A stretch of 64,000 bases of DNA, taken from NCBI GenBank assembly GCA_019634575.1, contig JAHCAY010000003.1, positions 1 through 64,000 of the forward strand, read 5' to 3'. The translations under genes and the position numbers were made by a program. Below the pieces are notes generated by a model. The model ran no database searches. It was not told the DNA's origin and saw only the letters and a list, made by a program, of their open reading frames with translations. Shown here piece after piece: positions 1 through 64,000 of the stretch (position 1 is its first letter; each line of letters begins with the position of its first letter). Source of the DNA: Candidatus Didemnitutus sp. (lineage in GTDB: Bacteria > Verrucomicrobiota > Verrucomicrobiia > Opitutales > Opitutaceae).

Positions 1-3000
1 GGCATCGTTGCGCCACATCACCAGTCCGGTGTCCTTCAACTGCGTCGGTCGCGCCCAGAATTCCACCGTGAAGCCGGCGACCGACGCACCAAGGTTATGC
101 TGAGGCACAGCCCGCACGCGACCGAAGTCGTCGGTGCCGTCGAATTGCACCGCGCGCGAGACGCGGCCATCGCCGATCAGCGCGGCGCCGTTGAACAACT
201 CCATCTTGAGGCCGTTCACGACGTCGACGTCGTTCTTGTTGAAGGGCCACCACGCCGCGACGGTGGCGGGGTCTGGCTCGACCTTGTAGAGCGCGTCGAC
301 GCGGACCTCGACCGTGGCCTTCGAGCAAAAGCCGCCGTCATCGGCTTCGAGTTGCAGGAGGTAGATGCCGCCCTCCGAGAAGGTGGCGGTGGTCTGAGGC
401 GAAGTATCGTTGGCGAAGGCGACGCCTCCGGGCCCGGAGAGTTTGGTCCACTTCGACGTGAGGACGCCGTCGACCGGCTGGCCGTCGTCGGTGACGGAGC
501 CGTTGAGCGCGACGACGGTGTTGGCGGTGCGATTGTAGAGCGTGGGACCGGCGTCGACAATAGGGGCAACGTTGGCGACAGGGGGGCGTTTGCCGGCGGG
601 GTGCGCGTAGATGGCGTTCACCTCGTCGGCGTAGATGGCGCGCTTGTAGACGGAGATTTCGTCGAGCAATCCGCCAAAGGACTCGGCGTTCGCGGTCTGG
701 CCGCCGAAGTTCACGTCGAGGTTGGTGCGGAGCGTGAAGGAGCCGATCGCCTGCGTGACACGAATGGAACCATTGACGTAGAGACGAGCCTCGCCTGAGA
801 CGCGGTCATAGGTGGCGGCGACGTGCGTCCAGGTGCTGGTGGGTAGCACGCCGTCGACGCCGAGGATGTGCGAGGTGTTGTTTGTCTCGCGGAAATCTGC
901 CTCGAGGCGGTTGCCGATCTGGCGGAGATTGAAGCCGCGTATCGCGCCGGAGGAATACTCGAAGATCGTGGCGGTGCGCGCGGCGCTCGGGTTCACCCAT
1001 AATTCGAGCGCGAAGCCGGCGGTGTCGCCGGCACCGACATCGAGTGTGGGAGCGGCAAAAACACGGACACGGTCGTTCACGGCGTCGAAGCGGAATGCGC
1101 CGCCGATCTTGCCTTCGGCGTAATTGGTGCCGCGCTCGGTGAACGCCTGGTTGCCGCCGACGTGATCGTCGCCGTTGGCGGAGGCCTGCCACCAGGAAAC
1201 GATGCCGTCGGGGGCCACAGGAATGCAGGAGTAGCCGAGCCAGACGGTGGTCACGTCGGTGGAGGTGAGCGCGGTGTCGCTTGCGGAGAGGCTTAAGACG
1301 TAGACTCCCGGAGCGGAGAACGTCGCGGTGGTGGACGGCGCAGAGGCATTGGCGAAGGCGACGGTGCCGGGGCCGAAGAGCTTGCTCCACGTCGAGGTGA
1401 CAGGCGCGCCGTTCGGTAGGCCGTCATCGCGCACGGTGCCCCACAGCCAGAGTTGCGGCGGCAGATCGGCGCGGAAGGTGGTGTAGCCGGCGTTGACATA
1501 GGGCGGGCGATTGTAGGGCGTGAGCGAGATCGTGAGGTCGTCGGTGCGTATGACGCCGTCGAGCGTCGCGGTGAGACGGAGCACGTAGGTGCCGATGCCG
1601 CCGAACTGCGCCTTGGCGCGCGGCGAAGCGGGATTGTCGAACGTGACCGCAGCTGGGCCGCTAACGACGGACCACGCGTAGGTCGGCGCGGTCGGGAAGT
1701 CGTGGGCGGAGTGGCAGAATGCGCCCTTGAGTTGGATCGAATCGGGCCAGTTGCCCTCGATGTCGGCGCCAGCGCTGACGGTCCACGACGGTGCGATGGT
1801 CGGCGCGGCGTAGCCGGCAGTGCCGACGGTGACCGAGTAAAGCACAGGGGGCTCGCCGGTGCTGGCAGAGACGAGGCGAGAACGAAGCTTTAGGTAACGG
1901 CCGGCACCGGACGGCGTGGGGTTGGCGTAGCTGAGGGTCTGCCAGGCGCCGAAGGTGACTCCATCGGCGCTGAGCGCGGCTTCGACGGCAACATTGCCGT
2001 CGTTGCAGAGCTGCGCGTCCCACACGACCGGGCCCCAGGTGGTCCCGGAAAGCTGGCCGTCGTGCACGATGGTCCAGCGGCCTTCAGGCGAAGCGAGCGC
2101 GGTGCTGCTGCCGGTGAAGCGGCCGTAGGTCCAGAGCGCGCCGCCGAGATTACCGGTAGTCGTGTCGACCTCACCGATGGGGGTCTGTCCGTCAGAGCCG
2201 AGCGCGCCGCCGAGGGGATTAATACGTTCGACGACGCCGGTGGAGCTGACGACCCAGATGCGGCCGCGACGGTCGATCGAAACCTCGACCGGGCCGTGAT
2301 TGGCCACCTCGACGTTGCCAATGAGCGTGCCATCGCTGAGCAGATGGCCGACGGAGTGGCCGCAGTGCGAGTGGGCGACCCAGATGTGATCGTTGGCGTC
2401 GATGGCGATGCCCATCGCCCACGGCTCGCCGTGGTAGAATTCGCCGAGCTTCGTGCCGTCGGGGGCGTATTTTATGATGGTGCTCGTCCAGTCCTTGGTG
2501 ACCCACAGGTTGCCCTTGCTATCGAGAGCGGAGGCCCAGGCACCATCGCGAACGGAATTGGACTGCGGCAGGGCATCGATCGGGTCGTCGGTCTGCCAAA
2601 TGAGGAACTGCGAGCCAGCAGAGTAGAGCTTACCGTCGGCGGCGATGAAACCGCCCTGCCCTCCCATGCCGATCGCCGGTTCGGAACGCAGGAGCGCGCC
2701 GGTATTGCCGTCGAAACGTTGCCAGCTGCCGCCGGCACCTCCGACCCAGACGTTGTCATCGGCGTCGACGGAGAGATGGCGCACGCCGGGCACGTCGGTG
2801 CGGACGTAGAGGAGGATCGCCTCGTCAGTGGCAGCGGCGAGGTTGTCGGCATCCCACGCGAGCACGTCGCCGAGCGCGCCGGAGGTGTCGACGCGACCGT
2901 TGCCGTTGCGATCGACCCAGTAGCCGTTCTCCGGGATGCCAATCTTGATCAGGGAATTGTCGCTGTAGTTGGCGACCCAGACGTTGCCCTTCGAGTCGAC

Positions 3001-6000
3001 AGCAATGCGCGATGGATACGGCGTGTTGGCGGCGACGCTGGGCTTGCTGAGAAATTCGCCGAGCACGCGGCCGGTGTCGGGATCGATTTTCACGACAGTG
3101 CCCTTCTGGGAGTTGGCGACCCAGACAGCATCGAAGGAAGAGAGGACGACTTTGTTCGTCAGCTCGTCGGCCGTCTCGGTTGAGAGCGAGAAGAGCGTGC
3201 CCTCCGCGAAATCAGCGGTGGTCGTGTAGGTCCGCGAACGCGGCGGAAGGCCGGCGGTGAGTTGCACGGTGGCCGGGGCGGAGTTGAGTGCGCCGTCGCT
3301 GACGCGGAACGTGAACGAGTCGAACCCGCCGAAATCGGGAGCGGACGTGTAGACGAGGTTCGGCGGCGTGCCGGTCAAGGTGCCGCGCGTCGGCTGCGTT
3401 ACCACCGTGTAGCTGAGCGAATCACCATCGACATCGGTGCCGGCGAGCGTGACGCTGAGCGGTTGACCGGTCGTGGTGGCGTAGGTCGCGGGCGTGGCGA
3501 CGGGAGCATCGTTGACGGGAGTTACGGCCAGCGTGACCGCCGTTTCCGGCGACGTCAGCGAACCGTCCGACGCGACGAAGCGGAACACGTCGGAGCCGTT
3601 GTAGTTGGGCGCGGGCGTGTAGGTGAGGTTCGGCGCCGCGCCACTCAACGCGCCGTGCACCGGCGGTTGAGTGACCACGAACGTGAGGGCGTCGCCATCC
3701 ACGTCGGCGCCGGTGAGGGCGATTGACACCGCGGTGTCTTCGGCGGTGGTGAGCGATTGGGAGTCGGCCGTCGGCGCGTCGTTCACGCTGTTGATCGTCA
3801 ACGCCACCGTGGCCGGGCTCGATGCGACCGTGCCGTCGTGCGCCGTGAACGTGAACGAGTCCGTGCCATGGTAGTTGGCCGCCGGCGTGTAGGTGAGATT
3901 CGGCGCCGTGCCGCTCAACGCACCGTGGGCCGGTGGCGTCGCGACAGAAAACGTCAGGGCATCTCCGTCGACATCTGTCGCCGACAGGGCGAGCGCGACC
4001 GGAACATCCTCGTCGGTCGTGATGGCGGCGGCGCTGGCGACCGGCGGATCGTTCACTGGCGTGACGTCAAGCGTCACGGACGCCGGTGCGGAGGTGAGCG
4101 CCCCATCCGAGACCGTGAACGCGAACGCATCAGGCCCGTTGTAGTTCATCGTCGGAGTGTAGACGAGGTCCCGACCGGTGCCGCTGAGCACGCCGTGTTG
4201 CGGCGGGGTCGTCACGACATACGTCAACGCGTCCCCATCGACGTCGCTGCCACCCAGTGCGATCGCGGCGGCGGTATCCTCGGGAGTGACGACCGATTGC
4301 GCCAGCGCCACCGGAGCGTCGTTCACCGGGACGACGTTGAGAGTCACCGTCGCGGAAGCCGAGTCCAGTTGGCCGTCGTTGGCCACGAAGGCGAATTCAT
4401 CGGGACCGTTGTAGTTCGGCGCCGGAGTGTAGAGCCAGTTGGCACCGGAGCCGGTCAGCAAGCCGTGCGCTGGATGCACGACGATGCGAAAGCCGAGCGG
4501 GTCGGTTTCGACATCGGAGCCGGTGAGCGTGATTGCCACGCCGACATCCTCCAGCGTGCTGGCAGTGGCCGAGGTGGCGACCGGGGCGTCGTTCACTGCC
4601 GCGACTTCCAGCGTGACGGTGTAAGGATCGCTTTGCAGCGTGCCGTCACTGACGCGGTAGGTGAACGAGTCGGGACCGTTGAAATTCGGCGCGGGGGTGT
4701 AGACGTAGCCGCCAGGCGCTGGTGCGAGCGTCCCGTGTGCCGGCGCGGTGGTTAGTTGGAACGTGACGGCATCGCTGTCGACGTCGGTTCCGATCAGCGA
4801 AAAAGCAACCGGCGTGTCTTCCACCGCGGAAACAGTGAAGTTGGCGCCGCTTGGGGCATCGTTGACCGGCGAGATCACGAACCGGATCTCGGCCGGAACC
4901 GACTCCAGCGTGCCATCGGAGACCTTGAAGAGGAGCGAGTCGCTGCCGTGAAAATTGGGGGCCGGCGTATAGGTGAGACGAGGATCGGGCCCAGTGAGCG
5001 AACCGGACACGGTGCCGTGGGCTGGCGGTGTCATGATCGCGTAGGTGAGCGCGTCGCCATCGGGATCGCCCGCGATCAGATCGAATTCCGTGGGCGTGTC
5101 CTCCACGACCGCCACCTCGGCGGGAGCGGCGATCGGAGCGTCGTTCACCGGATCGACGTGAATCGAGACCACCGCGGGAGCGGACGTCTGGGTGCCGTCG
5201 GAGACCGTGAAACGGAAACTGTCGTTTCCGTTGAAATTGTCGTGCGGCGTGTAGATCAGGTCCGGTGCCGTGCCGCTGAGCGTGCCGTGCGACGGTGGCT
5301 GCGTGACCGCGTAGCTGAGCGCGTCGTTGTCGGGATCGCTGCCCGTGAGCACGATCGCCTTCGGGCTGTCCTCGGGCGTCGTGACGCTTTGCGCGTCCGC
5401 GGTCGGCGGCTGATTGAGATCGGTCACCTCGAACGTGACCGTCGCGACGTTCGAGTCGGCCGTGCCGTCGTTGGCCTTGTAGGTGAACGAATCGGTGCCC
5501 CCGAAATTGTCGTTCGGACGATAGCTCAATGCAGGCGGGGTGCCCGTGAGCGTGCCGTGTGCCGGCTGGCTCAAGACCGTGTAGGTGAGCGGATCGTTGT
5601 CGGCGTCGCTCGCCACGAGCGTTGCGTCGACGTCGTGGCCTTCGCTCACGGTGCGCGAAAACGACAAGGCAATCGGTGCGTCGTTCAACGACTCGACCGT
5701 GATCGCCACCAGTGCTTCGGGCGAGGCGGCCACGCCGTCGCTCGCGCGAAACGCGAACTCGTCCGCGCCGTGGTAATCGGGCGCCGGCGTGTAGGTGAGA
5801 TTCGGAGCCGTGCCGCTGAGCGTGCCGTGCACCGGTGGCACAGTGATTTCGTAGGTCAGCGCATCTCCGTCCGCATCCTGCGCGGTCAGCACGAGGGGCT
5901 TCGGGGTGTCTTCGCTGGCGAGGATGGTCTGGCCTTGCGCAACCGGAGCGTTGTTCGCGACCGTCAGCGAAATTGTGGCTTCAGCCGACGTCGTGCCGAG

Positions 6001-8463
6001 GTCCGCCACGGTGAATCCGAAGCTGTCGGGTCCCGCGTAGCCCGCAGTCGGGGTGTAGACGAGATTCGGAGCGGTGCCGGAAAGCGTGCCGTGTTGCGGC
6101 AGATGCGTGACGCCAAACGCGAGGGCGTCGCCGTCCACATCGGTGCCGGACAGAACGAGCGGCAGCGGCGCCCCTGCATGCAAGGTGTAGCTCGCGGACT
6201 GCGCCACAGGCGCGTCGTTGACCGGATCCACGTGCAGGGTGACCGTCGCCGAAACCGATGTGAGTGATCCATCGGAAACCGCGTAGGTAAACGCGTCCGT
6301 GCCGAAGTAGTTCGACGCGGGCGTGTAAGTGAGATTCGGGGCCGAACCGGTGAGCGTGCCGTGCTGCGGCTGCGTCTGAACGATAAACGAAAGCGGTGAG
6401 CCTTCCGCGTCGGCTCCGGCGAGCACCACCGCAGCCGATGTGTCCTCGGCCAGCGTGATGTCCCTTGGCGTCGCCACGGGACGGTCGTTCACGGGGTCAA
6501 CCGTGAGCGAAATCGTGGCGGGAGCCGAAGTGAGCGCCCCATCGGAAACCGTGAACGCGAAGGAATCCGGCCCCGCATAGTCGGGTGCCGGCGTGTAAGT
6601 GAGGTTGGGCGCCACGCCGCCCAACGTGCCGTGCTGCGGAGGCACCGTGACCGCGAACGTCAGCGGGTCGCTCTCCGGGTCGACGCCGGCGAGAGTCACC
6701 GCGATCGGCGTATCCTCCGGCGTGACCACGGACTGCGGCGTAGCCGTCGGCGCGTCATTGATGAGCGCGACCGTCACCGTAATGCCCACTGAGTCCGTGG
6801 CCGATCCGCGATCGTCGGTCGCCCGCGCAAGGAAGTTGTAGGTGCCCGCGGGGAGACCGCTGAGCGCGAGCGCATAGGGCGCCGCGAGCGCCTCGCCGAT
6901 CTTCGTGGCGTCACGGAAGAATTCCACCTTCACCACGCTGCCGTCGCTGTCCGACGCGGACGCCTGGAGGGTGAACGCTCCCGGCACATCGAAGGTGCTG
7001 CCATCCGCCGGAGAGATCAGTGCGACGACCGGCGCAACGTTGGCAGGGATGACCGTGACGGCGACCGGCGCCGAGGTGGTGGTGGCACCGTTATTGTCCG
7101 TGGCCGCCGCGGTGAAGACGTAGTTGCCGACCGCCAGTGTCGGACTGAGTGCGCTGAAAGGCGCCGCGGTGCTCTCGCCGATCTTCGCTCCATCCTGGAA
7201 AAACTCCACCTTCGCCACCGTGCCGTCGCTGTCAGCGGCGGTCGCGTTAAGCGTGATCGCCGCGGGCGCCGCGAACGTGCTCCCTTCGACGGGACTGGTC
7301 AGCGCAACGGTTGGCGGGACATTCGGTGTCGCGACGGTGATGGCGACCGAAGCGGAGCTGACTGACGCGCCTGCATTGTCGGTCGCGCGCGCGGAAAAGG
7401 AATAGCTGCCGGCACCGAGATGGGAAACGTTGACCGCGAACGGCGCCGCCAGATCCTCCCCGATTTTCACGGCGTCTTGGAAGAATTCCACCTTCGTGAT
7501 CGTGCCGTCGGCATCCGAAGCGATCGCACTCAGGACGAAAGACGCCGGAGCATCGAACGATGCGCCCGCTGCTGGCGAGGAAATCGCAACGGTCGGCGGC
7601 TCGTTCGGAGTCTGCGTCGACTGGAGACGCAGCACGCCGCCCCCGTTGACCGTGAGACGATCGCAAATGACTCCGCCGACCAGCACGCTATTGCCATTGA
7701 CGAGCACGGTGCCGTTTGGTGCGAGGACGTTGCCGTGAAAATTCACGCCGCCGTTCAAGGTCAGTCCGCCGGACGCGATGTTCATCGTCAGCCACCCGGG
7801 CTGGCCGGCGGCCCCGAGATTGCCGTTGGCGGAAAATCCGTTCGCGAGATTGACGATGACCGGACCGACAACGTCGAATCGGGTGCTGCCGTTGAGGTTC
7901 AGATGTTGAAAGTTATAGATCGACGGCGTCGTGGCCCCAGCGATGCCGAGCGTGAAGCCGCCGCTGCCATTCGCGGTGAAGTCGCCGTAGGTGCCGGCAG
8001 GGACGGTGAACTGCCCCACCCCGCCATTCAGGGTGAGATTGCGCAGGCCGCTCCAGTTGATGCTCGTGCCGGAGGAGTTGACGGTGACCGATGTCGTGCC
8101 ACTCGGAGCAGGCACCGCAGCCACTGAGGGGAGCGTGACGGCGTTGGTGCGCCGAACGACGTGGCGAAGCGTGGCGTTGCCGTTGAGCGTGATCTGGTAA
8201 TTCGTCGGCGTCGCCGCGCCGGTGCCATCGAGCGTGCCGCCGTAGCTAGGTTGACCGTTGAGTCGCACGGACGGCGCGCCGGGCACGAGGAGATCGAGAG
8301 TGACCTTGGCTCCGCCGTTCAAAGTCACCGCCTCCGGGAGCATCTGCTGCACAGAGCCTTCGACGGTGCCGTTCAGCGATGGCGCATGCCGCACTTGGGC
8401 AATCTGACCGAAAACCGGCGCCGACAGGGAAAGACCGAGATACAGGGCCAAAGCACTTTTCAT
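1..8463 (-). CDS. Giant exported multidomain adhesin-like protein (partial, C-terminus beyond window)
   Basis: The open frame starts with ATG at 8463 and stays open to base 1, giving at least 2,821 residues without a stop. GGAG lies nine bases upstream of the start. An N-terminal signal peptide (MKSALALYLGLSLSAPVFG) indicates export. Domain order by approximate residue: glycine- and asparagine-rich region (30-280); three bacterial Ig-type repeats, each with a 'KVEFF..(D)..KIGE' motif (285-560); about 13 cadherin-like repeats of about 90 residues, each with 'HGTL.G..P.L.YTP' and most joined by 'VNDAP' (565-1740); an NHL/streptogramin-lyase-like propeller (1745-2100); PKD-like and LamG (concanavalin-type) domains (2300-2821). 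Such architecture is typical of surface or extracellular binding proteins; the ligand is unknown. It lies downstream of another giant gene in the same direction. Confidence 0.9.
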   Translation of the reverse strand, partial: MKSALALYLGLSLSAPVFGQIAQVRHAPSLNGTVEGSVQQMLPEAVTLNGGAKVTLDLLVPGAPSVRLNGQPSYGGTLDGTGAATPTNYQITLNGNATLRHVVRRTNAVTLPSVAAVPAPSGTTSVTVNSSGTSINWSGLRNLTLNGGVGQFTVPAGTYGDFTANGSGGFTLGIAGATTPSIYNFQHLNLNGSTRFDVVGPVIVNLANGFSANGNLGAAGQPGWLTMNIASGGLTLNGGVNFHGNVLAPNGTVLVNGNSVLVGGVICDRLTVNGGGVLRLQSTQTPNEPPTVAISSPAAGASFDAPASFVLSAIASDADGTITKVEFFQDAVKIGEDLAAPFAVNVSHLGAGSYSFSARATDNAGASVSSASVAITVATPNVPPTVALTSPVEGSTFAAPAAITLNATAADSDGTVAKVEFFQDGAKIGESTAAPFSALSPTLAVGNYVFTAAATDNNGATTTSAPVAVTVIPANVAPVVALISPADGSTFDVPGAFTLQASASDSDGSVVKVEFFRDATKIGEALAAPYALALSGLPAGTYNFLARATDDRGSATDSVGITVTVALINDAPTATPQSVVTPEDTPIAVTLAGVDPESDPLTFAVTVPPQHGTLGGVAPNLTYTPAPDYAGPDSFAFTVSDGALTSAPATISLTVDPVNDRPVATPRDITLAEDTSAAVVLAGADAEGSPLSFIVQTQPQHGTLTGSAPNLTYTPASNYFGTDAFTYAVSDGSLTSVSATVTLHVDPVNDAPVAQSASYTLHAGAPLPLVLSGTDVDGDALAFGVTHLPQHGTLSGTAPNLVYTPTAGYAGPDSFGFTVADLGTTSAEATISLTVANNAPVAQGQTILASEDTPKPLVLTAQDADGDALTYEITVPPVHGTLSGTAPNLTYTPAPDYHGADEFAFRASDGVAASPEALVAITVESLNDAPIALSFSRTVSEGHDVDATLVASDADNDPLTYTVLSQPAHGTLTGTPPALSYRPNDNFGGTDSFTYKANDGTADSNVATVTFEVTDLNQPPTADAQSVTTPEDSPKAIVLTGSDPDNDALSYAVTQPPSHGTLSGTAPDLIYTPHDNFNGNDSFRFTVSDGTQTSAPAVVSIHVDPVNDAPIAAPAEVAVVEDTPTEFDLIAGDPDGDALTYAIMTPPAHGTVSGSLTGPDPRLTYTPAPNFHGSDSLLFKVSDGTLESVPAEIRFVISPVNDAPSGANFTVSAVEDTPVAFSLIGTDVDSDAVTFQLTTAPAHGTLAPAPGGYVYTPAPNFNGPDSFTYRVSDGTLQSDPYTVTLEVAAVNDAPVATSATASTLEDVGVAITLTGSDVETDPLGFRIVVHPAHGLLTGSGANWLYTPAPNYNGPDEFAFVANDGQLDSASATVTLNVVPVNDAPVALAQSVVTPEDTAAAIALGGSDVDGDALTYVVTTPPQHGVLSGTGRDLVYTPTMNYNGPDAFAFTVSDGALTSAPASVTLDVTPVNDPPVASAAAITTDEDVPVALALSATDVDGDALTFSVATPPAHGALSGTAPNLTYTPAANYHGTDSFTFTAHDGTVASSPATVALTINSVNDAPTADSQSLTTAEDTAVSIALTGADVDGDALTFVVTQPPVHGALSGAAPNLTYTPAPNYNGSDVFRFVASDGSLTSPETAVTLAVTPVNDAPVATPATYATTTGQPLSVTLAGTDVDGDSLSYTVVTQPTRGTLTGTPPNLVYTSAPDFGGFDSFTFRVSDGALNSAPATVQLTAGLPPRSRTYTTTADFAEGTLFSLSTETADELTNKVVLSSFDAVWVANSQKGTVVKIDPDTGRVLGEFLSKPSVAANTPYPSRIAVDSKGNVWVANYSDNSLIKIGIPENGYWVDRNGNGRVDTSGALGDVLAWDADNLAAATDEAILLYVRTDVPGVRHLSVDADDNVWVGGAGGSWQRFDGNTGALLRSEPAIGMGGQGGFIAADGKLYSAGSQFLIWQTDDPIDALPQSNSVRDGAWASALDSKGNLWVTKDWTSTIIKYAPDGTKLGEFYHGEPWAMGIAIDANDHIWVAHSHCGHSVGHLLSDGTLIGNVEVANHGPVEVSIDRRGRIWVVSSTGVVERINPLGGALGSDGQTPIGEVDTTTGNLGGALWTYGRFTGSSTALASPEGRWTIVHDGQLSGTTWGPVVWDAQLCNDGNVAVEAALSADGVTFGAWQTLSYANPTPSGAGRYLKLRSRLVSASTGEPPVLYSVTVGTAGYAAPTIAPSWTVSAGADIEGNWPDSIQLKGAFCHSAHDFPTAPTYAWSVVSGPAAVTFDNPASPRAKAQFGGIGTYVLRLTATLDGVIRTDDLTISLTPYNRPPYVNAGYTTFRADLPPQLWLWGTVRDDGLPNGAPVTSTWSKLFGPGTVAFANASAPSTTATFSAPGVYVLSLSASDTALTSTDVTTVWLGYSCIPVAPDGIVSWWQASANGDDHVGGNQAFTERGTNYAEGKIGGAFRFDAVNDRVRVFAAPTLDVGAGDTAGFALELWVNPSAARTATIFEYSSGAIRGFNLRQIGNRLEADFRETNNTSHILGVDGVLPTSTWTHVAATYDRVSGEARLYVNGSIRVTQAIGSFTLRTNLDVNFGGQTANAESFGGLLDEISVYKRAIYADEVNAIYAHPAGKRPPVANVAPIVDAGPTLYNRTANTVVALNGSVTDDGQPVDGVLTSKWTKLSGPGGVAFANDTSPQTTATFSEGGIYLLQLEADDGGFCSKATVEVRVDALYKVEPDPATVAAWWPFNKNDVDVVNGLKMELFNGAALIGDGRVSRAVQFDGTDDFGRVRAVPQHNLGASVAGFTVEFWARPTQLKDTGLVMWRNDA

Positions 8464-9105
8464 AAGGAAATGCTCCGTGAAAGGGCGGCCCTTGCCCCGT
8501 GGAGGGGCGCTAGAGATTCAATCAGCCAGAAAGATTCAAGTGAAATCCCCCAACGAATCCTAATCTTAACGAGCAGTCCTACTGTTTGGCGCGCCTAGCC
8601 AATGGCCGATACTCACTCCGCAAAGCCCCTTCCTGCTGCGTTTCCCGTGGCATACAAGGGCTGCGCTTGAACGCAGCGCATGTTTTGTCGGCAATGCTCC
8701 CCTGCACGAACTCCGATTTAGTCCGGCAACGCATATTGGGCTTCGATTTGCATCGCCGCGCGTCGGTGCCGTTGGATGGCTACCATTTCTCACGATCAAG
8801 CTAGGCACACGGCCGAATTCGTCGAGGTTACCGGACCGATGCACACGCCGGGTGTGCTCGCCTGATTGGCGAGCAGCCTATTGTAGTGACCGATAAGCTG
8901 AGCATTGGGCTAAAGCATCACTAAGTAGGCACGAACACTACCCGCGCATGAAGCCGCGTCCTCGTCGAAGGGCGTCACATCGGGGAAATATCGCATGCAC
9001 TTGCGCAATGCGCTGCCGGTGCTTCGGACTCACCGATTTGACTGACTATACTCGAATTCACTCAGCACAATCGCGGAGAGCGCTCAGTTTTCTCCGAGGC
9101 GAAGG
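8464..9105. other. Intergenic region between two giant genes
   Basis: About 640 bases of visibly lower GC than the flanking genes, with no convincing coding region on either strand. It holds three short perfect hairpins: gctgcg/cgcagc at 8660-8677, an 8-bp stem tgctcgcc/ggcgagca with a 5-nt loop at 8855-8875, and cggaga/tctccg at 9074-9096. The last lies just after the stop of the upstream minus-strand gene and might end its transcript, but none is followed by a clear T-run. The promoter of the downstream giant gene probably lies here; no convincing -35/-10 pair was identified. Confidence 0.5.
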
Positions 9106-12100
9106 CTATCGTGTCACCATGAGACGGAGGAAGCAGTGCGGGGCCGCGGTGGCCGGGTAGGTCGCGCGCCAGGTGGCCACGCCACCGACGGTCGAGACCA
9201 GCGTGTGCGTCACGCCCGTGGCCGACCAACTGGTGAGATTGGTCGAGAATTGCACGGCGTAGGTCACGTCCGTCCGGTTCGCCGGACGCGTGTAGGTCAG
9301 CGTCCATTGGCCGTTCTCGAGCGTGAGCGCTGGCGCGCCCGCCGGACTGGCGGCCTTCGGATTCAGGCCGAGCGCGTATTCGACGAGGTTTGAGAGTCCG
9401 TCATGGTCGTAGTCCGCGTTCGGTCCGGTCTGCGTCGGGTCGGCGATTTCGGTCGGGGTGAAATTATCCACGAGCCACGATGCGAAATTCGCCGTGACGT
9501 TGAATGTGCGTTCGACGGGCGCGGCCGCGAGATAGCCGCCGTTGCCCGGCTGGGTGGCGCGAATCGTGATCGCGCCGGTGCCGAGCAGAGTCAGCTGGTT
9601 GCCCGCGACGCTGGCGGAGCCGGAGACGACGCTGAACACGACCGTGAGGCCGGAACTGGCCGTCGCCTCGAGCGTGAGCGGCGTGGCGCTGAACGGAACG
9701 TCGGACAGCGCGGCGAACGTGATCGTCTGCGCTTCCTGCGTGAGAGCGATCACGGCGCTGCGCGAAGTGGCGGTGCCGTAGGAGTTGGTCACGACGACAT
9801 CGTAGGTGCCCGCGTCTTCGGCCGTGACATTGGCTTTCGTGAAGGTCGGGGAGGTGGCGCCGTCGATGGCGCTGGTGTTGTGCCGCCACTGATAACCGAG
9901 TGTCGGCGCGCCGCTGGCCGTGACGCTGAGGTTGATCGTGCCGCCCGCGCTGAGGGTGGCGCTGGCGATCGTGTCGGCGGTGATTTCCGGAGCGAGGGGC
10001 GTGCCTTGCAGCGAGGCGAGGCCGGCGCGGCTGATGCCGTCATCGAGGAAGCTGAAACTGCCAACCACGATCAGGTGTCCGGTCGGGAGCAACGCGAGGT
10101 CACGGAAGGAAGTGCTCGAGATGCCGCCCGCGGTGCTGGTGAACGAGCGTGTGCCGTCGTAGGTCGGATCGAGCACACCGTCGGGTCCGAACTGCAGCAC
10201 ACGCGAACGCGTGCCGGCACTCTCGGTGAAACTGCCCGCGATCACGATGCGTCCGTCGGGCCGCAGCACGATCGGCACGATCGTGCTGTTGAAATTGGCC
10301 GTCGCGCCGAGCGTGAACGTCGGGTCGACGACCCCGTCGGCGGTGAGCCGCGCGACGCCGGCCCGGGCCACGCCGTCCACGGTCGTGAATTGTCCGGCGA
10401 TGAGCAGCCGGCCGTCCGGGTAGACGAGGAGCTGGTAGACGTTAGCCACGTTCAGGTTGTTGAACCCGGTATCGAGTGGACCGGTGGAGAGGAAGCGCAC
10501 GACGCCGCGCCGGGAGGCGCCGCCCGCCGTCGTGAATGGGCCCGCCACGAGCACCCGTCCGTCCGCCAGCGCGCGCACCGCCATCGGCGTGGCGTCGAGG
10601 CCGCCCGCGGGGTCGAAGGTCGGATCGATGGCTCCGGTCGAAGCGAGGCGAACGAGGTTCCGCGCGGAGCTGCCGGCGATATCGACGGTGAAATTGCCGC
10701 CGACGTAGATCCGGCCATCGCCGAGCTCGGCGACGTCGCTGATCACGGCGTTGGACGGCAGGTCGGCGTTGAACGTCGGATCGAGCGCGCCGTCAGCGGT
10801 GAGACGGACGAGTCGCTTCACGGCCTGTCCGGCGAGCGTGGAGAAGGTGCCCCAGGCGTAGAGCCGGCCGTCGGGCAACGGATGGAGCCCCGTCAACGAA
10901 CCGCCGCTGTTCACTTCCAGTGCCGCGAAACTCGAGTCTGCGGAACCGTCGGGCAACAGCCGAAGGAGGCGCGTCGACGTGATCGTCCACCAATTTCCAT
11001 TCGCGGCGGCCACGAGGTCGCGCACGTCGGTGCCCGTGGCGGTGGCGTTGAAGCCGAGGCGCACCGAGCCGGCGCGGGGTAGCGCGGCCGAACGGACGGA
11101 GAGATTCACAAACGCCTCGGCGTATCCCTCGCCGTTGGCGACGACGATGCGGTATTGGCCCGCATCGGCCGGCTTCACGTTCGTGCGGGCGAGCGCCGCC
11201 GTTGTGCTCAGGATGGTCGTCGGATCGGAAACCTTCGTCCACGCATAGGTGAGCACGCCGGTGGGCGTGCTCGCGGCGACGCTCCAGGTGATGCTGCCGC
11301 CTTCGGGCAATTCAGCGTCGGCTGGCGCCGTGCCGATGACCGGCGTGAGCGCGTCGGTATATTGGATCCACACGGCGGCGTGGCGGATGTTGGACGTGGC
11401 GCTGTTGACTGCGCCCCCGATGCGTCCGATGTCGCCGACGAGCAGGATCTGATTGCCGTTGGCAAGGAGGGGTGCCGCCCGGCTCGAGGTCGCGGTCGTC
11501 GCGTAGCCGCGGTAGAATTGGCCGCGGTAACCGTTGGCATTGTTGAAGAGCGTGTCCGCCGTGCCGTCGGCGCGGAAGCGATAGAGGCCATTGGGCGTGC
11601 TCGCGACGATACTGTCGTCGGGCAACGCCAGGGCGCTCGTGTAGCCGGTGGTGAGATTCGCGGTCGCGGGCAGCAGCGCTCCGTCGGCGCCGAGCCAGGC
11701 GAGTCCGGTGCGGGCGACGCCGCCGACTTGGGTGAAGTTGCCGCCGATGAGCAGGCGCCCGTCGGTGGCGGCGCTGATGAAGTTCACCGTCGAATTCGGC
11801 GCCGGCGCGAACGTGGCATCGAGGGCGCCGCTGGCATCGAGCCGGATCAGGCGCGTGGCGGTCAGGCCGTTGTAAGTGGTGAACGCTCCGCCGACGATCA
11901 CGCGATCGTCCGGCGACATGAGCAGCGTCGGGTTCGGGTTGTTGAGGCCGGTGCCGACGAGGAACGTGGTGTCGAGCGCGCCCGCCGCGGTGAGACGCGC
12001 GAGATATTGGCGCGCGACGCCGGCCACCTGGCTGAACGAACCGCCGATGACCAGTCTGCCGTCGGAGGTGAGCGCGAGCGAAGTCACGGTGGAATTCGGG

Positions 12101-15100
12101 CCGGTGCCGGGGTCCCAGACCGGATCGACGGTGCCGTCGGCGAGCAGGCGGACGACGCGGTTGCGCGTGACGCCGTTGACCTTGGTGAACTGACCACCGA
12201 GATAAATGCGGCCCTGCGCGTCGACGAGCGCGCACGACACCACGGGGGAGGAATTCGAGCCCGTGATCACCGTGGGAAGTCCACCCGCGAAGGTGCCGTC
12301 GGCGTTCAGCCGGAACAGTTCGTAATTCGCGCTGCCGTTAACCGAGGAGCCAATCGAGACGACCAGCGCCCGACCGTCGGGCTGCCGCACACCGAACAAC
12401 GCCGGCGTGTCGATGCGCGTGACGGCGTTCAACGCACTGAGTGCGCCGCTGTAGTCCGTCGGCGGGACGCTCACGGTCACCGGCGTCGTTTGCACCGTGC
12501 CGCCCGTGGTCGTGACCCGCACGGTGTAATCCCCCGCGGCGCTCGACGGCGCGCCGCTGAGGCGGTAGCGCGATGCCGTGGCGCCAACGATCGCGTCGCC
12601 GTCCTTGAACCACTGGAAGGTCGCGTTCGCCGGCGCGAGGACCGGCGCCGCGAGCGAAAGGATGCCGTAAGGCGAAAGCGAAAGGTCCGCGAACGTGCCG
12701 GTGATTTCGGGCGCCACGGACGAGGGCAGTTCCGTGCCGACGAGGGCGAAGAGGCCGAGGCGGTCCGTGACGCCTCCGAGGGCGGCTCCACTGCTGTTGC
12801 TCACCAGAATGCGGCCGGAGGGCTGCACCGTGACCCGTTGCGGCACGGTGTTGGAGCTCACCGCCGTGGTAGCCGGGAGATTGGCGAAGGACGGATCGGG
12901 CGCACCGTCCGCGAGCAGGCGCACGATGCCGTTGCGCGGGAGACCGTCGTAACTCGAGAACACGCCGACCACGATGAGCCGGCCCGCGGCGTCGACGGCC
13001 ATCTCGGAGTAGGAGGCGCTGCCCGAAGCAAACGCGAACACGCCTGGGGTAAAGTTCGCGTCGATCGTTCCGTCGGGCCGCACGCGCACGATCCGGCGAT
13101 AGTCGGACCCGTAGCCGCTCTGGCTCGAATTGCTCCAATTCAGAATGACGAACAGGCTGCCATCGGCCGCGCCGACAAAGCCGTTGATGAATTCGCTCGA
13201 ACGCAGGATCGGTCCGACGAAGGTCGGGTCGATGGTGCCGTCGGCATTGAGCCGCGCGAGCCAATGGTTGTTGCCGACGGAGTCGTTGAGGGAGCCGACC
13301 AGCCAGCGCTTGCCGTCGGGAGCGACATGGAAACTGCCCGACGCGAAGGCCCCGACATCGAACGAGCCGTCGAGCACGCCGGCCGCGCTGTAGCGTTGGA
13401 GCCCGCTGCCGGCGCTTACGAGAATGCGCCCGTCATCGAGCGGGATCACATCGTTGCTCGCGCCGATGACGCCGAACGTCGGGTCGACCGAGCCGTCGAC
13501 GTTGAGGCGCACGACGCGCGAGACTCCGTCGACGCCCACGGTGCCGCCGAACAGCAGCAGCTTGCCATCGCTCTGGAAACGCAGGCCCGCGGCGACGCCG
13601 GTGACCTGCGCCGAGAGCGTGAAGTCGCCGCGCGCCGTGCCATCCGGGGCAAGCGCCACGAGCGGCCGGGCCGCGGCGGCGCCGAGCTGCACATTGCCGA
13701 CGAGATAGATGTTGTTGGCCGCGTCGCTGTAGGGCCGCGCTCCGCCCACGACCGAGAGTCCGGCACCCCAGGCGAGGTCGACTTCGCCGGGGCGGGCGTT
13801 GTTCGTTCGCACTGTGACCTGCGTCGGTCCGGCCGTGAGCACGTCCGAGCCGCGCGTGGCTGTGACGCGGTAAGCACCGGCGTCCGTCGTGGAGGCATTG
13901 GCAATGACCAGTGACGGTCCCGTGGCACCGTCGATCGCATTGCCATCGCGGAACCATTGGTAGGTCGTCGCACCGTCGCCACCGCGGAAGGCAGGGCGCA
14001 ACGCGAGCACCCCGCCCTGCGCAACCGTGAGCGCATCGGGCAGCGGCGTGAGCAAGGCGAGCGCATCGGTGTCGCCCGCATTCGTATAGGAAAGACCGAA
14101 CACGCTCACGCCGCCGATCGCAGTCAGGCCATTGCCGCCCGCGACGAGCAGCCGATCGCCCGCCCCCAGCAACGCCTGCGGATTGCTCTGCACGGTGACG
14201 GCGCGGTCGATGCCGCCGTTGCGCGTCAGGCGGAGCAGTTGCGACGTGGTCAGCAGGTAGAGGCGCCCCGCGGCGTCCTCGGCCAAGTCCCGCGCGGTGG
14301 CATTGAGGCTGAGACTGAAATTGCGATCCACCGCGCCGCCGGAGGTGAGCTGCACGACGATGGAATTTTCGCCGAGCACGAAGCCGTTCTGGCCGGTCAG
14401 GAAGATGCGCCCGTCGCCCGCGAGGTAGATGCCGGTGGGCGTATTCGCGAACGCCGGCGCGGTGAACGTCGGATCGAGCGCACCGTTGGACGTCAACCGG
14501 ACGAGACGGGTCGCGACGTTCGTCGCGCCGACGCGCGTGAAGTTGCCGGCCAGCAGGATGCGGTCGCCGCCGACGAGGACGATGTCGGTATACTCCGTCG
14601 CATCGAGACCGGTCGGAGCGAAGGTCGAGTCGAGCACGCCGGCGACGCTGATCCGCGCGAGCTTGCTGCGCGCGACACCGGCGATGGTGGTGAAGCTGCC
14701 GAAGAGCACGATCTGCCCGTCGCTCTGGCGCGCCATGCGGACGGGCGATCCGCCGGTGGTGTTGGTGCTGTTGAGCAGCACGCTCGCGAGCGACCCGTTG
14801 CTGTTGAGCCGGACGAGGTAAGCCGTGCTGCCGTCGCTCAGGCCGAGATTGCCGAGCACGAGGATGCGGCCGTCAGGCTCGATGAGCGTCGCGTTCACGC
14901 TGACGCCGGCGGTCGTGGAGAACGGCAGGGCATTGTTGAAGGCGGTGTCGAGCACGCCCGCGGAGGTGAAGCGCGCGAGCCCGCGGCGCGGGACGCCGTC
15001 GACCGTCGTGAAAGTGCCGCCGGCGAGCACGCTGCCGTCGGCCACGCGAGACAGTGCACCCACGCCGCCGTTGAAGTTCGATGCGAGTGTGATGCCGCCC

Positions 15101-18100
15101 ACCGGGGCGAGCGGATCGGCGGCGAAGAACGAGACGTTCATCGTGGCCGTGGCCGAACCGCTGGCGTTGGTCGCGGTGACAGTGTAAGTGCCGGCATCGG
15201 CCGACGAGGCGCCGGTGACGATCAGCTGCGGACCGGTCGCGCCTGCGAGCACCGCGCCATCGCGCCGCCAGACGTAGGTGAGCGGTCCCGCACCGGCGAA
15301 GCGGGCGAAAAGGGTGAGCGTGGTGCCGTCGCCGATCGTGCGGTTGCCGCTGCTATCGGCGAGCACGGGCGCGCCGGTCGGGCCGCCGGTGACATTCAAA
15401 CGCACATAGCCCGAGCGCGGCGCGCCGCTGATGAAGCCGGTGAGGGCGAGCTTCGCACCGACCCAGGTCAGCCGGCTCTCGCTCAGGTTGTCCACGCGAA
15501 GTCTGCCGCTGCCGGGAAAATTCACGTCGAACTGGCCGGCGGTGGCATCGACGCGCACGATCGGGCCGGTCGGGAAACCGTCGAAGGTCGCAGACGCGCC
15601 GGTGTCCAGCGAAAGGTAGATGTAGCCGTCGGCGCCGATGGCGAGGGAGCTCGGCGACGCCGATGCTCCCGCGGAGCGCGTGATGCCGAACGTCGGATCG
15701 AGCGCGCCCGTGGTCGTGAGGCGGGCGATCGTCTTCCGCGGCTGCCCGGAGATGCTGGTAAAGCTGCCGACGAGCAGAAGCCGACCTGCGCTGTCCAGCG
15801 CCAGGCCGCTGACACTGCCGCTCGCGAAGCTGGCGCGCGTGAACGTGCCGTCGATCGCGCCGGCGGCGGTGAGGCGCACGATTTCCTCGACGTTCGTCGT
15901 CGAGTTGTAGCCGACGATGTAGACCTTGCCGAGATTGGCGGTGTCGGTCGCGAGCCGCACGAAGCGGATGCCCGTGAGGCCGTGGGCGCCGGGCACGAAC
16001 GTCGTGTCGACCGCGCCGGCCGTCGTCAGCCGCGCGACACCGGCGCGGCTGGTGCCGGTGACAGTGGCAAAATAGCCGGCGACGATCAGTTTGCCGTCCG
16101 ACTGGAGAACGGCGTCGAGGATCTGGTTGTCCGGCGTGGGCGTGTAGGCGGAATCGTAGGTGCCGTTGGCATTCACGCGCGCGATGTAGTTGCGCGCGGT
16201 GACGCCGAATGCGTCGTCGAACGCGCCGATCGCGATCACCTTGCCGTCGGATTGCACGAGCAGCGTGCGCACGAAGCCCGTGAAGCCGGCGCCGGAAGCG
16301 AACGTCGCGGCGGGCTGCAGCACGCCGTTGGCGTCGTATTTGCGAAGGTAGCTGCGCGAGGGATTGTTGTAGTTGTCGTAGAACGACGCGATCGCGCTGC
16401 CGTCGGCGGCAAACCCGAACACCGTCGCATCGCGCGGCAGCGGGTCGGCGGCCCAGGTGAGATCGAGGCTGCCGGGTCCGCCGAGCTCGGGGTCGACCGT
16501 GAGACTGACCGGCGTGGTCTCCACGCTGCCGTTGGTCGAGGAGGTGACCCGGAGTTTGTAGGCGCCGGCCTCGTCGGCGCGGATGCTGCGCAAGGTGAGC
16601 ACGGGGGACGTCGCGCCGGTCACGGTGGTGCTGTTCGTCAGCGCCGTCGCGCCGCGATACCATTGGAAGGCGAGCGTGCCCCGGCCGCTGGCGAGGGCGC
16701 TGAGTTCGACACGCGTGCCGGCCGCGACCCCGCTCCCGGGCGCCACCGGGGCGCGCGCGATGGCGGGCGCCTGCGGCGGATACGAGCCGCTGAGCAGGCG
16801 CGCGAAACCCGCATAGGAGCCGTTGCTGAGCATGACGCTGCCGGAGACGAACAAGGAGCCGTCGCCGAGCGCGAAGAGCGCGGAGAAGCTGGAACTGCCC
16901 GCGTTCGGACTCGCCCATTGCGTATCGATCGCGCCGGTGGAGGTGAGGCGCACCGACCTCTCCACCGGCCAGCCGGAGAACGAGTCGAACAGGCCGAGCA
17001 CGATCACCGTGCCGTTGTCGCTCGGCACCGCGGCGACGATCGACGGGCTGTCGTAATACGCGCGCACCGCGGGGCCGCTGCCGGGATCGAACGCCGTGTC
17101 GAGCGAACCGTCGGCGTTGAGGCGCGCGAGCTTGTTGCGCGTCGTGCCGTTGTAGGCGGTGAAATTGCCATGGACGATCAGCTTGCCGTCGGTCTGCGCG
17201 ACGAGGCCGAGAATCGTGCCGTCGGCGCGCGTGCCGCCAGCGAACGTCGTGTCGTTGGCACCGGTGCCGCCGATGAAACGCGCGAGGCGATTCGCCGCCG
17301 CGCCGCGATACGCGGTGAAGGCGCCGGCGATGATCACGTTCGTCCCCTGGACGACGATGCGGCTGACCACGTCGTTCGGACCCGTGGCATCGCTCGTCGG
17401 CGCGAGCGTGGTGTCGACGCTGCCGTTGGTATTGAGGCGCGCGAGGTAGCGCCGCGTCGTGCCCGCCACGGTGTCAAAGTAGCCGCCGAGCAGAATTTTG
17501 CCGTCGGACTGCAGCGCGAGCGCGGCAATCTGGGTCGCGTAGCTGGCGCTGGATTGGACGACGGTCACGGGCGCGAAGGTCGGATCGACCGCACCGCTCG
17601 AAAGCAGGCGCACAAGGCCGTAGGTCACGCCGTTCGTGACCATGCTGCCGGCGACGATCAGCTTGCCGTCCGACTGCAACGCGAGCGCGGTGGCCGTGAG
17701 CTGCGTGAGGGTCGGCGCAAAGGTGCTGTCGACCGTGCCGTCGGCATTCAAACGCCGCAAAAGACCGCTGCCGCCGACGTAGTATTGTCCTCCCGCGGTG
17801 CGGACGACGGCTTGCACGGAACCATTCAAGGTAGACGCGCCCGTGAACGGCAGCGTCAGCGCACCGGGCACGGCCGCGGTGTCGAAGGTGAGTGTGACCG
17901 GCGTCGAGTCGGTCGAGCCGTAGGTGTTGGTGATGCGCACGAAGAACGTCGCGCCGAAATCGGTGTCGCCGACGTTGGCGAGTGTGTAGCTGCTCCCCGT
18001 GGCGTCGGTGATCGCGACACCGTTGCGATACCATTGGTAGGTGAACGGGCCGGGCCCTGCCGCGCCGACGGTGAACGTCGCGCTCGCACCGTAACCGACC

Positions 18101-21100
18101 GCCTGCGCGAGCGGCGCGCCCGAGATGACCGGTGCAAGCTTCACCGTCACGCGCCAGCCTTGCGTGCTGTATTCGCCGGAGCCGTTGGAAAACGTGAGCG
18201 TGTAGAGGCCCATGTCGCCGAGGCCCGCGGAGGCGACCGCATAACTCGCGCCGGTGGCGCCCGGAATGAGCACGCCGTCGCGATACCATTGATAACGGAG
18301 TCCGGAAATCGCGTCGCCGTAGCCGACCGAGAACGGGTTGCCCGGGTTCACGTCCGCCACGAAAATCTGGTCGCCCGGCAATGTGTAGCTCGGGCTGTCG
18401 CCGCCGAAGAGCACGGCGAGGCGATTGCGCGCCACGCCGCCGTAGGCGGTGAACGTGCCGCCCGCGGCGACACGGCCATCGGCGACCACGGCCAGCGCGC
18501 GCACTTCGCCGGAGAAGCCCGTGCCCACATCGAAGACCGGATCGATCGTGCCGTTCGCCGCAAGACGGAGCAGGCCGCGCCGCTCGCCACCGCCGAGCGT
18601 CGTGAACGCACCGCCGACGTAGAGCCGGCCATCCGCGAGCGCGGCGAAGGCGTGCACGGCGCCGTCGGCGCCGAGGCCGCCCAGAAAGGCGCTGTCGCGC
18701 GAGCCGTCGGCGTTGAGGCGGACCAGACCACCGACGCTGGCGCCGGCCCAGGCGGTGAACGAGCCGCCCACGAGCAGCTTGTCGCCGCTCACGACCGCGA
18801 GCGCGCGCACGGGTTTGGAGGAATCGGCGTTGCCGGCGCCGAGGTCGAAACCGCTGGCCCGCGCGCCAGTCGCGTTGAGTTTCACGACTCCGGGCGCGGC
18901 CGAGCCGGCGAAGCTCGTGAACGCGCCGCCGGCGAAAACACTCCCGTCGCTGGCGCGGGCCAGCGCGAGAATCGCACCGTTGGCGCCCGAGCCGGCGTTG
19001 AACGCGGAGTCCACTGCCCCACCCGCTTGCAGCCGGACGAGGCCGCCGGCCGGTGTGGCGCCGGCAAAACTGAACCCGCCACCGACGAGCAGGCGACCGT
19101 CGGGCTGGAGCAGCACGGCGTTGACCGCGGCGTTGAACACCGGCGCGGCGAACGTCGCATCGACGGAGCCATCCGCATTGAGCCGCACGAGGCCCGGAGC
19201 GGACGTGCCGTTGTAGCTCGTGAAGCTGCCCCAGAGCAGGATTTTGCCGTTGGCGTCGAGCGCGCCGCCGAGCACCGCGCCGTTGCAGCCGTTGGTGTAG
19301 GCGAAGGTCGGATCGATCTGGCCATAGACATCGATCGCCGCGACGCGCAGCCGCGCGGTGCCGGAAAAGGTCGTGAAATCGCCCGCCACGACGAAGCGTC
19401 CGTCGGCGAGCGGAACCACGGCGCTGACGGTGCCGCTGGCGAGCGCGGCGGCGTTCATCGCGGATTCGAGTCCGCCGCGACGCACGGGCGCGGAATGAAA
19501 ACGCGCGAGGCCATGGCGCGTTGCGCCGTCGATGGCCGTGAAAGTGCCGCGCACGAGGATTTTTCCGTCCGGCAGCTCGAGAAAATCCGACGGATAGCCG
19601 CCCGCGACCGTGTCGGCGGCGAAGAGCGAATCGACGGGGCCGTTCGCGGTGAGTCGCGCCAGCATCGGACGCGGCTGATCCTGCATCGCGTTGAACGCGC
19701 CGGCCACGAGCACGGTGCCGTCGGCGGCGCGGCGCGCGCGGTAGACGTAACTGTTGGCGCCGGGATACGGATTGAAAGTAAGGTCCGGCGTGCCGTCGGC
19801 GTTGAGGAGCGTGGTGCCGTTGAAGACGTAGCCGCCGGAGTTGGCGAAGATGCCGCCGAGGAGAATCTTTCCGTCGGTCTGCACCTGCACGCTGTTCACC
19901 GCAGCGCTGACGTCCGTGTTGGCGGCAAAGGCGGTGTCGACCGCGCCCGCGGTGGACAGGCGCACGAGATTCGCTTCGGCGGTGCCGCTGAAACTCGTGA
20001 ATGCGCCGCCCACGATGAGGCGACCGGAGGCATCGAGCGCGGCGTCGGCGATGGTGCCGCCCGCCGGGCCGGTGCCGGGCGCGAAGGCGGTGTCGAGCGC
20101 GCCGGCGGCCGTCACGCGGGCGACGCCAGCGCGCGCGGTGGCGTTGACCTGCGTGAACGTGCCGGCAAGCGCGAGGTCGCCCGACGCGGTCGCGAGCGCG
20201 CGCACGACATTGCCGCCGGTGATCGCGAGCAGCGGCGAGGCGTAGCTGAGGTTGCCGTTCGCGTCGAAGAGCGCCGCGCCGCTCCGCGTTTGCGAGCCGA
20301 GCTTCGTGAAGGGGCCGAACGCCCAGACGTTGCCGTTGGGCAGTTCGAGCACCTCGGTGATCTGGTTGTCGGTGTAGTTGCCGTCGTAGGCGGCGAAACT
20401 GGAGTCGATCTTCGCATTCGGCAGGTAACGCGCGAGGTCGACGCGCCGTGTGCCGCCGATCCAGTCGAAGAGGCCCGCGACGTAGAACTTGCCGCCGAGG
20501 CCGGGCCGCACGGCGTTGATGTAGGGCGGAAACCAGAGGCCGGCGCGGCTGTTAAAGGTGGCGTCGCGCGCACCGGTGTTCGTCACACGCAGGAGACCGG
20601 CCTGGCCGGAGACGGTGTCGAACATGCCACCGGCGGCGAGCACGCCGTCGTCCGGCGTGACGGCGATGCTCTGGATGCGGCGGAAGGACATGCCCGGGCG
20701 GTTGAACTGCCATGCTGCCTCCGGCACGAAGAAGCTCTCGTCAATCGTGTTGCCGTCGCCGCTCACGCGCACGAGGCCGGGCGCGGCCGGGTTGTAGTTG
20801 TATTGGTAGGCGGGCGCGAAATCGCCCGCGACGAGGATGCGCTCCGCGCTGTCGAGCTTGAGATCGCTGATCGTGTCGTAGGTGGACGAGAACACCGCGG
20901 TGGCGCCGAAGGTCGAGTCCAGCGCGCCCGCGGTCGTGAGCCGGGCGAGGCACTGGCGCGCCGTGCCGTTGAAGGTGGAGAAGAACCCGCCGATCACCGG
21001 GCGGCCGGCGCTGTCGATCGCGATGGCCACGATGTCGGAATTGGCACCCGTGCCGGGATTGAACGCCGTGTCGAGCGCGCCCGCCGCGGTGAGGCGCGCA

Positions 21101-21804
21101 ATGCGGTTGCGCGCGGTGCCGTTGTAGGTGGTGAAACGGCCCACGATGATCGCCTGGCCGTTGGCCTGGAGCGCGACGTCCCAGACGATGTCGTTCGCAC
21201 CGGTCGTCGGAGCGAACGTCGTGTCGAGCGCGCCCGCCGTCGTGAGGCGCGCGACGCGGTTGCGCGTGTTGCCGTTGAAGCTCGTGAACGCGCCCACGGC
21301 GACGACCTTGCCATCGCTTTGGAGCGCGAGTCCGATGACCTCGCCGTTGAAACCCGTGCCGGGGTTGAAGGTCGTGTCGAGCGAGCCGTCGGCATTGAGT
21401 CGCGCGATGGAGTTGCGCGACGTCGCGCCATAGGCGGTGAACACGCCGCCGATGACGATCTTGCCGTCGCTCTGCACGGCGATGCAGCGCACGGTGCCAT
21501 TGAGCGACGCGCCGACGTTGAACGTCGGATCGATGGTGCCGTCGGCGTTGAAGCGCGCGAGATTGGCCGCCTCCCCGCGGTCGGCGCGACTGAAGAGACC
21601 GCCGGCGAGCACCTTGCCGTCCGGCTGGGTCGCGACGGCGAAACCGAGGCCGAAGGTCCGCGCGTCCGGATCGAACGTCGAATCGAGATCCGCCGCAGGC
21701 GCGACCGACAGCGCGACCGTCGCCGCGAACGTGAGGGTCAACAACGCGCGAATCCCGACAAAAGCGAGCACGCCGCGCGCAGCGTGGAAGGAGCGGGCAA
21801 CCAT
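9106..21804 (-). CDS. Giant exported delta-60-repeat beta-propeller / Ig-domain protein (4,232 aa)
   Basis: An uninterrupted frame of 4,232 codons. The N-terminus has a hydrophobic export signal ending near 'ALSVAPAA'. The bulk is roughly 60 delta-60 (DUF5122-type) repeats of 50-60 residues, with recurring 'QSDGKI.I.G.F', 'R.NADGS.D.TF' and 'G.G.N' motifs expected to fold into beta-propeller blades. The propeller blocks are separated by eight Ig-like domains, each with a central 'YQW(Y/F)RDG..I.GAT' and a terminal 'DAG.Y.V..TN' motif; the first two are in tandem. The C-terminus has an Ig/MBG-like domain and then a tail containing 'DYDHDGLSNLVEYALGLNP', recurrent in verrucomicrobial exported proteins and possibly a calcium-binding or sorting module. 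No enzymatic motif is seen. The start is 108 bases after the response regulator stop. A role in surface adhesion or S-layer-like coating is inferred. Confidence 0.92.
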   Translation of the reverse strand: MVARSFHAARGVLAFVGIRALLTLTFAATVALSVAPAADLDSTFDPDARTFGLGFAVATQPDGKVLAGGLFSRADRGEAANLARFNADGTIDPTFNVGASLNGTVRCIAVQSDGKIVIGGVFTAYGATSRNSIARLNADGSLDTTFNPGTGFNGEVIGLALQSDGKVVAVGAFTSFNGNTRNRVARLTTAGALDTTFAPTTGANDIVWDVALQANGQAIIVGRFTTYNGTARNRIARLTAAGALDTAFNPGTGANSDIVAIAIDSAGRPVIGGFFSTFNGTARQCLARLTTAGALDSTFGATAVFSSTYDTISDLKLDSAERILVAGDFAPAYQYNYNPAAPGLVRVSGDGNTIDESFFVPEAAWQFNRPGMSFRRIQSIAVTPDDGVLAAGGMFDTVSGQAGLLRVTNTGARDATFNSRAGLWFPPYINAVRPGLGGKFYVAGLFDWIGGTRRVDLARYLPNAKIDSSFAAYDGNYTDNQITEVLELPNGNVWAFGPFTKLGSQTRSGAALFDANGNLSYASPLLAITGGNVVRALATASGDLALAGTFTQVNATARAGVARVTAAGALDTAFAPGTGPAGGTIADAALDASGRLIVGGAFTSFSGTAEANLVRLSTAGAVDTAFAANTDVSAAVNSVQVQTDGKILLGGIFANSGGYVFNGTTLLNADGTPDLTFNPYPGANSYVYRARRAADGTVLVAGAFNAMQDQPRPMLARLTANGPVDSLFAADTVAGGYPSDFLELPDGKILVRGTFTAIDGATRHGLARFHSAPVRRGGLESAMNAAALASGTVSAVVPLADGRFVVAGDFTTFSGTARLRVAAIDVYGQIDPTFAYTNGCNGAVLGGALDANGKILLWGSFTSYNGTSAPGLVRLNADGSVDATFAAPVFNAAVNAVLLQPDGRLLVGGGFSFAGATPAGGLVRLQAGGAVDSAFNAGSGANGAILALARASDGSVFAGGAFTSFAGSAAPGVVKLNATGARASGFDLGAGNADSSKPVRALAVVSGDKLLVGGSFTAWAGASVGGLVRLNADGSRDSAFLGGLGADGAVHAFAALADGRLYVGGAFTTLGGGERRGLLRLAANGTIDPVFDVGTGFSGEVRALAVVADGRVAAGGTFTAYGGVARNRLAVLFGGDSPSYTLPGDQIFVADVNPGNPFSVGYGDAISGLRYQWYRDGVLIPGATGASYAVASAGLGDMGLYTLTFSNGSGEYSTQGWRVTVKLAPVISGAPLAQAVGYGASATFTVGAAGPGPFTYQWYRNGVAITDATGSSYTLANVGDTDFGATFFVRITNTYGSTDSTPVTLTFDTAAVPGALTLPFTGASTLNGSVQAVVRTAGGQYYVGGSGLLRRLNADGTVDSTFAPTLTQLTATALALQSDGKLIVAGSMVTNGVTYGLVRLLSSGAVDPTFAPVTVVQSSASYATQIAALALQSDGKILLGGYFDTVAGTTRRYLARLNTNGSVDTTLAPTSDATGPNDVVSRIVVQGTNVIIAGAFTAYRGAAANRLARFIGGTGANDTTFAGGTRADGTILGLVAQTDGKLIVHGNFTAYNGTTRNKLARLNADGSLDTAFDPGSGPAVRAYYDSPSIVAAVPSDNGTVIVLGLFDSFSGWPVERSVRLTSTGAIDTQWASPNAGSSSFSALFALGDGSLFVSGSVMLSNGSYAGFARLLSGSYPPQAPAIARAPVAPGSGVAAGTRVELSALASGRGTLAFQWYRGATALTNSTTVTGATSPVLTLRSIRADEAGAYKLRVTSSTNGSVETTPVSLTVDPELGGPGSLDLTWAADPLPRDATVFGFAADGSAIASFYDNYNNPSRSYLRKYDANGVLQPAATFASGAGFTGFVRTLLVQSDGKVIAIGAFDDAFGVTARNYIARVNANGTYDSAYTPTPDNQILDAVLQSDGKLIVAGYFATVTGTSRAGVARLTTAGAVDTTFVPGAHGLTGIRFVRLATDTANLGKVYIVGYNSTTNVEEIVRLTAAGAIDGTFTRASFASGSVSGLALDSAGRLLLVGSFTSISGQPRKTIARLTTTGALDPTFGITRSAGASASPSSLAIGADGYIYLSLDTGASATFDGFPTGPIVRVDATAGQFDVNFPGSGRLRVDNLSESRLTWVGAKLALTGFISGAPRSGYVRLNVTGGPTGAPVLADSSGNRTIGDGTTLTLFARFAGAGPLTYVWRRDGAVLAGATGPQLIVTGASSADAGTYTVTATNASGSATATMNVSFFAADPLAPVGGITLASNFNGGVGALSRVADGSVLAGGTFTTVDGVPRRGLARFTSAGVLDTAFNNALPFSTTAGVSVNATLIEPDGRILVLGNLGLSDGSTAYLVRLNSNGSLASVLLNSTNTTGGSPVRMARQSDGQIVLFGSFTTIAGVARSKLARISVAGVLDSTFAPTGLDATEYTDIVLVGGDRILLAGNFTRVGATNVATRLVRLTSNGALDPTFTAPAFANTPTGIYLAGDGRIFLTGQNGFVLGENSIVVQLTSGGAVDRNFSLSLNATARDLAEDAAGRLYLLTTSQLLRLTRNGGIDRAVTVQSNPQALLGAGDRLLVAGGNGLTAIGGVSVFGLSYTNAGDTDALALLTPLPDALTVAQGGVLALRPAFRGGDGATTYQWFRDGNAIDGATGPSLVIANASTTDAGAYRVTATRGSDVLTAGPTQVTVRTNNARPGEVDLAWGAGLSVVGGARPYSDAANNIYLVGNVQLGAAAARPLVALAPDGTARGDFTLSAQVTGVAAGLRFQSDGKLLLFGGTVGVDGVSRVVRLNVDGSVDPTFGVIGASNDVIPLDDGRILVSAGSGLQRYSAAGVLDGSFDVGAFASGSFHVAPDGKRWLVGSLNDSVGNNHWLARLNADGTIDPTFVGPILRSSEFINGFVGAADGSLFVILNWSNSSQSGYGSDYRRIVRVRPDGTIDANFTPGVFAFASGSASYSEMAVDAAGRLIVVGVFSSYDGLPRNGIVRLLADGAPDPSFANLPATTAVSSNTVPQRVTVQPSGRILVSNSSGAALGGVTDRLGLFALVGTELPSSVAPEITGTFADLSLSPYGILSLAAPVLAPANATFQWFKDGDAIVGATASRYRLSGAPSSAAGDYTVRVTTTGGTVQTTPVTVSVPPTDYSGALSALNAVTRIDTPALFGVRQPDGRALVVSIGSSVNGSANYELFRLNADGTFAGGLPTVITGSNSSPVVSCALVDAQGRIYLGGQFTKVNGVTRNRVVRLLADGTVDPVWDPGTGPNSTVTSLALTSDGRLVIGGSFSQVAGVARQYLARLTAAGALDTTFLVGTGLNNPNPTLLMSPDDRVIVGGAFTTYNGLTATRLIRLDASGALDATFAPAPNSTVNFISAATDGRLLIGGNFTQVGGVARTGLAWLGADGALLPATANLTTGYTSALALPDDSIVASTPNGLYRFRADGTADTLFNNANGYRGQFYRGYATTATSSRAAPLLANGNQILLVGDIGRIGGAVNSATSNIRHAAVWIQYTDALTPVIGTAPADAELPEGGSITWSVAASTPTGVLTYAWTKVSDPTTILSTTAALARTNVKPADAGQYRIVVANGEGYAEAFVNLSVRSAALPRAGSVRLGFNATATGTDVRDLVAAANGNWWTITSTRLLRLLPDGSADSSFAALEVNSGGSLTGLHPLPDGRLYAWGTFSTLAGQAVKRLVRLTADGALDPTFNADLPSNAVISDVAELGDGRIYVGGNFTVDIAGSSARNLVRLASTGAIDPTFDPAGGLDATPMAVRALADGRVLVAGPFTTAGGASRRGVVRFLSTGPLDTGFNNLNVANVYQLLVYPDGRLLIAGQFTTVDGVARAGVARLTADGVVDPTFTLGATANFNSTIVPIVLRPDGRIVIAGSFTESAGTRSRVLQFGPDGVLDPTYDGTRSFTSTAGGISSTSFRDLALLPTGHLIVVGSFSFLDDGISRAGLASLQGTPLAPEITADTIASATLSAGGTINLSVTASGAPTLGYQWRHNTSAIDGATSPTFTKANVTAEDAGTYDVVVTNSYGTATSRSAVIALTQEAQTITFAALSDVPFSATPLTLEATASSGLTVVFSVVSGSASVAGNQLTLLGTGAITIRATQPGNGGYLAAAPVERTFNVTANFASWLVDNFTPTEIADPTQTGPNADYDHDGLSNLVEYALGLNPKAASPAGAPALTLENGQWTLTYTRPANRTDVTYAVQFSTNLTSWSATGVTHTLVSTVGGVATWRATYPATAAPHCFLRLMVTR

Positions 21805-21912
21805 GGCTCCAGCCTTGCCACGCTCCGCCGTCGCTCAAGCGACCGCGGGTCGGGGCATCCCTGATTTTTGCGCAGCCGGGAAAAACGCCGGTGTGATCCG
21901 AGCCGACAGGCC

Positions 21913-22530
21913 CTAGCGGGAAAGACCCTGTTCGCGCACCCAGATCGCCGCCCGCGCGATCAGCGCGTTGGCGTGCGGCAGGCCGAGCTTCTGCTTGATC
22001 GATTCCCGGTGGGTCTCGATCGTCTTGACGCTCACTCCGAGTTTGGCGGCCACCTCCTGCGTCGTATGCCCGTGGCCGAGCTCGCGGAAAACCTGGAGTT
22101 CACGCTCGCTGAGTTCCGCGAGCTCGTGGTCGCCGCTGGACGTCGACGTTCGCGACGGCACCGGAAAATCGAGCAGCCGCCGCACCGCAGCGACAACCTG
22201 GCCCGGACCCTCCCGTTTTGAAAGGAACGCATCGGCACCGGCCTGGAGCGCTTTCGGCCGGTAGACCGCCTCGTCGAGCATCGTCAGCACCACGATCCGC
22301 AAGGCCGGGCCATCGCGCCGCAGCTCGCGCACGAGCTTCAGTCCGTCCTCGCCGCCGAGCACGAGGTCGACCACCGCCACGTCGGGCCGCAGTGTCGCGG
22401 CCGCCTCCCGTGCGGTGATGCCGTCGTTCGCTTCCGCGCAGATCTCGAGTCCCGGATCAGTCCGCAACACTGCGGCGACGCCGGCCCGAAAAAGAGGATG
22501 ATCGTCGACGAGAAGAATGCGCGCTGGCAT
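21913..22530 (-). CDS. NarL/FixJ-family response regulator
   Basis: Encodes 205 residues from the ATG at 22530; a longer in-frame extension upstream runs through the kinase gene and is disregarded. The N-terminal receiver domain has the acidic pair D9/D10, the probable phosphoacceptor D55 ('VAVVDLVLGGEDGL') and the conserved lysine in 'FLSKREG'. The C-terminal LuxR-type helix-turn-helix runs from 'LSERELQVFRELGHG' through 'VSVKTIETHRESIKQKLGL'. It is a DNA-binding partner of the histidine kinase ending 50 bases upstream in the same direction. It lies directly upstream of the 4,232-residue protein gene, so control of that gene is plausible but unproven. Confidence 0.95.
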   Translation of the reverse strand: MPARILLVDDHPLFRAGVAAVLRTDPGLEICAEANDGITAREAAATLRPDVAVVDLVLGGEDGLKLVRELRRDGPALRIVVLTMLDEAVYRPKALQAGADAFLSKREGPGQVVAAVRRLLDFPVPSRTSTSSGDHELAELSERELQVFRELGHGHTTQEVAAKLGVSVKTIETHRESIKQKLGLPHANALIARAAIWVREQGLSR

Positions 22531-22580
22531 GGCCGCGCCGAACGAAACGACGCGCGCGGAAAATACAAGCGCACAGCGCG

Positions 22581-25370
22581 TCAGGCTGCACGCAGCCAGC
22601 GCTGGAGTGCGGCCTCGACGGCCACCCAGCCCGCGCGCAACGCCGCCTCGTCCTTCCGTTCGGCGGCACGCACGGTCGCCTCGCACGCGTCCCGCAACGC
22701 CGCATCGCCCACCGCCGCGGCGCTGTTGGCGAGATAATGCGCGGCCCCGCGCACCCCGCCCCACTCGCGAGCCCCGACCGCCTGTGCCAGCGTCAGACGG
22801 TTCTGCGCCGCCACCAGCCGGAACTGCCGCGCCAACTCCTCCTGCCACGCCGGCAACGGCGTCGCCGCCGTCGCACCCGTCCGCCCGGACAGCGCCCCGA
22901 GCAATTCCTCCTGCGCGACCGGCTTGGTCAGAAACACGTCGAAGCCCGCCCGCAAAGCCGCCTCGCGCTCCGCCGCACCGGCATGCGCGCTGGCACCGAC
23001 CAGACGCAGTTCCGGCCGGCGCCCGCGCAGCTCGCGCGCCAAATCCAGACCCGACTCGCCACCGAGCGCGAGATCGAGCACCGCCGCCTCGACCGAAGGG
23101 TCTTCTGCGGCGCGCACCGCCGCGGCCACGGACGCCGCCATCGTGCAACGCGCCCCTGCCGCCGTCAGCATCGCGGCGAAGAGTTCGCGCACCAGCGTGT
23201 TGTCGTCTACCACCAGAACGTGCCGACCCACGAGCGGGCGCGCCGCCCCCACGGGCGCCTCCGCCGGTCGCGCCGCCTTCGCCCCGACGACCTTCGCGTG
23301 AAAAGCGGTCCCGCTCGCCCCGTCGCTCTCCACCGTCAACCCGCCGTCGAGCGCCCGGCACAGCGCCGCACTCAACGCCAGGCCGATGCCGGCGCCCTCC
23401 TTGTGCGCGGTGCGCTCGAGCCGCGTGAAGGCCTGGAACAGTTTCCCCTGCGCTTCGGGCGCGATGCCCGGGCCGGTGTCCGCGACCGTCAGCCCGAGGG
23501 CCACCGCATCCCCCCGCGACTCCGCCTCCAAACGGACGCTCACCGTGCCACGATCGGTGAACTTCACGGCATTGCCGACGAGATTGAAAACCACCTGCCG
23601 CCAGCGCGCATCGTCGATGCACACGGCCTCGGGCACGGTGTCGTCCACCACACATTGCAGACGCAGGCCCTTGGCCTCCGCGCGCGGACGCAGTCCCTCG
23701 ACCACGCTCAACACCAGCTGGCTCGGTGCGACGGTGCGCGACGCCAGGCGGAGCGTGCCGGCATCCACTGCGCCGAGATCGATCAGGTCGTTCACCAGCC
23801 GCGTCATCAATTCCCCGTGCTGGCGCATCGCCTCGATCCAGGCCGCCGCCTGGGCGTCGCCGCCGACGCGATCGCGCAGCAGTTCACCGTAGCCGAGCAA
23901 GCTCTGCAGCGGCGTGCGCAACTCGTGACTGACGGTGGCGAGGAAGGCGGACTTCACGCGGCTCGCCTCCGCCTGCACGACCGCATCGCGTTCGGCTGCC
24001 TCGCGCTCGCGCTCCACGCGCCGCTGCAACACCAGCATGGCACCCAGCAAAAGGCCCAGCGCCGTCACCAGCAGCGGTCCCGAACGCCACTTGCGCTCGA
24101 TGCTTTGGAAGAACTCCCGTTGCTCGAATTCCAACCACCCGAGCATCCGCCCGTCCGCGGAGCGCAGGGCGGCCCGGCAAAAATACGGCTGCCCGATCTC
24201 CGGCACCGCGGACGTCTCGATCAGGTTTCGACCCTCTCTCCAGTCCGCCTCGTCCTGCGGCGTGGCGCGGCGCAGCACCTCCACAACGCCCTCGGGCAGC
24301 CGCCGGCGACTATCCGCGAGCACAAATACCCACCCGCTGTTGACCGCGATGACGCGCACCCGCTCGATGAACGGAGTGTAGCGAAACTCGCGCGCCACGA
24401 GGCGGGAAAGCGAGGCGCTCAAACCCTCGAGGTCCTCCGGCAACACGCGGGTCGCGCCGTCGCCGGTTTCACGCTGCCAGAGCGGCGGCAGCGGATCCGA
24501 CCAGCGCTGGAGCAGGTCGGCGTTGAGGATTTGCGCCCGCGCAGCTGCGCCTCGCAGGCGGTTCTGGTGCAACTCGTGGCGGTTGTCCCGGCCGACCTGT
24601 TGCGCAAACCAGAGTCCGCCGAACAACCAACCCGCCGCCAGCAGCCACCAGCCCAACCCGACGCGGTCGGTCGTCGTCGACCGGTCCGGTCGCTCGCGGC
24701 GCAACACGAGGAACACGACGGCGGCCGCGAGGCACTGATAAATCGCCGCCACCAAGCCAAACGCCGTCGGCGGCCCGGCACGCTGCAGTTCTCCCAGCGC
24801 ACCCGCCAGCGGCCCGATCGTGGAACACAACGGACCGGCCGCCGCGATCAGCATCGCCGCACGCACCGCCCGCGAGCGACCGCGCGCGAGCGCAAAAGCC
24901 AGACCGAGCACGGCGACGGACAGCGCGGCGCCTCCGATCCGCGGCGCGGATACGTGCACGCCCGCCGCTATGACCACCCCCGCCACCACCGCGGCGTGAG
25001 CGCCGAGCGAGCGATTCCGCAGCGCCAACCAGCTCCAACCGATCGTCCACCCCGCCACGAGCGCCGCGAGCAGCCAGTCGCCGAGCAACTCCACATCGAT
25101 GACCGCCGGCACGAAGTCGCGAATCGTGCCGGGCTTGAGCCGGCTTTGAAAAATATCGAGGTGCGGGTTGAAGATGCCGAACTGCACCGCGGCGCCGAGC
25201 GCGCCCGCCGCCGCGACCCACGGCACCCACGTCCACGCCGCCTCGCGCGAGGCCCGCCGCCACCACAGCAACGTGGTAAAACCCCACCCCAGCAGCACGA
25301 GAAACCAGAGGTAATCCTGGTGAATCGCGCCGCGCTCGAACCAGAGCGGCCAAGGACTGGGGCTTGCCAT
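22581..25370 (-). CDS. Membrane-bound hybrid sensor histidine kinase (HisKA-HATPase-REC-Hpt)
   Basis: The preferred start is ATG at 25370 (MASPSPWPLWFERG), giving 929 residues; the frame opens 21 codons earlier with an arginine-rich stretch unlike a membrane N-terminus. The first ~260 residues form several membrane helices. A soluble sensor segment (~265-455) follows, then a further helix ('LLVTALGLLLGAMLVL'). The HisKA box 'FLATVSHELRTPLQSLLGYG' carries the phosphorylated histidine. The HATPase has 'NLVGNAVKFTDRG', 'VADTGPGIAPEA' and 'GAGIGLALS'. A receiver domain follows ('HVLVVDDNTLVRELF', 'AVLDLALGGESGLDL', 'FLTKPV'), then a C-terminal Hpt-like helix bundle with 'AAHYLANSAAAVG'. The presence of HisKA, REC and Hpt together suggests a phosphorelay to the adjacent response regulator. 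The input signal is not recognisable. Confidence 0.92.
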   Translation of the reverse strand: MASPSPWPLWFERGAIHQDYLWFLVLLGWGFTTLLWWRRASREAAWTWVPWVAAAGALGAAVQFGIFNPHLDIFQSRLKPGTIRDFVPAVIDVELLGDWLLAALVAGWTIGWSWLALRNRSLGAHAAVVAGVVIAAGVHVSAPRIGGAALSVAVLGLAFALARGRSRAVRAAMLIAAAGPLCSTIGPLAGALGELQRAGPPTAFGLVAAIYQCLAAAVVFLVLRRERPDRSTTTDRVGLGWWLLAAGWLFGGLWFAQQVGRDNRHELHQNRLRGAAARAQILNADLLQRWSDPLPPLWQRETGDGATRVLPEDLEGLSASLSRLVAREFRYTPFIERVRVIAVNSGWVFVLADSRRRLPEGVVEVLRRATPQDEADWREGRNLIETSAVPEIGQPYFCRAALRSADGRMLGWLEFEQREFFQSIERKWRSGPLLVTALGLLLGAMLVLQRRVEREREAAERDAVVQAEASRVKSAFLATVSHELRTPLQSLLGYGELLRDRVGGDAQAAAWIEAMRQHGELMTRLVNDLIDLGAVDAGTLRLASRTVAPSQLVLSVVEGLRPRAEAKGLRLQCVVDDTVPEAVCIDDARWRQVVFNLVGNAVKFTDRGTVSVRLEAESRGDAVALGLTVADTGPGIAPEAQGKLFQAFTRLERTAHKEGAGIGLALSAALCRALDGGLTVESDGASGTAFHAKVVGAKAARPAEAPVGAARPLVGRHVLVVDDNTLVRELFAAMLTAAGARCTMAASVAAAVRAAEDPSVEAAVLDLALGGESGLDLARELRGRRPELRLVGASAHAGAAEREAALRAGFDVFLTKPVAQEELLGALSGRTGATAATPLPAWQEELARQFRLVAAQNRLTLAQAVGAREWGGVRGAAHYLANSAAAVGDAALRDACEATVRAAERKDEAALRAGWVAVEAALQRWLRAA

Positions 25371-25987
25371 CGGAGCCGGAGTCAACGCAGCCCGCCTCCG
25401 CCGACGAGAGCAAAATCGCACCGCGCTCGCCACGACGGTGCCAACCCCGCGCCAAGGCGTCTAACACCACCGTCACCAGACGCATCTCGGCGCGGGCGGC
25501 GCCTCGCCTGGCGCCATTCGGAGAAACTCATATTTTCGCTCGGAAGACGCGAGGCAGCCCGACCGATTCGCGGACGGGGTCTCAGACGCCCCGCGCCCGG
25601 AGGTCGCAGGCTACTTTGCAAGCGCGCTTAGGTGCCGGAGTGTGCGGGAGATCGTCCGAGAACCGGACTCCATCGAAAGTTGCGGATTCTGCACCATGTG
25701 CCCCATCGGCACCGTCGCGAAATGCTCCACGGCAGCACGAGTTCGAACGGGTCCTTGGAAAACGCAGCCGAGCAGGATGCCCGCGATGCTGCACGCGCGC
25801 AGGATTTCTGTCATCATCGTTGATAGCGCTCCCGCCAGCGCGAGCTACGCTCGGCACCGGCAAACGTCGCAGAGAGGCGCCGCGCCCGGCTCTTCCTCGC
25901 GGCTACGACCGCAACTCCGAGTGACAACACCACACACGATCATGTCACGTCCGCCGGCGAGCGGACATGCAACGCGGCGGATATTCC
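25371..25987. other. Gap between histidine kinase and epimerase genes
   Basis: About 617 bases between two minus-strand genes. Competing frames exist on both strands and none is clearly coding, apart from a possible small lipoprotein at 25611-25817 listed separately. A 6-bp hairpin gtccgc/gcggac near 25947-25964 lies after the epimerase stop but has no T-run. The kinase promoter should lie at the left end of this region; no clear promoter boxes were identified. Confidence 0.4.
25611..25817 (-). CDS. Possible small lipoprotein (68 aa), uncertain
   Basis: This short frame begins with tandem ATGs at 25817/25814 and has GGGAG eleven bases upstream of the first. The N-terminus reads MMTEILRACSIAGILLGC, a short hydrophobic stretch ending in an LLGC lipobox, so the product could be a lipid-anchored protein of about 50 mature residues. 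The rest ('VFQGPVRTRAAVEHF' onward) matches nothing recognised. Overlapping frames on both strands make coding status uncertain, and codon use does not decide it. It sits alone in the gap between the sensor kinase and the epimerase gene. Confidence 0.3.
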   Translation of the reverse strand: MMTEILRACSIAGILLGCVFQGPVRTRAAVEHFATVPMGHMVQNPQLSMESGSRTISRTLRHLSALAK

Positions 25988-26980
25988 TCAGAGATAGTGG
26001 CTCAGCTCGCGCTCGAAGTAACCGAGCGTGAGCCGCAAGGCCGACCGGAGATCGGTGCGCGGCTTCCAACCGAGCTGCCGCTCGATGAGCGCGCCCGAAG
26101 AGTAGTAGTCGCCGATGTCGATCTTCTGGCGATCGGCGGGAAACTCGCGCACTTGGTAGCGCGCGCGGGTCGGACAAAGTTCCACCAGCAAGTCGGCCAA
26201 CTCCCGCAGGCTAACTTTTCCCAGTCCACCGACATTGTAGACCTGACTGATCGCTTCATCGTGCGCGCCCGTCACGAGGAACGCGTCCACCGCATCGTCC
26301 ACATAGGTGAAGTCGCGCAGCTGCGCTCCGCCCCACACCTCGAACGGCTCGCCCCGCAGCGCGGACTTGATCCACACGCCCACGAAGGTCTGGCGCGCGT
26401 CCTTGATCCGCATCCGCGGACCGATCGTATTCGTCAGGCGCAACACCGTGCTGCGAATGCCGTGCACCTGCGAATACAGCAGGTGATACTGCTCGCCCGC
26501 CAGTTTGTTGATGCCGTTCACGTCGACCGGCCGCAGCGGGTGCGCTTCGTCGACCGGCAAATAGTCGGGCCGCCCGTAAATCTGCCGCGTGCTCGCGAAC
26601 ACGATCCGCACGCCCGGGTTGTGCAGCCGGCAGGCCTCGAGAATCGAAAGCTGCGCCGCGCAGTTGATCTCCAGATCGGTGACTGGATCCGTCATCGAAT
26701 CCATGTGGCTGGTCTGCCCGGCCAGGTTGAATAGCACGTCCTGTCCGCGCACGAAACCGGGCAGGCTGTGCAGGTCCCGCACGTCGGAGATGTGAATTGT
26801 CAACCGGTCCTCGATCCCGGCCACATTGCGCCGATTGCCGCCATACTCGGGCACCAGACTGTCGATCACCGTGACGTGCGCGCCCGCCTCCACCAAGGTG
26901 CGGGCCAGGTTCGCACCGATGAAACCGAGCCCGCCCGTGATGAGCACCCGCTGGCCACGATAGGAGGAGGCGGAGGTCAT
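25988..26980 (-). CDS. NAD-dependent epimerase/dehydratase family protein (extended SDR)
   Basis: The preferred start is ATG at 26980 (MTSASSYRGQRVLITG), giving 330 residues; the frame opens 30 codons upstream with a non-conserved arginine/proline-rich stretch. The Rossmann motif 'VLITGGLGFIGANLARTL' binds NAD(P). Other SDR landmarks are 'DVRDLHSLPGF', 'NLAGQTSHMDSM', 'FASTRQIYG' and 'RLTNTIGPRMR'. The usual catalytic Tyr-x-x-x-Lys is replaced: 'PVDVNGINKLAGEQ' has Asn where Tyr is expected, with Lys kept. It may act on a nucleotide-sugar (4-epimerase or dehydratase type), but the altered active site makes the reaction uncertain. It is divergent from the DeoR gene and not obviously part of the BMC pathway. 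Confidence 0.85.
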   Translation of the reverse strand: MTSASSYRGQRVLITGGLGFIGANLARTLVEAGAHVTVIDSLVPEYGGNRRNVAGIEDRLTIHISDVRDLHSLPGFVRGQDVLFNLAGQTSHMDSMTDPVTDLEINCAAQLSILEACRLHNPGVRIVFASTRQIYGRPDYLPVDEAHPLRPVDVNGINKLAGEQYHLLYSQVHGIRSTVLRLTNTIGPRMRIKDARQTFVGVWIKSALRGEPFEVWGGAQLRDFTYVDDAVDAFLVTGAHDEAISQVYNVGGLGKVSLRELADLLVELCPTRARYQVREFPADRQKIDIGDYYSSGALIERQLGWKPRTDLRSALRLTLGYFERELSHYL

Positions 26981-27013
26981 GATCAATCGCGGCGGATAGC
27001 CGGGGACTCGGGG

Positions 27014-27028
27014 CGAAACGCGAAAACG
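27014..27028. promoter_or_regulatory. Tandem CGAAA half-sites in the divergent epimerase/deoR region
   Basis: The sequence cgaaacgcgaaaacg contains two CGAAA units spaced seven bases apart. DeoR/GlpR-family repressors commonly bind TTTCG/CGAAA-type half-sites, so this is a weak candidate operator in the region between the two divergent genes. Inference only. Confidence 0.3.
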
Positions 27029-27166
27029 GGGAGCATCGGACGGCCATCGGAACAGGTCGCCGCGTCCCATTCAAGCCCGGCGCGACCGACGACCCGCCCG
27101 CCCGCACCTTCGCAGGAATTGCGCAGCGCTGGGCGTGGGTTGGTGGGCGCCGGATTTATGATTGTG

Positions 27167-27177
27167 TTCGCTCATAT
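27167..27177 (+). promoter_or_regulatory. Candidate DeoR operator upstream of deoR-pduS-pduT (TTCGCTCATAT)
   Basis: The 11-mer ttcgctcatat lies 21 bases before the GTG and 33 before the preferred ATG of the DeoR gene, in an AT-rich patch. The same 11-mer occurs in reverse complement at 29941-29951, in the only other sizeable gap before the pduL part of the locus. This suggests autoregulation and co-regulation of both BMC transcripts by the DeoR protein. Confidence 0.55.
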
Positions 27178-27210
27178 AAATTTAGTCTCCTGCCTCCCGT
27201 GCGCGTCTCC

Positions 27211-27984
27211 ATGGACATCGTCAATGCTCGCCGGGAGCGGCTGCGGGAACTGATCCGCGTCGACGGTTTCCTGCCGTTGGCCGAAATCTGCCGCTGCTTG
27301 GAGATATCCGAAGCCACCGCGCGCCGCGATTTGGCGGTCATCGCCGGCGAGGGACACATCACCCGCACGCGCGGCGGCGCCCTCGCCGACTACAACGCCT
27401 CCTTCGACTCGCTCGCCCAGCGCTCGCACCGCGCGCGCCGGCCGAAGGAGAAAATCGCCCTCGCCGCCCTCGCATTGCTGCCCGCCAAAGGCACTGTCTT
27501 CCTCGACGCCGGCACGACCATCCTCGCCGTCGCCCGCGCGCTCGGCCGCAAGCGCGGTGCCGCCGCCGGCCTGACTTTCGTCACCAACAACCTCTCCGTC
27601 GCCACCGTGCTCGGCACGCACGAGGACATCGATCTCCACGTTCTCGGCGGCACGTTCCTGCGCCGCCAGGCCGCCCTGCTCGGCGGCGACGCCGTGCGCG
27701 CACTCTCGAACTGGCAGTTCGACGTCGCCCTGCTCGGCGGCGAAGGCATGGACGCCGACGGCGTCACCAATTCCCATCCCGAGATCGCCGCGTTCCAGAA
27801 GACCGTCTGCGAACGCACGCCGCGCACCTTCTTCTGCCTCGACGCCACCAAGCTCGGGCGCACCACGCCGCACCGCGTCGCCCGCTGGGGCGAGTTTGCC
27901 GGCCTCATCACGGATGCCACCGCGAAGCAGTTCGCCGCCGCGAGCATCAATATCCCTTCCCGTCAGCTGCTCCACGCCAGTTGA
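27211..27984 (+). CDS. DeoR/GlpR-family transcriptional regulator of the BMC locus
   Basis: The preferred start is ATG at 27211 (MDIVNARRERL, 257 residues); a GTG at 27199 would add four residues, and neither has a strong ribosome site. The N-terminal DeoR helix-turn-helix reads 'RRERLRELIRVDGFLPLAEI' and then 'EISEATARRDLAVIAGEG', followed by the typical 'ITRTRGGA'. The C-terminal DeoRC sugar-phosphate sensor domain shows 'FLDAGTTILAVARAL', 'FVTNNLSVATVL', 'GGTFLRRQ' and 'FLGGEGMD'-like segments. Such proteins usually repress until a phosphorylated sugar binds. DeoR regulators are known to accompany PVC-type fucose/rhamnose microcompartment loci. The pduS-like gene begins 50 bases downstream, so the regulator is probably in the first BMC transcript. 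Confidence 0.92.
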   Translation: MDIVNARRERLRELIRVDGFLPLAEICRCLEISEATARRDLAVIAGEGHITRTRGGALADYNASFDSLAQRSHRARRPKEKIALAALALLPAKGTVFLDAGTTILAVARALGRKRGAAAGLTFVTNNLSVATVLGTHEDIDLHVLGGTFLRRQAALLGGDAVRALSNWQFDVALLGGEGMDADGVTNSHPEIAAFQKTVCERTPRTFFCLDATKLGRTTPHRVARWGEFAGLITDATAKQFAAASINIPSRQLLHAS

Positions 27985-28034
27985 AGTCATGAACAAGACC
28001 GCGCCAAACACGGCCCCACCTGGAGCAACTTCGG

Positions 28035-29354
28035 ATGAATCTGGCTGAACTGGTCCGCCTCGCCGGCGTCGTCGGCGCGGGCGGCGGCGGCTTCCCCGCC
28101 CACGTCAAACTCAGCGCGCGCGCCGACACGGTCATCGCCAACGGCGCCGAGTGCGAGCCGCTCCTGCACAAGGATGCCGCCGTCATGGAGCACCGTGCCC
28201 GCGACGTCGTGCGCGGCGTCGAACTCGCGATGGACGCCGTCGGCGCCACCACCGGCGTCATCGCCATCAAGGCGAAGAACAAGCACGCCGTCGAAACCGT
28301 CACCGCCGCCTGCGCCGGCACGCGCGTCGTGGTCAAGTTGCTCGGCGACTACTATCCCGCCGGCGACGAATACGATCTCGTCCATGAAGTCACCGGCCGC
28401 CTCATTCCCGCCGCCGGCCTGCCGATCCACGCCGGTGTCGTCGTGAACAACGTCGAGACGCTGGCGAACATCGCCGCTGCCGCCGAGGGACGTCCCGTCA
28501 CGATCAAATACCTCACGATCGCCGGCGCCGTGCGCGAACCGGTCACGCTCGCGGTGCCCGTCGGCACCAGTTTCGCCGACTGCATCGCCGCCGCCGGCGG
28601 CGCCACGGTGCCCGACCCTGTGCTCTGCCTCGGCGGTATGATGATGGGCGAGACGACAACGAATCTAGACGTCCCTGTCACCAAAACGTCCACCGGCGTC
28701 ATCGTCCTCTCGCGCGAGCACCCGGTCGTGAAGCGCAAGCTCACGCCGCCCGAAGCCAAGGCGCGCATCGGCAAGTCTGCTTGCGACCAATGCCGATACT
28801 GCACCGAATACTGCCCGCGCTTCCTGCTGGGCTACGCGGTCGAACCGCACCTCGTGATGCGTGGCCTCGGCTTCAACGGCACCGGCCAGCAGCAATGGAA
28901 CGACTGGGCCGCGCTCTGCTGTGCCTGCGGACTCTGCACGCTCTACGCGTGCCCCGAGCAGCTCTTCCCCAAGGAAGCCTGCGACGATTCCAAGGCCGCG
29001 CTGCGCGCCGCGAATCGCAAGTGGTCCGGCCCGGCCACACCGCGCCCACACCCGATGCGCGAAGGTCGCCGCGTCCCGATCAAGGCGCTCCTGCGCAAAC
29101 TCAGCCTCGAGGGCCTCGACGCTCCCGCGCATCTCCGCGCCGAACCGCTCGCGCCCACGCGCGTCACCCTGCGTTTGAAGCAAGGCGCAGGCGCCCCCAG
29201 CCAGCCGCTCGTCGCCGTCGGCGCGCGCGTGGCCGCCGGTGACGCGATCGCCGAGCCCGCCGCGGGCGCACTGGGTTCGCGCCTGCACGCGCCCTTCGCC
29301 GGCGTCATCGAGGCCGTCACCGCCACCGAAATCCTCCTCTCCCGCTCCGCATGA
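28035..29354 (+). CDS. pduS: PduS-like cobalamin-reductase / RnfC-like electron-transfer flavoprotein
   Basis: 439 residues, close to the PduS length of about 450. The N-terminus has the glycine-rich NADH/FMN-type loop 'GVVGAGGGGFPAHVK', followed by 'VIANGAECEPLL', 'KNKHAV' and 'VVNNVETLANI', as in RnfC/NuoF-like proteins. An SLBB-like region follows ('REPVTLAVPVGTSFADCI'). Two ferredoxin-like cysteine clusters, 'CDQCRYCTEYCP' and 'CCACGLCTLYACP', suggest two 4Fe-4S centres. The C-terminus resembles a biotinyl-lipoyl-like barrel. In propanediol microcompartments PduS oxidises NADH and delivers electrons to cobalamin or outward. No cobalamin enzyme is in this window, so NADH disposal through the adjacent PduT-like shell protein is the likelier role. 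Its stop overlaps the pduT-like start (ATGA). Confidence 0.9.
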   Translation: MNLAELVRLAGVVGAGGGGFPAHVKLSARADTVIANGAECEPLLHKDAAVMEHRARDVVRGVELAMDAVGATTGVIAIKAKNKHAVETVTAACAGTRVVVKLLGDYYPAGDEYDLVHEVTGRLIPAAGLPIHAGVVVNNVETLANIAAAAEGRPVTIKYLTIAGAVREPVTLAVPVGTSFADCIAAAGGATVPDPVLCLGGMMMGETTTNLDVPVTKTSTGVIVLSREHPVVKRKLTPPEAKARIGKSACDQCRYCTEYCPRFLLGYAVEPHLVMRGLGFNGTGQQQWNDWAALCCACGLCTLYACPEQLFPKEACDDSKAALRAANRKWSGPATPRPHPMREGRRVPIKALLRKLSLEGLDAPAHLRAEPLAPTRVTLRLKQGAGAPSQPLVAVGARVAAGDAIAEPAAGALGSRLHAPFAGVIEAVTATEILLSRSA

Positions 29355-29902
29355 AAGAGAAATCCATCGGCCTCCTCGAACTCTCGAGTGTCGCCACCGG
29401 CTTCCGCGCCGCCGACACGATGCTGAAGGGCGGCGACGTCCGCCTCCTCCTTAGTCGCTCGATCTGCTCCGGCAAATACATGGTGCTCATCGGCGGCGAT
29501 CCCGCCTCCGTCGAATCCGCCATCGCCGCGGGTGCCGAGGCGGCGAACGGCTTCCTGATCGACAAGACCGTCATCGCCAACATCCAGCCGGAAGTCCTCG
29601 AAGCGATCGGCCGCGCGCAGGTGCCGCAACCGAACGGTGCCCTCGGCGTGATCGAGTCCTTCAGCGTCGCCGCGCTCATCCGCGCCGCCGACACCGTCGC
29701 GAAGGCCGCCAACGTCACGCTGCTCGAGCTGCGCCTCGCCATGGCGCTCGGCGGCAAGGCCTATTGCACGCTCTCCGGCGACGTCGCTTCCGTCGACGCC
29801 GCCGTCAAGGCCGGCGCACTCGTCCTCGCCGAGGCCGGCGTGCTGGTCGACGCCGTCGTCCTGCCCCGTCCTCACCCGGACGTCTACCGCGAAGTTGTCT
29901 GA
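29351..29902 (+). CDS. pduT: PduT-like tandem-domain (BMC-T) microcompartment shell protein
   Basis: 183 residues, the normal length for PduT. Two BMC domains are fused: residues 1-90 ('KSIGLLELSSVATGFRAAD') and 95-183 ('GALGVIESFSVAALIRAAD'). Trimers form pseudohexameric shell tiles. Cys39 in 'SRSICSGKYMVLIGGD' falls where known PduT proteins carry a pore cysteine that ligates a 4Fe-4S cluster at the three-fold axis, which suggests electron transfer across the shell. The gene starts inside the pduS-like stop codon (ATGA), so the two are translationally coupled and are expected to work together. Confidence 0.93.
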   Translation: MKEKSIGLLELSSVATGFRAADTMLKGGDVRLLLSRSICSGKYMVLIGGDPASVESAIAAGAEAANGFLIDKTVIANIQPEVLEAIGRAQVPQPNGALGVIESFSVAALIRAADTVAKAANVTLLELRLAMALGGKAYCTLSGDVASVDAAVKAGALVLAEAGVLVDAVVLPRPHPDVYREVV

Positions 29903-29940
29903 TCAACGTCCAGCCGCTCTCCGCAACGATCATGCACCCG

Positions 29941-29951
29941 ATATGAGCGAA
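29941..29951 (-). promoter_or_regulatory. Candidate DeoR operator upstream of pduL (ATATGAGCGAA)
   Basis: atatgagcgaa at 29941-29951, within gatatgagcgaaa (29940-29952), is the exact reverse complement of the ttcgctcatat element in front of the DeoR gene. It lies in the 129-base gap between the pduT-like and pduL genes, about 80 bases before the pduL ATG. It marks a probable second DeoR-controlled promoter for the pduL-to-aldolase transcript. Confidence 0.55.
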
Positions 29952-30031
29952 ACCGCGCATATCCGCACAGCAAAAGCCAACCTACGCCCAGCGGCCCGCG
30001 CCGCCCTCTGGCACAGTCCCTTCTCCTCAAG

Positions 30032-30709
30032 ATGAGTTCCGCCCCAGCGTTGCCCCATCGGGCTGAGATCGAACACGTCGTCCGCCGCCTCGTTTATCAG
30101 CGGCTGAACCTGCCCATGCCCACCGCGGCCAAGGCGCCGCGCCCGCTCGTGGTCAATGTGAGCGCGCGTCACTGCCACCTCACGCAGGCCGCGGTCGAGA
30201 CGCTCTTCGGCAAGGGCCACAAGCTCCAGCCGAAGAAAATGCTCTACCAAGCCGGCCAGTTCGCCGCCGAGGAGAGCGTCACGCTCATCGGCCCGCGCAG
30301 CCGCGTCATCTCGAATCTCCGCATCCTCGGCCCCTGCCGCGACCTCAACCAGGTCGAGCTGGCCTACACCGACGCCATCTCGCTCGGCTTCGAGATTCCC
30401 CTGCGCGCCTCGGGCGACATCAAGGGCACGCCGGGCTGCATGCTCATGGGACCGGCCGGCTTCCTCGAGCTGCCGGAAGGCGTCATTCGCGCCGCGCCTC
30501 ACGCGCACATGCATCCGGACGACGCCGCCTTCTACGGCGTGAAGGCCGGCGACTTCATGAAGCTGCGCATCGGCGGCCCGGCCGGCATCACCTTCGACCG
30601 CATGCTCGTGCGCGTCTCGCCCGACTTCAAACTCGAGGTGCACATCGACACCGACGAGGGCAACGCCTGCGGCCTCGGGCCGGGCACGCCGGTCGAGCTG
30701 ATCCGTTGA
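30032..30709 (+). CDS. pduL: PduL-type phosphotransacylase (phosphate propanoyltransferase)
   Basis: 225 residues. It converts acyl-CoA plus phosphate to acyl-phosphate plus CoA, recycling CoA inside the microcompartment. Family landmarks are 'VNVSARHCHLTQAAVETLFG', with probable zinc-binding histidines, 'LQPKKMLYQAGQFAAEE', 'VTLIGPRSRVISNLRILGP' and 'RAAPHAHMHPDDAAFYGV', with further metal-ligand histidines. The amphipathic segment 'IEHVVRRLVYQRLN' (residues 12-25), before a Pro/Ala-rich linker, looks like an encapsulation peptide. It is the first gene after the putative second DeoR operator and is followed 44 bases later by a BMC-H shell gene. Confidence 0.95.
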   Translation: MSSAPALPHRAEIEHVVRRLVYQRLNLPMPTAAKAPRPLVVNVSARHCHLTQAAVETLFGKGHKLQPKKMLYQAGQFAAEESVTLIGPRSRVISNLRILGPCRDLNQVELAYTDAISLGFEIPLRASGDIKGTPGCMLMGPAGFLELPEGVIRAAPHAHMHPDDAAFYGVKAGDFMKLRIGGPAGITFDRMLVRVSPDFKLEVHIDTDEGNACGLGPGTPVELIR

Positions 30710-30753
30710 TCCGTTTTTCCAACCCATCGCATCCAACTCCAATCCCCATCCTC

Positions 30754-31023
30754 ATGAGTGAATCCATCGGCATGGTAGAAACCAAAGGCTACGTCGGCTC
30801 CGTTGAAGCCAGCGACGCCATGGTGAAGGCGGCCGGCGTCACGCTGGCCAAACAGATCCAGATCGGCGGCGGTCTGGTCACCGTCGTCGTCAAAGGCGAC
30901 GTCGGCTCCGTCAAAGCCGCGGTCGAAGCCGGCTCCGAAGCCGCCAAACGCGTCGGCGAGCTCGTCTGCGCGCACGTCATCGCGCGCCCGCACGCCGAAT
31001 TGATCAAGCACTTCGGCTTCTAA
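30754..31023 (+). CDS. BMC-H hexameric shell protein 1
   Basis: 89 residues from ATG 30754 ([16 protein letters not shown]); the frame opens 16 codons earlier without family similarity. A single BMC domain with '[19 protein letters not shown]' and '[19 protein letters not shown]', ending in 'VIARPHAEL', as in PduA/PduJ-type tiles. The pore loop reads 'QIGGGL', small and glycine-rich. Hexamers form the facets of the microcompartment. It lies in a shell-gene cluster with a 28-base gap to the next BMC-H. Confidence 0.95.
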
Positions 31024-31051
31024 ACCTCCCACCTCGAACTCCTCTTTCGCC

Positions 31052-31330
31052 ATGGCACAAGAAGCACTCGGCATGATTGAAACCAAGGGTCTGTGCGCGC
31101 TCATCGAAGCGACCGACGCCGCCCTCAAAGCCGCCAACGTCACCATGACGGGCTACGAAACCATCGGTTCCGGCCACGTGGCCGCGTTCTTCCGCGGCGA
31201 TGTCGCCGCGCTGAAGGCCGCCGTCGACTCCGGCGCCGAAGCCGCCAAGCGCGTCGGCGACGTCGTCGCCGTCCAAGTCATCCCGCGTCCGCACGAGGAC
31301 CTCGCCGGCCTCGGCAAGTGGGTCGCGTGA
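31052..31330 (+). CDS. BMC-H hexameric shell protein 2
   Basis: 92 residues, a single BMC domain ('[20 protein letters not shown]', '[20 protein letters not shown]', 'VIPRPHEDL'). The pore loop 'TIGSGHV' is the classic IGSG type of PduA-like hexamers that pass small polar metabolites. It differs from the neighbouring BMC-H in the pore and concave face, so the shell probably has mixed permeability. A GC-rich hairpin follows, before the kinase gene. Confidence 0.95.
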
Positions 31331-31349
31331 GCGTCCGCGCTTCCTGAAC

Positions 31350-31375
31350 GCGCGCGCGTCTCTCCCGGCGCGCGC
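31350..31375. other. Intercistronic GC-rich hairpin between BMC-H2 and the acetokinase
   Basis: The alternating gcgcgcg (31350-31356) and cgcgcgc (31369-31375) arms can form a 7-bp stem. There is no T-run, so it is not a normal terminator. It could partly attenuate transcription, or stabilise the upstream shell mRNA so that shell proteins outnumber the enzyme. Inference from position only. Confidence 0.3.
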
Positions 31376-31400
31376 TCTCACTTCCTCGCGCCACCGTGCC

Positions 31401-32591
31401 ATGAACATCCTCGTCGCGAACCTCGGCTCCACCTCGTTCAAGTATCGTCTCTTCGGCCTCCAGGGCGAAGCGGCGCGCCTGCTCGCCAAGGGCGGCTTTG
31501 AACGCGTGACCGATCATCGCACGGCGATCGATCAGGCGCTGGGCGAACTCGCCGATGCCGGTCTCGTGCGCGGGCCGGCCGATCTCGCCGCCGTCGCGTT
31601 CAAGACCGTGCTCGGTGGCGACGTGACAGGCTGCGTGCTCGCCGATGAGCGAGTCGAAGCCGCGCTCCGCGCCACCGCCGACATCGCTCCGGCGCACAAT
31701 CCCGCCTATGCGGAAGGCCTGCGCGTCTTCCGCGAGCGCCTGCCCAGCGTGCCGCGCGTCGCGCTGTTCGAGACGGCGTTCTACCAATGGGTGCCCGACT
31801 ACGCGCGCCGCTACGCCGTGCCGGAGTCGTGGTATCAGGTCGGCATCCGCCGCAACGGCTTCCACGGCGCCAGCCACAAATTTATCGCCGAGCGCTCCGC
31901 TGAGTTGCTCGGCCGCGACGACGTCGCCGCGGTCGTCCGCCGGCTCTACCTAGACGGCCCGCGCGTCATTCCCGGCGCGCCGGTGCGCGTCATTTCCTGC
32001 CACCTCGGCGGCTCGAGCTCCGTCACCGGCATCTCCGACGGCGTCGCCATCGGCACGAGCATGGGCCTGAGCCCGCAATCCGGCCTGCCGCAGAACAACC
32101 GCGTCGGCGACCTCGACTCCGCCGCCGCGGCCACCGCGGCGCGCCGCCTCGGCCTCTCCGCGGAACAGCTTGGCCGCGCACTGACCAAGGAGAGCGGCCT
32201 GCTCGGCCTCTCCGGCGTGAGCAACGACCTGCGCGACATCAAGGCCGCCGCCGACAAAGGCAACAAGCGCGCCCAAACCGCGCTCGACGTCTACGTGCAC
32301 TCGATCCGCCACTGGGTCGGCGCGTTCTGGTTCGATCTGGGCGGATGCGACGCCCTTACCTTCACCGGCGGCATCGGTGAAAACGCCGCCTGGCTCCGCG
32401 AAGCTGTTTGCGCCGGTCTCTCCGACCTCGGCCTCGATCTCGATTGCGAGCGCAACGCCGCCAACACGCCCGAGGCGGACCTCGCCGCCTGTGGCTCGCG
32501 CACGCGCGTCTTCGCGATTCCCGCCAACGAGGAGCTCGTCGTCGCCCGCGAAGCCGCCCGCCTCCTTACCGGGCTGTCCGTCACCCGCTGA
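31401..32591 (+). CDS. Divergent acetate/propionate (acetokinase-family) kinase
   Basis: 396 residues, normal for acetate kinases. It should transfer phosphate from the PduL-made acyl-phosphate to ADP. Conserved features are the N-terminal phosphate motif 'NLGSTSFKY', 'RNGFHGASHKFI' (transition-state His180 in Methanosarcina numbering), 'ISCHLGGSSSVTGISDG', 'NNRVGDLD' (Arg241), 'FTGGIGENAAWLR' and 'IPANEELVVAREA' (Glu384). Several usual catalytic positions differ: 'FETAFYQW' has Glu for Asp148, 'AFKTVLGGD' has Lys for Arg91, and Asn211 is replaced by Gly. The changes may reflect another acid such as lactate, or weak activity. Its place between shell genes supports a microcompartment role. Confidence 0.88.
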   Translation: MNILVANLGSTSFKYRLFGLQGEAARLLAKGGFERVTDHRTAIDQALGELADAGLVRGPADLAAVAFKTVLGGDVTGCVLADERVEAALRATADIAPAHNPAYAEGLRVFRERLPSVPRVALFETAFYQWVPDYARRYAVPESWYQVGIRRNGFHGASHKFIAERSAELLGRDDVAAVVRRLYLDGPRVIPGAPVRVISCHLGGSSSVTGISDGVAIGTSMGLSPQSGLPQNNRVGDLDSAAAATAARRLGLSAEQLGRALTKESGLLGLSGVSNDLRDIKAAADKGNKRAQTALDVYVHSIRHWVGAFWFDLGGCDALTFTGGIGENAAWLREAVCAGLSDLGLDLDCERNAANTPEADLAACGSRTRVFAIPANEELVVAREAARLLTGLSVTR

Positions 32592-32637
32592 TCTTTCTCT
32601 CAACTCTCACCCTTAACTCTCAACCCAACTACCCACC
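32592..32637 (+). repeat. Pyrimidine-rich microrepeat spacer (CTCAACTCT-like)
   Basis: The 46-base spacer before the third BMC-H gene contains repeated ctcaactctcac / ttaactctcaac units and is nearly free of G on the plus strand. It has no Shine-Dalgarno sequence. Similar low-complexity spacers precede the BMC-P1 and aldolase genes. Confidence 0.5.
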
Positions 32638-32931
32638 ATGGCCCAATCCGCCCTCGGTCTCCTCGAAACTCGCGGCATCACGGCGCTCGTCGCCGGCACC
32701 GATGCCATGCTCAAGTCCGCCAACGTCTCACTCGTCGGCCCGATGAAACAAGTCGGCAACGCGCTCGTCACCGCCGTCGTCACCGGCGACGTCGCCGCCG
32801 TGAAAGCCGCGGTCGAATCCGGCGCCGCCGCCGCCAAAGCCTACGGCGAGGTCGTCAGCGTGCAGGTCATTCCCCGCCCGCACGACGAGATCGCCGTCGT
32901 GCTGCCGAAGCCGGCCACCAAGAAAAACTGA
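32638..32931 (+). CDS. BMC-H hexameric shell protein 3 (atypical pore)
   Basis: 97 residues, a single BMC domain ('ALGLLETRGITALVAGTDAM', 'VTGDVAAVKAAVESGAAAAK', 'VIPRPHDEI'), followed by a short basic tail 'PATKKN'. The pore loop reads 'KQVGNALVT': the usual G-S-G or G-G-G is replaced by G-N-A, which should change pore size or polarity. It is separated from the other two BMC-H genes by the kinase gene and probably forms a third facet tile type. Confidence 0.94.
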   Translation: MAQSALGLLETRGITALVAGTDAMLKSANVSLVGPMKQVGNALVTAVVTGDVAAVKAAVESGAAAAKAYGEVVSVQVIPRPHDEIAVVLPKPATKKN

Positions 32932-33051
32932 AGAACTGAAAGGCTGAAAAACTGAACCGAGCAGTCGCGCTCGCCGCGCCCCTGCCGGTTCTGTTCAGCC
33001 GCTCAGTAATTCAGCCCGTCAGTCTTTCAGCCCTTCAGCCCTTCCCTCGCC
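32932..33051 (+). repeat. Inverted CTGAA/TTCAG microrepeat spacer before BMC-P1
   Basis: A 120-base gap whose left side repeats ctgaa at about 8-base intervals (32931-32956) and whose right side repeats ttcag/tcag (32991-33038), such as ttcagcccgtcagtctttca. The two arrays are approximately complementary and could fold into a long imperfect stem-loop with a GC-rich apex. No ORF and no clear terminator T-run are present. A mRNA processing, stability or attenuation role within the BMC operon is possible. Confidence 0.5.
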
Positions 33052-33351
33052 ATGTTCCTCGCCCGCGTGATCGGCGCCGTGGTCTCCACCAAAAAAGATG
33101 AGACCATGCGCGGCCGCAAACTCCTGCTCCTGCGCCCGATGTTGGTCGACGAGGCCAAGCCCGCGCAGTTTCGTCCCGGCTCCAACACCATCGTCGCCGT
33201 CGATTCGCTCGGTGCCGGCGCGGGCGATCTCGTGCTGTTCTGCCAGGGCAGCTCCGCCCGCCAGGCCGCCGGAATGAAGTCCCTCCCCATCGACGCCGCC
33301 GTCATCGGCCTCGTCGATACCGTCGAAGTGCTCGGCAACCGCCTCGCCTGA
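33052..33351 (+). CDS. BMC-P (EutN/CcmL-type) pentameric vertex protein 1
   Basis: 99 residues of the EutN/CcmL beta-barrel family. It begins 'MFLARVIGAVVSTKKDETMRG', with 'KLLLLRPM', 'TIVAVDSLGAGAGDLVLFCQ' and the C-terminal 'AAVIGLVDTVEV', all standard for BMC-P. Pentamers cap the vertices of the icosahedral shell. Two further BMC-P genes lie downstream; three BMC-P paralogues are characteristic of PVC-type microcompartments. The next gene starts two bases after its stop. Confidence 0.95.
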   Translation: MFLARVIGAVVSTKKDETMRGRKLLLLRPMLVDEAKPAQFRPGSNTIVAVDSLGAGAGDLVLFCQGSSARQAAGMKSLPIDAAVIGLVDTVEVLGNRLA

Positions 33352-33353
33352 CC

Positions 33354-34814
33354 ATGTCTCTCGCCATTGATGAAGCGCTCGTGCGCAGCGTCGTTGAGGA
33401 AGTCGTGAAAACCTTCGGCCGCTCGTCCGCGGCCGCGCCTGCTTCCGCGAGCTACGCCACTCCCACCATCGTAAGCAGCGGCCGCCGACCGGGCGTTTTC
33501 GCTGACGCGCCAACCGCCTGCGCCGCCGCGCACCAAGCCTTCCTGAAACTCTCGGCCGCCGGCATCGCCGGTCGCGCCAAGGTCATCGAGATCGTCAAGA
33601 CGCTCTGCGCCCAGAAGGCACAGGAATGGGGCAAGTTCGAGTTCGCCGAGACCAAGATCGGCCGCCTGCCGGACAAGATCGGCAAACTTGAGATCGTGAA
33701 ACTCGTGCCCGGCGTCGAGTGGCTCCGTCCCGACGCGCGCAGCGGCGACCACGGCATCACGCTCGAGGAGTTCACACCCTACGGCGTTATCGCGGCGATC
33801 CTGCCGATGACGCACTCCATCCCGACGCTCTCCGGCAACATCATCAACATGGTCGCCGCCGGCAACGCCGTGGTCTTCAACCCGCACCCGGGCGGCGCCA
33901 AATCCGCCGCACTCGCCATCGCGACCTACAACGAGGCGATCAAAGCCGCCCTCGGCATCGAGAATCTCGTCTGCACCATCGAGCAACCGTCGCTCGAATC
34001 CTTCGACGCGCTCTGCAAGGCCCCCGAGGTCCGCATGCTCTGCGTGACCGGCGGCCCGCAGGTCGTCGCCGCCGCGATGAAGTCCGGCAAGCGCGCCGTC
34101 TGCGCCGGCCCGGGCAACCCGCCCGTCCTCGTCGACGGCACCGGCTGCGTCCAGCAGGCCGCGAAGAAGATCATCGAAGGCGCCGCCTTCGACAACAACC
34201 TGCTCTGCATCGGCGAAAAGGAAGTCTTCGTCCTCGAATCCTGCGCCGACGCCTTCATCGCCGCACTCTCGCGCCACGGCGCGAAGCAGCTCAACGGCCA
34301 CCAGCTCGACCGCCTCACGAGGGCTGCCTTCACGATGAAGCCCGACGCTGGCGGCTGCTCGCACGCGGTGTTGAACCGCGCCTTGGTCGGCGCCGACGCC
34401 GCCGTGCTCGCGAAGCATGCCGGCATCGACGTCGCCGCCGACACGCCGCTGCTCTTCGCCGAGACGGATGAGAACCATCCCTTCGTTTACGAAGAGCAAA
34501 TGATGCCGATGTTGCCGATCGTCCGCGTGAAGAGCGTGGAACAGGGCATCGCCGGCGCGGTGAAAGCCGAACACGGCTACAAGCACTCCGCGATCATCCA
34601 CTCCCTCAACGTCGACCACATGACCGCCATGGCGCGCGCGCTCGACACGACGCTGTTCGTGAAGAACGGCGCCTGCACCGCCGGCCTAGGCCTCGGCGGC
34701 GAAGGCTACCTCTCCTACTCGATCGCCACGACCACCGGCGAAGGCATCACGACGCCGCGCACGTTCACCCGCACGCGCCGCTGCGTGATGGTCGACAACC
34801 TCCGGATCTACTGA
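33354..34814 (+). CDS. pduP: CoA-acylating aldehyde dehydrogenase (PduP-like)
   Basis: 486 residues, normal for PduP/EutE. It oxidises an aldehyde (probably lactaldehyde) with NAD and CoA to acyl-CoA. The N-terminal amphipathic helix 'IDEALVRSVVEEVVKTFG' and a Ser/Ala linker form a likely encapsulation peptide. Family motifs are 'TPYGVIAAILPMTHSIPT', 'AGNAVVFNPHPGGAKS' and 'VTGGPQVVAAAMKSGKRAV'. The probable catalytic cysteine lies in 'FDNNLLCIGEKEVFV', and a C-terminal 'TTTGEGITTPRTFTR' is present. It sits between the BMC-P genes with tiny spacers, indicating one operon. Confidence 0.95.
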   Translation: MSLAIDEALVRSVVEEVVKTFGRSSAAAPASASYATPTIVSSGRRPGVFADAPTACAAAHQAFLKLSAAGIAGRAKVIEIVKTLCAQKAQEWGKFEFAETKIGRLPDKIGKLEIVKLVPGVEWLRPDARSGDHGITLEEFTPYGVIAAILPMTHSIPTLSGNIINMVAAGNAVVFNPHPGGAKSAALAIATYNEAIKAALGIENLVCTIEQPSLESFDALCKAPEVRMLCVTGGPQVVAAAMKSGKRAVCAGPGNPPVLVDGTGCVQQAAKKIIEGAAFDNNLLCIGEKEVFVLESCADAFIAALSRHGAKQLNGHQLDRLTRAAFTMKPDAGGCSHAVLNRALVGADAAVLAKHAGIDVAADTPLLFAETDENHPFVYEEQMMPMLPIVRVKSVEQGIAGAVKAEHGYKHSAIIHSLNVDHMTAMARALDTTLFVKNGACTAGLGLGGEGYLSYSIATTTGEGITTPRTFTRTRRCVMVDNLRIY

Positions 34815-34818
34815 GCCG

Positions 34819-35082
34819 ATGAACTACGCGCGCATCGACGGCACCATCGTGGCGGCGGCCTGCCATCCCAGCATGGCCGGCACGCGCGCGGTAATTTGCC
34901 AGCCACTCGATGCCGAAGGCCGCGACGAGGGCGCCCCCGTCCTCGCCGTCGATCCGCTCGGCGCCGGCCTGCATCAGCGCGTGATTCTCTCCACCGACGG
35001 CTCGGCCACGCGCCAGCTCGTCAACGACCCGAAGACGCCGCTGCGTAACCTGATCATCGGCATCGTCGATCCCACTCCGTAA
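34819..35082 (+). CDS. BMC-P pentameric vertex protein 2
   Basis: 87 residues of the EutN/CcmL type: 'MNYARIDGTIVAAACHP', 'RAVICQPLDAEG', 'VLAVDPLGAGLHQRVILSTD' and the terminal 'NLIIGIVD'. The gene starts four bases after the pduP-like stop and is followed after three bases by the third BMC-P. Having three different vertex proteins suggests mixed or position-specific capping of shell corners. Confidence 0.94.
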   Translation: MNYARIDGTIVAAACHPSMAGTRAVICQPLDAEGRDEGAPVLAVDPLGAGLHQRVILSTDGSATRQLVNDPKTPLRNLIIGIVDPTP

Positions 35083-35085
35083 CCC

Positions 35086-35406
35086 ATGCGCCTCGGCACC
35101 GTCATCGGCCGCGTCACGCTCACGCTCAAGGAACCCGTCTACTCGGCGGGCAGTCTTCTGATCGTGCAACCGTTCACGCGCGACCAGTTCGCCGCCGCCG
35201 CGCGCGCGATGCCGAAGGGCACCCCGAAAGTTCCGCTCGCGCCCGGCTCGTCGCTCGTCGTGTTCGACGAGCTCGGCGCAACCATCGGCAGCATCATCGG
35301 CTTCACCGAAGGCGCCGAGGCCTCGCAACCTTTCGAGGGCGACGCCCCCGTCGACGCCTACTGCGCCTGCCTCGTCGACCGCGTCGACTACCAGCCCCCC
35401 CGGTAA
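35086..35406 (+). CDS. BMC-P pentameric vertex protein 3
   Basis: 106 residues: 'MRLGTVIGRVTLTLKEP', 'LLIVQPFTRDQF', 'SSLVVFDELGATIGSIIGFTEG' and the terminal 'VDAYCACLVDRVDY'. It is longer than the other two because of a loop around residues 38-58 ('AARAMPKGTPKVPL'). The family is clearly EutN/CcmL, and the 'EGAEAS.PF' segment and 'CACLVD' end resemble other three-BMC-P loci. Confidence 0.93.
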   Translation: MRLGTVIGRVTLTLKEPVYSAGSLLIVQPFTRDQFAAAARAMPKGTPKVPLAPGSSLVVFDELGATIGSIIGFTEGAEASQPFEGDAPVDAYCACLVDRVDYQPPR

Positions 35407-35445
35407 CCTCCTCCTCCCAGCTCCCAGCTCCCCGCTCCCTCTCCC
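35407..35445 (+). repeat. CT-rich microrepeat spacer (CTCCCAG units) before the aldolase
   Basis: A 39-base spacer composed of cctcctcctcccagctcccagctccccgctccctctccc-type repeats (about 7-9-base period), almost purely pyrimidine plus AG. It has no Shine-Dalgarno sequence. Confidence 0.45.
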
Positions 35446-36534
35446 ATGCCTCAAGTCCTCACTCTCAGCGAAGTCGAAGCGCTCACCAAGTCCGGCCAAA
35501 CCATCCCGGCCGACGCCATGCTGACGCCCTCCGCGCGCGACTTCGTCAACGAACGCACCCGCTACGCCGGCCGCGCCGCCTCGAACGGCACCGCCAGCCA
35601 CGCAGCGCCCGCGCGCAACGGCAGTGCGCCGAAAGCGCCGTCAATTCCCGATTACGAATTCAAGTGGACGCCCGGCACCGATCCGAAGACGCCGGCCGAG
35701 ATCGAGCGCTTCTTCAACTCGCCCGCGATCCAAGTCCTGAAGCAGCGCATGTGCGACATGGGCTCGCGCCTCTGGACGCGCGATTACACCGACGGCAACG
35801 GCGGCAACATCACCATCCGCGTCGGCGACAACCTCGCGCTCTGCACGCCCACGCTCATCTGCAAGGGCTTCATGAAGCCCGAGGACATGTGCCTCGTCGA
35901 CCTCGACGGCAACCAACTCGCCGGCACCCGCGTGCGCACGAGCGAGGCGAAGACGCATTTCGGCATCATGAAGCGCCAGCCGGCCGCCAAGGCCTGCGTG
36001 CACGCGCACCCGCCGCACGCCACCGCCTTCGCCATCGCCAACGCCGAGATTCCCTCCTGCCTCATTCCCGAGGCGGAAGTGTTCCTCGGCAAAATCGGCG
36101 TCGCGAAATACCAGACGCCCGGCACCGCCGCCAACGCCGACGAGGTCGGCGAAGTCGGTCGCGACCACCAAGCCGTCCTCATGCAGAACCACGGCGTGAT
36201 CGTCTGGGGCAAGGACGTCGAGGACGCTTACTGGAAGATGGAGAACATCGACTCCTATTGCCGCACCGTGTGGATCGCCGCTGGCCTCGGCACGGGACTG
36301 CACCGCTTCAGCACCGAGCACCTGAAGGACCTGATCAATCTCCGTCAAAAACTCGGCATGCCCGACCCGCGCGCCTCGCTGAAGGAGTGCGAACTCTGCG
36401 ATACAACGGACTTTCGTCCCGGCGCAGTCTGCGACGCGCCGACCGCGCCGCGTGATGCCGCACCGAACGCCGAAGTCGAAGCCCTCGTCCAGAAACTCAC
36501 CGATGAGATCACGCGCAAGCTCACCGGTGCCTGA
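35446..36534 (+). CDS. Class II sugar-phosphate aldolase (fuculose/rhamnulose-1-phosphate type) of the BMC
   Basis: 362 residues, longer than free fuculose-phosphate aldolases (about 215) because of N- and C-terminal extensions. The core (about 95-285) has 'GNGGNITIRVGDNLALCTPT', the zinc-binding 'VHAHPPHATAFAIAN', the probable catalytic glutamate in 'IPEAEVFLG', and 'LMQNHGVIVWGKDVEDAYWK' with another zinc histidine. The expected reaction splits fuculose- or rhamnulose-1-phosphate into DHAP and lactaldehyde, the substrate of the adjacent PduP-like enzyme. The C-terminus, after a Pro/Ala linker, is an amphipathic helix 'EVEALVQKLTDEITRKLTG' that looks like an encapsulation peptide. A Cys-containing segment 'KECELCDTTDF' precedes the linker. 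It is the last gene of the BMC operon. Confidence 0.92.
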   Translation: MPQVLTLSEVEALTKSGQTIPADAMLTPSARDFVNERTRYAGRAASNGTASHAAPARNGSAPKAPSIPDYEFKWTPGTDPKTPAEIERFFNSPAIQVLKQRMCDMGSRLWTRDYTDGNGGNITIRVGDNLALCTPTLICKGFMKPEDMCLVDLDGNQLAGTRVRTSEAKTHFGIMKRQPAAKACVHAHPPHATAFAIANAEIPSCLIPEAEVFLGKIGVAKYQTPGTAANADEVGEVGRDHQAVLMQNHGVIVWGKDVEDAYWKMENIDSYCRTVWIAAGLGTGLHRFSTEHLKDLINLRQKLGMPDPRASLKECELCDTTDFRPGAVCDAPTAPRDAAPNAEVEALVQKLTDEITRKLTGA

Positions 36535-36755
36535 GCCACGTTGATGGTGCAGGTTCGGCGCGGAAATTTCCTTTCCCGCGTCGCCCTCCCTCGACGCCGG
36601 GAAACGGCGCGCCGCTGACCGCATCGTAGCGGACGCAGTCGCTCCATTGCCTGCACCGTTGAAGCAAAACTCGCGGGCGCGCCACTCATCCCTGACTTTC
36701 GGCTCCGCGAAGGAGCCTACCAAACTTCAACTCGATCGGAGAAACAGTGGTCCGA
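36535..36755. other. Convergent intergenic region after the BMC operon
   Basis: This 221-base gap separates the plus-strand aldolase from the minus-strand hydrolase. It contains an imperfect hairpin cgcggaaa...tttcccgcg (about 36558-36582) and a 5-bp stem cgccg/cggcg shortly after. One of these may terminate the BMC transcript, but neither has a strong T-run. No gene was recognised. Confidence 0.35.
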
Positions 36756-38894
36756 TCAGAAATCGCGGATTTCGCCGGCCCCGACCTCGAGGACGGGCCC
36801 ACCACGGAACCGGATGCTCGCCCGCGCCTGCTCCGCTGCGCGCACCGTCAATCTCCATCCCGCACGCCCGCGTCGCCGGAGATCGAACCGCACGCCGCCC
36901 CAATGAAAATTCTCGACCGGCGCGAGGGCGCATGCGCCGTCGAGCGTCATCATGTCGATCCCACCCGCTGTGAGCAGCGCACCAATCCCGGCACCCGCGC
37001 CGACGTTCGAGGAGATCAACGGCGTCGCGCAGAGTCCCTGATCGCCGCGCGCCACTTCACCTGTCGCCGCGTCGACGCACTCCCACACGCTCGGCCGGAG
37101 CGCGATCATCCGCACGAGACCATCCAGCACTCTCGCGCTCAAGTCGGGGAAATACCGCTGCGCGGTGAACAGCCCCAGCGCGCACGATTTCGGCCACGCC
37201 GGTCCGCGCCAATAGTGTCGCGCCGCAAAGCCCGGCTCGTCCGGAGCCACCGTGTGGACACCGTAACGCCCCAGCAATCGCTCGAACGCGGGCCGCGCCT
37301 CCGTCGCGCGCTCTTCAGCGACGAGTCCGTAGGCGAGCGGGAACAGGCCGTCGACGCCGATCCGCGTATCGAGCGAGCCGTCCGCATGCCGCGCGCCGAA
37401 CCATTTTTTCTCCGCGTCCCACAAGTGCGTCTCGAGTGCGGCGCGCGTCTGCTCCGCCTCCGTGCGCCAGCGGTCGCCCTCCCCGTTGCCCAGCCGGTCG
37501 GCGATGAGCGCCATCGCTTGCTCGTAGCGGCAGCGCTCCGCGCCGAAGATTGCAGGATAGCAGAACGCCTCCTTCGGTCCGCCCTCGCCGTAGGTCACGC
37601 GTTGCAGCACCGCCGTCGTGTCCAGACCGCAGTCGAACGACGTGAGCACGGCCCAGAGATGGAGATTGCGCAGCGCTCGGTCGCGCGTCGCACAGAGGTA
37701 TTCGTGGAAGCGCGCGAGCCGCGGATACCAGCGGGCCAGCGCCGCATCGTCGCCGGTGCATTGCGCGTAGCGCAGCGCGACCCACGCGATGTGGGGCGTC
37801 TGCGTGATGTTCTCCCGTGCCCAACGCTCGCCCGGCACCGCCTCGTCGAGGTAGATCGCGTGGGTGATGAACCCGTCCTCGCGCTGGTGCTCGAAAAACA
37901 GGTCGAGCGCGCGCCGGATGTGCACCGAGGTGTGCTCGGGATTCTGGTTCGAGTGCCACTCCACGGCATCGAGCGCCCAAAGCCAGTAACCGCGATAGAC
38001 CGGCAGCGCCTCGCAGACCAGATGGCCGTAGCGCGGACTGTCGTGGTAGTTGAGCCGCACCACGGACCAGCACTTCGCGTAGGCCCGCGCCTGCACTGCC
38101 TGCGCAAATTCCGGCCGCGGCAACGCCGCCAGCCACGCGTCCCACCGCGCGCCGACGATCGGCGTCAGTTCCGTCACCGCCGCCGCGGCCCTGGCCGTTT
38201 CCGCTCCCTCGCACGCGAGGCCGAGGGTGATTTCGGCCGATCCGTAGGGCGCCACGCGGACGGGCAGCTCCACCACGAGGTAGCGCGCGGCCGCACCACC
38301 CGAGCGCAGGGCTCCCGCCAACACGTCCGCTTCCGCGTCCTCGAGGTGCGCGTAGGTCGCCCAGCGCGCGAACGACCCGCACACCGCGAATCCCTCGGTC
38401 GCGAGCGTTCTCGCGTCTCGCGCGCACCACTCCGGCCAGCCGTGCCGGTTTTCGAAAACGAGAAACACGCTCCGCGCGAAGATCTGCAGCGCCCGGTTCC
38501 CGCAGCTGAATCGCCACGTGAAGGCGCCGTCGACGGCGCGGCCGAATTGCTCCGCCAGCACGAGGCCGTGATCGGAAAACGCCGCGGTGCGCGTCACGAG
38601 GTCCGGCCGGTATTCCTGCCTTTCCCAGACGAAGCTCGTCTGCGCGACCGGCCGACCGACGACGCCCGCACTCAGCCACGGCGCGAGGCGCCATTCGAGC
38701 ACCGCGTCTTCGTCGTAGCCGCTCGACTTGCGGTCATCGTAACGCCAGCCGATGCAGCCCCAAGGCGCGGGATAGGCGAAGCCGAGCGAGCCGTCGCGCG
38801 GCTTCACCGCGATGGCCGTGCGCCGCGGGAGCTTTTCGTCGAACGCCTCGCCTAGCGCGTCCCACGTTCCCGCCGCGCTTACATCAGGGGACAT
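36756..38894 (-). CDS. GH63/GH37-like (alpha/alpha)6-barrel glycoside hydrolase
   Basis: The preferred start is ATG at 38894 (MSPDVSAAGTWDALG), giving 712 residues and overlapping the upstream gene by 11 bases. The protein has an N-terminal beta-rich domain (to about 280) and a C-terminal helical barrel with clan GH-G-like motifs: 'YRGYWLWALDAVEWHSN', 'DGFITHAIYLDE', 'SFDCGLDTTA', 'RIGVDGLFPLAYGLV' and 'ARHYWRGPAWPKS', resembling mannosylglycerate hydrolases, trehalases and GH63 glucosidases. No signal peptide is seen, so it probably acts on imported oligosaccharides. It forms a two-gene operon with the exported propeller gene, under the palindromic operator at 40969-40984. Substrate unknown. 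Confidence 0.8.
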   Translation of the reverse strand: MSPDVSAAGTWDALGEAFDEKLPRRTAIAVKPRDGSLGFAYPAPWGCIGWRYDDRKSSGYDEDAVLEWRLAPWLSAGVVGRPVAQTSFVWERQEYRPDLVTRTAAFSDHGLVLAEQFGRAVDGAFTWRFSCGNRALQIFARSVFLVFENRHGWPEWCARDARTLATEGFAVCGSFARWATYAHLEDAEADVLAGALRSGGAAARYLVVELPVRVAPYGSAEITLGLACEGAETARAAAAVTELTPIVGARWDAWLAALPRPEFAQAVQARAYAKCWSVVRLNYHDSPRYGHLVCEALPVYRGYWLWALDAVEWHSNQNPEHTSVHIRRALDLFFEHQREDGFITHAIYLDEAVPGERWARENITQTPHIAWVALRYAQCTGDDAALARWYPRLARFHEYLCATRDRALRNLHLWAVLTSFDCGLDTTAVLQRVTYGEGGPKEAFCYPAIFGAERCRYEQAMALIADRLGNGEGDRWRTEAEQTRAALETHLWDAEKKWFGARHADGSLDTRIGVDGLFPLAYGLVAEERATEARPAFERLLGRYGVHTVAPDEPGFAARHYWRGPAWPKSCALGLFTAQRYFPDLSARVLDGLVRMIALRPSVWECVDAATGEVARGDQGLCATPLISSNVGAGAGIGALLTAGGIDMMTLDGACALAPVENFHWGGVRFDLRRRGRAGWRLTVRAAEQARASIRFRGGPVLEVGAGEIRDF

Positions 38895-40965
38895 GGCGGT
38901 AGAGCGAAATCCCGCGGACGAAATACAGCCGGCCAGCCGAATCCTCGACAAGGTCGGAGCCGCCCTCGCTCGCGCTGATCACGGTCAACGCGCGGGTCTT
39001 GGGTTCCAATTTGAACAGCACCCGGCCTTGGATCGTGCCGTAGACCCAGCCGTCGCGCGCGGTCAGCAGCGCGGCGTCGTGCACCACGACGCGACTGGCT
39101 TTCGGTTCGTAACGCACCTGCGGAAACAAGTTCGCGTGATGCTCGAAGCGGCGGGTTGCCGGATCGAAAACCACCAGCCACCCCTCGGTCATCATCCAGA
39201 TTTTCCGATCCGGGCCGACCGCCACCGCCGTGATCGCGGTTTGATTGGGAATATCCGCTGGGAGTTCGAAAGTCTCCGCGCCTCCGTCGTCGAGCGAGTA
39301 ACGGAGCAGCTTCGCGCGGGTCTGCGTCGGATGCGCACCGATGCCGCCGGAAATCGATGTGCCGGCGTAAACCACCCCGTCGAGCACCGCGCAGCTGAGA
39401 ACACTGAGGTCCGGGATGCCGAGCTGCGCCGCCGACCGGAAAACGTGTTCGCCGGTGCGCGTGTCCAAGATCGTGAGCGCGCCGCCGAGTTCGCCGTAGC
39501 CGGGCACGGTGCCGATCACGACGCGATGCGCGCCGTCGTGCGTCATCGCGTAAGGCCGGTCCTGATGTCGCGCGGCCAGCTTGAAAAGCATCCGCGGATT
39601 CTCTCCCTCGCGCCACGGCTGACCGAGATCGTAGTCGTAAACAAGCGCCCCCGGGTAGCCGCCGAAGTAGAGATGCCCGCCGAGCTCGGTCATGCCCTCA
39701 GCTTGCGAGACACCGCGCAACGTCGGCAAGACCTCCGCTGGCCGCGCGGGATCGAACACACCGGTGCCGCCCGTGAGATAGCCAGAAACATAGACCTTGT
39801 CGTCCGGCCCAACCACGAGGCTCGACATCGTCTGGGCGGCACCGTCGATCGCGAGCGCCACGCTTCGGGTTTTGCCGGTTTTCAGATTCGTCTTCGCGAG
39901 CCAGATGCGGCCGCCGGAGTTGCAGATTCCGACGGCGGTATTGCCGGGAAACTGATTCTGGTCCGCGAGCGCAAGCCACGCGGTCGCATAGGAATTCGCG
40001 GGCCACGCCTCCCGACCGATTTCGCGCACAGTTCGGGTCGTCACGTTGAAGACACTCGGTCGCGCCTGGTTCGTGAACGCGACGTTGCCGTCCGCGTCGG
40101 CCTCGCTGAACGAGAGGCCGGTGGCAGGGAAGATCGCTGTGGCCTTCGCTCCCACTTCGCCGCTCACATCGAGGGCGACGGCCTGATTCGTCGACAGCAG
40201 CCGGACCAGCAGCGTGTCGCCCACCACGCGCGCCGCATAGGGAAAATCCGCGCCGGCAAATTCCGCCGGCAGCACCTCGCGCGTGCGGCCGGTCGCAAGG
40301 TCGATGCGAGCGACCCGGGCGTTGGGACCGTAGCCCGCGTAGATCACGCCGCGCTTCGCATCGTGCGCGACCGCGCGCACGTAGGTCGGCAGCGCGCCGG
40401 AGACCTTCCGTTCCGCTCCGGCATCGACGCGCTTGAATCCTGCGGCACGCGAGTAGCGAAAGACGTGGGCACCGGGGAAAGTGCCGCCGTAGATCGCACC
40501 ATCCTCGCCGGCGCAGAATCCGTAGAGAAAACTCTGCTCGGGCGCGGTCATTCCGAGATCCTCCAGCTTCTCCGTGCCGGGCTCATAGCGGAAAACGTGT
40601 CCACTGCGGTAGACGCCGGCGTAGACCGCGCCGTCGCTCGCCACCGTCATCGCCCAGCCGCCCTCGCCGCCGGGAATGGTGAGCGTGCGTTCCACGCGCG
40701 CCGTCTCGACATCCACGACCACGAACCGGGCCGGGGCGCTGTCGCCCGCGAGCGCGCCGTCCTGGAGAATATACGCTTTCGCCACGCCCGCCCGGTCGAG
40801 GCCGAACGTGGCGGCGTGCGTCGTCGCACCGAACACGCGGGAGCCCAGATCTTCGATGCGCGGCGCCGCCGCTCCCGAGGCGAGGACGACAGTCGCGAAG
40901 ACCGTCGCGATTCCCCACCCGCTTCGTCCCGGTCCCCTGCGAAGTGTCGGCGCGCGTTGCAGCAT
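38884..40965 (-). CDS. Exported beta-propeller (NHL/YVTN-like) protein
   Basis: 693 residues. The N-terminus has a basic region ('RRGPGRSGWG') and a hydrophobic core ending 'VVLASGAAA', consistent with export. The rest is repeated propeller blades with segments such as 'TVASDGAVYAGVYRSGHVFR', 'GAIYGGTFPGAHVFRYS', 'GVIYAGYGPNARVARIDLAT' and 'DGWVYGTIQGRVLFKLEP'. No catalytic residues are evident; it may bind a glycan or act as an uncharacterised lyase or lactonase-like enzyme. The ATG lies only three bases after the palindromic operator, leaving no room for a normal Shine-Dalgarno. The downstream hydrolase overlaps its stop. Confidence 0.82.
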   Translation of the reverse strand: MLQRAPTLRRGPGRSGWGIATVFATVVLASGAAAPRIEDLGSRVFGATTHAATFGLDRAGVAKAYILQDGALAGDSAPARFVVVDVETARVERTLTIPGGEGGWAMTVASDGAVYAGVYRSGHVFRYEPGTEKLEDLGMTAPEQSFLYGFCAGEDGAIYGGTFPGAHVFRYSRAAGFKRVDAGAERKVSGALPTYVRAVAHDAKRGVIYAGYGPNARVARIDLATGRTREVLPAEFAGADFPYAARVVGDTLLVRLLSTNQAVALDVSGEVGAKATAIFPATGLSFSEADADGNVAFTNQARPSVFNVTTRTVREIGREAWPANSYATAWLALADQNQFPGNTAVGICNSGGRIWLAKTNLKTGKTRSVALAIDGAAQTMSSLVVGPDDKVYVSGYLTGGTGVFDPARPAEVLPTLRGVSQAEGMTELGGHLYFGGYPGALVYDYDLGQPWREGENPRMLFKLAARHQDRPYAMTHDGAHRVVIGTVPGYGELGGALTILDTRTGEHVFRSAAQLGIPDLSVLSCAVLDGVVYAGTSISGGIGAHPTQTRAKLLRYSLDDGGAETFELPADIPNQTAITAVAVGPDRKIWMMTEGWLVVFDPATRRFEHHANLFPQVRYEPKASRVVVHDAALLTARDGWVYGTIQGRVLFKLEPKTRALTVISASEGGSDLVEDSAGRLYFVRGISLYRHVP

Positions 40966-40968
40966 CTT

Positions 40969-40984
40969 GTAACCATTCGGTTAT
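40969..40984. promoter_or_regulatory. Palindromic operator A (GTAACC-ATTC-GGTTAT)
   Basis: A near-perfect 16-bp inverted repeat. It ends three bases before the ATG of the exported propeller gene (minus strand, ATG at 40965). One of eight copies of RTAACY-N4-GGTTAC in the window. Confidence 0.7.
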
Positions 40985-41026
40985 CTTGCGCCGCACAGGT
41001 CAAGCGCCGACTCCCGGTGCCGGAAC

Positions 41027-41066
41027 AAAAAAAACGGGCGGGCACCGTGAGCCGGCGCTCGCCCGT
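41027..41066 (-). terminator. Rho-independent terminator of the orphan secreted-protein gene
   Basis: On the minus strand, acgggcg and cgcccgt (41060-41066 and 41034-41040) form a 7-bp stem, extended after one mismatch by gcgcc/ggtgc. It is followed by eight consecutive T residues (41027-41034 as A on plus). It lies 16 bases past the stop at 41082. A textbook intrinsic terminator. Confidence 0.85.
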
Positions 41067-41081
41067 TCGTTTCGTCAAGCA

Positions 41082-42101
41082 TCAGGGCTGCACCCAGTAT
41101 GCCGTCGCCACGACGGCATTACCGGTCGCTTTGGCGTGCAAACTTGCCTCGACGCCGACAAAGCCGCGGAAAACGCCGCTGTCATCCAGCACCTGCAGCA
41201 TGGCCCAGGTGTGGCCGCCGCCGACGCTGATGCAGGTCGTGCTCGACCCCTGCGAGTCGCTGCAGGCCACGGAGCCGAGCTGGTGCTGCCAGTAGGTTTT
41301 CCGGAAATCGCTCGCCGGGTTGCCGGCGAAATACGAGCGCCAGTAGGCGTTGTCGCAGACCGGCACGCCGGGAGGCGCCGGCAGGGTCATCGAATTCGAC
41401 GTGCCGCAGATGTTGTAGGTCGTCAGGTCGAGCCAGCCGTTGAGATTCTGCGAATCAGGCACGCCATAGGAATTCTGCCAATAAACGTAGTTGGTCAGTG
41501 TGCCGCCCGACTTCATCTGGGCGATCGTCGCGCCGGAGGAGAATCCCGTGTTCGAGCCGAAGCCCCAGGCGTGCTGCACGTCGTAGTTCGAGTTGAAGAT
41601 CGTGAACATCGAGTAGTAGCTCTTCGGCGAACTGATGGTCCACGTCTCGTATTGGCCGCCGGTCCAGGTGATCACGCAGCGGCCATTCACGTCGATGATG
41701 TAGGTGCCAGAGAGGGTGCTCCACGCCTGACCGGGCTGGTAGCCCTTTGGCGTCTTGATGGTGCAATTCCATGTGCAGCCGTTGGTGGTATAGCCGGTGA
41801 GCACCTTGTTGGTGTTCGAGTCGCCGGTGAACGTGGACTGATTCCAATACTTGAACTGCTCCGTCACCGTGCCGGTCGAGCCGGAGCCGGCGGTGAAGGT
41901 GTATTGGGCGATGCGGACGAACTTCGCGCTCACGGCGCCACCCATGGCGGTGACGACGTAGTAGGCGCGGCCGCCCGGCAGACCGACAGCCGAGGCCGCA
42001 ACGGCGGCGCCGAGGCTCAGCAGCGAGAGGAACGCGGCCTTGAACGGGAGAAAACTGAGCCGACGGGGCGCCGGCGCAGCGGTATGGAGCGTATCTTTCA
42101 T
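41082..42101 (-). CDS. Secreted protein of unknown function, serine/threonine/tryptophan-rich
   Basis: 339 residues from ATG 42101 (MKDTLHTAAPAPRR). A signal peptide follows ('AAFLSLLSLGAAVAASA'). The mature part is rich in Ser, Thr, Asn, Tyr, Trp and Gly and holds seven cysteines ('NGCTWNCTI', 'GRCVITW', 'NICGTS', 'PVCDN', 'VACSD', 'TTCISV'). Segments include 'SVGGGHTWAMLQVLDDSGVF' near the end. No known domain was recognised. The composition differs strongly from the Ala/Arg-rich neighbours, and the gene has its own strong terminator, so it looks like a separately expressed and perhaps acquired extracellular protein. Confidence 0.8.
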   Translation of the reverse strand: MKDTLHTAAPAPRRLSFLPFKAAFLSLLSLGAAVAASAVGLPGGRAYYVVTAMGGAVSAKFVRIAQYTFTAGSGSTGTVTEQFKYWNQSTFTGDSNTNKVLTGYTTNGCTWNCTIKTPKGYQPGQAWSTLSGTYIIDVNGRCVITWTGGQYETWTISSPKSYYSMFTIFNSNYDVQHAWGFGSNTGFSSGATIAQMKSGGTLTNYVYWQNSYGVPDSQNLNGWLDLTTYNICGTSNSMTLPAPPGVPVCDNAYWRSYFAGNPASDFRKTYWQHQLGSVACSDSQGSSTTCISVGGGHTWAMLQVLDDSGVFRGFVGVEASLHAKATGNAVVATAYWVQP

Positions 42102-42171
42102 GTGGATTTCAGGGGCTGGTGGGAAAAGACGACGGGCGGCCACCAGCGCGGACCGCTCGCCGAGGGGAAAA

Positions 42172-42954
42172 TCATCTTTCCGGCGGGAGCGGAGGCCCCG
42201 CGAAGGTGCGGACGAGATACGCCACGAGGGATTCGACCTGTTCCTCGTCGAGCGGGCCGCCCTCGCTCTTCGCGAATGCCGGCATCAGCGTGCCGGGCCG
42301 GCCGCGCGTCACGATCTCGCGCCAATACGCCGCGTCCCGCGGCTGCTTCGCCAGTGCCAATTCCGGCACGATCGAGGCGCGGTGCGGCGACTCGTGGCAC
42401 GGCCCGCACGCCGCCGCATAGAGGAACGCGTCCCTCTGGCCGAGCGCCGGCGCGGCATGGCAGCGCGCGCAGTCGCCCTGGAACACCGCCTGCCGGTTCT
42501 GCTGCGCGATGAGGAAATTCGCCTTCCGCTGCGGGTCCGAGTCGATCGCCCGCGCCGGAATGGAAATCGTGAGCGCAAGCGTCTGCGTGCCGAGATCCGA
42601 GGCCACCTGCACGGACTTCGTGAGTCGTCCCTCTTTCGCCGTAAAGTCGACCTTCAGCTTCAACATCGAGGTGGCGCCGGGGGCCAGCACCCAAGGATCG
42701 GCGGGCAGCTGCGGAATCGTGCAACCGCACGACGGCTGCACGGCCTCGATCACATGCGAACGCGAGTCGCGATTAGTAACCGCGAACGCCACTTCCCAGA
42801 AATTCTCGTCCGCGCGCGCATCGTGGTGCTTCTCCATCGCATCCCACACCAGCAATTCGCCGATCGCACGCGGCGATTGGGTCTCGTTGCCGGCGAGCCG
42901 GGCCAGCGTGGCGAACGTCAGCAGGACACTCAGAAAAAAAGCCGCGGATCTCAT
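42172..42954 (-). CDS. Exported DUF1573 - cytochrome c fusion protein
   Basis: 260 residues from ATG 42954 (MRSAAFFLSVLLTFATLARL), which encodes a signal peptide; the frame extends upstream through the preceding gene and was trimmed. The N-terminal half (about 30-150) is a DUF1573-type Ig-like fold with the signature 'VQPSCGCTIPQ' and 'LAPGATSMLKLKVDF'. The C-terminal half is cytochrome c-like with two CxxCH haem motifs, 'CARCH' and 'CGPCH', a possible methionine ligand in 'PGTLMPAFAKSEGG', and the closing helix 'EEQVESLVAYLVRTF'. It probably carries electrons or acts in a periplasmic oxidation. It begins seven bases after the stop of the repeat-protein gene, forming an operon with it and the AraC gene. 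Confidence 0.87.
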   Translation of the reverse strand: MRSAAFFLSVLLTFATLARLAGNETQSPRAIGELLVWDAMEKHHDARADENFWEVAFAVTNRDSRSHVIEAVQPSCGCTIPQLPADPWVLAPGATSMLKLKVDFTAKEGRLTKSVQVASDLGTQTLALTISIPARAIDSDPQRKANFLIAQQNRQAVFQGDCARCHAAPALGQRDAFLYAAACGPCHESPHRASIVPELALAKQPRDAAYWREIVTRGRPGTLMPAFAKSEGGPLDEEQVESLVAYLVRTFAGPPLPPER

Positions 42955-42961
42955 GGCGCAC

Positions 42962-44281
42962 TCAGCCGCGGTTCGGTTGGGCAAACCGGTAGGCCGCCAC
43001 CGCCTCGTCTCGCACGCTGCCGGCCGGCAGCGTTTGCAGCCACTGCCACGCGCGCACCGGATCCGTCGACGCCCAGACCGGCATGATGTCCCGCACTGCC
43101 CGGCGACGGGTCGCCTCGCCGGCCACGCCACTCAGCCACGTCGTGGCGGCCGCGGGGTCGCTATTCGCCCAAGCGACCGCCACGGAAATCAGCGCCCGCT
43201 CCCGGCCCTCGTCGGCGGGGAGTTGCAGGGCCAGCTGCGCCGCTTCGACCGGCGCGTCGAGGGCGCGTTGCGCCACTGCGGCGTTGACGAACTCGGCGCG
43301 CTCGGCGCTCGACAACGACTCCGCCCACCGGCTCGCCGCCGCGAAATCCACCGCCCCCCATTGGCGTGCAAGCTGTTCGAGCGCGGAGTTCGAGGGGGAA
43401 AATTCCCGCCAATGCGCCGCCGCTCCAGCCGGGTCCTGCTCGATCCACCCCGGCAACATGCTCGCCTCGACGGCTCGACGCAGATCGCCCGGCGGCAACT
43501 GCGATGCCCACGCCCGCGCCGCCGCGAGGTCCTCCACCACCCAGCGAGCCGAGAGCGAAGCGGCCGCCTGTTGCGCGAGCGGTCCGTCGCCCAGCCGGAC
43601 GATGCAGGCCGCGGCCAGCTCGGGCTCGCTTTGCACCATGCCCTGCAACGCGACAGACAGCAGCGCCTCCTGGCGCGGATCGTTCGTCTGCGCGCGAATC
43701 CAATCGATCGTCGCCGCCGGATCGTGCGTCGCCCACTCGCCGACAATCGCCTCAATCGTCGTCACCCGCGGCAAGCCGTTGAGCCGGGTGGACGCATCCG
43801 CGACCGCCGCACCGCCATCGCGACGCGCCCAGGCGCGGTAGGCGATCTCCGCGATGCGCCGTCCGGTCTCGCCGCCCACTTCGGAACGGGCCAGCTGGAG
43901 CGCCGCCGGGGCGTCGGCCTCAGCGAGCGCACCCAGCGCGATCGTCCACAGATCGTTGCGCATCACGCCCGGCGGCTGGGCGCGCACCCACGCCAGGGCC
44001 GCGTCGCGATCGCGTTCAAGCCATGAGACAAGTCCCGTGCTCACGCGACGACGCGCCGCTCCGCCCGGCGAGGTGGACGCCCATGCGGCCCAGTCACCGG
44101 GACCTTCGCTCTGCCTCGCCTCCATGGCGACCGGCGACCCGGAAGACGCCATCCCGCTCGCGACGGCGACCGTCGGTGCCAATCGGGGCGCCGGCACTTT
44201 CCATTGTCCGACGATCTCGCGACCCGCAGCGCCGAGCACGAAGCCCAGCAGCACCAGACCCGCCGCGTCCGACCGTTTCAT
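42962..44281 (-). CDS. Membrane-anchored W-DP helical-repeat protein
   Basis: 439 residues from ATG 44281 (MKRSDAAGLVLLGFVLGAAG). The N-terminus is a single hydrophobic anchor or signal. The remainder is about eight degenerate helical repeats of 33-50 residues around the pattern W-x3-D-(P)-x-A-A-x-x-W: 'WATHDPAATIDWIRAQ', 'WIEQDPAGAAAHWRE', 'WANSDPAAATTWLSG' and 'WASTDPVRAWQWLQTL'. Such TPR-like solenoid repeats recur in verrucomicrobial proteins of unknown function and suggest protein-protein binding at the periplasmic face. The gene lies seven bases after the AraC stop and before the DUF1573-cytochrome gene. Function unknown. Confidence 0.78.
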   Translation of the reverse strand: MKRSDAAGLVLLGFVLGAAGREIVGQWKVPAPRLAPTVAVASGMASSGSPVAMEARQSEGPGDWAAWASTSPGGAARRRVSTGLVSWLERDRDAALAWVRAQPPGVMRNDLWTIALGALAEADAPAALQLARSEVGGETGRRIAEIAYRAWARRDGGAAVADASTRLNGLPRVTTIEAIVGEWATHDPAATIDWIRAQTNDPRQEALLSVALQGMVQSEPELAAACIVRLGDGPLAQQAAASLSARWVVEDLAAARAWASQLPPGDLRRAVEASMLPGWIEQDPAGAAAHWREFSPSNSALEQLARQWGAVDFAAASRWAESLSSAERAEFVNAAVAQRALDAPVEAAQLALQLPADEGRERALISVAVAWANSDPAAATTWLSGVAGEATRRRAVRDIMPVWASTDPVRAWQWLQTLPAGSVRDEAVAAYRFAQPNRG

Positions 44282-44288
44282 TCGTCCA

Positions 44289-45230
44289 CTATGCCGAAAA
44301 TGCGGGCCCCGTTGGAATAGCGGGACTCCGGTTTGTTTTAGCATTTCCGCCAACGGTGTCCGCCCCGCCGCCGGAGGACTGCGCCCGCCTGGCCTTCGCA
44401 AACGCCAGCGGCGAGAGACCGTAGGCCTGGCGAAACGCGCGACTGAAAACATAGACCGACGAGAAACCCGTCAGCTCTGCAACCTCCGTCACGCGCAGCC
44501 GGCCCGCTTCGATCAATCCGCGCGCCCGCTCGAGGCGCATCCTGCGCAAGTGGCGGCCCAGCGGCACGCCGCTCGAGAGATGAAACTGTGCGCGAACATG
44601 GCTTACGCTCACTCCGAGCGATTGCGCGATTTCCTTCACTTTTGCGCCTGCACCGCAGGCCCCGGCGATGCGATCGACCAGTCGCACCAGATCGCCCCGC
44701 TCCGCCGGAAGCGGGGTCGCCCGAGGGGCCTGCCGCAAATCCTGCAGCAAGGCCGCGAGTCGGAGCACGGTCAGATTCGCTCCATCCGGCTCCAGGAACG
44801 CCTGGACCAGCGCCGCCGCCGACCTCTCCGCCGGCGGCAAAAAGGCGACGCGCACATCTTGCAGCCCCGCCAGGCTCGACGCATCGACCATCTCGAACGT
44901 GACGAACAGCCAGCGCAACGCCGCGTCGCGGTCGTCCGGGTAGTGATGGAACTGGAATGGGAACACCAACAGCGCCTCCCCCGGGCCCAGCAGGTGCGTC
45001 GTGCCGTCGACCGACACCTGCGCGTCACCCTCGATGGCGAGGATGAGCGTGAACCGATGGTGGAGAAACTGCCCGCGGTGCGCGCCTTGGAGTTCGGTCC
45101 GCCGCGCCCGCTGGAAGCAAATCACGTTGTTCGGCAGAGCGCCCACATCCCCGCGCCGGCCCTCGAGCAGCGGGACCTGCGGGGACACGAGGCGACCCAG
45201 CAAATCTCCAAGGTGATGTCGCGCGGACAT
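44289..45230 (-). CDS. AraC-family transcriptional regulator
   Basis: 313 residues. The N-terminal cupin-like sensor domain (about 20-150) has 'HHRFTLILAIEGDAQVSVDG', 'LLGPGEALLVFPFQFHHYP' and 'RWLFVTFEM'. The C-terminal AraC double helix-turn-helix contains 'KVKEIAQSLGVSVSHVRAQF' and 'VTEVAELTGFSSVYVFSRAF', then 'RQAYGLSPLAFAKARRA'. Such proteins usually activate sugar-use genes in response to a sugar. It is divergent from the BadF-type kinase gene, with operator copies B and C between them. It heads a three-gene minus-strand operon and is a candidate regulator of the surrounding cluster. Confidence 0.92.
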   Translation of the reverse strand: MSARHHLGDLLGRLVSPQVPLLEGRRGDVGALPNNVICFQRARRTELQGAHRGQFLHHRFTLILAIEGDAQVSVDGTTHLLGPGEALLVFPFQFHHYPDDRDAALRWLFVTFEMVDASSLAGLQDVRVAFLPPAERSAAALVQAFLEPDGANLTVLRLAALLQDLRQAPRATPLPAERGDLVRLVDRIAGACGAGAKVKEIAQSLGVSVSHVRAQFHLSSGVPLGRHLRRMRLERARGLIEAGRLRVTEVAELTGFSSVYVFSRAFRQAYGLSPLAFAKARRAQSSGGGADTVGGNAKTNRSPAIPTGPAFSA

Positions 45231-45275
45231 GGGTGGTGGCGTGGAAAATACGGGCCGCCGGGCGGCGGGCCTGTG

Positions 45276-45291
45276 ATAACTGCTTGGTTAC
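45276..45291. promoter_or_regulatory. Palindromic operator B (ATAACT-GCTT-GGTTAC)
   Basis: A 16-bp inverted repeat in the divergent araC/kinase region, 45 bases upstream of the AraC ATG. It is preceded by gtg so that TGATAAC, a -10-like element, overlaps its left arm. Confidence 0.65.
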
Positions 45292-45424
45292 TTTATTTCG
45301 ATTGCGCCCGCTGGCTAGGAAAAAATTCCGTAAACCCCGCGCCCGGGCCGTCTGCCCGCCGCGCGCGCCGGCTTTGCCGCGTTTTCGATTGGACACCCAC
45401 CGCGCCGCCAGGAACATTGCCCGC

Positions 45425-46423
45425 GTGGTTACCAATCGGTTACTTCTTGGCATCGATGGCGGCGGCACGCACACCCGCGCGCTCCTCGCCGCGCCGGACG
45501 GCACCATCCTCGGCCGCGGCCGCGCCCCCGGCTGCAACTACCACAACGTCGGGCTCGACGCGGCGCTCCGGCACATGGCCGCGGCGGCGGCCGGGGCCTG
45601 CGCCGCCGCCCGCTGTCCGGTGGAGGACATCCACACCGCCTTTATCGGCACGGCCGGCGTGAAAGCCGCCGAGGACATTGCGGCGCTCCACGACGGCAAC
45701 CGCCGCGCGGGAGCGCTGCCGGCGCCACAGGTGGTTTTTGCCAACGATTCCGAGAATGCGCACGCCGCCGGCTTGGGCGGCCGGCCGGGTGTCGCGCTCA
45801 TCGCCGGCACCGGCTCCATCGCCCTCGGGCGGGACGAACACGGACGGTCCTTCCTCTGCGGCGGCTGGGGCTGGCTGGTCGACGACGGAGCCAGCGGATG
45901 CTGGCTGGGACTGCAGGCCCTGCATGCCGTCGCGCGGGCGGTGGACGGGCGCGGGCCCGCCACCCATCTCCGTGAGCCCCTGCTCGCCGCCCTCGGCCTG
46001 AAGGATCCGCAGACGATTCTGCGCCGCATCTACACCGTCGACCTGGGCGCATCCGACTTCGCGCTGCTCGCTCCGCTGGTATTCGCCGCGGCGCGGCAGT
46101 GCGACGCCGTCGCCCTGGAAATCCTGCGCCGCGGCGCCGAGCGCGCGGCCGAGCTGGCCGCCGGTGCGCAACGCGGCGCCGCCCTGCCATGCGATTGCGA
46201 AGTCGTCCTGCTCGGCGGCGTCGCCCAGTCCGGCGCGCCCTATCAACCGATGATCGAAGCCGCGATCCGGCGGCACCTGCCAGCGGCGCGCCTCGTGGCG
46301 CCCGTTCTCCCCGCTGAATTCGGCGCGCTCGTCCGCGCCCGCGAGATCGCCGGTGCGAAACCGGACGCAGCCTTCATGGCCCAACTGCAGGCCTCCAGCG
46401 CCACCGCTTCCTCCCATGCATGA
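45425..46423 (+). CDS. BadF/BadG/BcrA/BcrD-type sugar kinase (N-acetylglucosamine kinase-like)
   Basis: 332 residues from GTG 45425 (start codon then VTNRLLLGIDGGG); the frame continues 64 codons upstream through the AraC control region, which is unlikely to be translated. ASKHA ATPase motifs: phosphate-1 'LLLGIDGGGTHTRALLAAPD', 'GTAGVKAAED', 'FANDSENAHAAGLGG' (catalytic Asp region), 'VALIAGTGSIALGRDEHG', 'GWGWLVDDGASGCWLGLQAL' and a late 'VVLLGGVAQSGAPY' adenosine motif. This is the architecture of GlcNAc kinases, so it may phosphorylate an amino sugar or related hexose in the cytoplasm. The start codon abuts operator C, which overlaps the first codons. The next gene overlaps its stop (ATGCATGA). 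Confidence 0.86.
   Translation: MVTNRLLLGIDGGGTHTRALLAAPDGTILGRGRAPGCNYHNVGLDAALRHMAAAAAGACAAARCPVEDIHTAFIGTAGVKAAEDIAALHDGNRRAGALPAPQVVFANDSENAHAAGLGGRPGVALIAGTGSIALGRDEHGRSFLCGGWGWLVDDGASGCWLGLQALHAVARAVDGRGPATHLREPLLAALGLKDPQTILRRIYTVDLGASDFALLAPLVFAAARQCDAVALEILRRGAERAAELAAGAQRGAALPCDCEVVLLGGVAQSGAPYQPMIEAAIRRHLPAARLVAPVLPAEFGALVRAREIAGAKPDAAFMAQLQASSATASSHA
45428..45443. promoter_or_regulatory. Palindromic operator C (GTTACC-AATC-GGTTAC), overlapping the kinase start
   Basis: The right half matches the consensus exactly and the left half has one mismatch. It lies immediately after the putative GTG start of the kinase gene. This makes either a leaderless or translation-overlapping control, or a different start, likely. 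Confidence 0.55.
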
Positions 46424-47003
46424 CATCGCCTCCCTTTTGGGCTGCTACGACTCCGCGACCGGCCGCATCGCCGGGCGGCCTCTCGTCGAGCGCCGCCTCT
46501 CCGATCTGCGCGGCTCGTTTGCCGACACCGCCGCTTACGAAACGGCCCTCCGCGCCGGGAATCCCCTGCTCTACTCCGTGAGTTCCGTCGAGCCCGGCCG
46601 CGGGCCCGGAGACCTGCACTACGGTCTCGGCCTGCTTCAGCCCGGCCGGATCGGCGACGAATACTTTCTCACCAAAGGCCATCTGCACTCCTGGCGTCCC
46701 GCTGCCGAAGTCTATGTCGGACTCCGCGGCACGGGCGCCATGCTGCTCGAAGACGAGCACAGCGGCGAAGCGCAGCTGATCGAGCTCGGCGCCGGCCAGA
46801 TCGTCTACGTGCCCGGCAACACGGCGCACCGCACGGTCAACACGGGAACGGAACCGCTCGTCTATCTCGGCATCTATCCCGCCGCCGCCGGCCACGACTA
46901 CCAGAGCATCGCGGCGAAGAATTTCGCGCACGTCGTCGTCACACGCGCCGGTCGGCCCACGCTCGTGCGCCGCTCCGAATATCGCCCCGCAGCCAACCCC
47001 TGA
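46416..47003 (+). CDS. Cupin-type glucose-6-phosphate isomerase
   Basis: 195 residues from ATG 46416 (MHDIASLLGCYDSATG), overlapping the kinase stop by eight bases. This is the archaeal/Thermococcus-type phosphoglucose isomerase cupin. Metal-binding motif 1 is 'EYFLTKGHLHSWRPAAEVYV' (two His and a Glu), and motif 2 is 'QIVYVPGNTAHRTVNTG', containing the last His. It interconverts glucose-6-phosphate and fructose-6-phosphate. Its place after a sugar kinase suggests it handles the phosphorylated product, perhaps after deamination, or a related aldose phosphate. Confidence 0.88.
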   Translation: MHDIASLLGCYDSATGRIAGRPLVERRLSDLRGSFADTAAYETALRAGNPLLYSVSSVEPGRGPGDLHYGLGLLQPGRIGDEYFLTKGHLHSWRPAAEVYVGLRGTGAMLLEDEHSGEAQLIELGAGQIVYVPGNTAHRTVNTGTEPLVYLGIYPAAAGHDYQSIAAKNFAHVVVTRAGRPTLVRRSEYRPAANP

Positions 47004-47009
47004 TCCCCG

Positions 47010-47402
47010 ATGAGCTACGTCACCAAACCCATTCCCGCCGAAAAGCCGGCCGTCGACCTCGTCACGCGCCCGTGGGGATCCTTCAAGCAGTTCGCGCACA
47101 ACCGCGAGACGACCGTCTCGTTGATGTCCGTGCTCCCGGGCCAGCGGCTCAGTCTCCAATCGCACACGGGCCGCGCCGAACTCTGGATCGTGCTCGACGA
47201 CGGCGCCACCGTGACCGTCGGCGAAGCCACCCGCATGTGCCGCGCGGGCGACGAGATTTGGATTCCGGCCAACGAAAAGCACCGCCTCGGCAATCCCACC
47301 GCAACGCCCGTCCGCGTCCTCGAGGTGGCGTTCGGCAACTGGCAGCAGGCCGACATCACGCGCTACGACGACGACTTCGCGCGTCCCAACAAGGGAGACT
47401 GA
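47010..47402 (+). CDS. Cupin mannose-6-phosphate isomerase (type II, AlgA C-terminal-like)
   Basis: 130 residues of the cupin domain found at the C-terminus of bifunctional mannose-6-phosphate isomerase/GDP-mannose pyrophosphorylases. It shows 'RPWGSFKQFAHNRETTVSLM', 'SLQSHTGRAELWIVLDDGA', 'CRAGDEIWIPANEKHRLGN' and 'RVLEVAFGNWQ'. It lies six bases after the cupin GPI gene and before a third isomerase gene. Expected to isomerise mannose-6-phosphate and fructose-6-phosphate, with zinc bound by the cupin histidines. Confidence 0.88.
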   Translation: MSYVTKPIPAEKPAVDLVTRPWGSFKQFAHNRETTVSLMSVLPGQRLSLQSHTGRAELWIVLDDGATVTVGEATRMCRAGDEIWIPANEKHRLGNPTATPVRVLEVAFGNWQQADITRYDDDFARPNKGD

Positions 47403-47404
47403 CG

Positions 47405-49156
47405 ATGCCGCCCCGTCCCGCGAACTACGACAAATTCCCCTTCATCCCCGTCCCCGCCGCTCACGCTGCCGACTGCTGGGTCGGATGGAGCGAGATCGGC
47501 ACGCGCCTCGGTGCGGCGATCACCGGGCACGGCGCCCTCGTGGTCGACTGCTACCCGGGCGTCCATCTCGATGACGTCCGCCACGCACTGGCGGCGGCCC
47601 TGCGCCCCGCGGTGGTGATCGACACACGCGAGGCGTTCAAGCCCGCCGCGACGATCGACAAGCTCGTCGCCCCGGACCTCGGCGGCGCGGATCCGATCTT
47701 CGGCCGGCTCACACGCCTGCGCTTCGACGATTTCCTCGATCCGCATCGCGTCGCCGAGTTGCGCGCGAAGATCACCCTTGCACGCGGACTGGCGCTCGTC
47801 GTCGGCCCGGCGGCGGCACTCGTCTGTCCGGAGCCCGCCGTTCTCGTCTATGCCGACCTGCCGCGCTGGGAAGGCCAGCTCCGCCAGCGGCGCAACGAGG
47901 TGCCGAACCTCGGCGCGGCCAACCACGCCCTCGCCGGTTCGCTGAAATACAAGCGCGCGTTCTTCGTCGATTGGCGCGTCGCCGATCACGAGAAACGCCG
48001 CACGATGCCGCGCTGGGATTTTCTGCTCGATACCGTCGACCGCGCCGCACCGAAGCTCATCACCGGTGCCGCGCACCTCGCCGCGCTCGAGGCGGCGGCG
48101 CGCCGACCGTTCCGCGTGGTGCCGTTCTTCGACCCGGGTCCCTGGGGCGGCCAATGGATGAAGGAAGTCTGCGACCTCGACCGCTCCGCGAAGAACTTCG
48201 CGTGGTGCTTCGACTGCGTGCCGGAGGAAAACAGCCTGCTGCTCGCCTTCGCGCGGGCGCGCGTCGAGATCCCGGCGATCAACCTCGTGTTTCGCCACCC
48301 CGAACAGCTGCTCGGTCCGGCGGTGCACGCCCGCTTCGGCGCCGAGTTTCCGATCCGCTTCGACTTCCTCGACACCATGGGCGGCGGCAACCTCTCGCTG
48401 CAGGTCCACCCGCCGACCGAGCAGGCGCGCACGGAGTTCGGTCTCCCCTACACGCAAGACGAGAGCTACTACATCCTCGACGCCGAGCCCGGTGCGCGCG
48501 TCTACCTCGGACGCGCCAACGGTGCGGACCAAGCGGAGATGTTCGACGCGCTCGCGGCCGCGCAGCAATCCGGCCAGTTCGAGGCCGAGAAATTCGCCGC
48601 CAGCTTTCCTGCGAGGACGCACGACCACTTTCTCATTCCCGCCGGCACGCTGCACTGCTCCGGGGCCGGCAGCATGGTGTTGGAGATCAGCGCCACGCCC
48701 TACATCTTCACCTTCAAGCTCTGGGATTGGGGTCGGCTCGGTCTCGACGGCAAACCGCGCCCGATCAACCTCGAGCGCGGCCGCCGCGCGATCCGTTGGG
48801 AACGCGACGCCGACTACGCCCGGCAGCACCTCGTCAACCAAGTGACGCCGGTCGAGTCCGGCGTCGGCTGGCGGGAGGAGCGCACCGGACTGCATCCGGC
48901 CGAGTTCATCGAAACGCGCCGCCACTGGTTCAGTGGCAGCGTGCCTCACGACACCGGCGGCGGCGTGAACGTGCTCAATCTCGTGCAAGGCGCGGAAGCG
49001 ATCGTCGAGAGTCCGAACGGCGCGTTCGTGCCGTTCGTCGTGCACTACGCCGAGACGTTCATCGTGCCGGCGGGCGTCGGCGCCTACACGATTCGCCCGC
49101 ACGGCCGCGGCCTCGGGCAGGAGTGTGCGACGCTCAAGGCGTTCGTGCGGACGTGA
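47405..49156 (+). CDS. Large class I mannose-6-phosphate isomerase with N-terminal kinase-like domain
   Basis: 583 residues from ATG 47405, with GGGAG upstream; it begins two bases after the preceding stop. Residues 1-215 resemble a uridine-kinase-like P-loop domain ('FDDFLDPHRV', 'VYADLPRWEGQLRQRRNEV') but lack a Walker A motif at the expected place ('HGALVVDCYPGV'), so the domain is probably inactive. Residues 235-583 are the class I phosphomannose isomerase: 'TMGGGNLSLQVHP' supplies the Gln/His zinc ligands, 'DESYYIL' a Glu, and 'FLIPAGTLHCSGAGSMVLEI' the late His. Together with the two cupin enzymes this makes three successive hexose-phosphate isomerases. The natural substrate may be an unusual sugar phosphate. 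Confidence 0.85.
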   Translation: MPPRPANYDKFPFIPVPAAHAADCWVGWSEIGTRLGAAITGHGALVVDCYPGVHLDDVRHALAAALRPAVVIDTREAFKPAATIDKLVAPDLGGADPIFGRLTRLRFDDFLDPHRVAELRAKITLARGLALVVGPAAALVCPEPAVLVYADLPRWEGQLRQRRNEVPNLGAANHALAGSLKYKRAFFVDWRVADHEKRRTMPRWDFLLDTVDRAAPKLITGAAHLAALEAAARRPFRVVPFFDPGPWGGQWMKEVCDLDRSAKNFAWCFDCVPEENSLLLAFARARVEIPAINLVFRHPEQLLGPAVHARFGAEFPIRFDFLDTMGGGNLSLQVHPPTEQARTEFGLPYTQDESYYILDAEPGARVYLGRANGADQAEMFDALAAAQQSGQFEAEKFAASFPARTHDHFLIPAGTLHCSGAGSMVLEISATPYIFTFKLWDWGRLGLDGKPRPINLERGRRAIRWERDADYARQHLVNQVTPVESGVGWREERTGLHPAEFIETRRHWFSGSVPHDTGGGVNVLNLVQGAEAIVESPNGAFVPFVVHYAETFIVPAGVGAYTIRPHGRGLGQECATLKAFVRT

Positions 49157-49187
49157 GGCGAGCAACCCTGCCGGCTGGAAGCTGGCG

Positions 49188-50423
49188 CTACTTTGCGAGG
49201 CGCCGGGCTACGTAAGTCACGGCACGAGCCACCTTGGCGACGTAGCCCTCGGTCATCGCTTCGTTGATGTAGAGTAGAATGCCGTCGCGGATGATCGCCT
49301 CGGCGACGGGACAATGAACCTCGCGATAATCCATCGAGGTCAGACCGGCGTCGCGCACCGGCCAGGCGCCACCGAAGAAATTGTGCGTCTGGAACACGCG
49401 GTAACCGTAGACCGGTTTCGGGAGATAGCCGGGATTGAGATTCACGCCTTCGGCGCGAAGCGCTTCGGCGAAGGCCGTCGCACCGCCCGCGAAACGCTCC
49501 TCCTCGAGGCGGAAGAAATAAAACCAGTAACTGTGCGTGTCGCCCGCGCGCTTCAGCGGGGGCAACAATCCCGGCACGCCGACGAGCGCCTCGTCGAGCT
49601 GGGCCGCGATGGCGATGCGGCGCGCGACGATGCCGTCGAGCTTCGGCAGTTGGGCCGCGGCGATCGCCGCCTGCGGCTCGGTGATGCGATAGTTGGGAGC
49701 GAGGTCGGCGGGATCGCGCAGGAGAGCGACGTCGCGCTCGCCCGCCACGCGGTCGTAGGACTTGTCGCCCCACTTCTGCAGGCTGACGCCGTAGGCATCG
49801 GAATTGGTGCCCACCATGCCGCCATCGCCGCAGCTGAGATGCTTGAAGTCGTTGAACGAGTAGCAGCCGAAGTCGCCGATGAGTCCGACCGGCGTGCCTT
49901 GATATCTCGCGCCCCACGCCTGCGCGCAGTCCTCGATCAGCGCGAGCCGATGCTCGGTCGCGATCGCCCTGAGCGCCGCGAGGTCGCACGGATTGCCGGC
50001 GAGGTGAACCGCGAGGATCGCGCGCGTCTTTGCCGTGATGGCGCGACGCACCGCGGCCGGATCGAGATTGTAGGTGCGCGGCTCGAGGTCGGCGAAAACC
50101 GGCACGGCCTGCTGATAGAGGATGCCGATGACCGAACCCATGTCGGTGATCGGCGGCACGATGACTTCCTCGCCCGGTTTCAGGCGCAGCGCGGCGAGCG
50201 CGATGTGGATCGACGCCGTGCCGGACGAACAGGGAAAACAATGCCGAAGCGGATAGGCGCGCCGGAATTCCTCGAGCAACGCGGTCGTCTGCGGGCCCCG
50301 CCAATAGAACAGCGAGGGTTGATCGAGCATCGCGGTCAGGCGCGCGAGCTCGGGCGCACCCCAGCGGCGCGGGCGCGGGAACGGTTCGTCGACGATCGGG
50401 GCGGACTTCGGGTTCGCGTTCAC
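49188..50423 (-). CDS. DegT/DnrJ/EryC1-family PLP-dependent sugar aminotransferase
   Basis: 411 residues. Fold-type I aminotransferase of the DegT class: 'FPCSSGTASIHIALAALRLK', 'EVIVPPITDMGS', 'VHLAGNPCDLAALRAIA', 'LIEDCAQAWGARYQG' (Asp binding the pyridine N), and the PLP lysine in 'CYSFNDFKHLSCGDGGMV'. It ends with 'NFFGGAWPV' and 'HCPVAEAIIRDGILLYI'. DegT enzymes transfer an amino group to a keto-sugar, or in reverse remove one. It is the last gene of a four-gene operon with two amidohydrolases and a ceramidase-like amidase, and overlaps the gene before it by four bases. A catabolic deaminating direction is possible given the context. Confidence 0.9.
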   Translation of the reverse strand: MNANPKSAPIVDEPFPRPRRWGAPELARLTAMLDQPSLFYWRGPQTTALLEEFRRAYPLRHCFPCSSGTASIHIALAALRLKPGEEVIVPPITDMGSVIGILYQQAVPVFADLEPRTYNLDPAAVRRAITAKTRAILAVHLAGNPCDLAALRAIATEHRLALIEDCAQAWGARYQGTPVGLIGDFGCYSFNDFKHLSCGDGGMVGTNSDAYGVSLQKWGDKSYDRVAGERDVALLRDPADLAPNYRITEPQAAIAAAQLPKLDGIVARRIAIAAQLDEALVGVPGLLPPLKRAGDTHSYWFYFFRLEEERFAGGATAFAEALRAEGVNLNPGYLPKPVYGYRVFQTHNFFGGAWPVRDAGLTSMDYREVHCPVAEAIIRDGILLYINEAMTEGYVAKVARAVTYVARRLAK

Positions 50424-51172
50424 AAGGAGAAAAACTCGCGCGCATTCGCCACGCCGATGCGCGCACGCTCAGCTGCGGTGAAATAATCGGTGGTGAGCTT
50501 CGCGCGCTGCGCTTCCGGCGAGAGCATGGGAGCGAGCGTGCCGAACATCACGCGGCGCGCCGGCAGAAGCTGGCGCAGGCGCGGTGCGAGTTCGTTGTGC
50601 TCCACGTAGGCGAGATCGATGGAGAAATTATCCACCTTGGCCGCGAGCAGCGTCGTTTCTCCCAAGGAAAGCCCCGTGCACAGCACGTGATGCTTCGGGA
50701 AGCGTTGCAGAAACTCCGTGAGCTCGGCGACCGGCACGCCGCGAATGTTCAATGCGAAGTAGCGCTGACGCTCGTCCTCCAACCGCACCGTGAGCACGAG
50801 CCGCAGTTTCGCGGCGGCGAGGGCGTCCATGAACCCTGCCATCCGCGCGTTTCGCAGGCGGTAGTTGTGGTAGTTGGGGAGAATGCGCACGGCGCGCGCC
50901 TCGGCAGCGCGGCAGGCTTCCAGTTGCTCGCGCCAGTTGGCCAGCGCGGGGTTGACGATCGGCAACGGCGCGAAGGCGCGAATGTGGCGCACGGCGTCGA
51001 ACAGATACGCGTTGGCCGTCATCGGCTCGGGTGCGAGCACGGCGTCGAGCGGCGACACGACCGCGCGCTTGATGCCGCTGCGTGCGAGATGCGCGGCCAG
51101 TTCGCCGGGCAGACGGCGGGGCGCCGCACTGAACGGCCAGTGTCCGAGGTAGGCGTTGACGTCGATGAGCAT
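50420..51172 (-). CDS. Amidohydrolase-2-like TIM-barrel protein
   Basis: 250 residues beginning 'MLIDVNAYLGHWPFSAAPRR'. The sequence follows the amidohydrolase-2/metal-dependent hydrolase pattern, but the first HxH motif is altered ('VNAYLGHW'). Later motifs are 'AVRILPNYHNYRL', 'LRLVLTVRLEDER', 'VLCTGLSLGET' and 'RVMFGTLAPMLSPEAQRAKL', the last with the usual position of the C-terminal catalytic acid. Metal binding may be partial, or the protein may be a lyase or lactonase rather than an amidase. It starts three bases after the paralogous gene and overlaps the aminotransferase start (ATGA). Confidence 0.75.
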   Translation of the reverse strand: MLIDVNAYLGHWPFSAAPRRLPGELAAHLARSGIKRAVVSPLDAVLAPEPMTANAYLFDAVRHIRAFAPLPIVNPALANWREQLEACRAAEARAVRILPNYHNYRLRNARMAGFMDALAAAKLRLVLTVRLEDERQRYFALNIRGVPVAELTEFLQRFPKHHVLCTGLSLGETTLLAAKVDNFSIDLAYVEHNELAPRLRQLLPARRVMFGTLAPMLSPEAQRAKLTTDYFTAAERARIGVANAREFFSL

Positions 51173-51175
51173 GAC

Positions 51176-51946
51176 TCAGGCGAGCTGGAGCAGACGCGCG
51201 GCGTTGTCGTGGAGAATCATCCGCTTCTCGCGGGCGGACAGCTGCGTGCCGCGCACGCGATGGATCGCCACGCCGGTCGAGCGACCGGGCAAATCGGAGC
51301 CGTAGATCACGCGGTCCGCGCCGAGGTGCTCCACCGCGAACTCGATCAGGCCGTCGTCCGGCAGGCCGCCGGAGGTGTCGACCCAGAGATTCGGCAGGCC
51401 CTTCGCCTCGAGGACGCCGCGCACGCCGCAACCAGTGAGGTGCGCCATGATGATCGGCACATCCGGGTGGCGCCGGGCGAGCACGGCGGTGTCGGCCGGA
51501 TCCGTGTGATAGCTGCGTTGGCGGATGATGGTCTGGCTCCACGAGTGCTGGAGCACGACGAGCTGGAAGCGGCGCGCGGCCTCCATCACGGGGCCCATGC
51601 AGGCATCGCGGGCGTTGTTGCAGATCTCGAGCTTGATGCCGATGAAGCCGAACTCGCTCACGCAGCGTTCGACTTCCGCCATGACGGCGCGCTCGCCGTG
51701 CAACGGATTGACGAAGCAGAAGAACTTGAAGAAGTCCGGCGCGAGCCGCTGCACGCGTGCGCTCTCGTCGTTGATGACGCGAATCTGTTCGAGCGTCGGG
51801 CTGCGGCCGTGCAGTAGCACATCCCCGAGGCCGACCATTTTCACGATGCCTTGCCGCCTGGCATGGGCGAGGAGCCAGCGCACCTCGGCGGGTTTCGCGC
51901 CTTCGCGAAACATGATGGGGTGCGTGTGGGCGTCGATGATGCGCAT
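51176..51946 (-). CDS. Amidohydrolase-2 family hydrolase
   Basis: 256 residues from ATG 51946 (MRIIDAHTHPIMFREG), five bases after the stop of the ceramidase-like gene; longer upstream frames run through that gene and are ignored. Catalytic metal motif 1 is 'IDAHTHP' (HxH). Later landmarks are 'FFKFFCFVNPLHG', 'FIGIKLEICNNARD', 'LVVLQHSWSQ' (His), 'IIMAHLTGCGVRG' (His) and 'RVIYGSDLPGRST' (Asp). This fits a zinc-dependent hydrolase or decarboxylase of the ACMSD/amidohydrolase-2 group. The partner gene downstream is a diverged relative. Substrate unknown; amide or lactone cleavage of a sugar derivative is inferred from context. Confidence 0.85.
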   Translation of the reverse strand: MRIIDAHTHPIMFREGAKPAEVRWLLAHARRQGIVKMVGLGDVLLHGRSPTLEQIRVINDESARVQRLAPDFFKFFCFVNPLHGERAVMAEVERCVSEFGFIGIKLEICNNARDACMGPVMEAARRFQLVVLQHSWSQTIIRQRSYHTDPADTAVLARRHPDVPIIMAHLTGCGVRGVLEAKGLPNLWVDTSGGLPDDGLIEFAVEHLGADRVIYGSDLPGRSTGVAIHRVRGTQLSAREKRMILHDNAARLLQLA

Positions 51947-51951
51947 GACGG

Positions 51952-53253
51952 TCAGGTCGCGGCGGTCGCGGACAAAGCCGGCGCCGGGAGTCGTGCGATC
52001 GCGGCCGCGGCCTCGTCGGCCAGCTGCTCGAGCGCCCCGATGCGGAACCGGTAGCCGCCGTAGAAAATGTGCGCCATGTCGACTTCGTAGCCGCCCTCGG
52101 CGTAGGCGGGACGCGTGCAGAGATAGCCCATGTCGCCGTTGGCGTAACCGAGCGTGTAGACTTTGGCGAGGCCGGTGTCGCGACGCAGCCAATCCGTGAA
52201 AATCGAAAACACTTCCGCGTTCACGCCCACGAACACGCAATCGCCGATCTGCACGAGGTGCAGCTCGGCCTCGCGCCGTTGCGCGGCGCGCCCCTCGGCG
52301 AGTTCACGACGCAAATCGTCGCCCCAACCGTGCACGCAGTCGCGGACGCGGCGGCCGAAGCCTTCGTCGGGCACGGTGGCGAGCGTCGACGCCACCGCGG
52401 CATCGAGCGCGGTGCGGTCGAGATAATCGAGCGGCAACGGGACGATGCGACGCGCCAGACGGAGCGTAGGCGGCGCCGGGCGCGCACGCTGCAATGCCGG
52501 AGCGAGCAGCGCGGCGAACTGGTTGCCCCACTCCTGCACGCGCGACCACGGGACGTTTTCGCCGGGCGGGTTGAGGTTGCCGCAAGCTCCATTCGCGAAA
52601 AGCACGACCGGCTGCCCCGGCAACTGGCGCGAGAGCGCGAGCGCCACCGCGCCAGGCAGGTCGGCGCTGACCGCGCGATTCGAGTGGCCGAGCGCCACGG
52701 GATGGATGGCGTAGTTCACGACGACCGCGGCGAAGGTGCCGTCGCGGCGCTTGAAGCCGAGGGCGGCGACGCGCGGGTCCACATGCGCGGTGGCCGGTCC
52801 GCGCCGGTGCACCGCGAGCGAGAGCATCTCCTCGACGCTGACGAGCGTGCATTCCTCGTTTCGCATCCGCGCCATTTCGGCCGCGGAGCGCAATTTCTCG
52901 TCGAGCTGCTCGAGGTAATGCCCGTCGGGCGCACCGGCGGCGCGCAGCGGGACCGTGGCCGGACCGGAGTGCGTATGCGTGGCGGTGAGCAGCACCTGGC
53001 CGGGTTCGAGGCCGAATTTGTCCCCGGCCCACCGGCGAAAGCGCGCGACGAGCGCTTCGTCCACCGCGAGCAGATCGCAGTGCAGCCACAAAAGTTCCGC
53101 GCCTGCCGACTGCACCCGCAGCGCGCGCACGAAGAGCGGGTCGAGCACGCCCGCGGACGGCTGCTGCCGGAGCGCGAAGCCGGAGAGCTCGACGTTGTGC
53201 TCGGGCGTAATCTCAACCTGGGCGATTCCGATCCTGAAATGTTCCGCGGACAT
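51952..53253 (-). CDS. Neutral ceramidase-superfamily hydrolase, cytoplasmic
   Basis: 433 residues from ATG 53253 (MSAEHFRIGIAQVEITPEHN). Neutral/alkaline ceramidase-like motifs are 'GIAQVEITPEHNVELSGFA', 'LTATHTHSGPATVPL' (metal-binding His pair), 'YAIHPVALGHSNRAVSADLP' and 'VVLFANGACGNLNPPGENVP' (catalytic Ser/Asn region), ending with 'TLGYANGDMGYLCTRPAYAE'. No signal peptide is visible and the length is well below classical ceramidases (about 650 or more), so it probably cleaves a small N-acyl substrate in the cytoplasm, for example an N-acetyl amino sugar. Operator D ends three bases before the ATG. It heads a tightly packed four-gene operon. Confidence 0.83.
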   Translation of the reverse strand: MSAEHFRIGIAQVEITPEHNVELSGFALRQQPSAGVLDPLFVRALRVQSAGAELLWLHCDLLAVDEALVARFRRWAGDKFGLEPGQVLLTATHTHSGPATVPLRAAGAPDGHYLEQLDEKLRSAAEMARMRNEECTLVSVEEMLSLAVHRRGPATAHVDPRVAALGFKRRDGTFAAVVVNYAIHPVALGHSNRAVSADLPGAVALALSRQLPGQPVVLFANGACGNLNPPGENVPWSRVQEWGNQFAALLAPALQRARPAPPTLRLARRIVPLPLDYLDRTALDAAVASTLATVPDEGFGRRVRDCVHGWGDDLRRELAEGRAAQRREAELHLVQIGDCVFVGVNAEVFSIFTDWLRRDTGLAKVYTLGYANGDMGYLCTRPAYAEGGYEVDMAHIFYGGYRFRIGALEQLADEAAAAIARLPAPALSATAAT

Positions 53254-53256
53254 TAA

Positions 53257-53272
53257 GTAACTAATTGGTCCA
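53257..53272. promoter_or_regulatory. Palindromic operator D (GTAACT-AATT-GGTCCA)
   Basis: An imperfect copy of RTAACY-N4-GGTTAC in the 52-base gap between the MFS transporter and the ceramidase-like gene. It ends exactly three bases before the ATG at 53253, the same spacing as operator A. On the minus strand GATAAT (53272-53277), a -10-like element, abuts its distal edge. Confidence 0.6.
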
Positions 53273-53305
53273 TTATCACGCCCGGTCAATTCGATTCCGG
53301 CCAGC

Positions 53306-54700
53306 TTAGGGCGCGACGTAGCGGTCCGGCCCGCCTAGCGCGCGGAAGCGACGATAGACCACAGTCATGGCGACGAAAGTCGCCGCCGTCATCAGGGCGG
53401 CCCAGTAATACATGTAGCGGTAGTCGTTGTTCATCCGGTCGAGCATGGCGCCGCAAACGGGCGCGATGATCATCTGGCTGATCGAATAGCAGATGGCCAT
53501 GGCGCTGTTGAGCGTGGCGAAGCGCGCTTGCGGGAACAGCGTCGGGCCGAGCGGCAGCATAGTCGTGACCCACGAGCCGCCGAGCGTGCCCACCGCGACG
53601 ATAGCGATGCCGAGTGTCGTGGCGTCATGGACGGCGAAAAAGGCCCAGACGCATGCGGCGAACAGCAGCGCCAGCGTGGCGAGGTTGACGCGCAGCGCGT
53701 GGAATCTGTCCACCAGCCACCCCAGCGGATAGGCCTGCACCACCGACAGCATGAGCTGGATGGTCTGGTATTTGCCGAGCGTGCCGAGGTCCATGCCGAT
53801 CGACGGCGCGTAGGCGTAGACGAACAGGCTGATCGGCCAGGTCATCACGTAGCCGAGCGAGACGGCGAGGAAGATCCAACGGTAATACGGGTGCGTGAAC
53901 GCTTCGCGCAGGTAAGTGACGATCGCCCACTGCTGCCGCTCCGCGGCCACCTCCACCGCGTCCGGCTCCGGATACTGTCCCTCCTTCACCCGCCAGCACA
54001 TCACGGCAAAACTGAGGCCGTAGACGAACGCGATGCCGAGGAAGATGTGGAAGTAATACTCCTCGACATGTCCCAGCAGCAGTCCGGCGAACACCATATT
54101 GCCGAACAATCCCACCACGCGGAACATGGCGTAGAAGCGTCCGATCACCGCCTGCGGCACCACATCGGCGATCAAGCCGTGAAAGAGGCAGCCGCAGATC
54201 AGACTGGAAAATTCGAAGACGAACCACGAGAGGCCGAGCAGGCCCACGACGAGCGGTCCCACTCCGGGCGACGATGGACCGAGCGCGCGGTGCAACAAGT
54301 CGCCCAACACGGGACTGAAAGCCAATCCCACCATCGACGTGAAGGCGATCGGGACGGTGAAGGCGAGAAACGGAATCCGCCTACCCCACTTGCTGCGGTA
54401 GCGGTCGCTGCGGTAGCCGATGATCGGCATGAGCACGAGCGACATCGCCTGTGGCAGGCTCGAGACGAGCAGTGCGAGCACGAGGTCGGACGCACCGAAC
54501 TTCTTGAGCAACACCTGCAGCGTCGGCTGCACGGCGCGCTCCTTGAGAAAGAAACCGAAGTCCCCCCAGAGCAGCCAGCAGAACAGGCCGATCAATCCCG
54601 CGGTAGTGTAGACGAGTGTGCCGACGCGCCAGAGTTTGGGCCCGCTGGCCGGGATGGCGGCGGAGGCAGCGGAGTCGGTCGGTGATTCGGCAGCGGACAC
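53306..54700 (-). CDS. MFS-type sugar transporter (GPH/SLC45-like)
   Basis: 464 residues with about 12 hydrophobic segments. After a polar N-tail of about 25 residues come 'LVYTTAGLIGLFCWLLWGDF' and 'LPQAMSLVLMPIIGYRSDRY', then the intracellular loop 'RSKWGRRIPFLAF', typical of glycoside-pentoside-hexuronide and SLC45 sugar symporters. A Glu/Ala-rich central loop 'EGQYPEPDAVEVAAERQQW' separates the halves. It likely imports the sugar or oligosaccharide processed by this cluster across the inner membrane, after TonB-receptor uptake. It is upstream of the ceramidase operon in the same direction, with operator D between; no operator was seen before its own start. Confidence 0.9.
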   Translation of the reverse strand: MSAAESPTDSAASAAIPASGPKLWRVGTLVYTTAGLIGLFCWLLWGDFGFFLKERAVQPTLQVLLKKFGASDLVLALLVSSLPQAMSLVLMPIIGYRSDRYRSKWGRRIPFLAFTVPIAFTSMVGLAFSPVLGDLLHRALGPSSPGVGPLVVGLLGLSWFVFEFSSLICGCLFHGLIADVVPQAVIGRFYAMFRVVGLFGNMVFAGLLLGHVEEYYFHIFLGIAFVYGLSFAVMCWRVKEGQYPEPDAVEVAAERQQWAIVTYLREAFTHPYYRWIFLAVSLGYVMTWPISLFVYAYAPSIGMDLGTLGKYQTIQLMLSVVQAYPLGWLVDRFHALRVNLATLALLFAACVWAFFAVHDATTLGIAIVAVGTLGGSWVTTMLPLGPTLFPQARFATLNSAMAICYSISQMIIAPVCGAMLDRMNNDYRYMYYWAALMTAATFVAMTVVYRRFRALGGPDRYVAP

Positions 54701-54770
54701 GGGCGCAGCGGGGTTGATGTGGCGCGACGTTAGCGCGGCGCGCCGGGTTGTCAGGGGATTTTGGAAACGA

Positions 54771-54803
54771 TGCGCCCGACGATCCCCCTGACCGTCGGGC
54801 GCA
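54771..54803 (-). terminator. Intrinsic terminator after the TonB-receptor gene
   Basis: A perfect 11-bp inverted repeat tgcgcccgacg / cgtcgggcgca with an 11-nt loop, 40 bases past the receptor stop. On the minus strand it is followed by tcgtttcc, a moderate U-rich tail. Confidence 0.75.
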
Positions 54804-54842
54804 GGCCTAACTCAACTATGGATCCAGGACAAAACAGACCGG

Positions 54843-57830
54843 TCAGAACCGGACGTTCACGCCGGCGCTGAAGCTCGTGCCCTGCCAGAGGGTGTAGGTC
54901 TGGCGGCCAAGCACGCTCTGCGTCTGCGTGGGCTCGTCGGTCAGGTTGTAGATGTCGAGGAAGACATCGACCTTGTTATTGATCCGGTAGAGACTCTTGA
55001 GGTCGAGCAACGTGCGCTGCTCGCGATAATTGACGTTGGTGTTGTTGGCCGTGTTCGACGCCGGCGTGGTGATGATGAACTTGCTGCGGTAGTTCGCGAG
55101 GAGGCGCAGCTGGAGTTTCTGGCCGGTGTAGGACACGCCGAAGTTGCCGCTCTTCGGCACGAGGCCGGGCAAAGTCGAAAACGTGGCCGTGTTCGTGGCG
55201 TTGGGCGTGAAGTTGCCTTCCGCCTTCAAGCGGGTGTAGTTCGCGAACACGCCGAGGTTCTTGAAGACGCCCGGCAGGAACGTGAACTGCTGGCTGTAGT
55301 CGATGTTGACGCCCTTGATGGTGCCCTCGCCGATGTTGCGCACCTGCGTGAGCGTGTAGCCGGCGAACTGACCGTCGAAACCGTTGTCGGCACCGGAGCC
55401 GATCGTGCTGGTGAACGCGGTGAAGTAGTTGCTCAGGCTCTTGTAGAAACCGCCGACGGTGATCTTGCCGATGGGCTCGAAGTATTTCTCGATCGAGGCC
55501 TCGTAGTTGTCGGAGGTATAGGGCTGCAGGTTCGGGTTGCCGATGGTGATCGTCGGCGGCGAAGCGGTCGGGTTATACGAGGCGTTCGGGAGGGTGTTGG
55601 CGATCGGCGGGCGCGTGATGGAGCGATTGTAGCTCGCGCGATAAACCATGCCGGCGCCACCGCGGTAGGCGAGGTGGATGCCGGGAAACGCCTTGTTGTA
55701 GGAACCGCTGAAGGAACGCCACGTGAACTTCGCGCGCGCGTTGGCGACGTTTTGGTCGCGGGTGAGCGCGGCGTTGAACGCGAGGGCAGGGTCCCCGTTG
55801 TTGATGTAGGCGCTCGCATCCGTATCGGTGGTCTCGAGGCGGAGGCCAGCGAGGACGAAGAGTTTGCCGAAACTGGTGTTCGCCTGAACATAGCCGGCGG
55901 AGATCGTCTCCTTGAAACGCGCGTCAGCCGCGAGCGAGTTGACCGTGTTGTCGTAGGCGTCCCGGTCGGTCACGTAGAGATTGGAGTTGGCGAGGATGTC
56001 GGTGGCGCCGCCGAGGCCCGGCTCGGCGAGGAACGGAAATGGACCGTAGCGACCACCGGCCTGCCGATAGGAAGCGCCGACGAACTGGCCGATACCGGTC
56101 GCACCGAGCCAGCCCTGGCGATTCTCCCAATCGCGCTCCTGGCGCTGGTCGTTGATCTGGCGCTTCAAGCCGACCTGCACGGTGACAGGATGGCTGCCTT
56201 GGAACTCCTTCTTGAAATCGGCACGGACATTCTGGTTCGTGCTCGGTGCCCACCAATGGATGTGCTGATTGAGGTTAACCGTGTAGCTGGCCGGATCGTA
56301 GACGGAAGGCCCGGAAGTCTGGGTGAACGCCGGGTGATAGGCATCGCCGCTGAAATCGAGCGCCCAGCCGAGGCCGCCGGGGGCGACCCGGGCCGTGCTG
56401 GCGCGGCCGGTGTTGTAGTTCGGATAGACGATATCCGCGTAGGAGTAGAAATAGCTCAGGTCGAGCTGCGCGGTGTCGTCCATCAGCTTGAGCGAAATGC
56501 CCGGGTTGATGCTGTAATTTTCGGACTTCTTCTGGAAGAGCGCCGACCACGTCTGCGCCTGCGAAGCGGCCACCGGCAACGCCTCGGACTTCTCCGACGT
56601 GGTGGTAGCAGAGAAATTCGCCAGGGCACCGCCGGTCGCGATGTCCCAGCGGTAAAAGCGCTGATCCTGGTCGTTCGAGTTGTAGGCGGTGCGGAGGAAG
56701 AGCGCCCCGTTCTTCAGCTTGTAGTCGACGTTGAGCGAGTAGCTTTCCGCGACTGCTTTGTAGAAGAAATCGCCGGTGCCCCACACGCGGGTGATCGGCG
56801 CGGAGGTGACGGTCGGGAAATAGAGCGCACCGTTGCCGGTGGCGGTGAGGCCGGCGCCGACTTCGTCCTGCGTCGTCGCGGATTTGCGGCGGCTGGCGTT
56901 GAGCACCACGCCGAGATTGTTGGATTCGCCGAATATCCCGAAAGTCTCCGAGTAGTTGAGCGAGAGCACGTCGGGCGAGAGGCTGATCTTGTCCTGGAAC
57001 GGATTGGCATCGGATTCGCGTTTGCGCCACATCGTGCCGACCGTGAGATTCACCCGGCGACCCGGCGAATCGAACGCGCGCTTGCTGATCAGATTCACGA
57101 AGCCGGCGACGGAATTGGCGTCGTCCTGCGGCCGGGGTGCCTTGATGAGCTCGACCGACTGGAGATTGGCCGTGCCCATCTGCTCGATCTGGAATTCACG
57201 CGAAGCGCCGGTGCCGCGCGACGAGGCAACCTGATTGCCGTCGACCTGCAGCACCGAAAACTCCGGACTCATGCCGCGGACGAAGATGCTGCGGACCTCG
57301 GAGCCGACGATCTCCGTCGTGACTTCCGAGAGACGCTGGATCAGCTCGCCGGGGTTTGCGGACGGATTGCCGTAGGCGTCGATAGACGAGACGACCTTCG
57401 AATTCGGCGCCTGCTTCTGCTGCTGGATCGCCGCCGACTGGCCTTCGCGGATGCTCTTTACCGTGAAGGCATCCAATTGGTAGTAGCCGGCGGTGAGGGC
57501 AAATTCCTGAGTGGCGGACCCGCCGGCAGTCACCTCGACCGCCGACTCCTTCGTTTCCAGACCCGTGTAACTGGCCGCGACGGTCTGCGTGCCGGCCGGC
57601 ACGTTGACGAGGCGGAAGAAACCGTCGCGATCCGTCGCGCCGGTGATGCCGGAGCCCTTGATGGACACCGTGGCGTTCCACAGCGGTTCTTGGGTGGCTT
57701 GATTGGTGACTCGGCCGGTAATGGTGCCGGTTTGCGCCCAGACTGGGGTCGCACCGAGCACGAAGAGAACAACTCCGGCGAGGACACGACTAAGAAGCGT
57801 GCCGCGGTAGGTGTGCATTGCGAGGTTCAT
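54843..57830 (-). CDS. TonB-dependent outer-membrane receptor with N-terminal CarboxypepD-reg-like domain
   Basis: 995 residues. The signal peptide ends around 'VLGATPVWAQ'. Next comes a carboxypeptidase-regulatory-like domain ('GTITGRVTNQATQEPLWNAT', 'DRDGFFRLVNVPAG'). The plug follows ('LIQRLSEVTTEIVGSEV', 'SIFVRGMSPEFSVLQVDGNQ', 'VELIKAPRPQDDANSVAG', 'GFVNLISKRAF'), then a long 22-strand-type barrel ending with the expected aromatic C-terminus 'FSAGVNVRF'. This is the TonB receptor form common in Bacteroidota and Verrucomicrobiota and typical of oligosaccharide uptake. No SusD-like partner gene is next to it. Operators E and F lie between it and the divergent oxidoreductase gene. Alternative start at the second Met (57818). 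Confidence 0.94.
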   Translation of the reverse strand: MNLAMHTYRGTLLSRVLAGVVLFVLGATPVWAQTGTITGRVTNQATQEPLWNATVSIKGSGITGATDRDGFFRLVNVPAGTQTVAASYTGLETKESAVEVTAGGSATQEFALTAGYYQLDAFTVKSIREGQSAAIQQQKQAPNSKVVSSIDAYGNPSANPGELIQRLSEVTTEIVGSEVRSIFVRGMSPEFSVLQVDGNQVASSRGTGASREFQIEQMGTANLQSVELIKAPRPQDDANSVAGFVNLISKRAFDSPGRRVNLTVGTMWRKRESDANPFQDKISLSPDVLSLNYSETFGIFGESNNLGVVLNASRRKSATTQDEVGAGLTATGNGALYFPTVTSAPITRVWGTGDFFYKAVAESYSLNVDYKLKNGALFLRTAYNSNDQDQRFYRWDIATGGALANFSATTTSEKSEALPVAASQAQTWSALFQKKSENYSINPGISLKLMDDTAQLDLSYFYSYADIVYPNYNTGRASTARVAPGGLGWALDFSGDAYHPAFTQTSGPSVYDPASYTVNLNQHIHWWAPSTNQNVRADFKKEFQGSHPVTVQVGLKRQINDQRQERDWENRQGWLGATGIGQFVGASYRQAGGRYGPFPFLAEPGLGGATDILANSNLYVTDRDAYDNTVNSLAADARFKETISAGYVQANTSFGKLFVLAGLRLETTDTDASAYINNGDPALAFNAALTRDQNVANARAKFTWRSFSGSYNKAFPGIHLAYRGGAGMVYRASYNRSITRPPIANTLPNASYNPTASPPTITIGNPNLQPYTSDNYEASIEKYFEPIGKITVGGFYKSLSNYFTAFTSTIGSGADNGFDGQFAGYTLTQVRNIGEGTIKGVNIDYSQQFTFLPGVFKNLGVFANYTRLKAEGNFTPNATNTATFSTLPGLVPKSGNFGVSYTGQKLQLRLLANYRSKFIITTPASNTANNTNVNYREQRTLLDLKSLYRINNKVDVFLDIYNLTDEPTQTQSVLGRQTYTLWQGTSFSAGVNVRF

Positions 57831-57991
57831 GTCAGACTTGCTGGTTTGTTGGGAGGGGTGTGGTGACCGTGGGAAACAGCCCGCTCACTCGAAACGGCGC
57901 GCCGAATTTTCCGGGCCGGAGCAAATGTGCGGGAAGCTCATGAGGGGATCGCAACGGAGAGAAGGAAATTCGTCCGGGCGGGCAAGCTTAT

Positions 57992-58007
57992 TTAACTAAC
58001 TGGTTAC
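57992..58007. promoter_or_regulatory. Palindromic operator E (TTAACT-AACT-GGTTAC)
   Basis: The right half matches the consensus exactly and the left half has one mismatch plus the allowed C/T change. It lies 161 bases before the TonB-receptor ATG and 105 before the oxidoreductase ATG. Confidence 0.6.
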
Positions 58008-58049
58008 ATATTTTCTAACACACCATCATGCCATTCCGCCGAGTGTGTG

Positions 58050-58065
58050 GTAACTACTCCGTTAC
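58050..58065. promoter_or_regulatory. Palindromic operator F (GTAACT-ACTC-CGTTAC)
   Basis: A 16-bp inverted repeat with one mismatch in the right half. It lies 47 bases before the preferred ATG of the oxidoreductase gene. Confidence 0.6.
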
Positions 58066-58112
58066 TTCATTTAGGCTTCCATTGCCCTCCGTTTTCCACT
58101 CACGCTCCAACC

Positions 58113-59378
58113 ATGATTCCGCTTCGCTATCGTCTCGCCGCGCTCGGCGCCGGCAATCGCACCCAAGTCTACGCCGCGCTCGCGGCGCGCCTGCCGGAGC
58201 GCTACGAGTTCGTGGCCGTGGCCGATCGTCACGCCGCCCGCCGGGCCCTGGTCAGCCGGCTCTTTCCGGAGCGACGAGTGGCGGAGTTTGCCGACGCGGC
58301 TTCGCTGCTCGCCCAACCCCGGATGGCCGACATTCTCATCGTCGCCACGCCGGACTCCGCACATTTCGACCAAGCGCGCCAGGCGCTCGCACTCGGCTAC
58401 GACCTGCTGCTCGAAAAACCGATCGCCACCAACCCGAACGCCACGCTGGAGCTCGCCAGGCTCGCGCGGGAACTCGGGCGGCGCGTGCTCGTCTGCCATG
58501 TGCTCCGCTACACACCGTATTTTCGCCAGATCCAGTCCCTGCTCACGGGTGGCGCCATTGGCCAGCTGGTGAACTTCGAGGCCACGCAGGGCCTCGATCC
58601 GTGGCATCAGGCGCACTCCTATGTGCGCGGACACTGGGGTGTCGCTGAAACCTGCACGCCACTCACCGTCGCGAATTCCTGTCACGACTTCGACATTCTC
58701 TCCTGGTTGGTCGACGCACCGTGCGACACCGTTGCCAGCTCCGGCAGCTTGCTCCACTTCCGCTCGCAAAACGCCCCGGCCGGCGCCCCCGCGCGATGCA
58801 CCGACGGCTGCCCGGTCGGCCCCACCTGCGCCTACAACGCACTGCGCTACCTCACCGACCGCAGGAACTGGCTCGGGACCGTTTACGAGCACGCTGCGAC
58901 GGCGACGGACGTGGAAATTAACGACTGGCTGCGCACGAGCAAATGGGGGCGCTGCGTTTACCGCTGCGACAACACCACCGTGGATCACCAAAGCACCGCC
59001 CTCGCCTTCGCCAACGGCGTCACCGGCACGTTCACCGTCACCGCGTTCAGCTCGGGGCGCGACCTGGCGCTGTTCGGCACCGAGGGCCGCATCCTCGCCG
59101 GCGCCCGCACGCGCCAGACGGTCGGCTGCGACATTCTTCTCGAGCGCTTCGATGGACGGCCCGGCGAGAAAATCAACGTCACCGCGCCGGACGAATGGCA
59201 CCGCGACGCCGATGCCGGGATGATGCACGACATGTATCTCGAGATGCAGAAGCCCGATCCGGCCGCGATGCTCACGTCGCTCGAGCGCAGCATAGAGAGC
59301 CACCTGATCGGCTTTGCTGCCGAAGAGTCGCGCAGCACCGGCCGCATCGTGGACCTCGCCGCACGACGCAAATCCTGA
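58113..59378 (+). CDS. Gfo/Idh/MocA-family NAD(P)-dependent oxidoreductase with Cys-rich insert
   Basis: 421 residues from ATG 58113 (MIPLRYRLAALGAGNR); a GTG-initiated frame from 58047 overlaps operator F and is not favoured. The N-terminal Rossmann fold has 'RLAALGAGNRTQVYAALAA', 'MADILIVATPDSAH' and 'LGYDLLLEKPIATNPNATL' (the EKP lysine). The C-terminal domain starts 'LVNFEATQGLDPWHQAHSYV', with 'ANSCHDFDILSWLVDAP' (catalytic His/Asp). A cysteine-rich insert 'RCTDGCPVGPTCAYNAL' and a second pair, 'RCVYRCDN', are visible. It may oxidise a sugar hydroxyl to a keto-sugar. It is divergent from the TonB receptor. Substrate unknown. Confidence 0.9.
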   Translation: MIPLRYRLAALGAGNRTQVYAALAARLPERYEFVAVADRHAARRALVSRLFPERRVAEFADAASLLAQPRMADILIVATPDSAHFDQARQALALGYDLLLEKPIATNPNATLELARLARELGRRVLVCHVLRYTPYFRQIQSLLTGGAIGQLVNFEATQGLDPWHQAHSYVRGHWGVAETCTPLTVANSCHDFDILSWLVDAPCDTVASSGSLLHFRSQNAPAGAPARCTDGCPVGPTCAYNALRYLTDRRNWLGTVYEHAATATDVEINDWLRTSKWGRCVYRCDNTTVDHQSTALAFANGVTGTFTVTAFSSGRDLALFGTEGRILAGARTRQTVGCDILLERFDGRPGEKINVTAPDEWHRDADAGMMHDMYLEMQKPDPAAMLTSLERSIESHLIGFAAEESRSTGRIVDLAARRKS

Positions 59379-59387
59379 CCGCCGACG

Positions 59388-61466
59388 TTAGAGGTGGTCT
59401 TCGTAGACCGGTCCGCCGATTGTCATGGGCAGCGCGGCCGTCGCGACCACCTGTCGATGCCAAGCCGCGCGTGCGCCGCCTTCCCTTTTGAGTGAAGCGG
59501 CGACATCGAGCAGTCGCTCCGAGGCGTGCAACGCGAAATCCACCGGTGCCACGAGCCCCGGCGCCGTTCGTTTCCCGGCCTTCCGTGTGCGTCCCCGCTC
59601 GAGATGATCGAGCGCATCGATGAACACCTCACAGGCCACCGCGAGGCGAGCCGCCGCCGATCTCACGTCCTTGCGCGTCACGCCCGCAAGCGCACTTGCG
59701 CTCGCCTCAGCCCATTCGTCGATCTGCGTCCGCATGTCGGCCGCGACGACCGGCGATCCGGTGGCGAGAAACTGCTCCACCTGCCTTTGAAACCGGCGCG
59801 ACCCGACGCTCTCCACGCGTAGACAATCGACAAAATCCGAAAGCGGCAGCGCCTGCGTGGCCTCGGGCTGGTGTTGGTTCCGGCCGTAATTTTTCGGCGG
59901 CTCGCAGACGTCCGCCACGCACCCGATGGCACGGTGGAGGCGCTCATCCGCATCGTCAGGGGCAAGTCGACGCAACATGGCCGCGCGATTCGCCTCGTGG
60001 CGCAGGCCGCCCTCTTCGAGGCGCCGCTCGACGCTGCCCAGGCGCCGGTAAAGATCGTCCGCGTCATGCACGGCGGCGCTCGACCAAAGGCGTTCCGCGA
60101 CCACGGCCGCACGGGGCCAGACACACATATCCAGCCGCTCCTCGGTCACCCACTCCGACCACATCGCGGCCTCGCCCCCGAGCACGAGCCGCTGTTCCGC
60201 ATCGGTGAGCGGCGTGCCGGCCGGGATTGGATCGACACCGTAATGCTGTTCCGCCGACCACGACAGGTCGAGATAGTAGCCATTCGAGAGCAACGCCCGC
60301 CGCCCCATCCGCGTAGCCGCCGCGAGGCCCTCGACCCCGCGCCAGGATTGCACCACGGTCGATGCCGGCAGATCGGGGTGGAGAATCTCGTCCCATCCGA
60401 CCATCTCGCGCCCATGGCGGCGCAAAATTTCCCGAACCCGCCGATTGAAATACGCCTGCAAGCCGCGATTGTCTCCAAGCGCGTGGTCGCGGATGAAGCG
60501 CTGGATGCGCGCGTCCGCGCTCCAGCGTTTCGCCTTCACCTCGTCCCCGCCGATGTGGAAATGGCGGTCGGGGAAAATCGCCGCCATCTCTCCGACCAAC
60601 CCGTCGAGCAACTCGTAGACCCCCTCGTTGGTCGGATCCATCGCCTCCTCCGACACTCCCCAGTGGCGGCGCAGGGACTTCGGCGCCCGGCCCGCCGCAA
60701 GTTCCGGGTGACCGATCAACCAACTCGTCACGTGGCCGGGCACGTCGAACTCCGGAACCACCCGGATGCCGCGCGCGGCCGCGTAACCCACCAACTCGCG
60801 CAATTCCTCCTGCGTGTAGAACTTCCCGTCCGAACCGAGTTCGTGCAGACGCGGAAAGCGCCGGCTCTCCACCCGGAAGCCCTGATCCTCCGTGAGGTGC
60901 AGATGCAGGACGTTCAGTTTCACCAGCGCCATGGCATCGAGCTGGCGCTTGATCGCCGACAGCGACTGCCAATGGCGGCAAACATCGATCAGGAGGCCGC
61001 GCCACGGGAACCGCGGCCGATCCACGATCTGCACAGCGGGCAACACCCAGCGCGCACCATCGTGCTGCAGCCACTGCTCGAGCGTCGCGAGGCCACGCAG
61101 CAAGCCGGTCCCCGTCGCGGCGGACAACTCCACCCGCTGCGGGGAAACCGTCAGGCGATACGATTCGTCTTCGCCCAGCATCGGCACCGCCGGGCCGGGC
61201 TTCCGGCAATCGATAACGAGATGCGCTTCGCGCCGTCCGACCTGTAGTCGCTCGCCCCGCTCGCTACGCACAAAGGCCCGGCCGATGCGCCGCTCCCAGC
61301 GCTCCAGCATTCGCCGCATCGCCGCCGCGACCCGCGGATCTTTTCCCCGACCAAGCGCGAACGACAAGTCGCCCTCGACGGCGAAGACGCCGACCGCTCT
61401 CCGCACCTCGGCGGGGACCGGCAACACGGGTTGGACACTAGACCACGAACGGCGAACTACGGACAT
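59388..61466 (-). CDS. GH20 beta-N-acetylhexosaminidase, apparently cytoplasmic
   Basis: 692 residues from ATG 61466 (MSVVRRSWSSVQPVLPVP); the frame could open at TTG 61487. A GH20b-like domain (to about 140) precedes the catalytic TIM barrel: 'RFPWRGLLIDVCRHWQSLSA', 'LNVLHLHLTEDQGFRVES', 'GIRVVPEFDVPGHVTSWLIG', the Asp-Glu pair in 'FHIGGDEVKAKRW', 'EMVGWDEILHPDLPASTVVQ' and 'LGGEAAMWSEWV'. It removes terminal GlcNAc/GalNAc from glycans by substrate-assisted catalysis. No signal peptide is visible, so it probably acts on imported oligosaccharides. It starts 17 bases after the acs stop and forms an operon with acs. It converges on the oxidoreductase gene with a nine-base gap. Confidence 0.93.
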   Translation of the reverse strand: MSVVRRSWSSVQPVLPVPAEVRRAVGVFAVEGDLSFALGRGKDPRVAAAMRRMLERWERRIGRAFVRSERGERLQVGRREAHLVIDCRKPGPAVPMLGEDESYRLTVSPQRVELSAATGTGLLRGLATLEQWLQHDGARWVLPAVQIVDRPRFPWRGLLIDVCRHWQSLSAIKRQLDAMALVKLNVLHLHLTEDQGFRVESRRFPRLHELGSDGKFYTQEELRELVGYAAARGIRVVPEFDVPGHVTSWLIGHPELAAGRAPKSLRRHWGVSEEAMDPTNEGVYELLDGLVGEMAAIFPDRHFHIGGDEVKAKRWSADARIQRFIRDHALGDNRGLQAYFNRRVREILRRHGREMVGWDEILHPDLPASTVVQSWRGVEGLAAATRMGRRALLSNGYYLDLSWSAEQHYGVDPIPAGTPLTDAEQRLVLGGEAAMWSEWVTEERLDMCVWPRAAVVAERLWSSAAVHDADDLYRRLGSVERRLEEGGLRHEANRAAMLRRLAPDDADERLHRAIGCVADVCEPPKNYGRNQHQPEATQALPLSDFVDCLRVESVGSRRFQRQVEQFLATGSPVVAADMRTQIDEWAEASASALAGVTRKDVRSAAARLAVACEVFIDALDHLERGRTRKAGKRTAPGLVAPVDFALHASERLLDVAASLKREGGARAAWHRQVVATAALPMTIGGPVYEDHL

Positions 61467-61483
61467 GGAGCGCGGGGGTTGAA

Positions 61484-63436
61484 TCAATCGGTTTCCTGCA
61501 AGGCCGACAGCACGGAAATATCCTCGAGCGTCGACAGGTCGCCCTGCACGGAGCCGCCGCCGGCGATCTGCTTCAGCAGCCGCCGGACGATCTTGCCGCT
61601 CCGCGTCTTCGGCAACGCCGCGACGAGCCGGATCTCATCCGGCCGCGCGAACGCGCCGATCTCGCGCGCCACATGCTGCCGGAGTTCCTCCCGCAAGGCA
61701 GCCGACGGCTCGCCGCGACGCAACACCGCGAAGCAAACCAGCGCCTGGCCTTTCATCTCGTCGTTGCGTCCGACCACCGCAGCTTCCGCGACGGCCGCGT
61801 GGGAAACGAGCGCGCTCTCCACCTCGGCGGTCCCGATGCGGTGCCCGGAAACGTTCAGCACATCGTCGATGCGCCCGCTGACCCACAGGTAACCGTCCTC
61901 GTCCATGCGGGCGCCGTCGCCGGCGAAATAGTGTTCCGGATGCTCGTCCCAATATTGCTGGCGATAGCGATCCTTGTCGTTCCAGAGCGTCCGCAACATG
62001 GAGGGCCACGGGCGCTTCAGGAAAAGTTTCCCCTCCGTGCCGGGCGGCACTTCGCGCCCCTGTTCGTCCAACACTACGGGCACCACCCCGAAAAATGGCC
62101 GCGTGCACGAACCTGGCTTGAGCGGGGTGACACCCGGGATCGGCGCGACCATGATCGCGCCCGTTTCGGTCTGCCACCAGGTGTCGACCACCGGACAGCG
62201 ACCGCCACCCACGACGTCAAAGAACCACTGCCACACCGCCGGACTAATTGGCTCGCCGACCGAACCGAGCAGACGCAACGAGCTCAGGTCGTGCCGGCGC
62301 ACGTGTTCGTCGCCCCACCGCATGAACGAGCGAATCGCCGTCGGCGCGGTGTAGAAGATCGTCACGCGATGCCGCTCGATCATCTCCCAAAAGCGATCGA
62401 CGCCCGGCTGGTTCGGCGCGCCCTCGTAGAGCAGGATCGTCGCGCCGTTCGCCAGCGGGCCGTAGACGATGTAACTGTGACCGGTGATCCAACCGATGTC
62501 CGCCGTGCAGAAATAGACGTCCGCTTCCTGCAGATCGAAGACATACTTCGACGTGATGGTGGTCCCGAGCAGATAGCCGGCACTCGTGTGCAACACGCCC
62601 TTCGGTTTCCCCGTCGAGCCCGACGTGTAGAGGATGAACAGCTCCTGCTCGCTGTCGAAGGACTCCGCCTCGTGCCGCGTCGGGCACCCCGCTACGAAAT
62701 CGTCCCACCAACGGTCGCGCCCCGCCCGCATCGCGATCTCGTGCCCCGTCCGGCGCACGACGATGACCTGCTCGACCGAAGGCGTGTGCGCCAGCGCCCG
62801 GTCGACGTTCTGTTTCAACTCGACGATCTTGCCGCGCCGCCAGCCGCCGTCGGCCGTGATCACGAAACGGGCATGGCAGTCGTTTACCCGGTCCTTGATC
62901 GCTTCGCTGGAAAAACCGCCGAAGATCACCGTGTGGATCACGCCCAGTCGCGCGCAAGCCAGCATCGCGATCACCGCCTCGGGAATCATCGGCATGTAGA
63001 TGGCGGCGCGATCGCCCGCGCGCGCCCCCGCCGCCAGCAGGGCGTTCGCGAAACGGCACGTCTCGCGATGCAACTGGCGGTAGGTGTAGGTGCGAACATC
63101 GCCCGGCTCGCCCTCGAAAATCAACGCCGCCTTGTTGGCGCGCGCCGTGAGGAGATGCCGGTCGAGGCAGTTCTCCGCGACGTTCAGTCTTCCGCCGTGG
63201 AACCAGCGCGCATGCGGCCGTTCCCAGTCGAGCACGCGCTCGAACGGTTCGCGCCAGTGCAGCAGGCCTTTCGCCTGCGCTGACCAGAATTTCTCCGGCT
63301 CGTGGACCGACTCGCGGTAGAGCCGCTCGTAGTCCGCCTCGGGCGCGTGCGGCGCGCCGTGGCGGACGGGTTCGAAGGCGTGGTGGGCGGCCGCGCGCGC
63401 GGCCGAACGTGGGGTGGAATCGGGCGAGGAAGACAT
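61484..63436 (-). CDS. acs: Acetyl-CoA synthetase
   Basis: 650 residues from ATG 63436 ([17 protein letters not shown]), the usual Acs length; upstream in-frame ATGs overlap operator G and are not favoured. Adenylate-forming motifs are '[20 protein letters not shown]' (P-loop A3), '[20 protein letters not shown]', '[19 protein letters not shown]' (A5), '[20 protein letters not shown]' (A7/A8) and '[20 protein letters not shown]', whose lysine is the acetylation-regulated residue. It converts acetate, ATP and CoA to acetyl-CoA. Its pairing with GH20 and the shared operator suggest that it recovers acetate freed from N-acetyl sugars. Confidence 0.96.
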
Positions 63437-63494
63437 GCGTGGAGGGGTGAGGCGCCCAAACGAGCCGCGCGGCCGGGGCACGGCAAGTAAATTC

Positions 63495-63510
63495 ATAACC
63501 ATTTGGTTAC
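63495..63510. promoter_or_regulatory. Palindromic operator G (ATAACC-ATTT-GGTTAC)
   Basis: An almost perfect palindrome in the divergent region between acs (minus) and the second DegT gene (plus), 58 bases before the preferred acs ATG. Confidence 0.7.
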
Positions 63511-63582
63511 TTCAGGCGCAACCACCTCCACGACATGCGCCTCGGAATCCGCGCCCGCAATTTGCTTGTCCGCGCTTTTTTA

Positions 63583-63598
63583 GTAACCATATGGTTCA
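63583..63598. promoter_or_regulatory. Palindromic operator H (GTAACC-ATAT-GGTTCA)
   Basis: The left half and spacer match exactly; the right half has two mismatches. It ends nine bases before the ATG of the DegT-type gene at 63608. Confidence 0.65.
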
Positions 63599-63607
63599 TT
63601 GCCTTCC

Positions 63608-64000
63608 ATGAAAACACCTGCCCTCTCCCGCCCTCCCGCCCTGCTGTCCGGGACTCCGCAACCCGCCCGCGTCTTCCCGTCGTGGCCCATTTTCGACGCC
63701 AGCGACGAGCAGCGGGTGCTAAAGGCGCTGCGCTCCGGCCACTGGGGCAAGCTCAGCGGCGCCGAAGTCGTCGAATTCGAGCAGCGGTTCGCCGCGATGC
63801 ACGGCGCCAAGTTCGGCATCGGCGTCGTCAACGGTAGCATTTCCATCCGTCTCGCCCTCCAGGCGGCCGGCGTGCAGGCGGAAGACGAAGTCATCGTCCC
63901 CTCCTACACCTTCCTCGCCAGCGCGACTTCCATCGTCGAAGCCAACGCCATCCCGGTCTTCGCCGACATCGACCTCGAGACGCTGAACCTCTGCCCCAAG
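63608..64000 (+). CDS. DegT/DnrJ/EryC1-family aminotransferase (partial, runs off right edge)
   Basis: 131 codons from ATG 63608 (MKTPALSRPPALLSG) to the window end with no stop. The N-terminal part of a DegT-type PLP enzyme is seen: 'FPSWPIFDASDEQRVLKALR', 'SGHWGKLSGAEVVEFEQRFA', 'FGIGVVNGSISIRLALQAAG', 'DEVIVPSYTFLASATSIVEA' and 'PVFADIDLETLNL'. The PLP lysine lies beyond the window. It is the second DegT gene here and sits directly after operator H, divergent from acs. Proposed role: transamination of a keto-sugar in the same pathway as the Gfo/Idh/MocA enzyme. Confidence 0.9.
   Translation, partial: MKTPALSRPPALLSGTPQPARVFPSWPIFDASDEQRVLKALRSGHWGKLSGAEVVEFEQRFAAMHGAKFGIGVVNGSISIRLALQAAGVQAEDEVIVPSYTFLASATSIVEANAIPVFADIDLETLNLCPK

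Follow-up and report, generated by a model that had tools for sequence, protein, structure and literature searches.

The window analysed here (64,000 nucleotides from a contig of Candidatus Didemnitutus sp., family Opitutaceae) contains part of a gene cluster that looks like a system for the utilisation of glycans and amino sugars. The cluster encodes a BadF-type sugar kinase, a GPI-type isomerase, DegT aminotransferases, and several Gfo/Idh/MocA oxidoreductases, together with GH20, alpha-galactosidases, a heparinase-like lyase, amidohydrolases, and a ceramidase-like protein; its transport genes comprise a TonB-dependent receptor and MFS transporters. Elsewhere in the window, genes for an acetate kinase and an aldehyde dehydrogenase and several successive ORFs of about 90-105 aa (31401-36534) possibly represent a bacterial microcompartment locus, and the region 9106-21804 harbors an ORF of 4232 aa with an open frame of 2635 aa on the opposite strand.

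Interspersed among the genes of the cluster are copies of a 16-bp palindrome, GTAACC-N4-GGTTAC (symmetrised consensus AAGTAACC-N4-GGTTACTT), which are treated here as putative operators. With 20 palindromic matches against an expectation of 3.6, the motif is over-represented in the window, and sites B and E to H complement the three (A, C, and D) that had been described initially. The relevant features of the window are:

38884-40965, minus strand: gene of a propeller-like exported protein; an in-frame TAA within operator A limits how far upstream its start can lie
40969-40984, minus strand: operator A, followed after 3 nt by the ATG of the propeller gene (26.9 bits; 25.5 bits in leave-one-out scoring)
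40998-41003, minus strand: TTGACC, 38 nt upstream of ATG 40965, a candidate for the -35 element of the propeller gene
44289-45230, minus strand: AraC-family gene, adjoining site B
45276-45291, unstranded: operator B, upstream of both the AraC-family gene (by 45 nt) and the kinase GTG (by 133 nt)
45389-45394, plus strand: TTGGAC, candidate -35 element of the kinase gene, 36 nt before GTG 45425
45425-46423, plus strand: BadF-type sugar kinase, N-acetylglucosamine kinase-like, with a GTG start
45428-45443, plus strand: operator C, within codons 2-7 of the kinase gene
51952-53253, minus strand: neutral/alkaline ceramidase-like protein; Pfam domain from residue 6 of ATG 53253
53257-53272, minus strand: operator D, followed after 3 nt by the ATG of the ceramidase-like gene
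53284-53289, minus strand: TTGACC, 36 nt upstream of ATG 53253, a candidate for the -35 element of the ceramidase-like gene
57992-58007, unstranded: operator E, between the TonB-dependent receptor gene (161 nt) and the Gfo/Idh/MocA oxidoreductase gene
58050-58065, unstranded: operator F; the ATG of the oxidoreductase gene (58113) follows after 47 nt
63495-63510, unstranded: operator G, overlapping the longest-ORF start of an acyl-CoA synthetase-like gene, the likely start of which lies 58 nt further on
63566-63571, plus strand: TTGTCC, 42 nt upstream of the ATG of the DegT gene, a candidate for its -35 element
63583-63598, plus strand: operator H, followed after 9 nt by the ATG of a DegT-type aminotransferase gene

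A weight matrix built from ten of the 12 cluster sites (leave-one-out scores, 19.1-26.0 bits) identified 12 operators of at least 18 bits in 120 kb of scanned sequence, all of them located within the 45 kb of C3:40.9-86.0 kb, whereas sampled background stretches of the same genome, 1.42 Mb in total, yielded no match that reaches 14 bits. The operators of the cluster that lie beyond the window are located at 71112, 75237, 78121, and 85971. The one at C3:71112 (L026:8112-8127) separates two divergent genes whose candidate starts are 7 and 15 nt away, which leaves an intergenic region of 38 bp.

About 11 kb past the window, the same cluster encodes a TetR-family protein (C3:75294-75950). Its gene apparently forms an operon with a preceding epimerase gene, which has an operator positioned 7 nt before its ATG. 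The protein combines an N-terminal helix-turn-helix (PF00440, TetR_N; E 2e-16, 59.9 bits versus a cut-off of 24) with a C-terminal ligand-binding domain (PF17938, TetR_C_29; E 8.5e-29). Six orthologs served as the query to retrieve 80 named loci. A site scoring 20 bits or more lies no further than 300 nt from the TetR gene at 21 of 51 ortholog loci, compared with 2 of 29 loci that encode more distant TetR proteins, and these two (L161, L162) may themselves belong to the group as divergent members. Palindrome-linked TetR loci extend to Spartobacteria, Chthoniobacter, Planctomycetota, and Desulfofundulus (a Firmicute), and the motif NKRMVYHY in the DNA-binding domain is invariant across six aligned orthologs. 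The co-occurrence of the site and the TetR gene across orthologs and phyla suggests that the TetR protein is the likely reader of the palindrome. It probably controls its own operon via the site before the epimerase start. In an Akkermansiaceae MAG, the TetR start and the start of a divergent ORF flank an operator (L138:9993-10008) at distances of 4 and 2 nt, respectively, which gives an intergenic region of only 22 bp if both starts are correct.

The preliminary description placed the palindrome exactly three bases before the start codons of the propeller and ceramidase-like genes and directly next to that of the kinase gene. The distances are correct for operator A (40969-40984; ATG at 40965-40963) and operator D (53257-53272; ATG at 53253-53251), and GTG 45425 indeed abuts site C (45428-45443), which is, however, located downstream of the GTG. 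Because it directly follows the start codon at 45425-45427, site C lies inside the coding sequence of the kinase (GTG GTT ACC AAT CGG TTA). A spacing of exactly three bases is not a rule but the low end of a spread that runs from 0 to 15 nt and continues at 45-161 nt: apart from site C, the operators of this genome are 3, 3, 7, 7, 8, 9, and 15 nt or, at longer distances, 45, 47, 58, 83, and 161 nt from the start codon, with sites B, E, F, G, and K in the range of 45-161 nt. In a target list of 13 gaps assembled by hand, 7 gaps do not exceed 15 nt (p about 8e-5 under uniform placement over 0-165 nt).

Among 57 genomes, there were no orthologs of the ceramidase, propeller, and kinase genes with conserved operators; the comparison therefore used the epimerase, DegT, and heparinase-like targets in place of A, C, and D. 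The epimerase operator is located 2-7 nt before the start codon in 17 genomes and 67-118 nt from it in four relatives (G015, G016, G018, and G019); in some TetR orthologs, the site is 65-118 nt away from the start.

At 29 of 34 near-start operator sites (7 of 8 in this genome), a TTG is present 34-44 nt before the start; this count, like all promoter statements made here, is statistical and includes orthologous sites that are not independent, and 13 of 17 near-start sites have the TTG when the epimerase orthologs are left out. The distance of the TTG nearest to this position varies less with respect to the start codon (sd 3.5) than with respect to the operator (sd 5.3), albeit with a TTG chosen by its distance to the start, which favours the smaller value; the spread fits a promoter that is anchored to the start codon while the operator shifts across it. 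The TTG window, first noticed in the regulon, was afterwards tested in operator-free genes (220 unambiguous operon-leading ATG starts; background gene calls were made with a simple composition-based script), where a TTG is present at -45 to -34 (a 12-nt window) in 26% of the genes versus 13% of the control windows. A -10-like T follows at exactly +27 from the TTG in 58%, and TTG-N24-T occurs in the short-leader position of 36 of the 220 genes versus 2-9 in equal upstream windows; the signal is weaker in relatives (17 of 155 versus 4-8). In strict TTG...TAnnnT pairs, the -10 element ends 6-15 nt before the ATG in 9 of 15 cases. By these counts, a class of promoters with short leaders and few Shine-Dalgarno motifs is present genome-wide.

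No hexamer within the operators of the near-start sites could be convincingly assigned as the -10 element, and the T conserved at +27 lacks a counterpart at this place in the regulon promoters. The GATAAY elements at the distal edges of sites A and D, which had been proposed to fill this role, are found at only 4 of 34 comparable near-start sites. At site A, five of the six bases of GATAAC (40985-40980) belong to the operator half-site, the GATAAT at site D overlaps the operator by one base, and the TTG elements at both sites lack normal spacing to GATAAY.

Judged from the arrangement of these sequence elements, it is likely that the TetR protein occludes promoters whose transcripts would begin about 0-10 nt before the start codon, which would also explain why the operators abut the start codons. 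The palindromes would serve as dimer operators of the repressor encoded at C3:75.3-76.0 kb, with the -35-like TTG located 34-44 nt before the start and the -10/+1 region under or beside the operator. The bound repressor would block RNA polymerase until released by a ligand, and translation would then begin on an mRNA that has no Shine-Dalgarno sequence and either no leader or a very short one. At site C, the operator would be located just past the transcript start, in the first codons of the gene. Of the earlier proposal of very short or leaderless mRNAs with an operator-covered promoter, this reading retains the general outline, which gains indirect support from the placement of the TTG and the evidence for the start codons, and abandons the GATAAY element as -10.

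The operators of the TetR protein might also be located in ordinary leaders without Shine-Dalgarno sequences, with promoters further upstream and the repressor acting as a roadblock near the start codon. Such leaders must exist, because Shine-Dalgarno motifs are at background level across the genome (6.4% versus 6.4%). The same equality renders their absence from the three genes described initially, although true, uninformative with respect to leaderless transcripts; the 16S rRNA gene, the source of the anti-Shine-Dalgarno sequence, was not found in this assembly (completeness given as 99.9%). Upstream promoters would also agree with the several operators situated 45-161 nt from the starts and the lack of a clear -10 element in the operators. 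They are unlikely, however, in view of the concentration of TTG 34-44 nt before the starts of near-start sites and in operator-free genes, the T at fixed spacing, and some divergent gene pairs that leave very little intergenic space, such as the 38 bp at C3:71112.

A further alternative, which had been raised together with the spacing itself, is that the start codons are mis-assigned; the three-base spacing would then be accidental and the real starts would lie elsewhere. Longest-ORF starts are indeed misleading at sites F, G, and K, and the kinase gene begins with GTG, without a close ATG. Nevertheless, the spacing pattern is not explained by mis-assigned starts. Upstream starts are excluded at sites A, H, and I and at the conserved epimerase by in-frame stops, which are often provided by the TAA of the operator itself: the stop falls inside the operator at site H, a TAA sits between operator and ATG at site I, and the operator's own TAA is the in-frame stop upstream of the epimerase start in 10 of 17 genomes. 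Later starts would cost a signal peptide or a conserved N-terminus. The ATG at site A is required for the apparent signal peptide of the propeller-like protein, which would be lost with the next possible start, 132 nt beyond operator A; and homologs of the kinase start 1-3 residues ahead of the conserved LLLGIDGGG, which makes GTG 45425 the best available start. Together with the recurrence of the 2-7 nt spacing in 17 genomes, this renders a general mis-assignment highly improbable. Equally improbable is that the palindrome is read by another regulator, such as the AraC-family protein encoded next to site B, or acts as an mRNA hairpin with a 6-bp stem and a 4-nt loop, because it follows the TetR gene across phyla, occurs on both strands and at varied distances from genes, and has stem pairs broken without compensation at D, E, F, I, J, 71112, and 75237.

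Occlusion of promoters at the start codon by the TetR protein has a direct precedent, by analogy, in AcuR of Rhodobacter sphaeroides, a TetR-family repressor of the leaderless acuR-acuI-dddL operon, whose inverted-repeat operator overlaps the promoter and whose transcript begins exactly at the AUG, without a Shine-Dalgarno sequence (PMC3017554). The two systems share a TetR-family protein and an inverted-repeat operator, whereas promoter overlap and leaderless transcripts are predictions in the present case. The TetR protein of the cluster is not AcuR (31.2 bits with NCBIfam model NF051457; cut-off 247), the operators differ (TAATAGAC-N6-GTCTATTA in AcuR versus GTAACC-N4-GGTTAC), and AcuR has been described for one self-regulated operon, in contrast to about 12 sites in a single cluster. 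RutR-type and other characterised TetR repressors show recognisable sequence similarity to it in the DNA-binding half and likewise have a short palindromic operator; all NCBIfam equivalog models score far below their cut-offs (best: RefZ, 64 versus 180).

Verrucomicrobia are already on record as a group in which Shine-Dalgarno sequences are scarce (PMC10783764); an excess of such motifs is absent also from the present genome, and operators are not described in that survey. The available portion of a survey of leaderless genes (PMC3160421) does not mention the phylum Verrucomicrobiota, and a literature search for leaderless transcripts in Opitutus returned nothing relevant. The present results suggest that leaderless or near-leaderless initiation is common in this phylum. 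Somewhat more speculatively, a large share of operon-leading genes in Opitutaceae and the wider Verrucomicrobiota might have promoters that end at the start codon, so that the repressors of catabolic regulons would bind at or inside the first codons and one operator could serve divergent gene pairs 20-40 bp apart. If confirmed, gene-start prediction and promoter searches in Verrucomicrobiota would need adjusting, and the regulon would be a good model of repression where promoter, operator, and start codon are packed into about 40 bp. What had been a set of loose palindromes becomes a testable regulon, for which a candidate gene of the repressor, a defined operator, and roughly a dozen targets can be named. 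A similar palindrome with a different spacing (TGTAACCTAWTAGGTTACA) is present elsewhere in the genome in two copies 54 bp apart (C2:517700 and 517754; L109:17700-17774) and is probably the operator of a different regulator.
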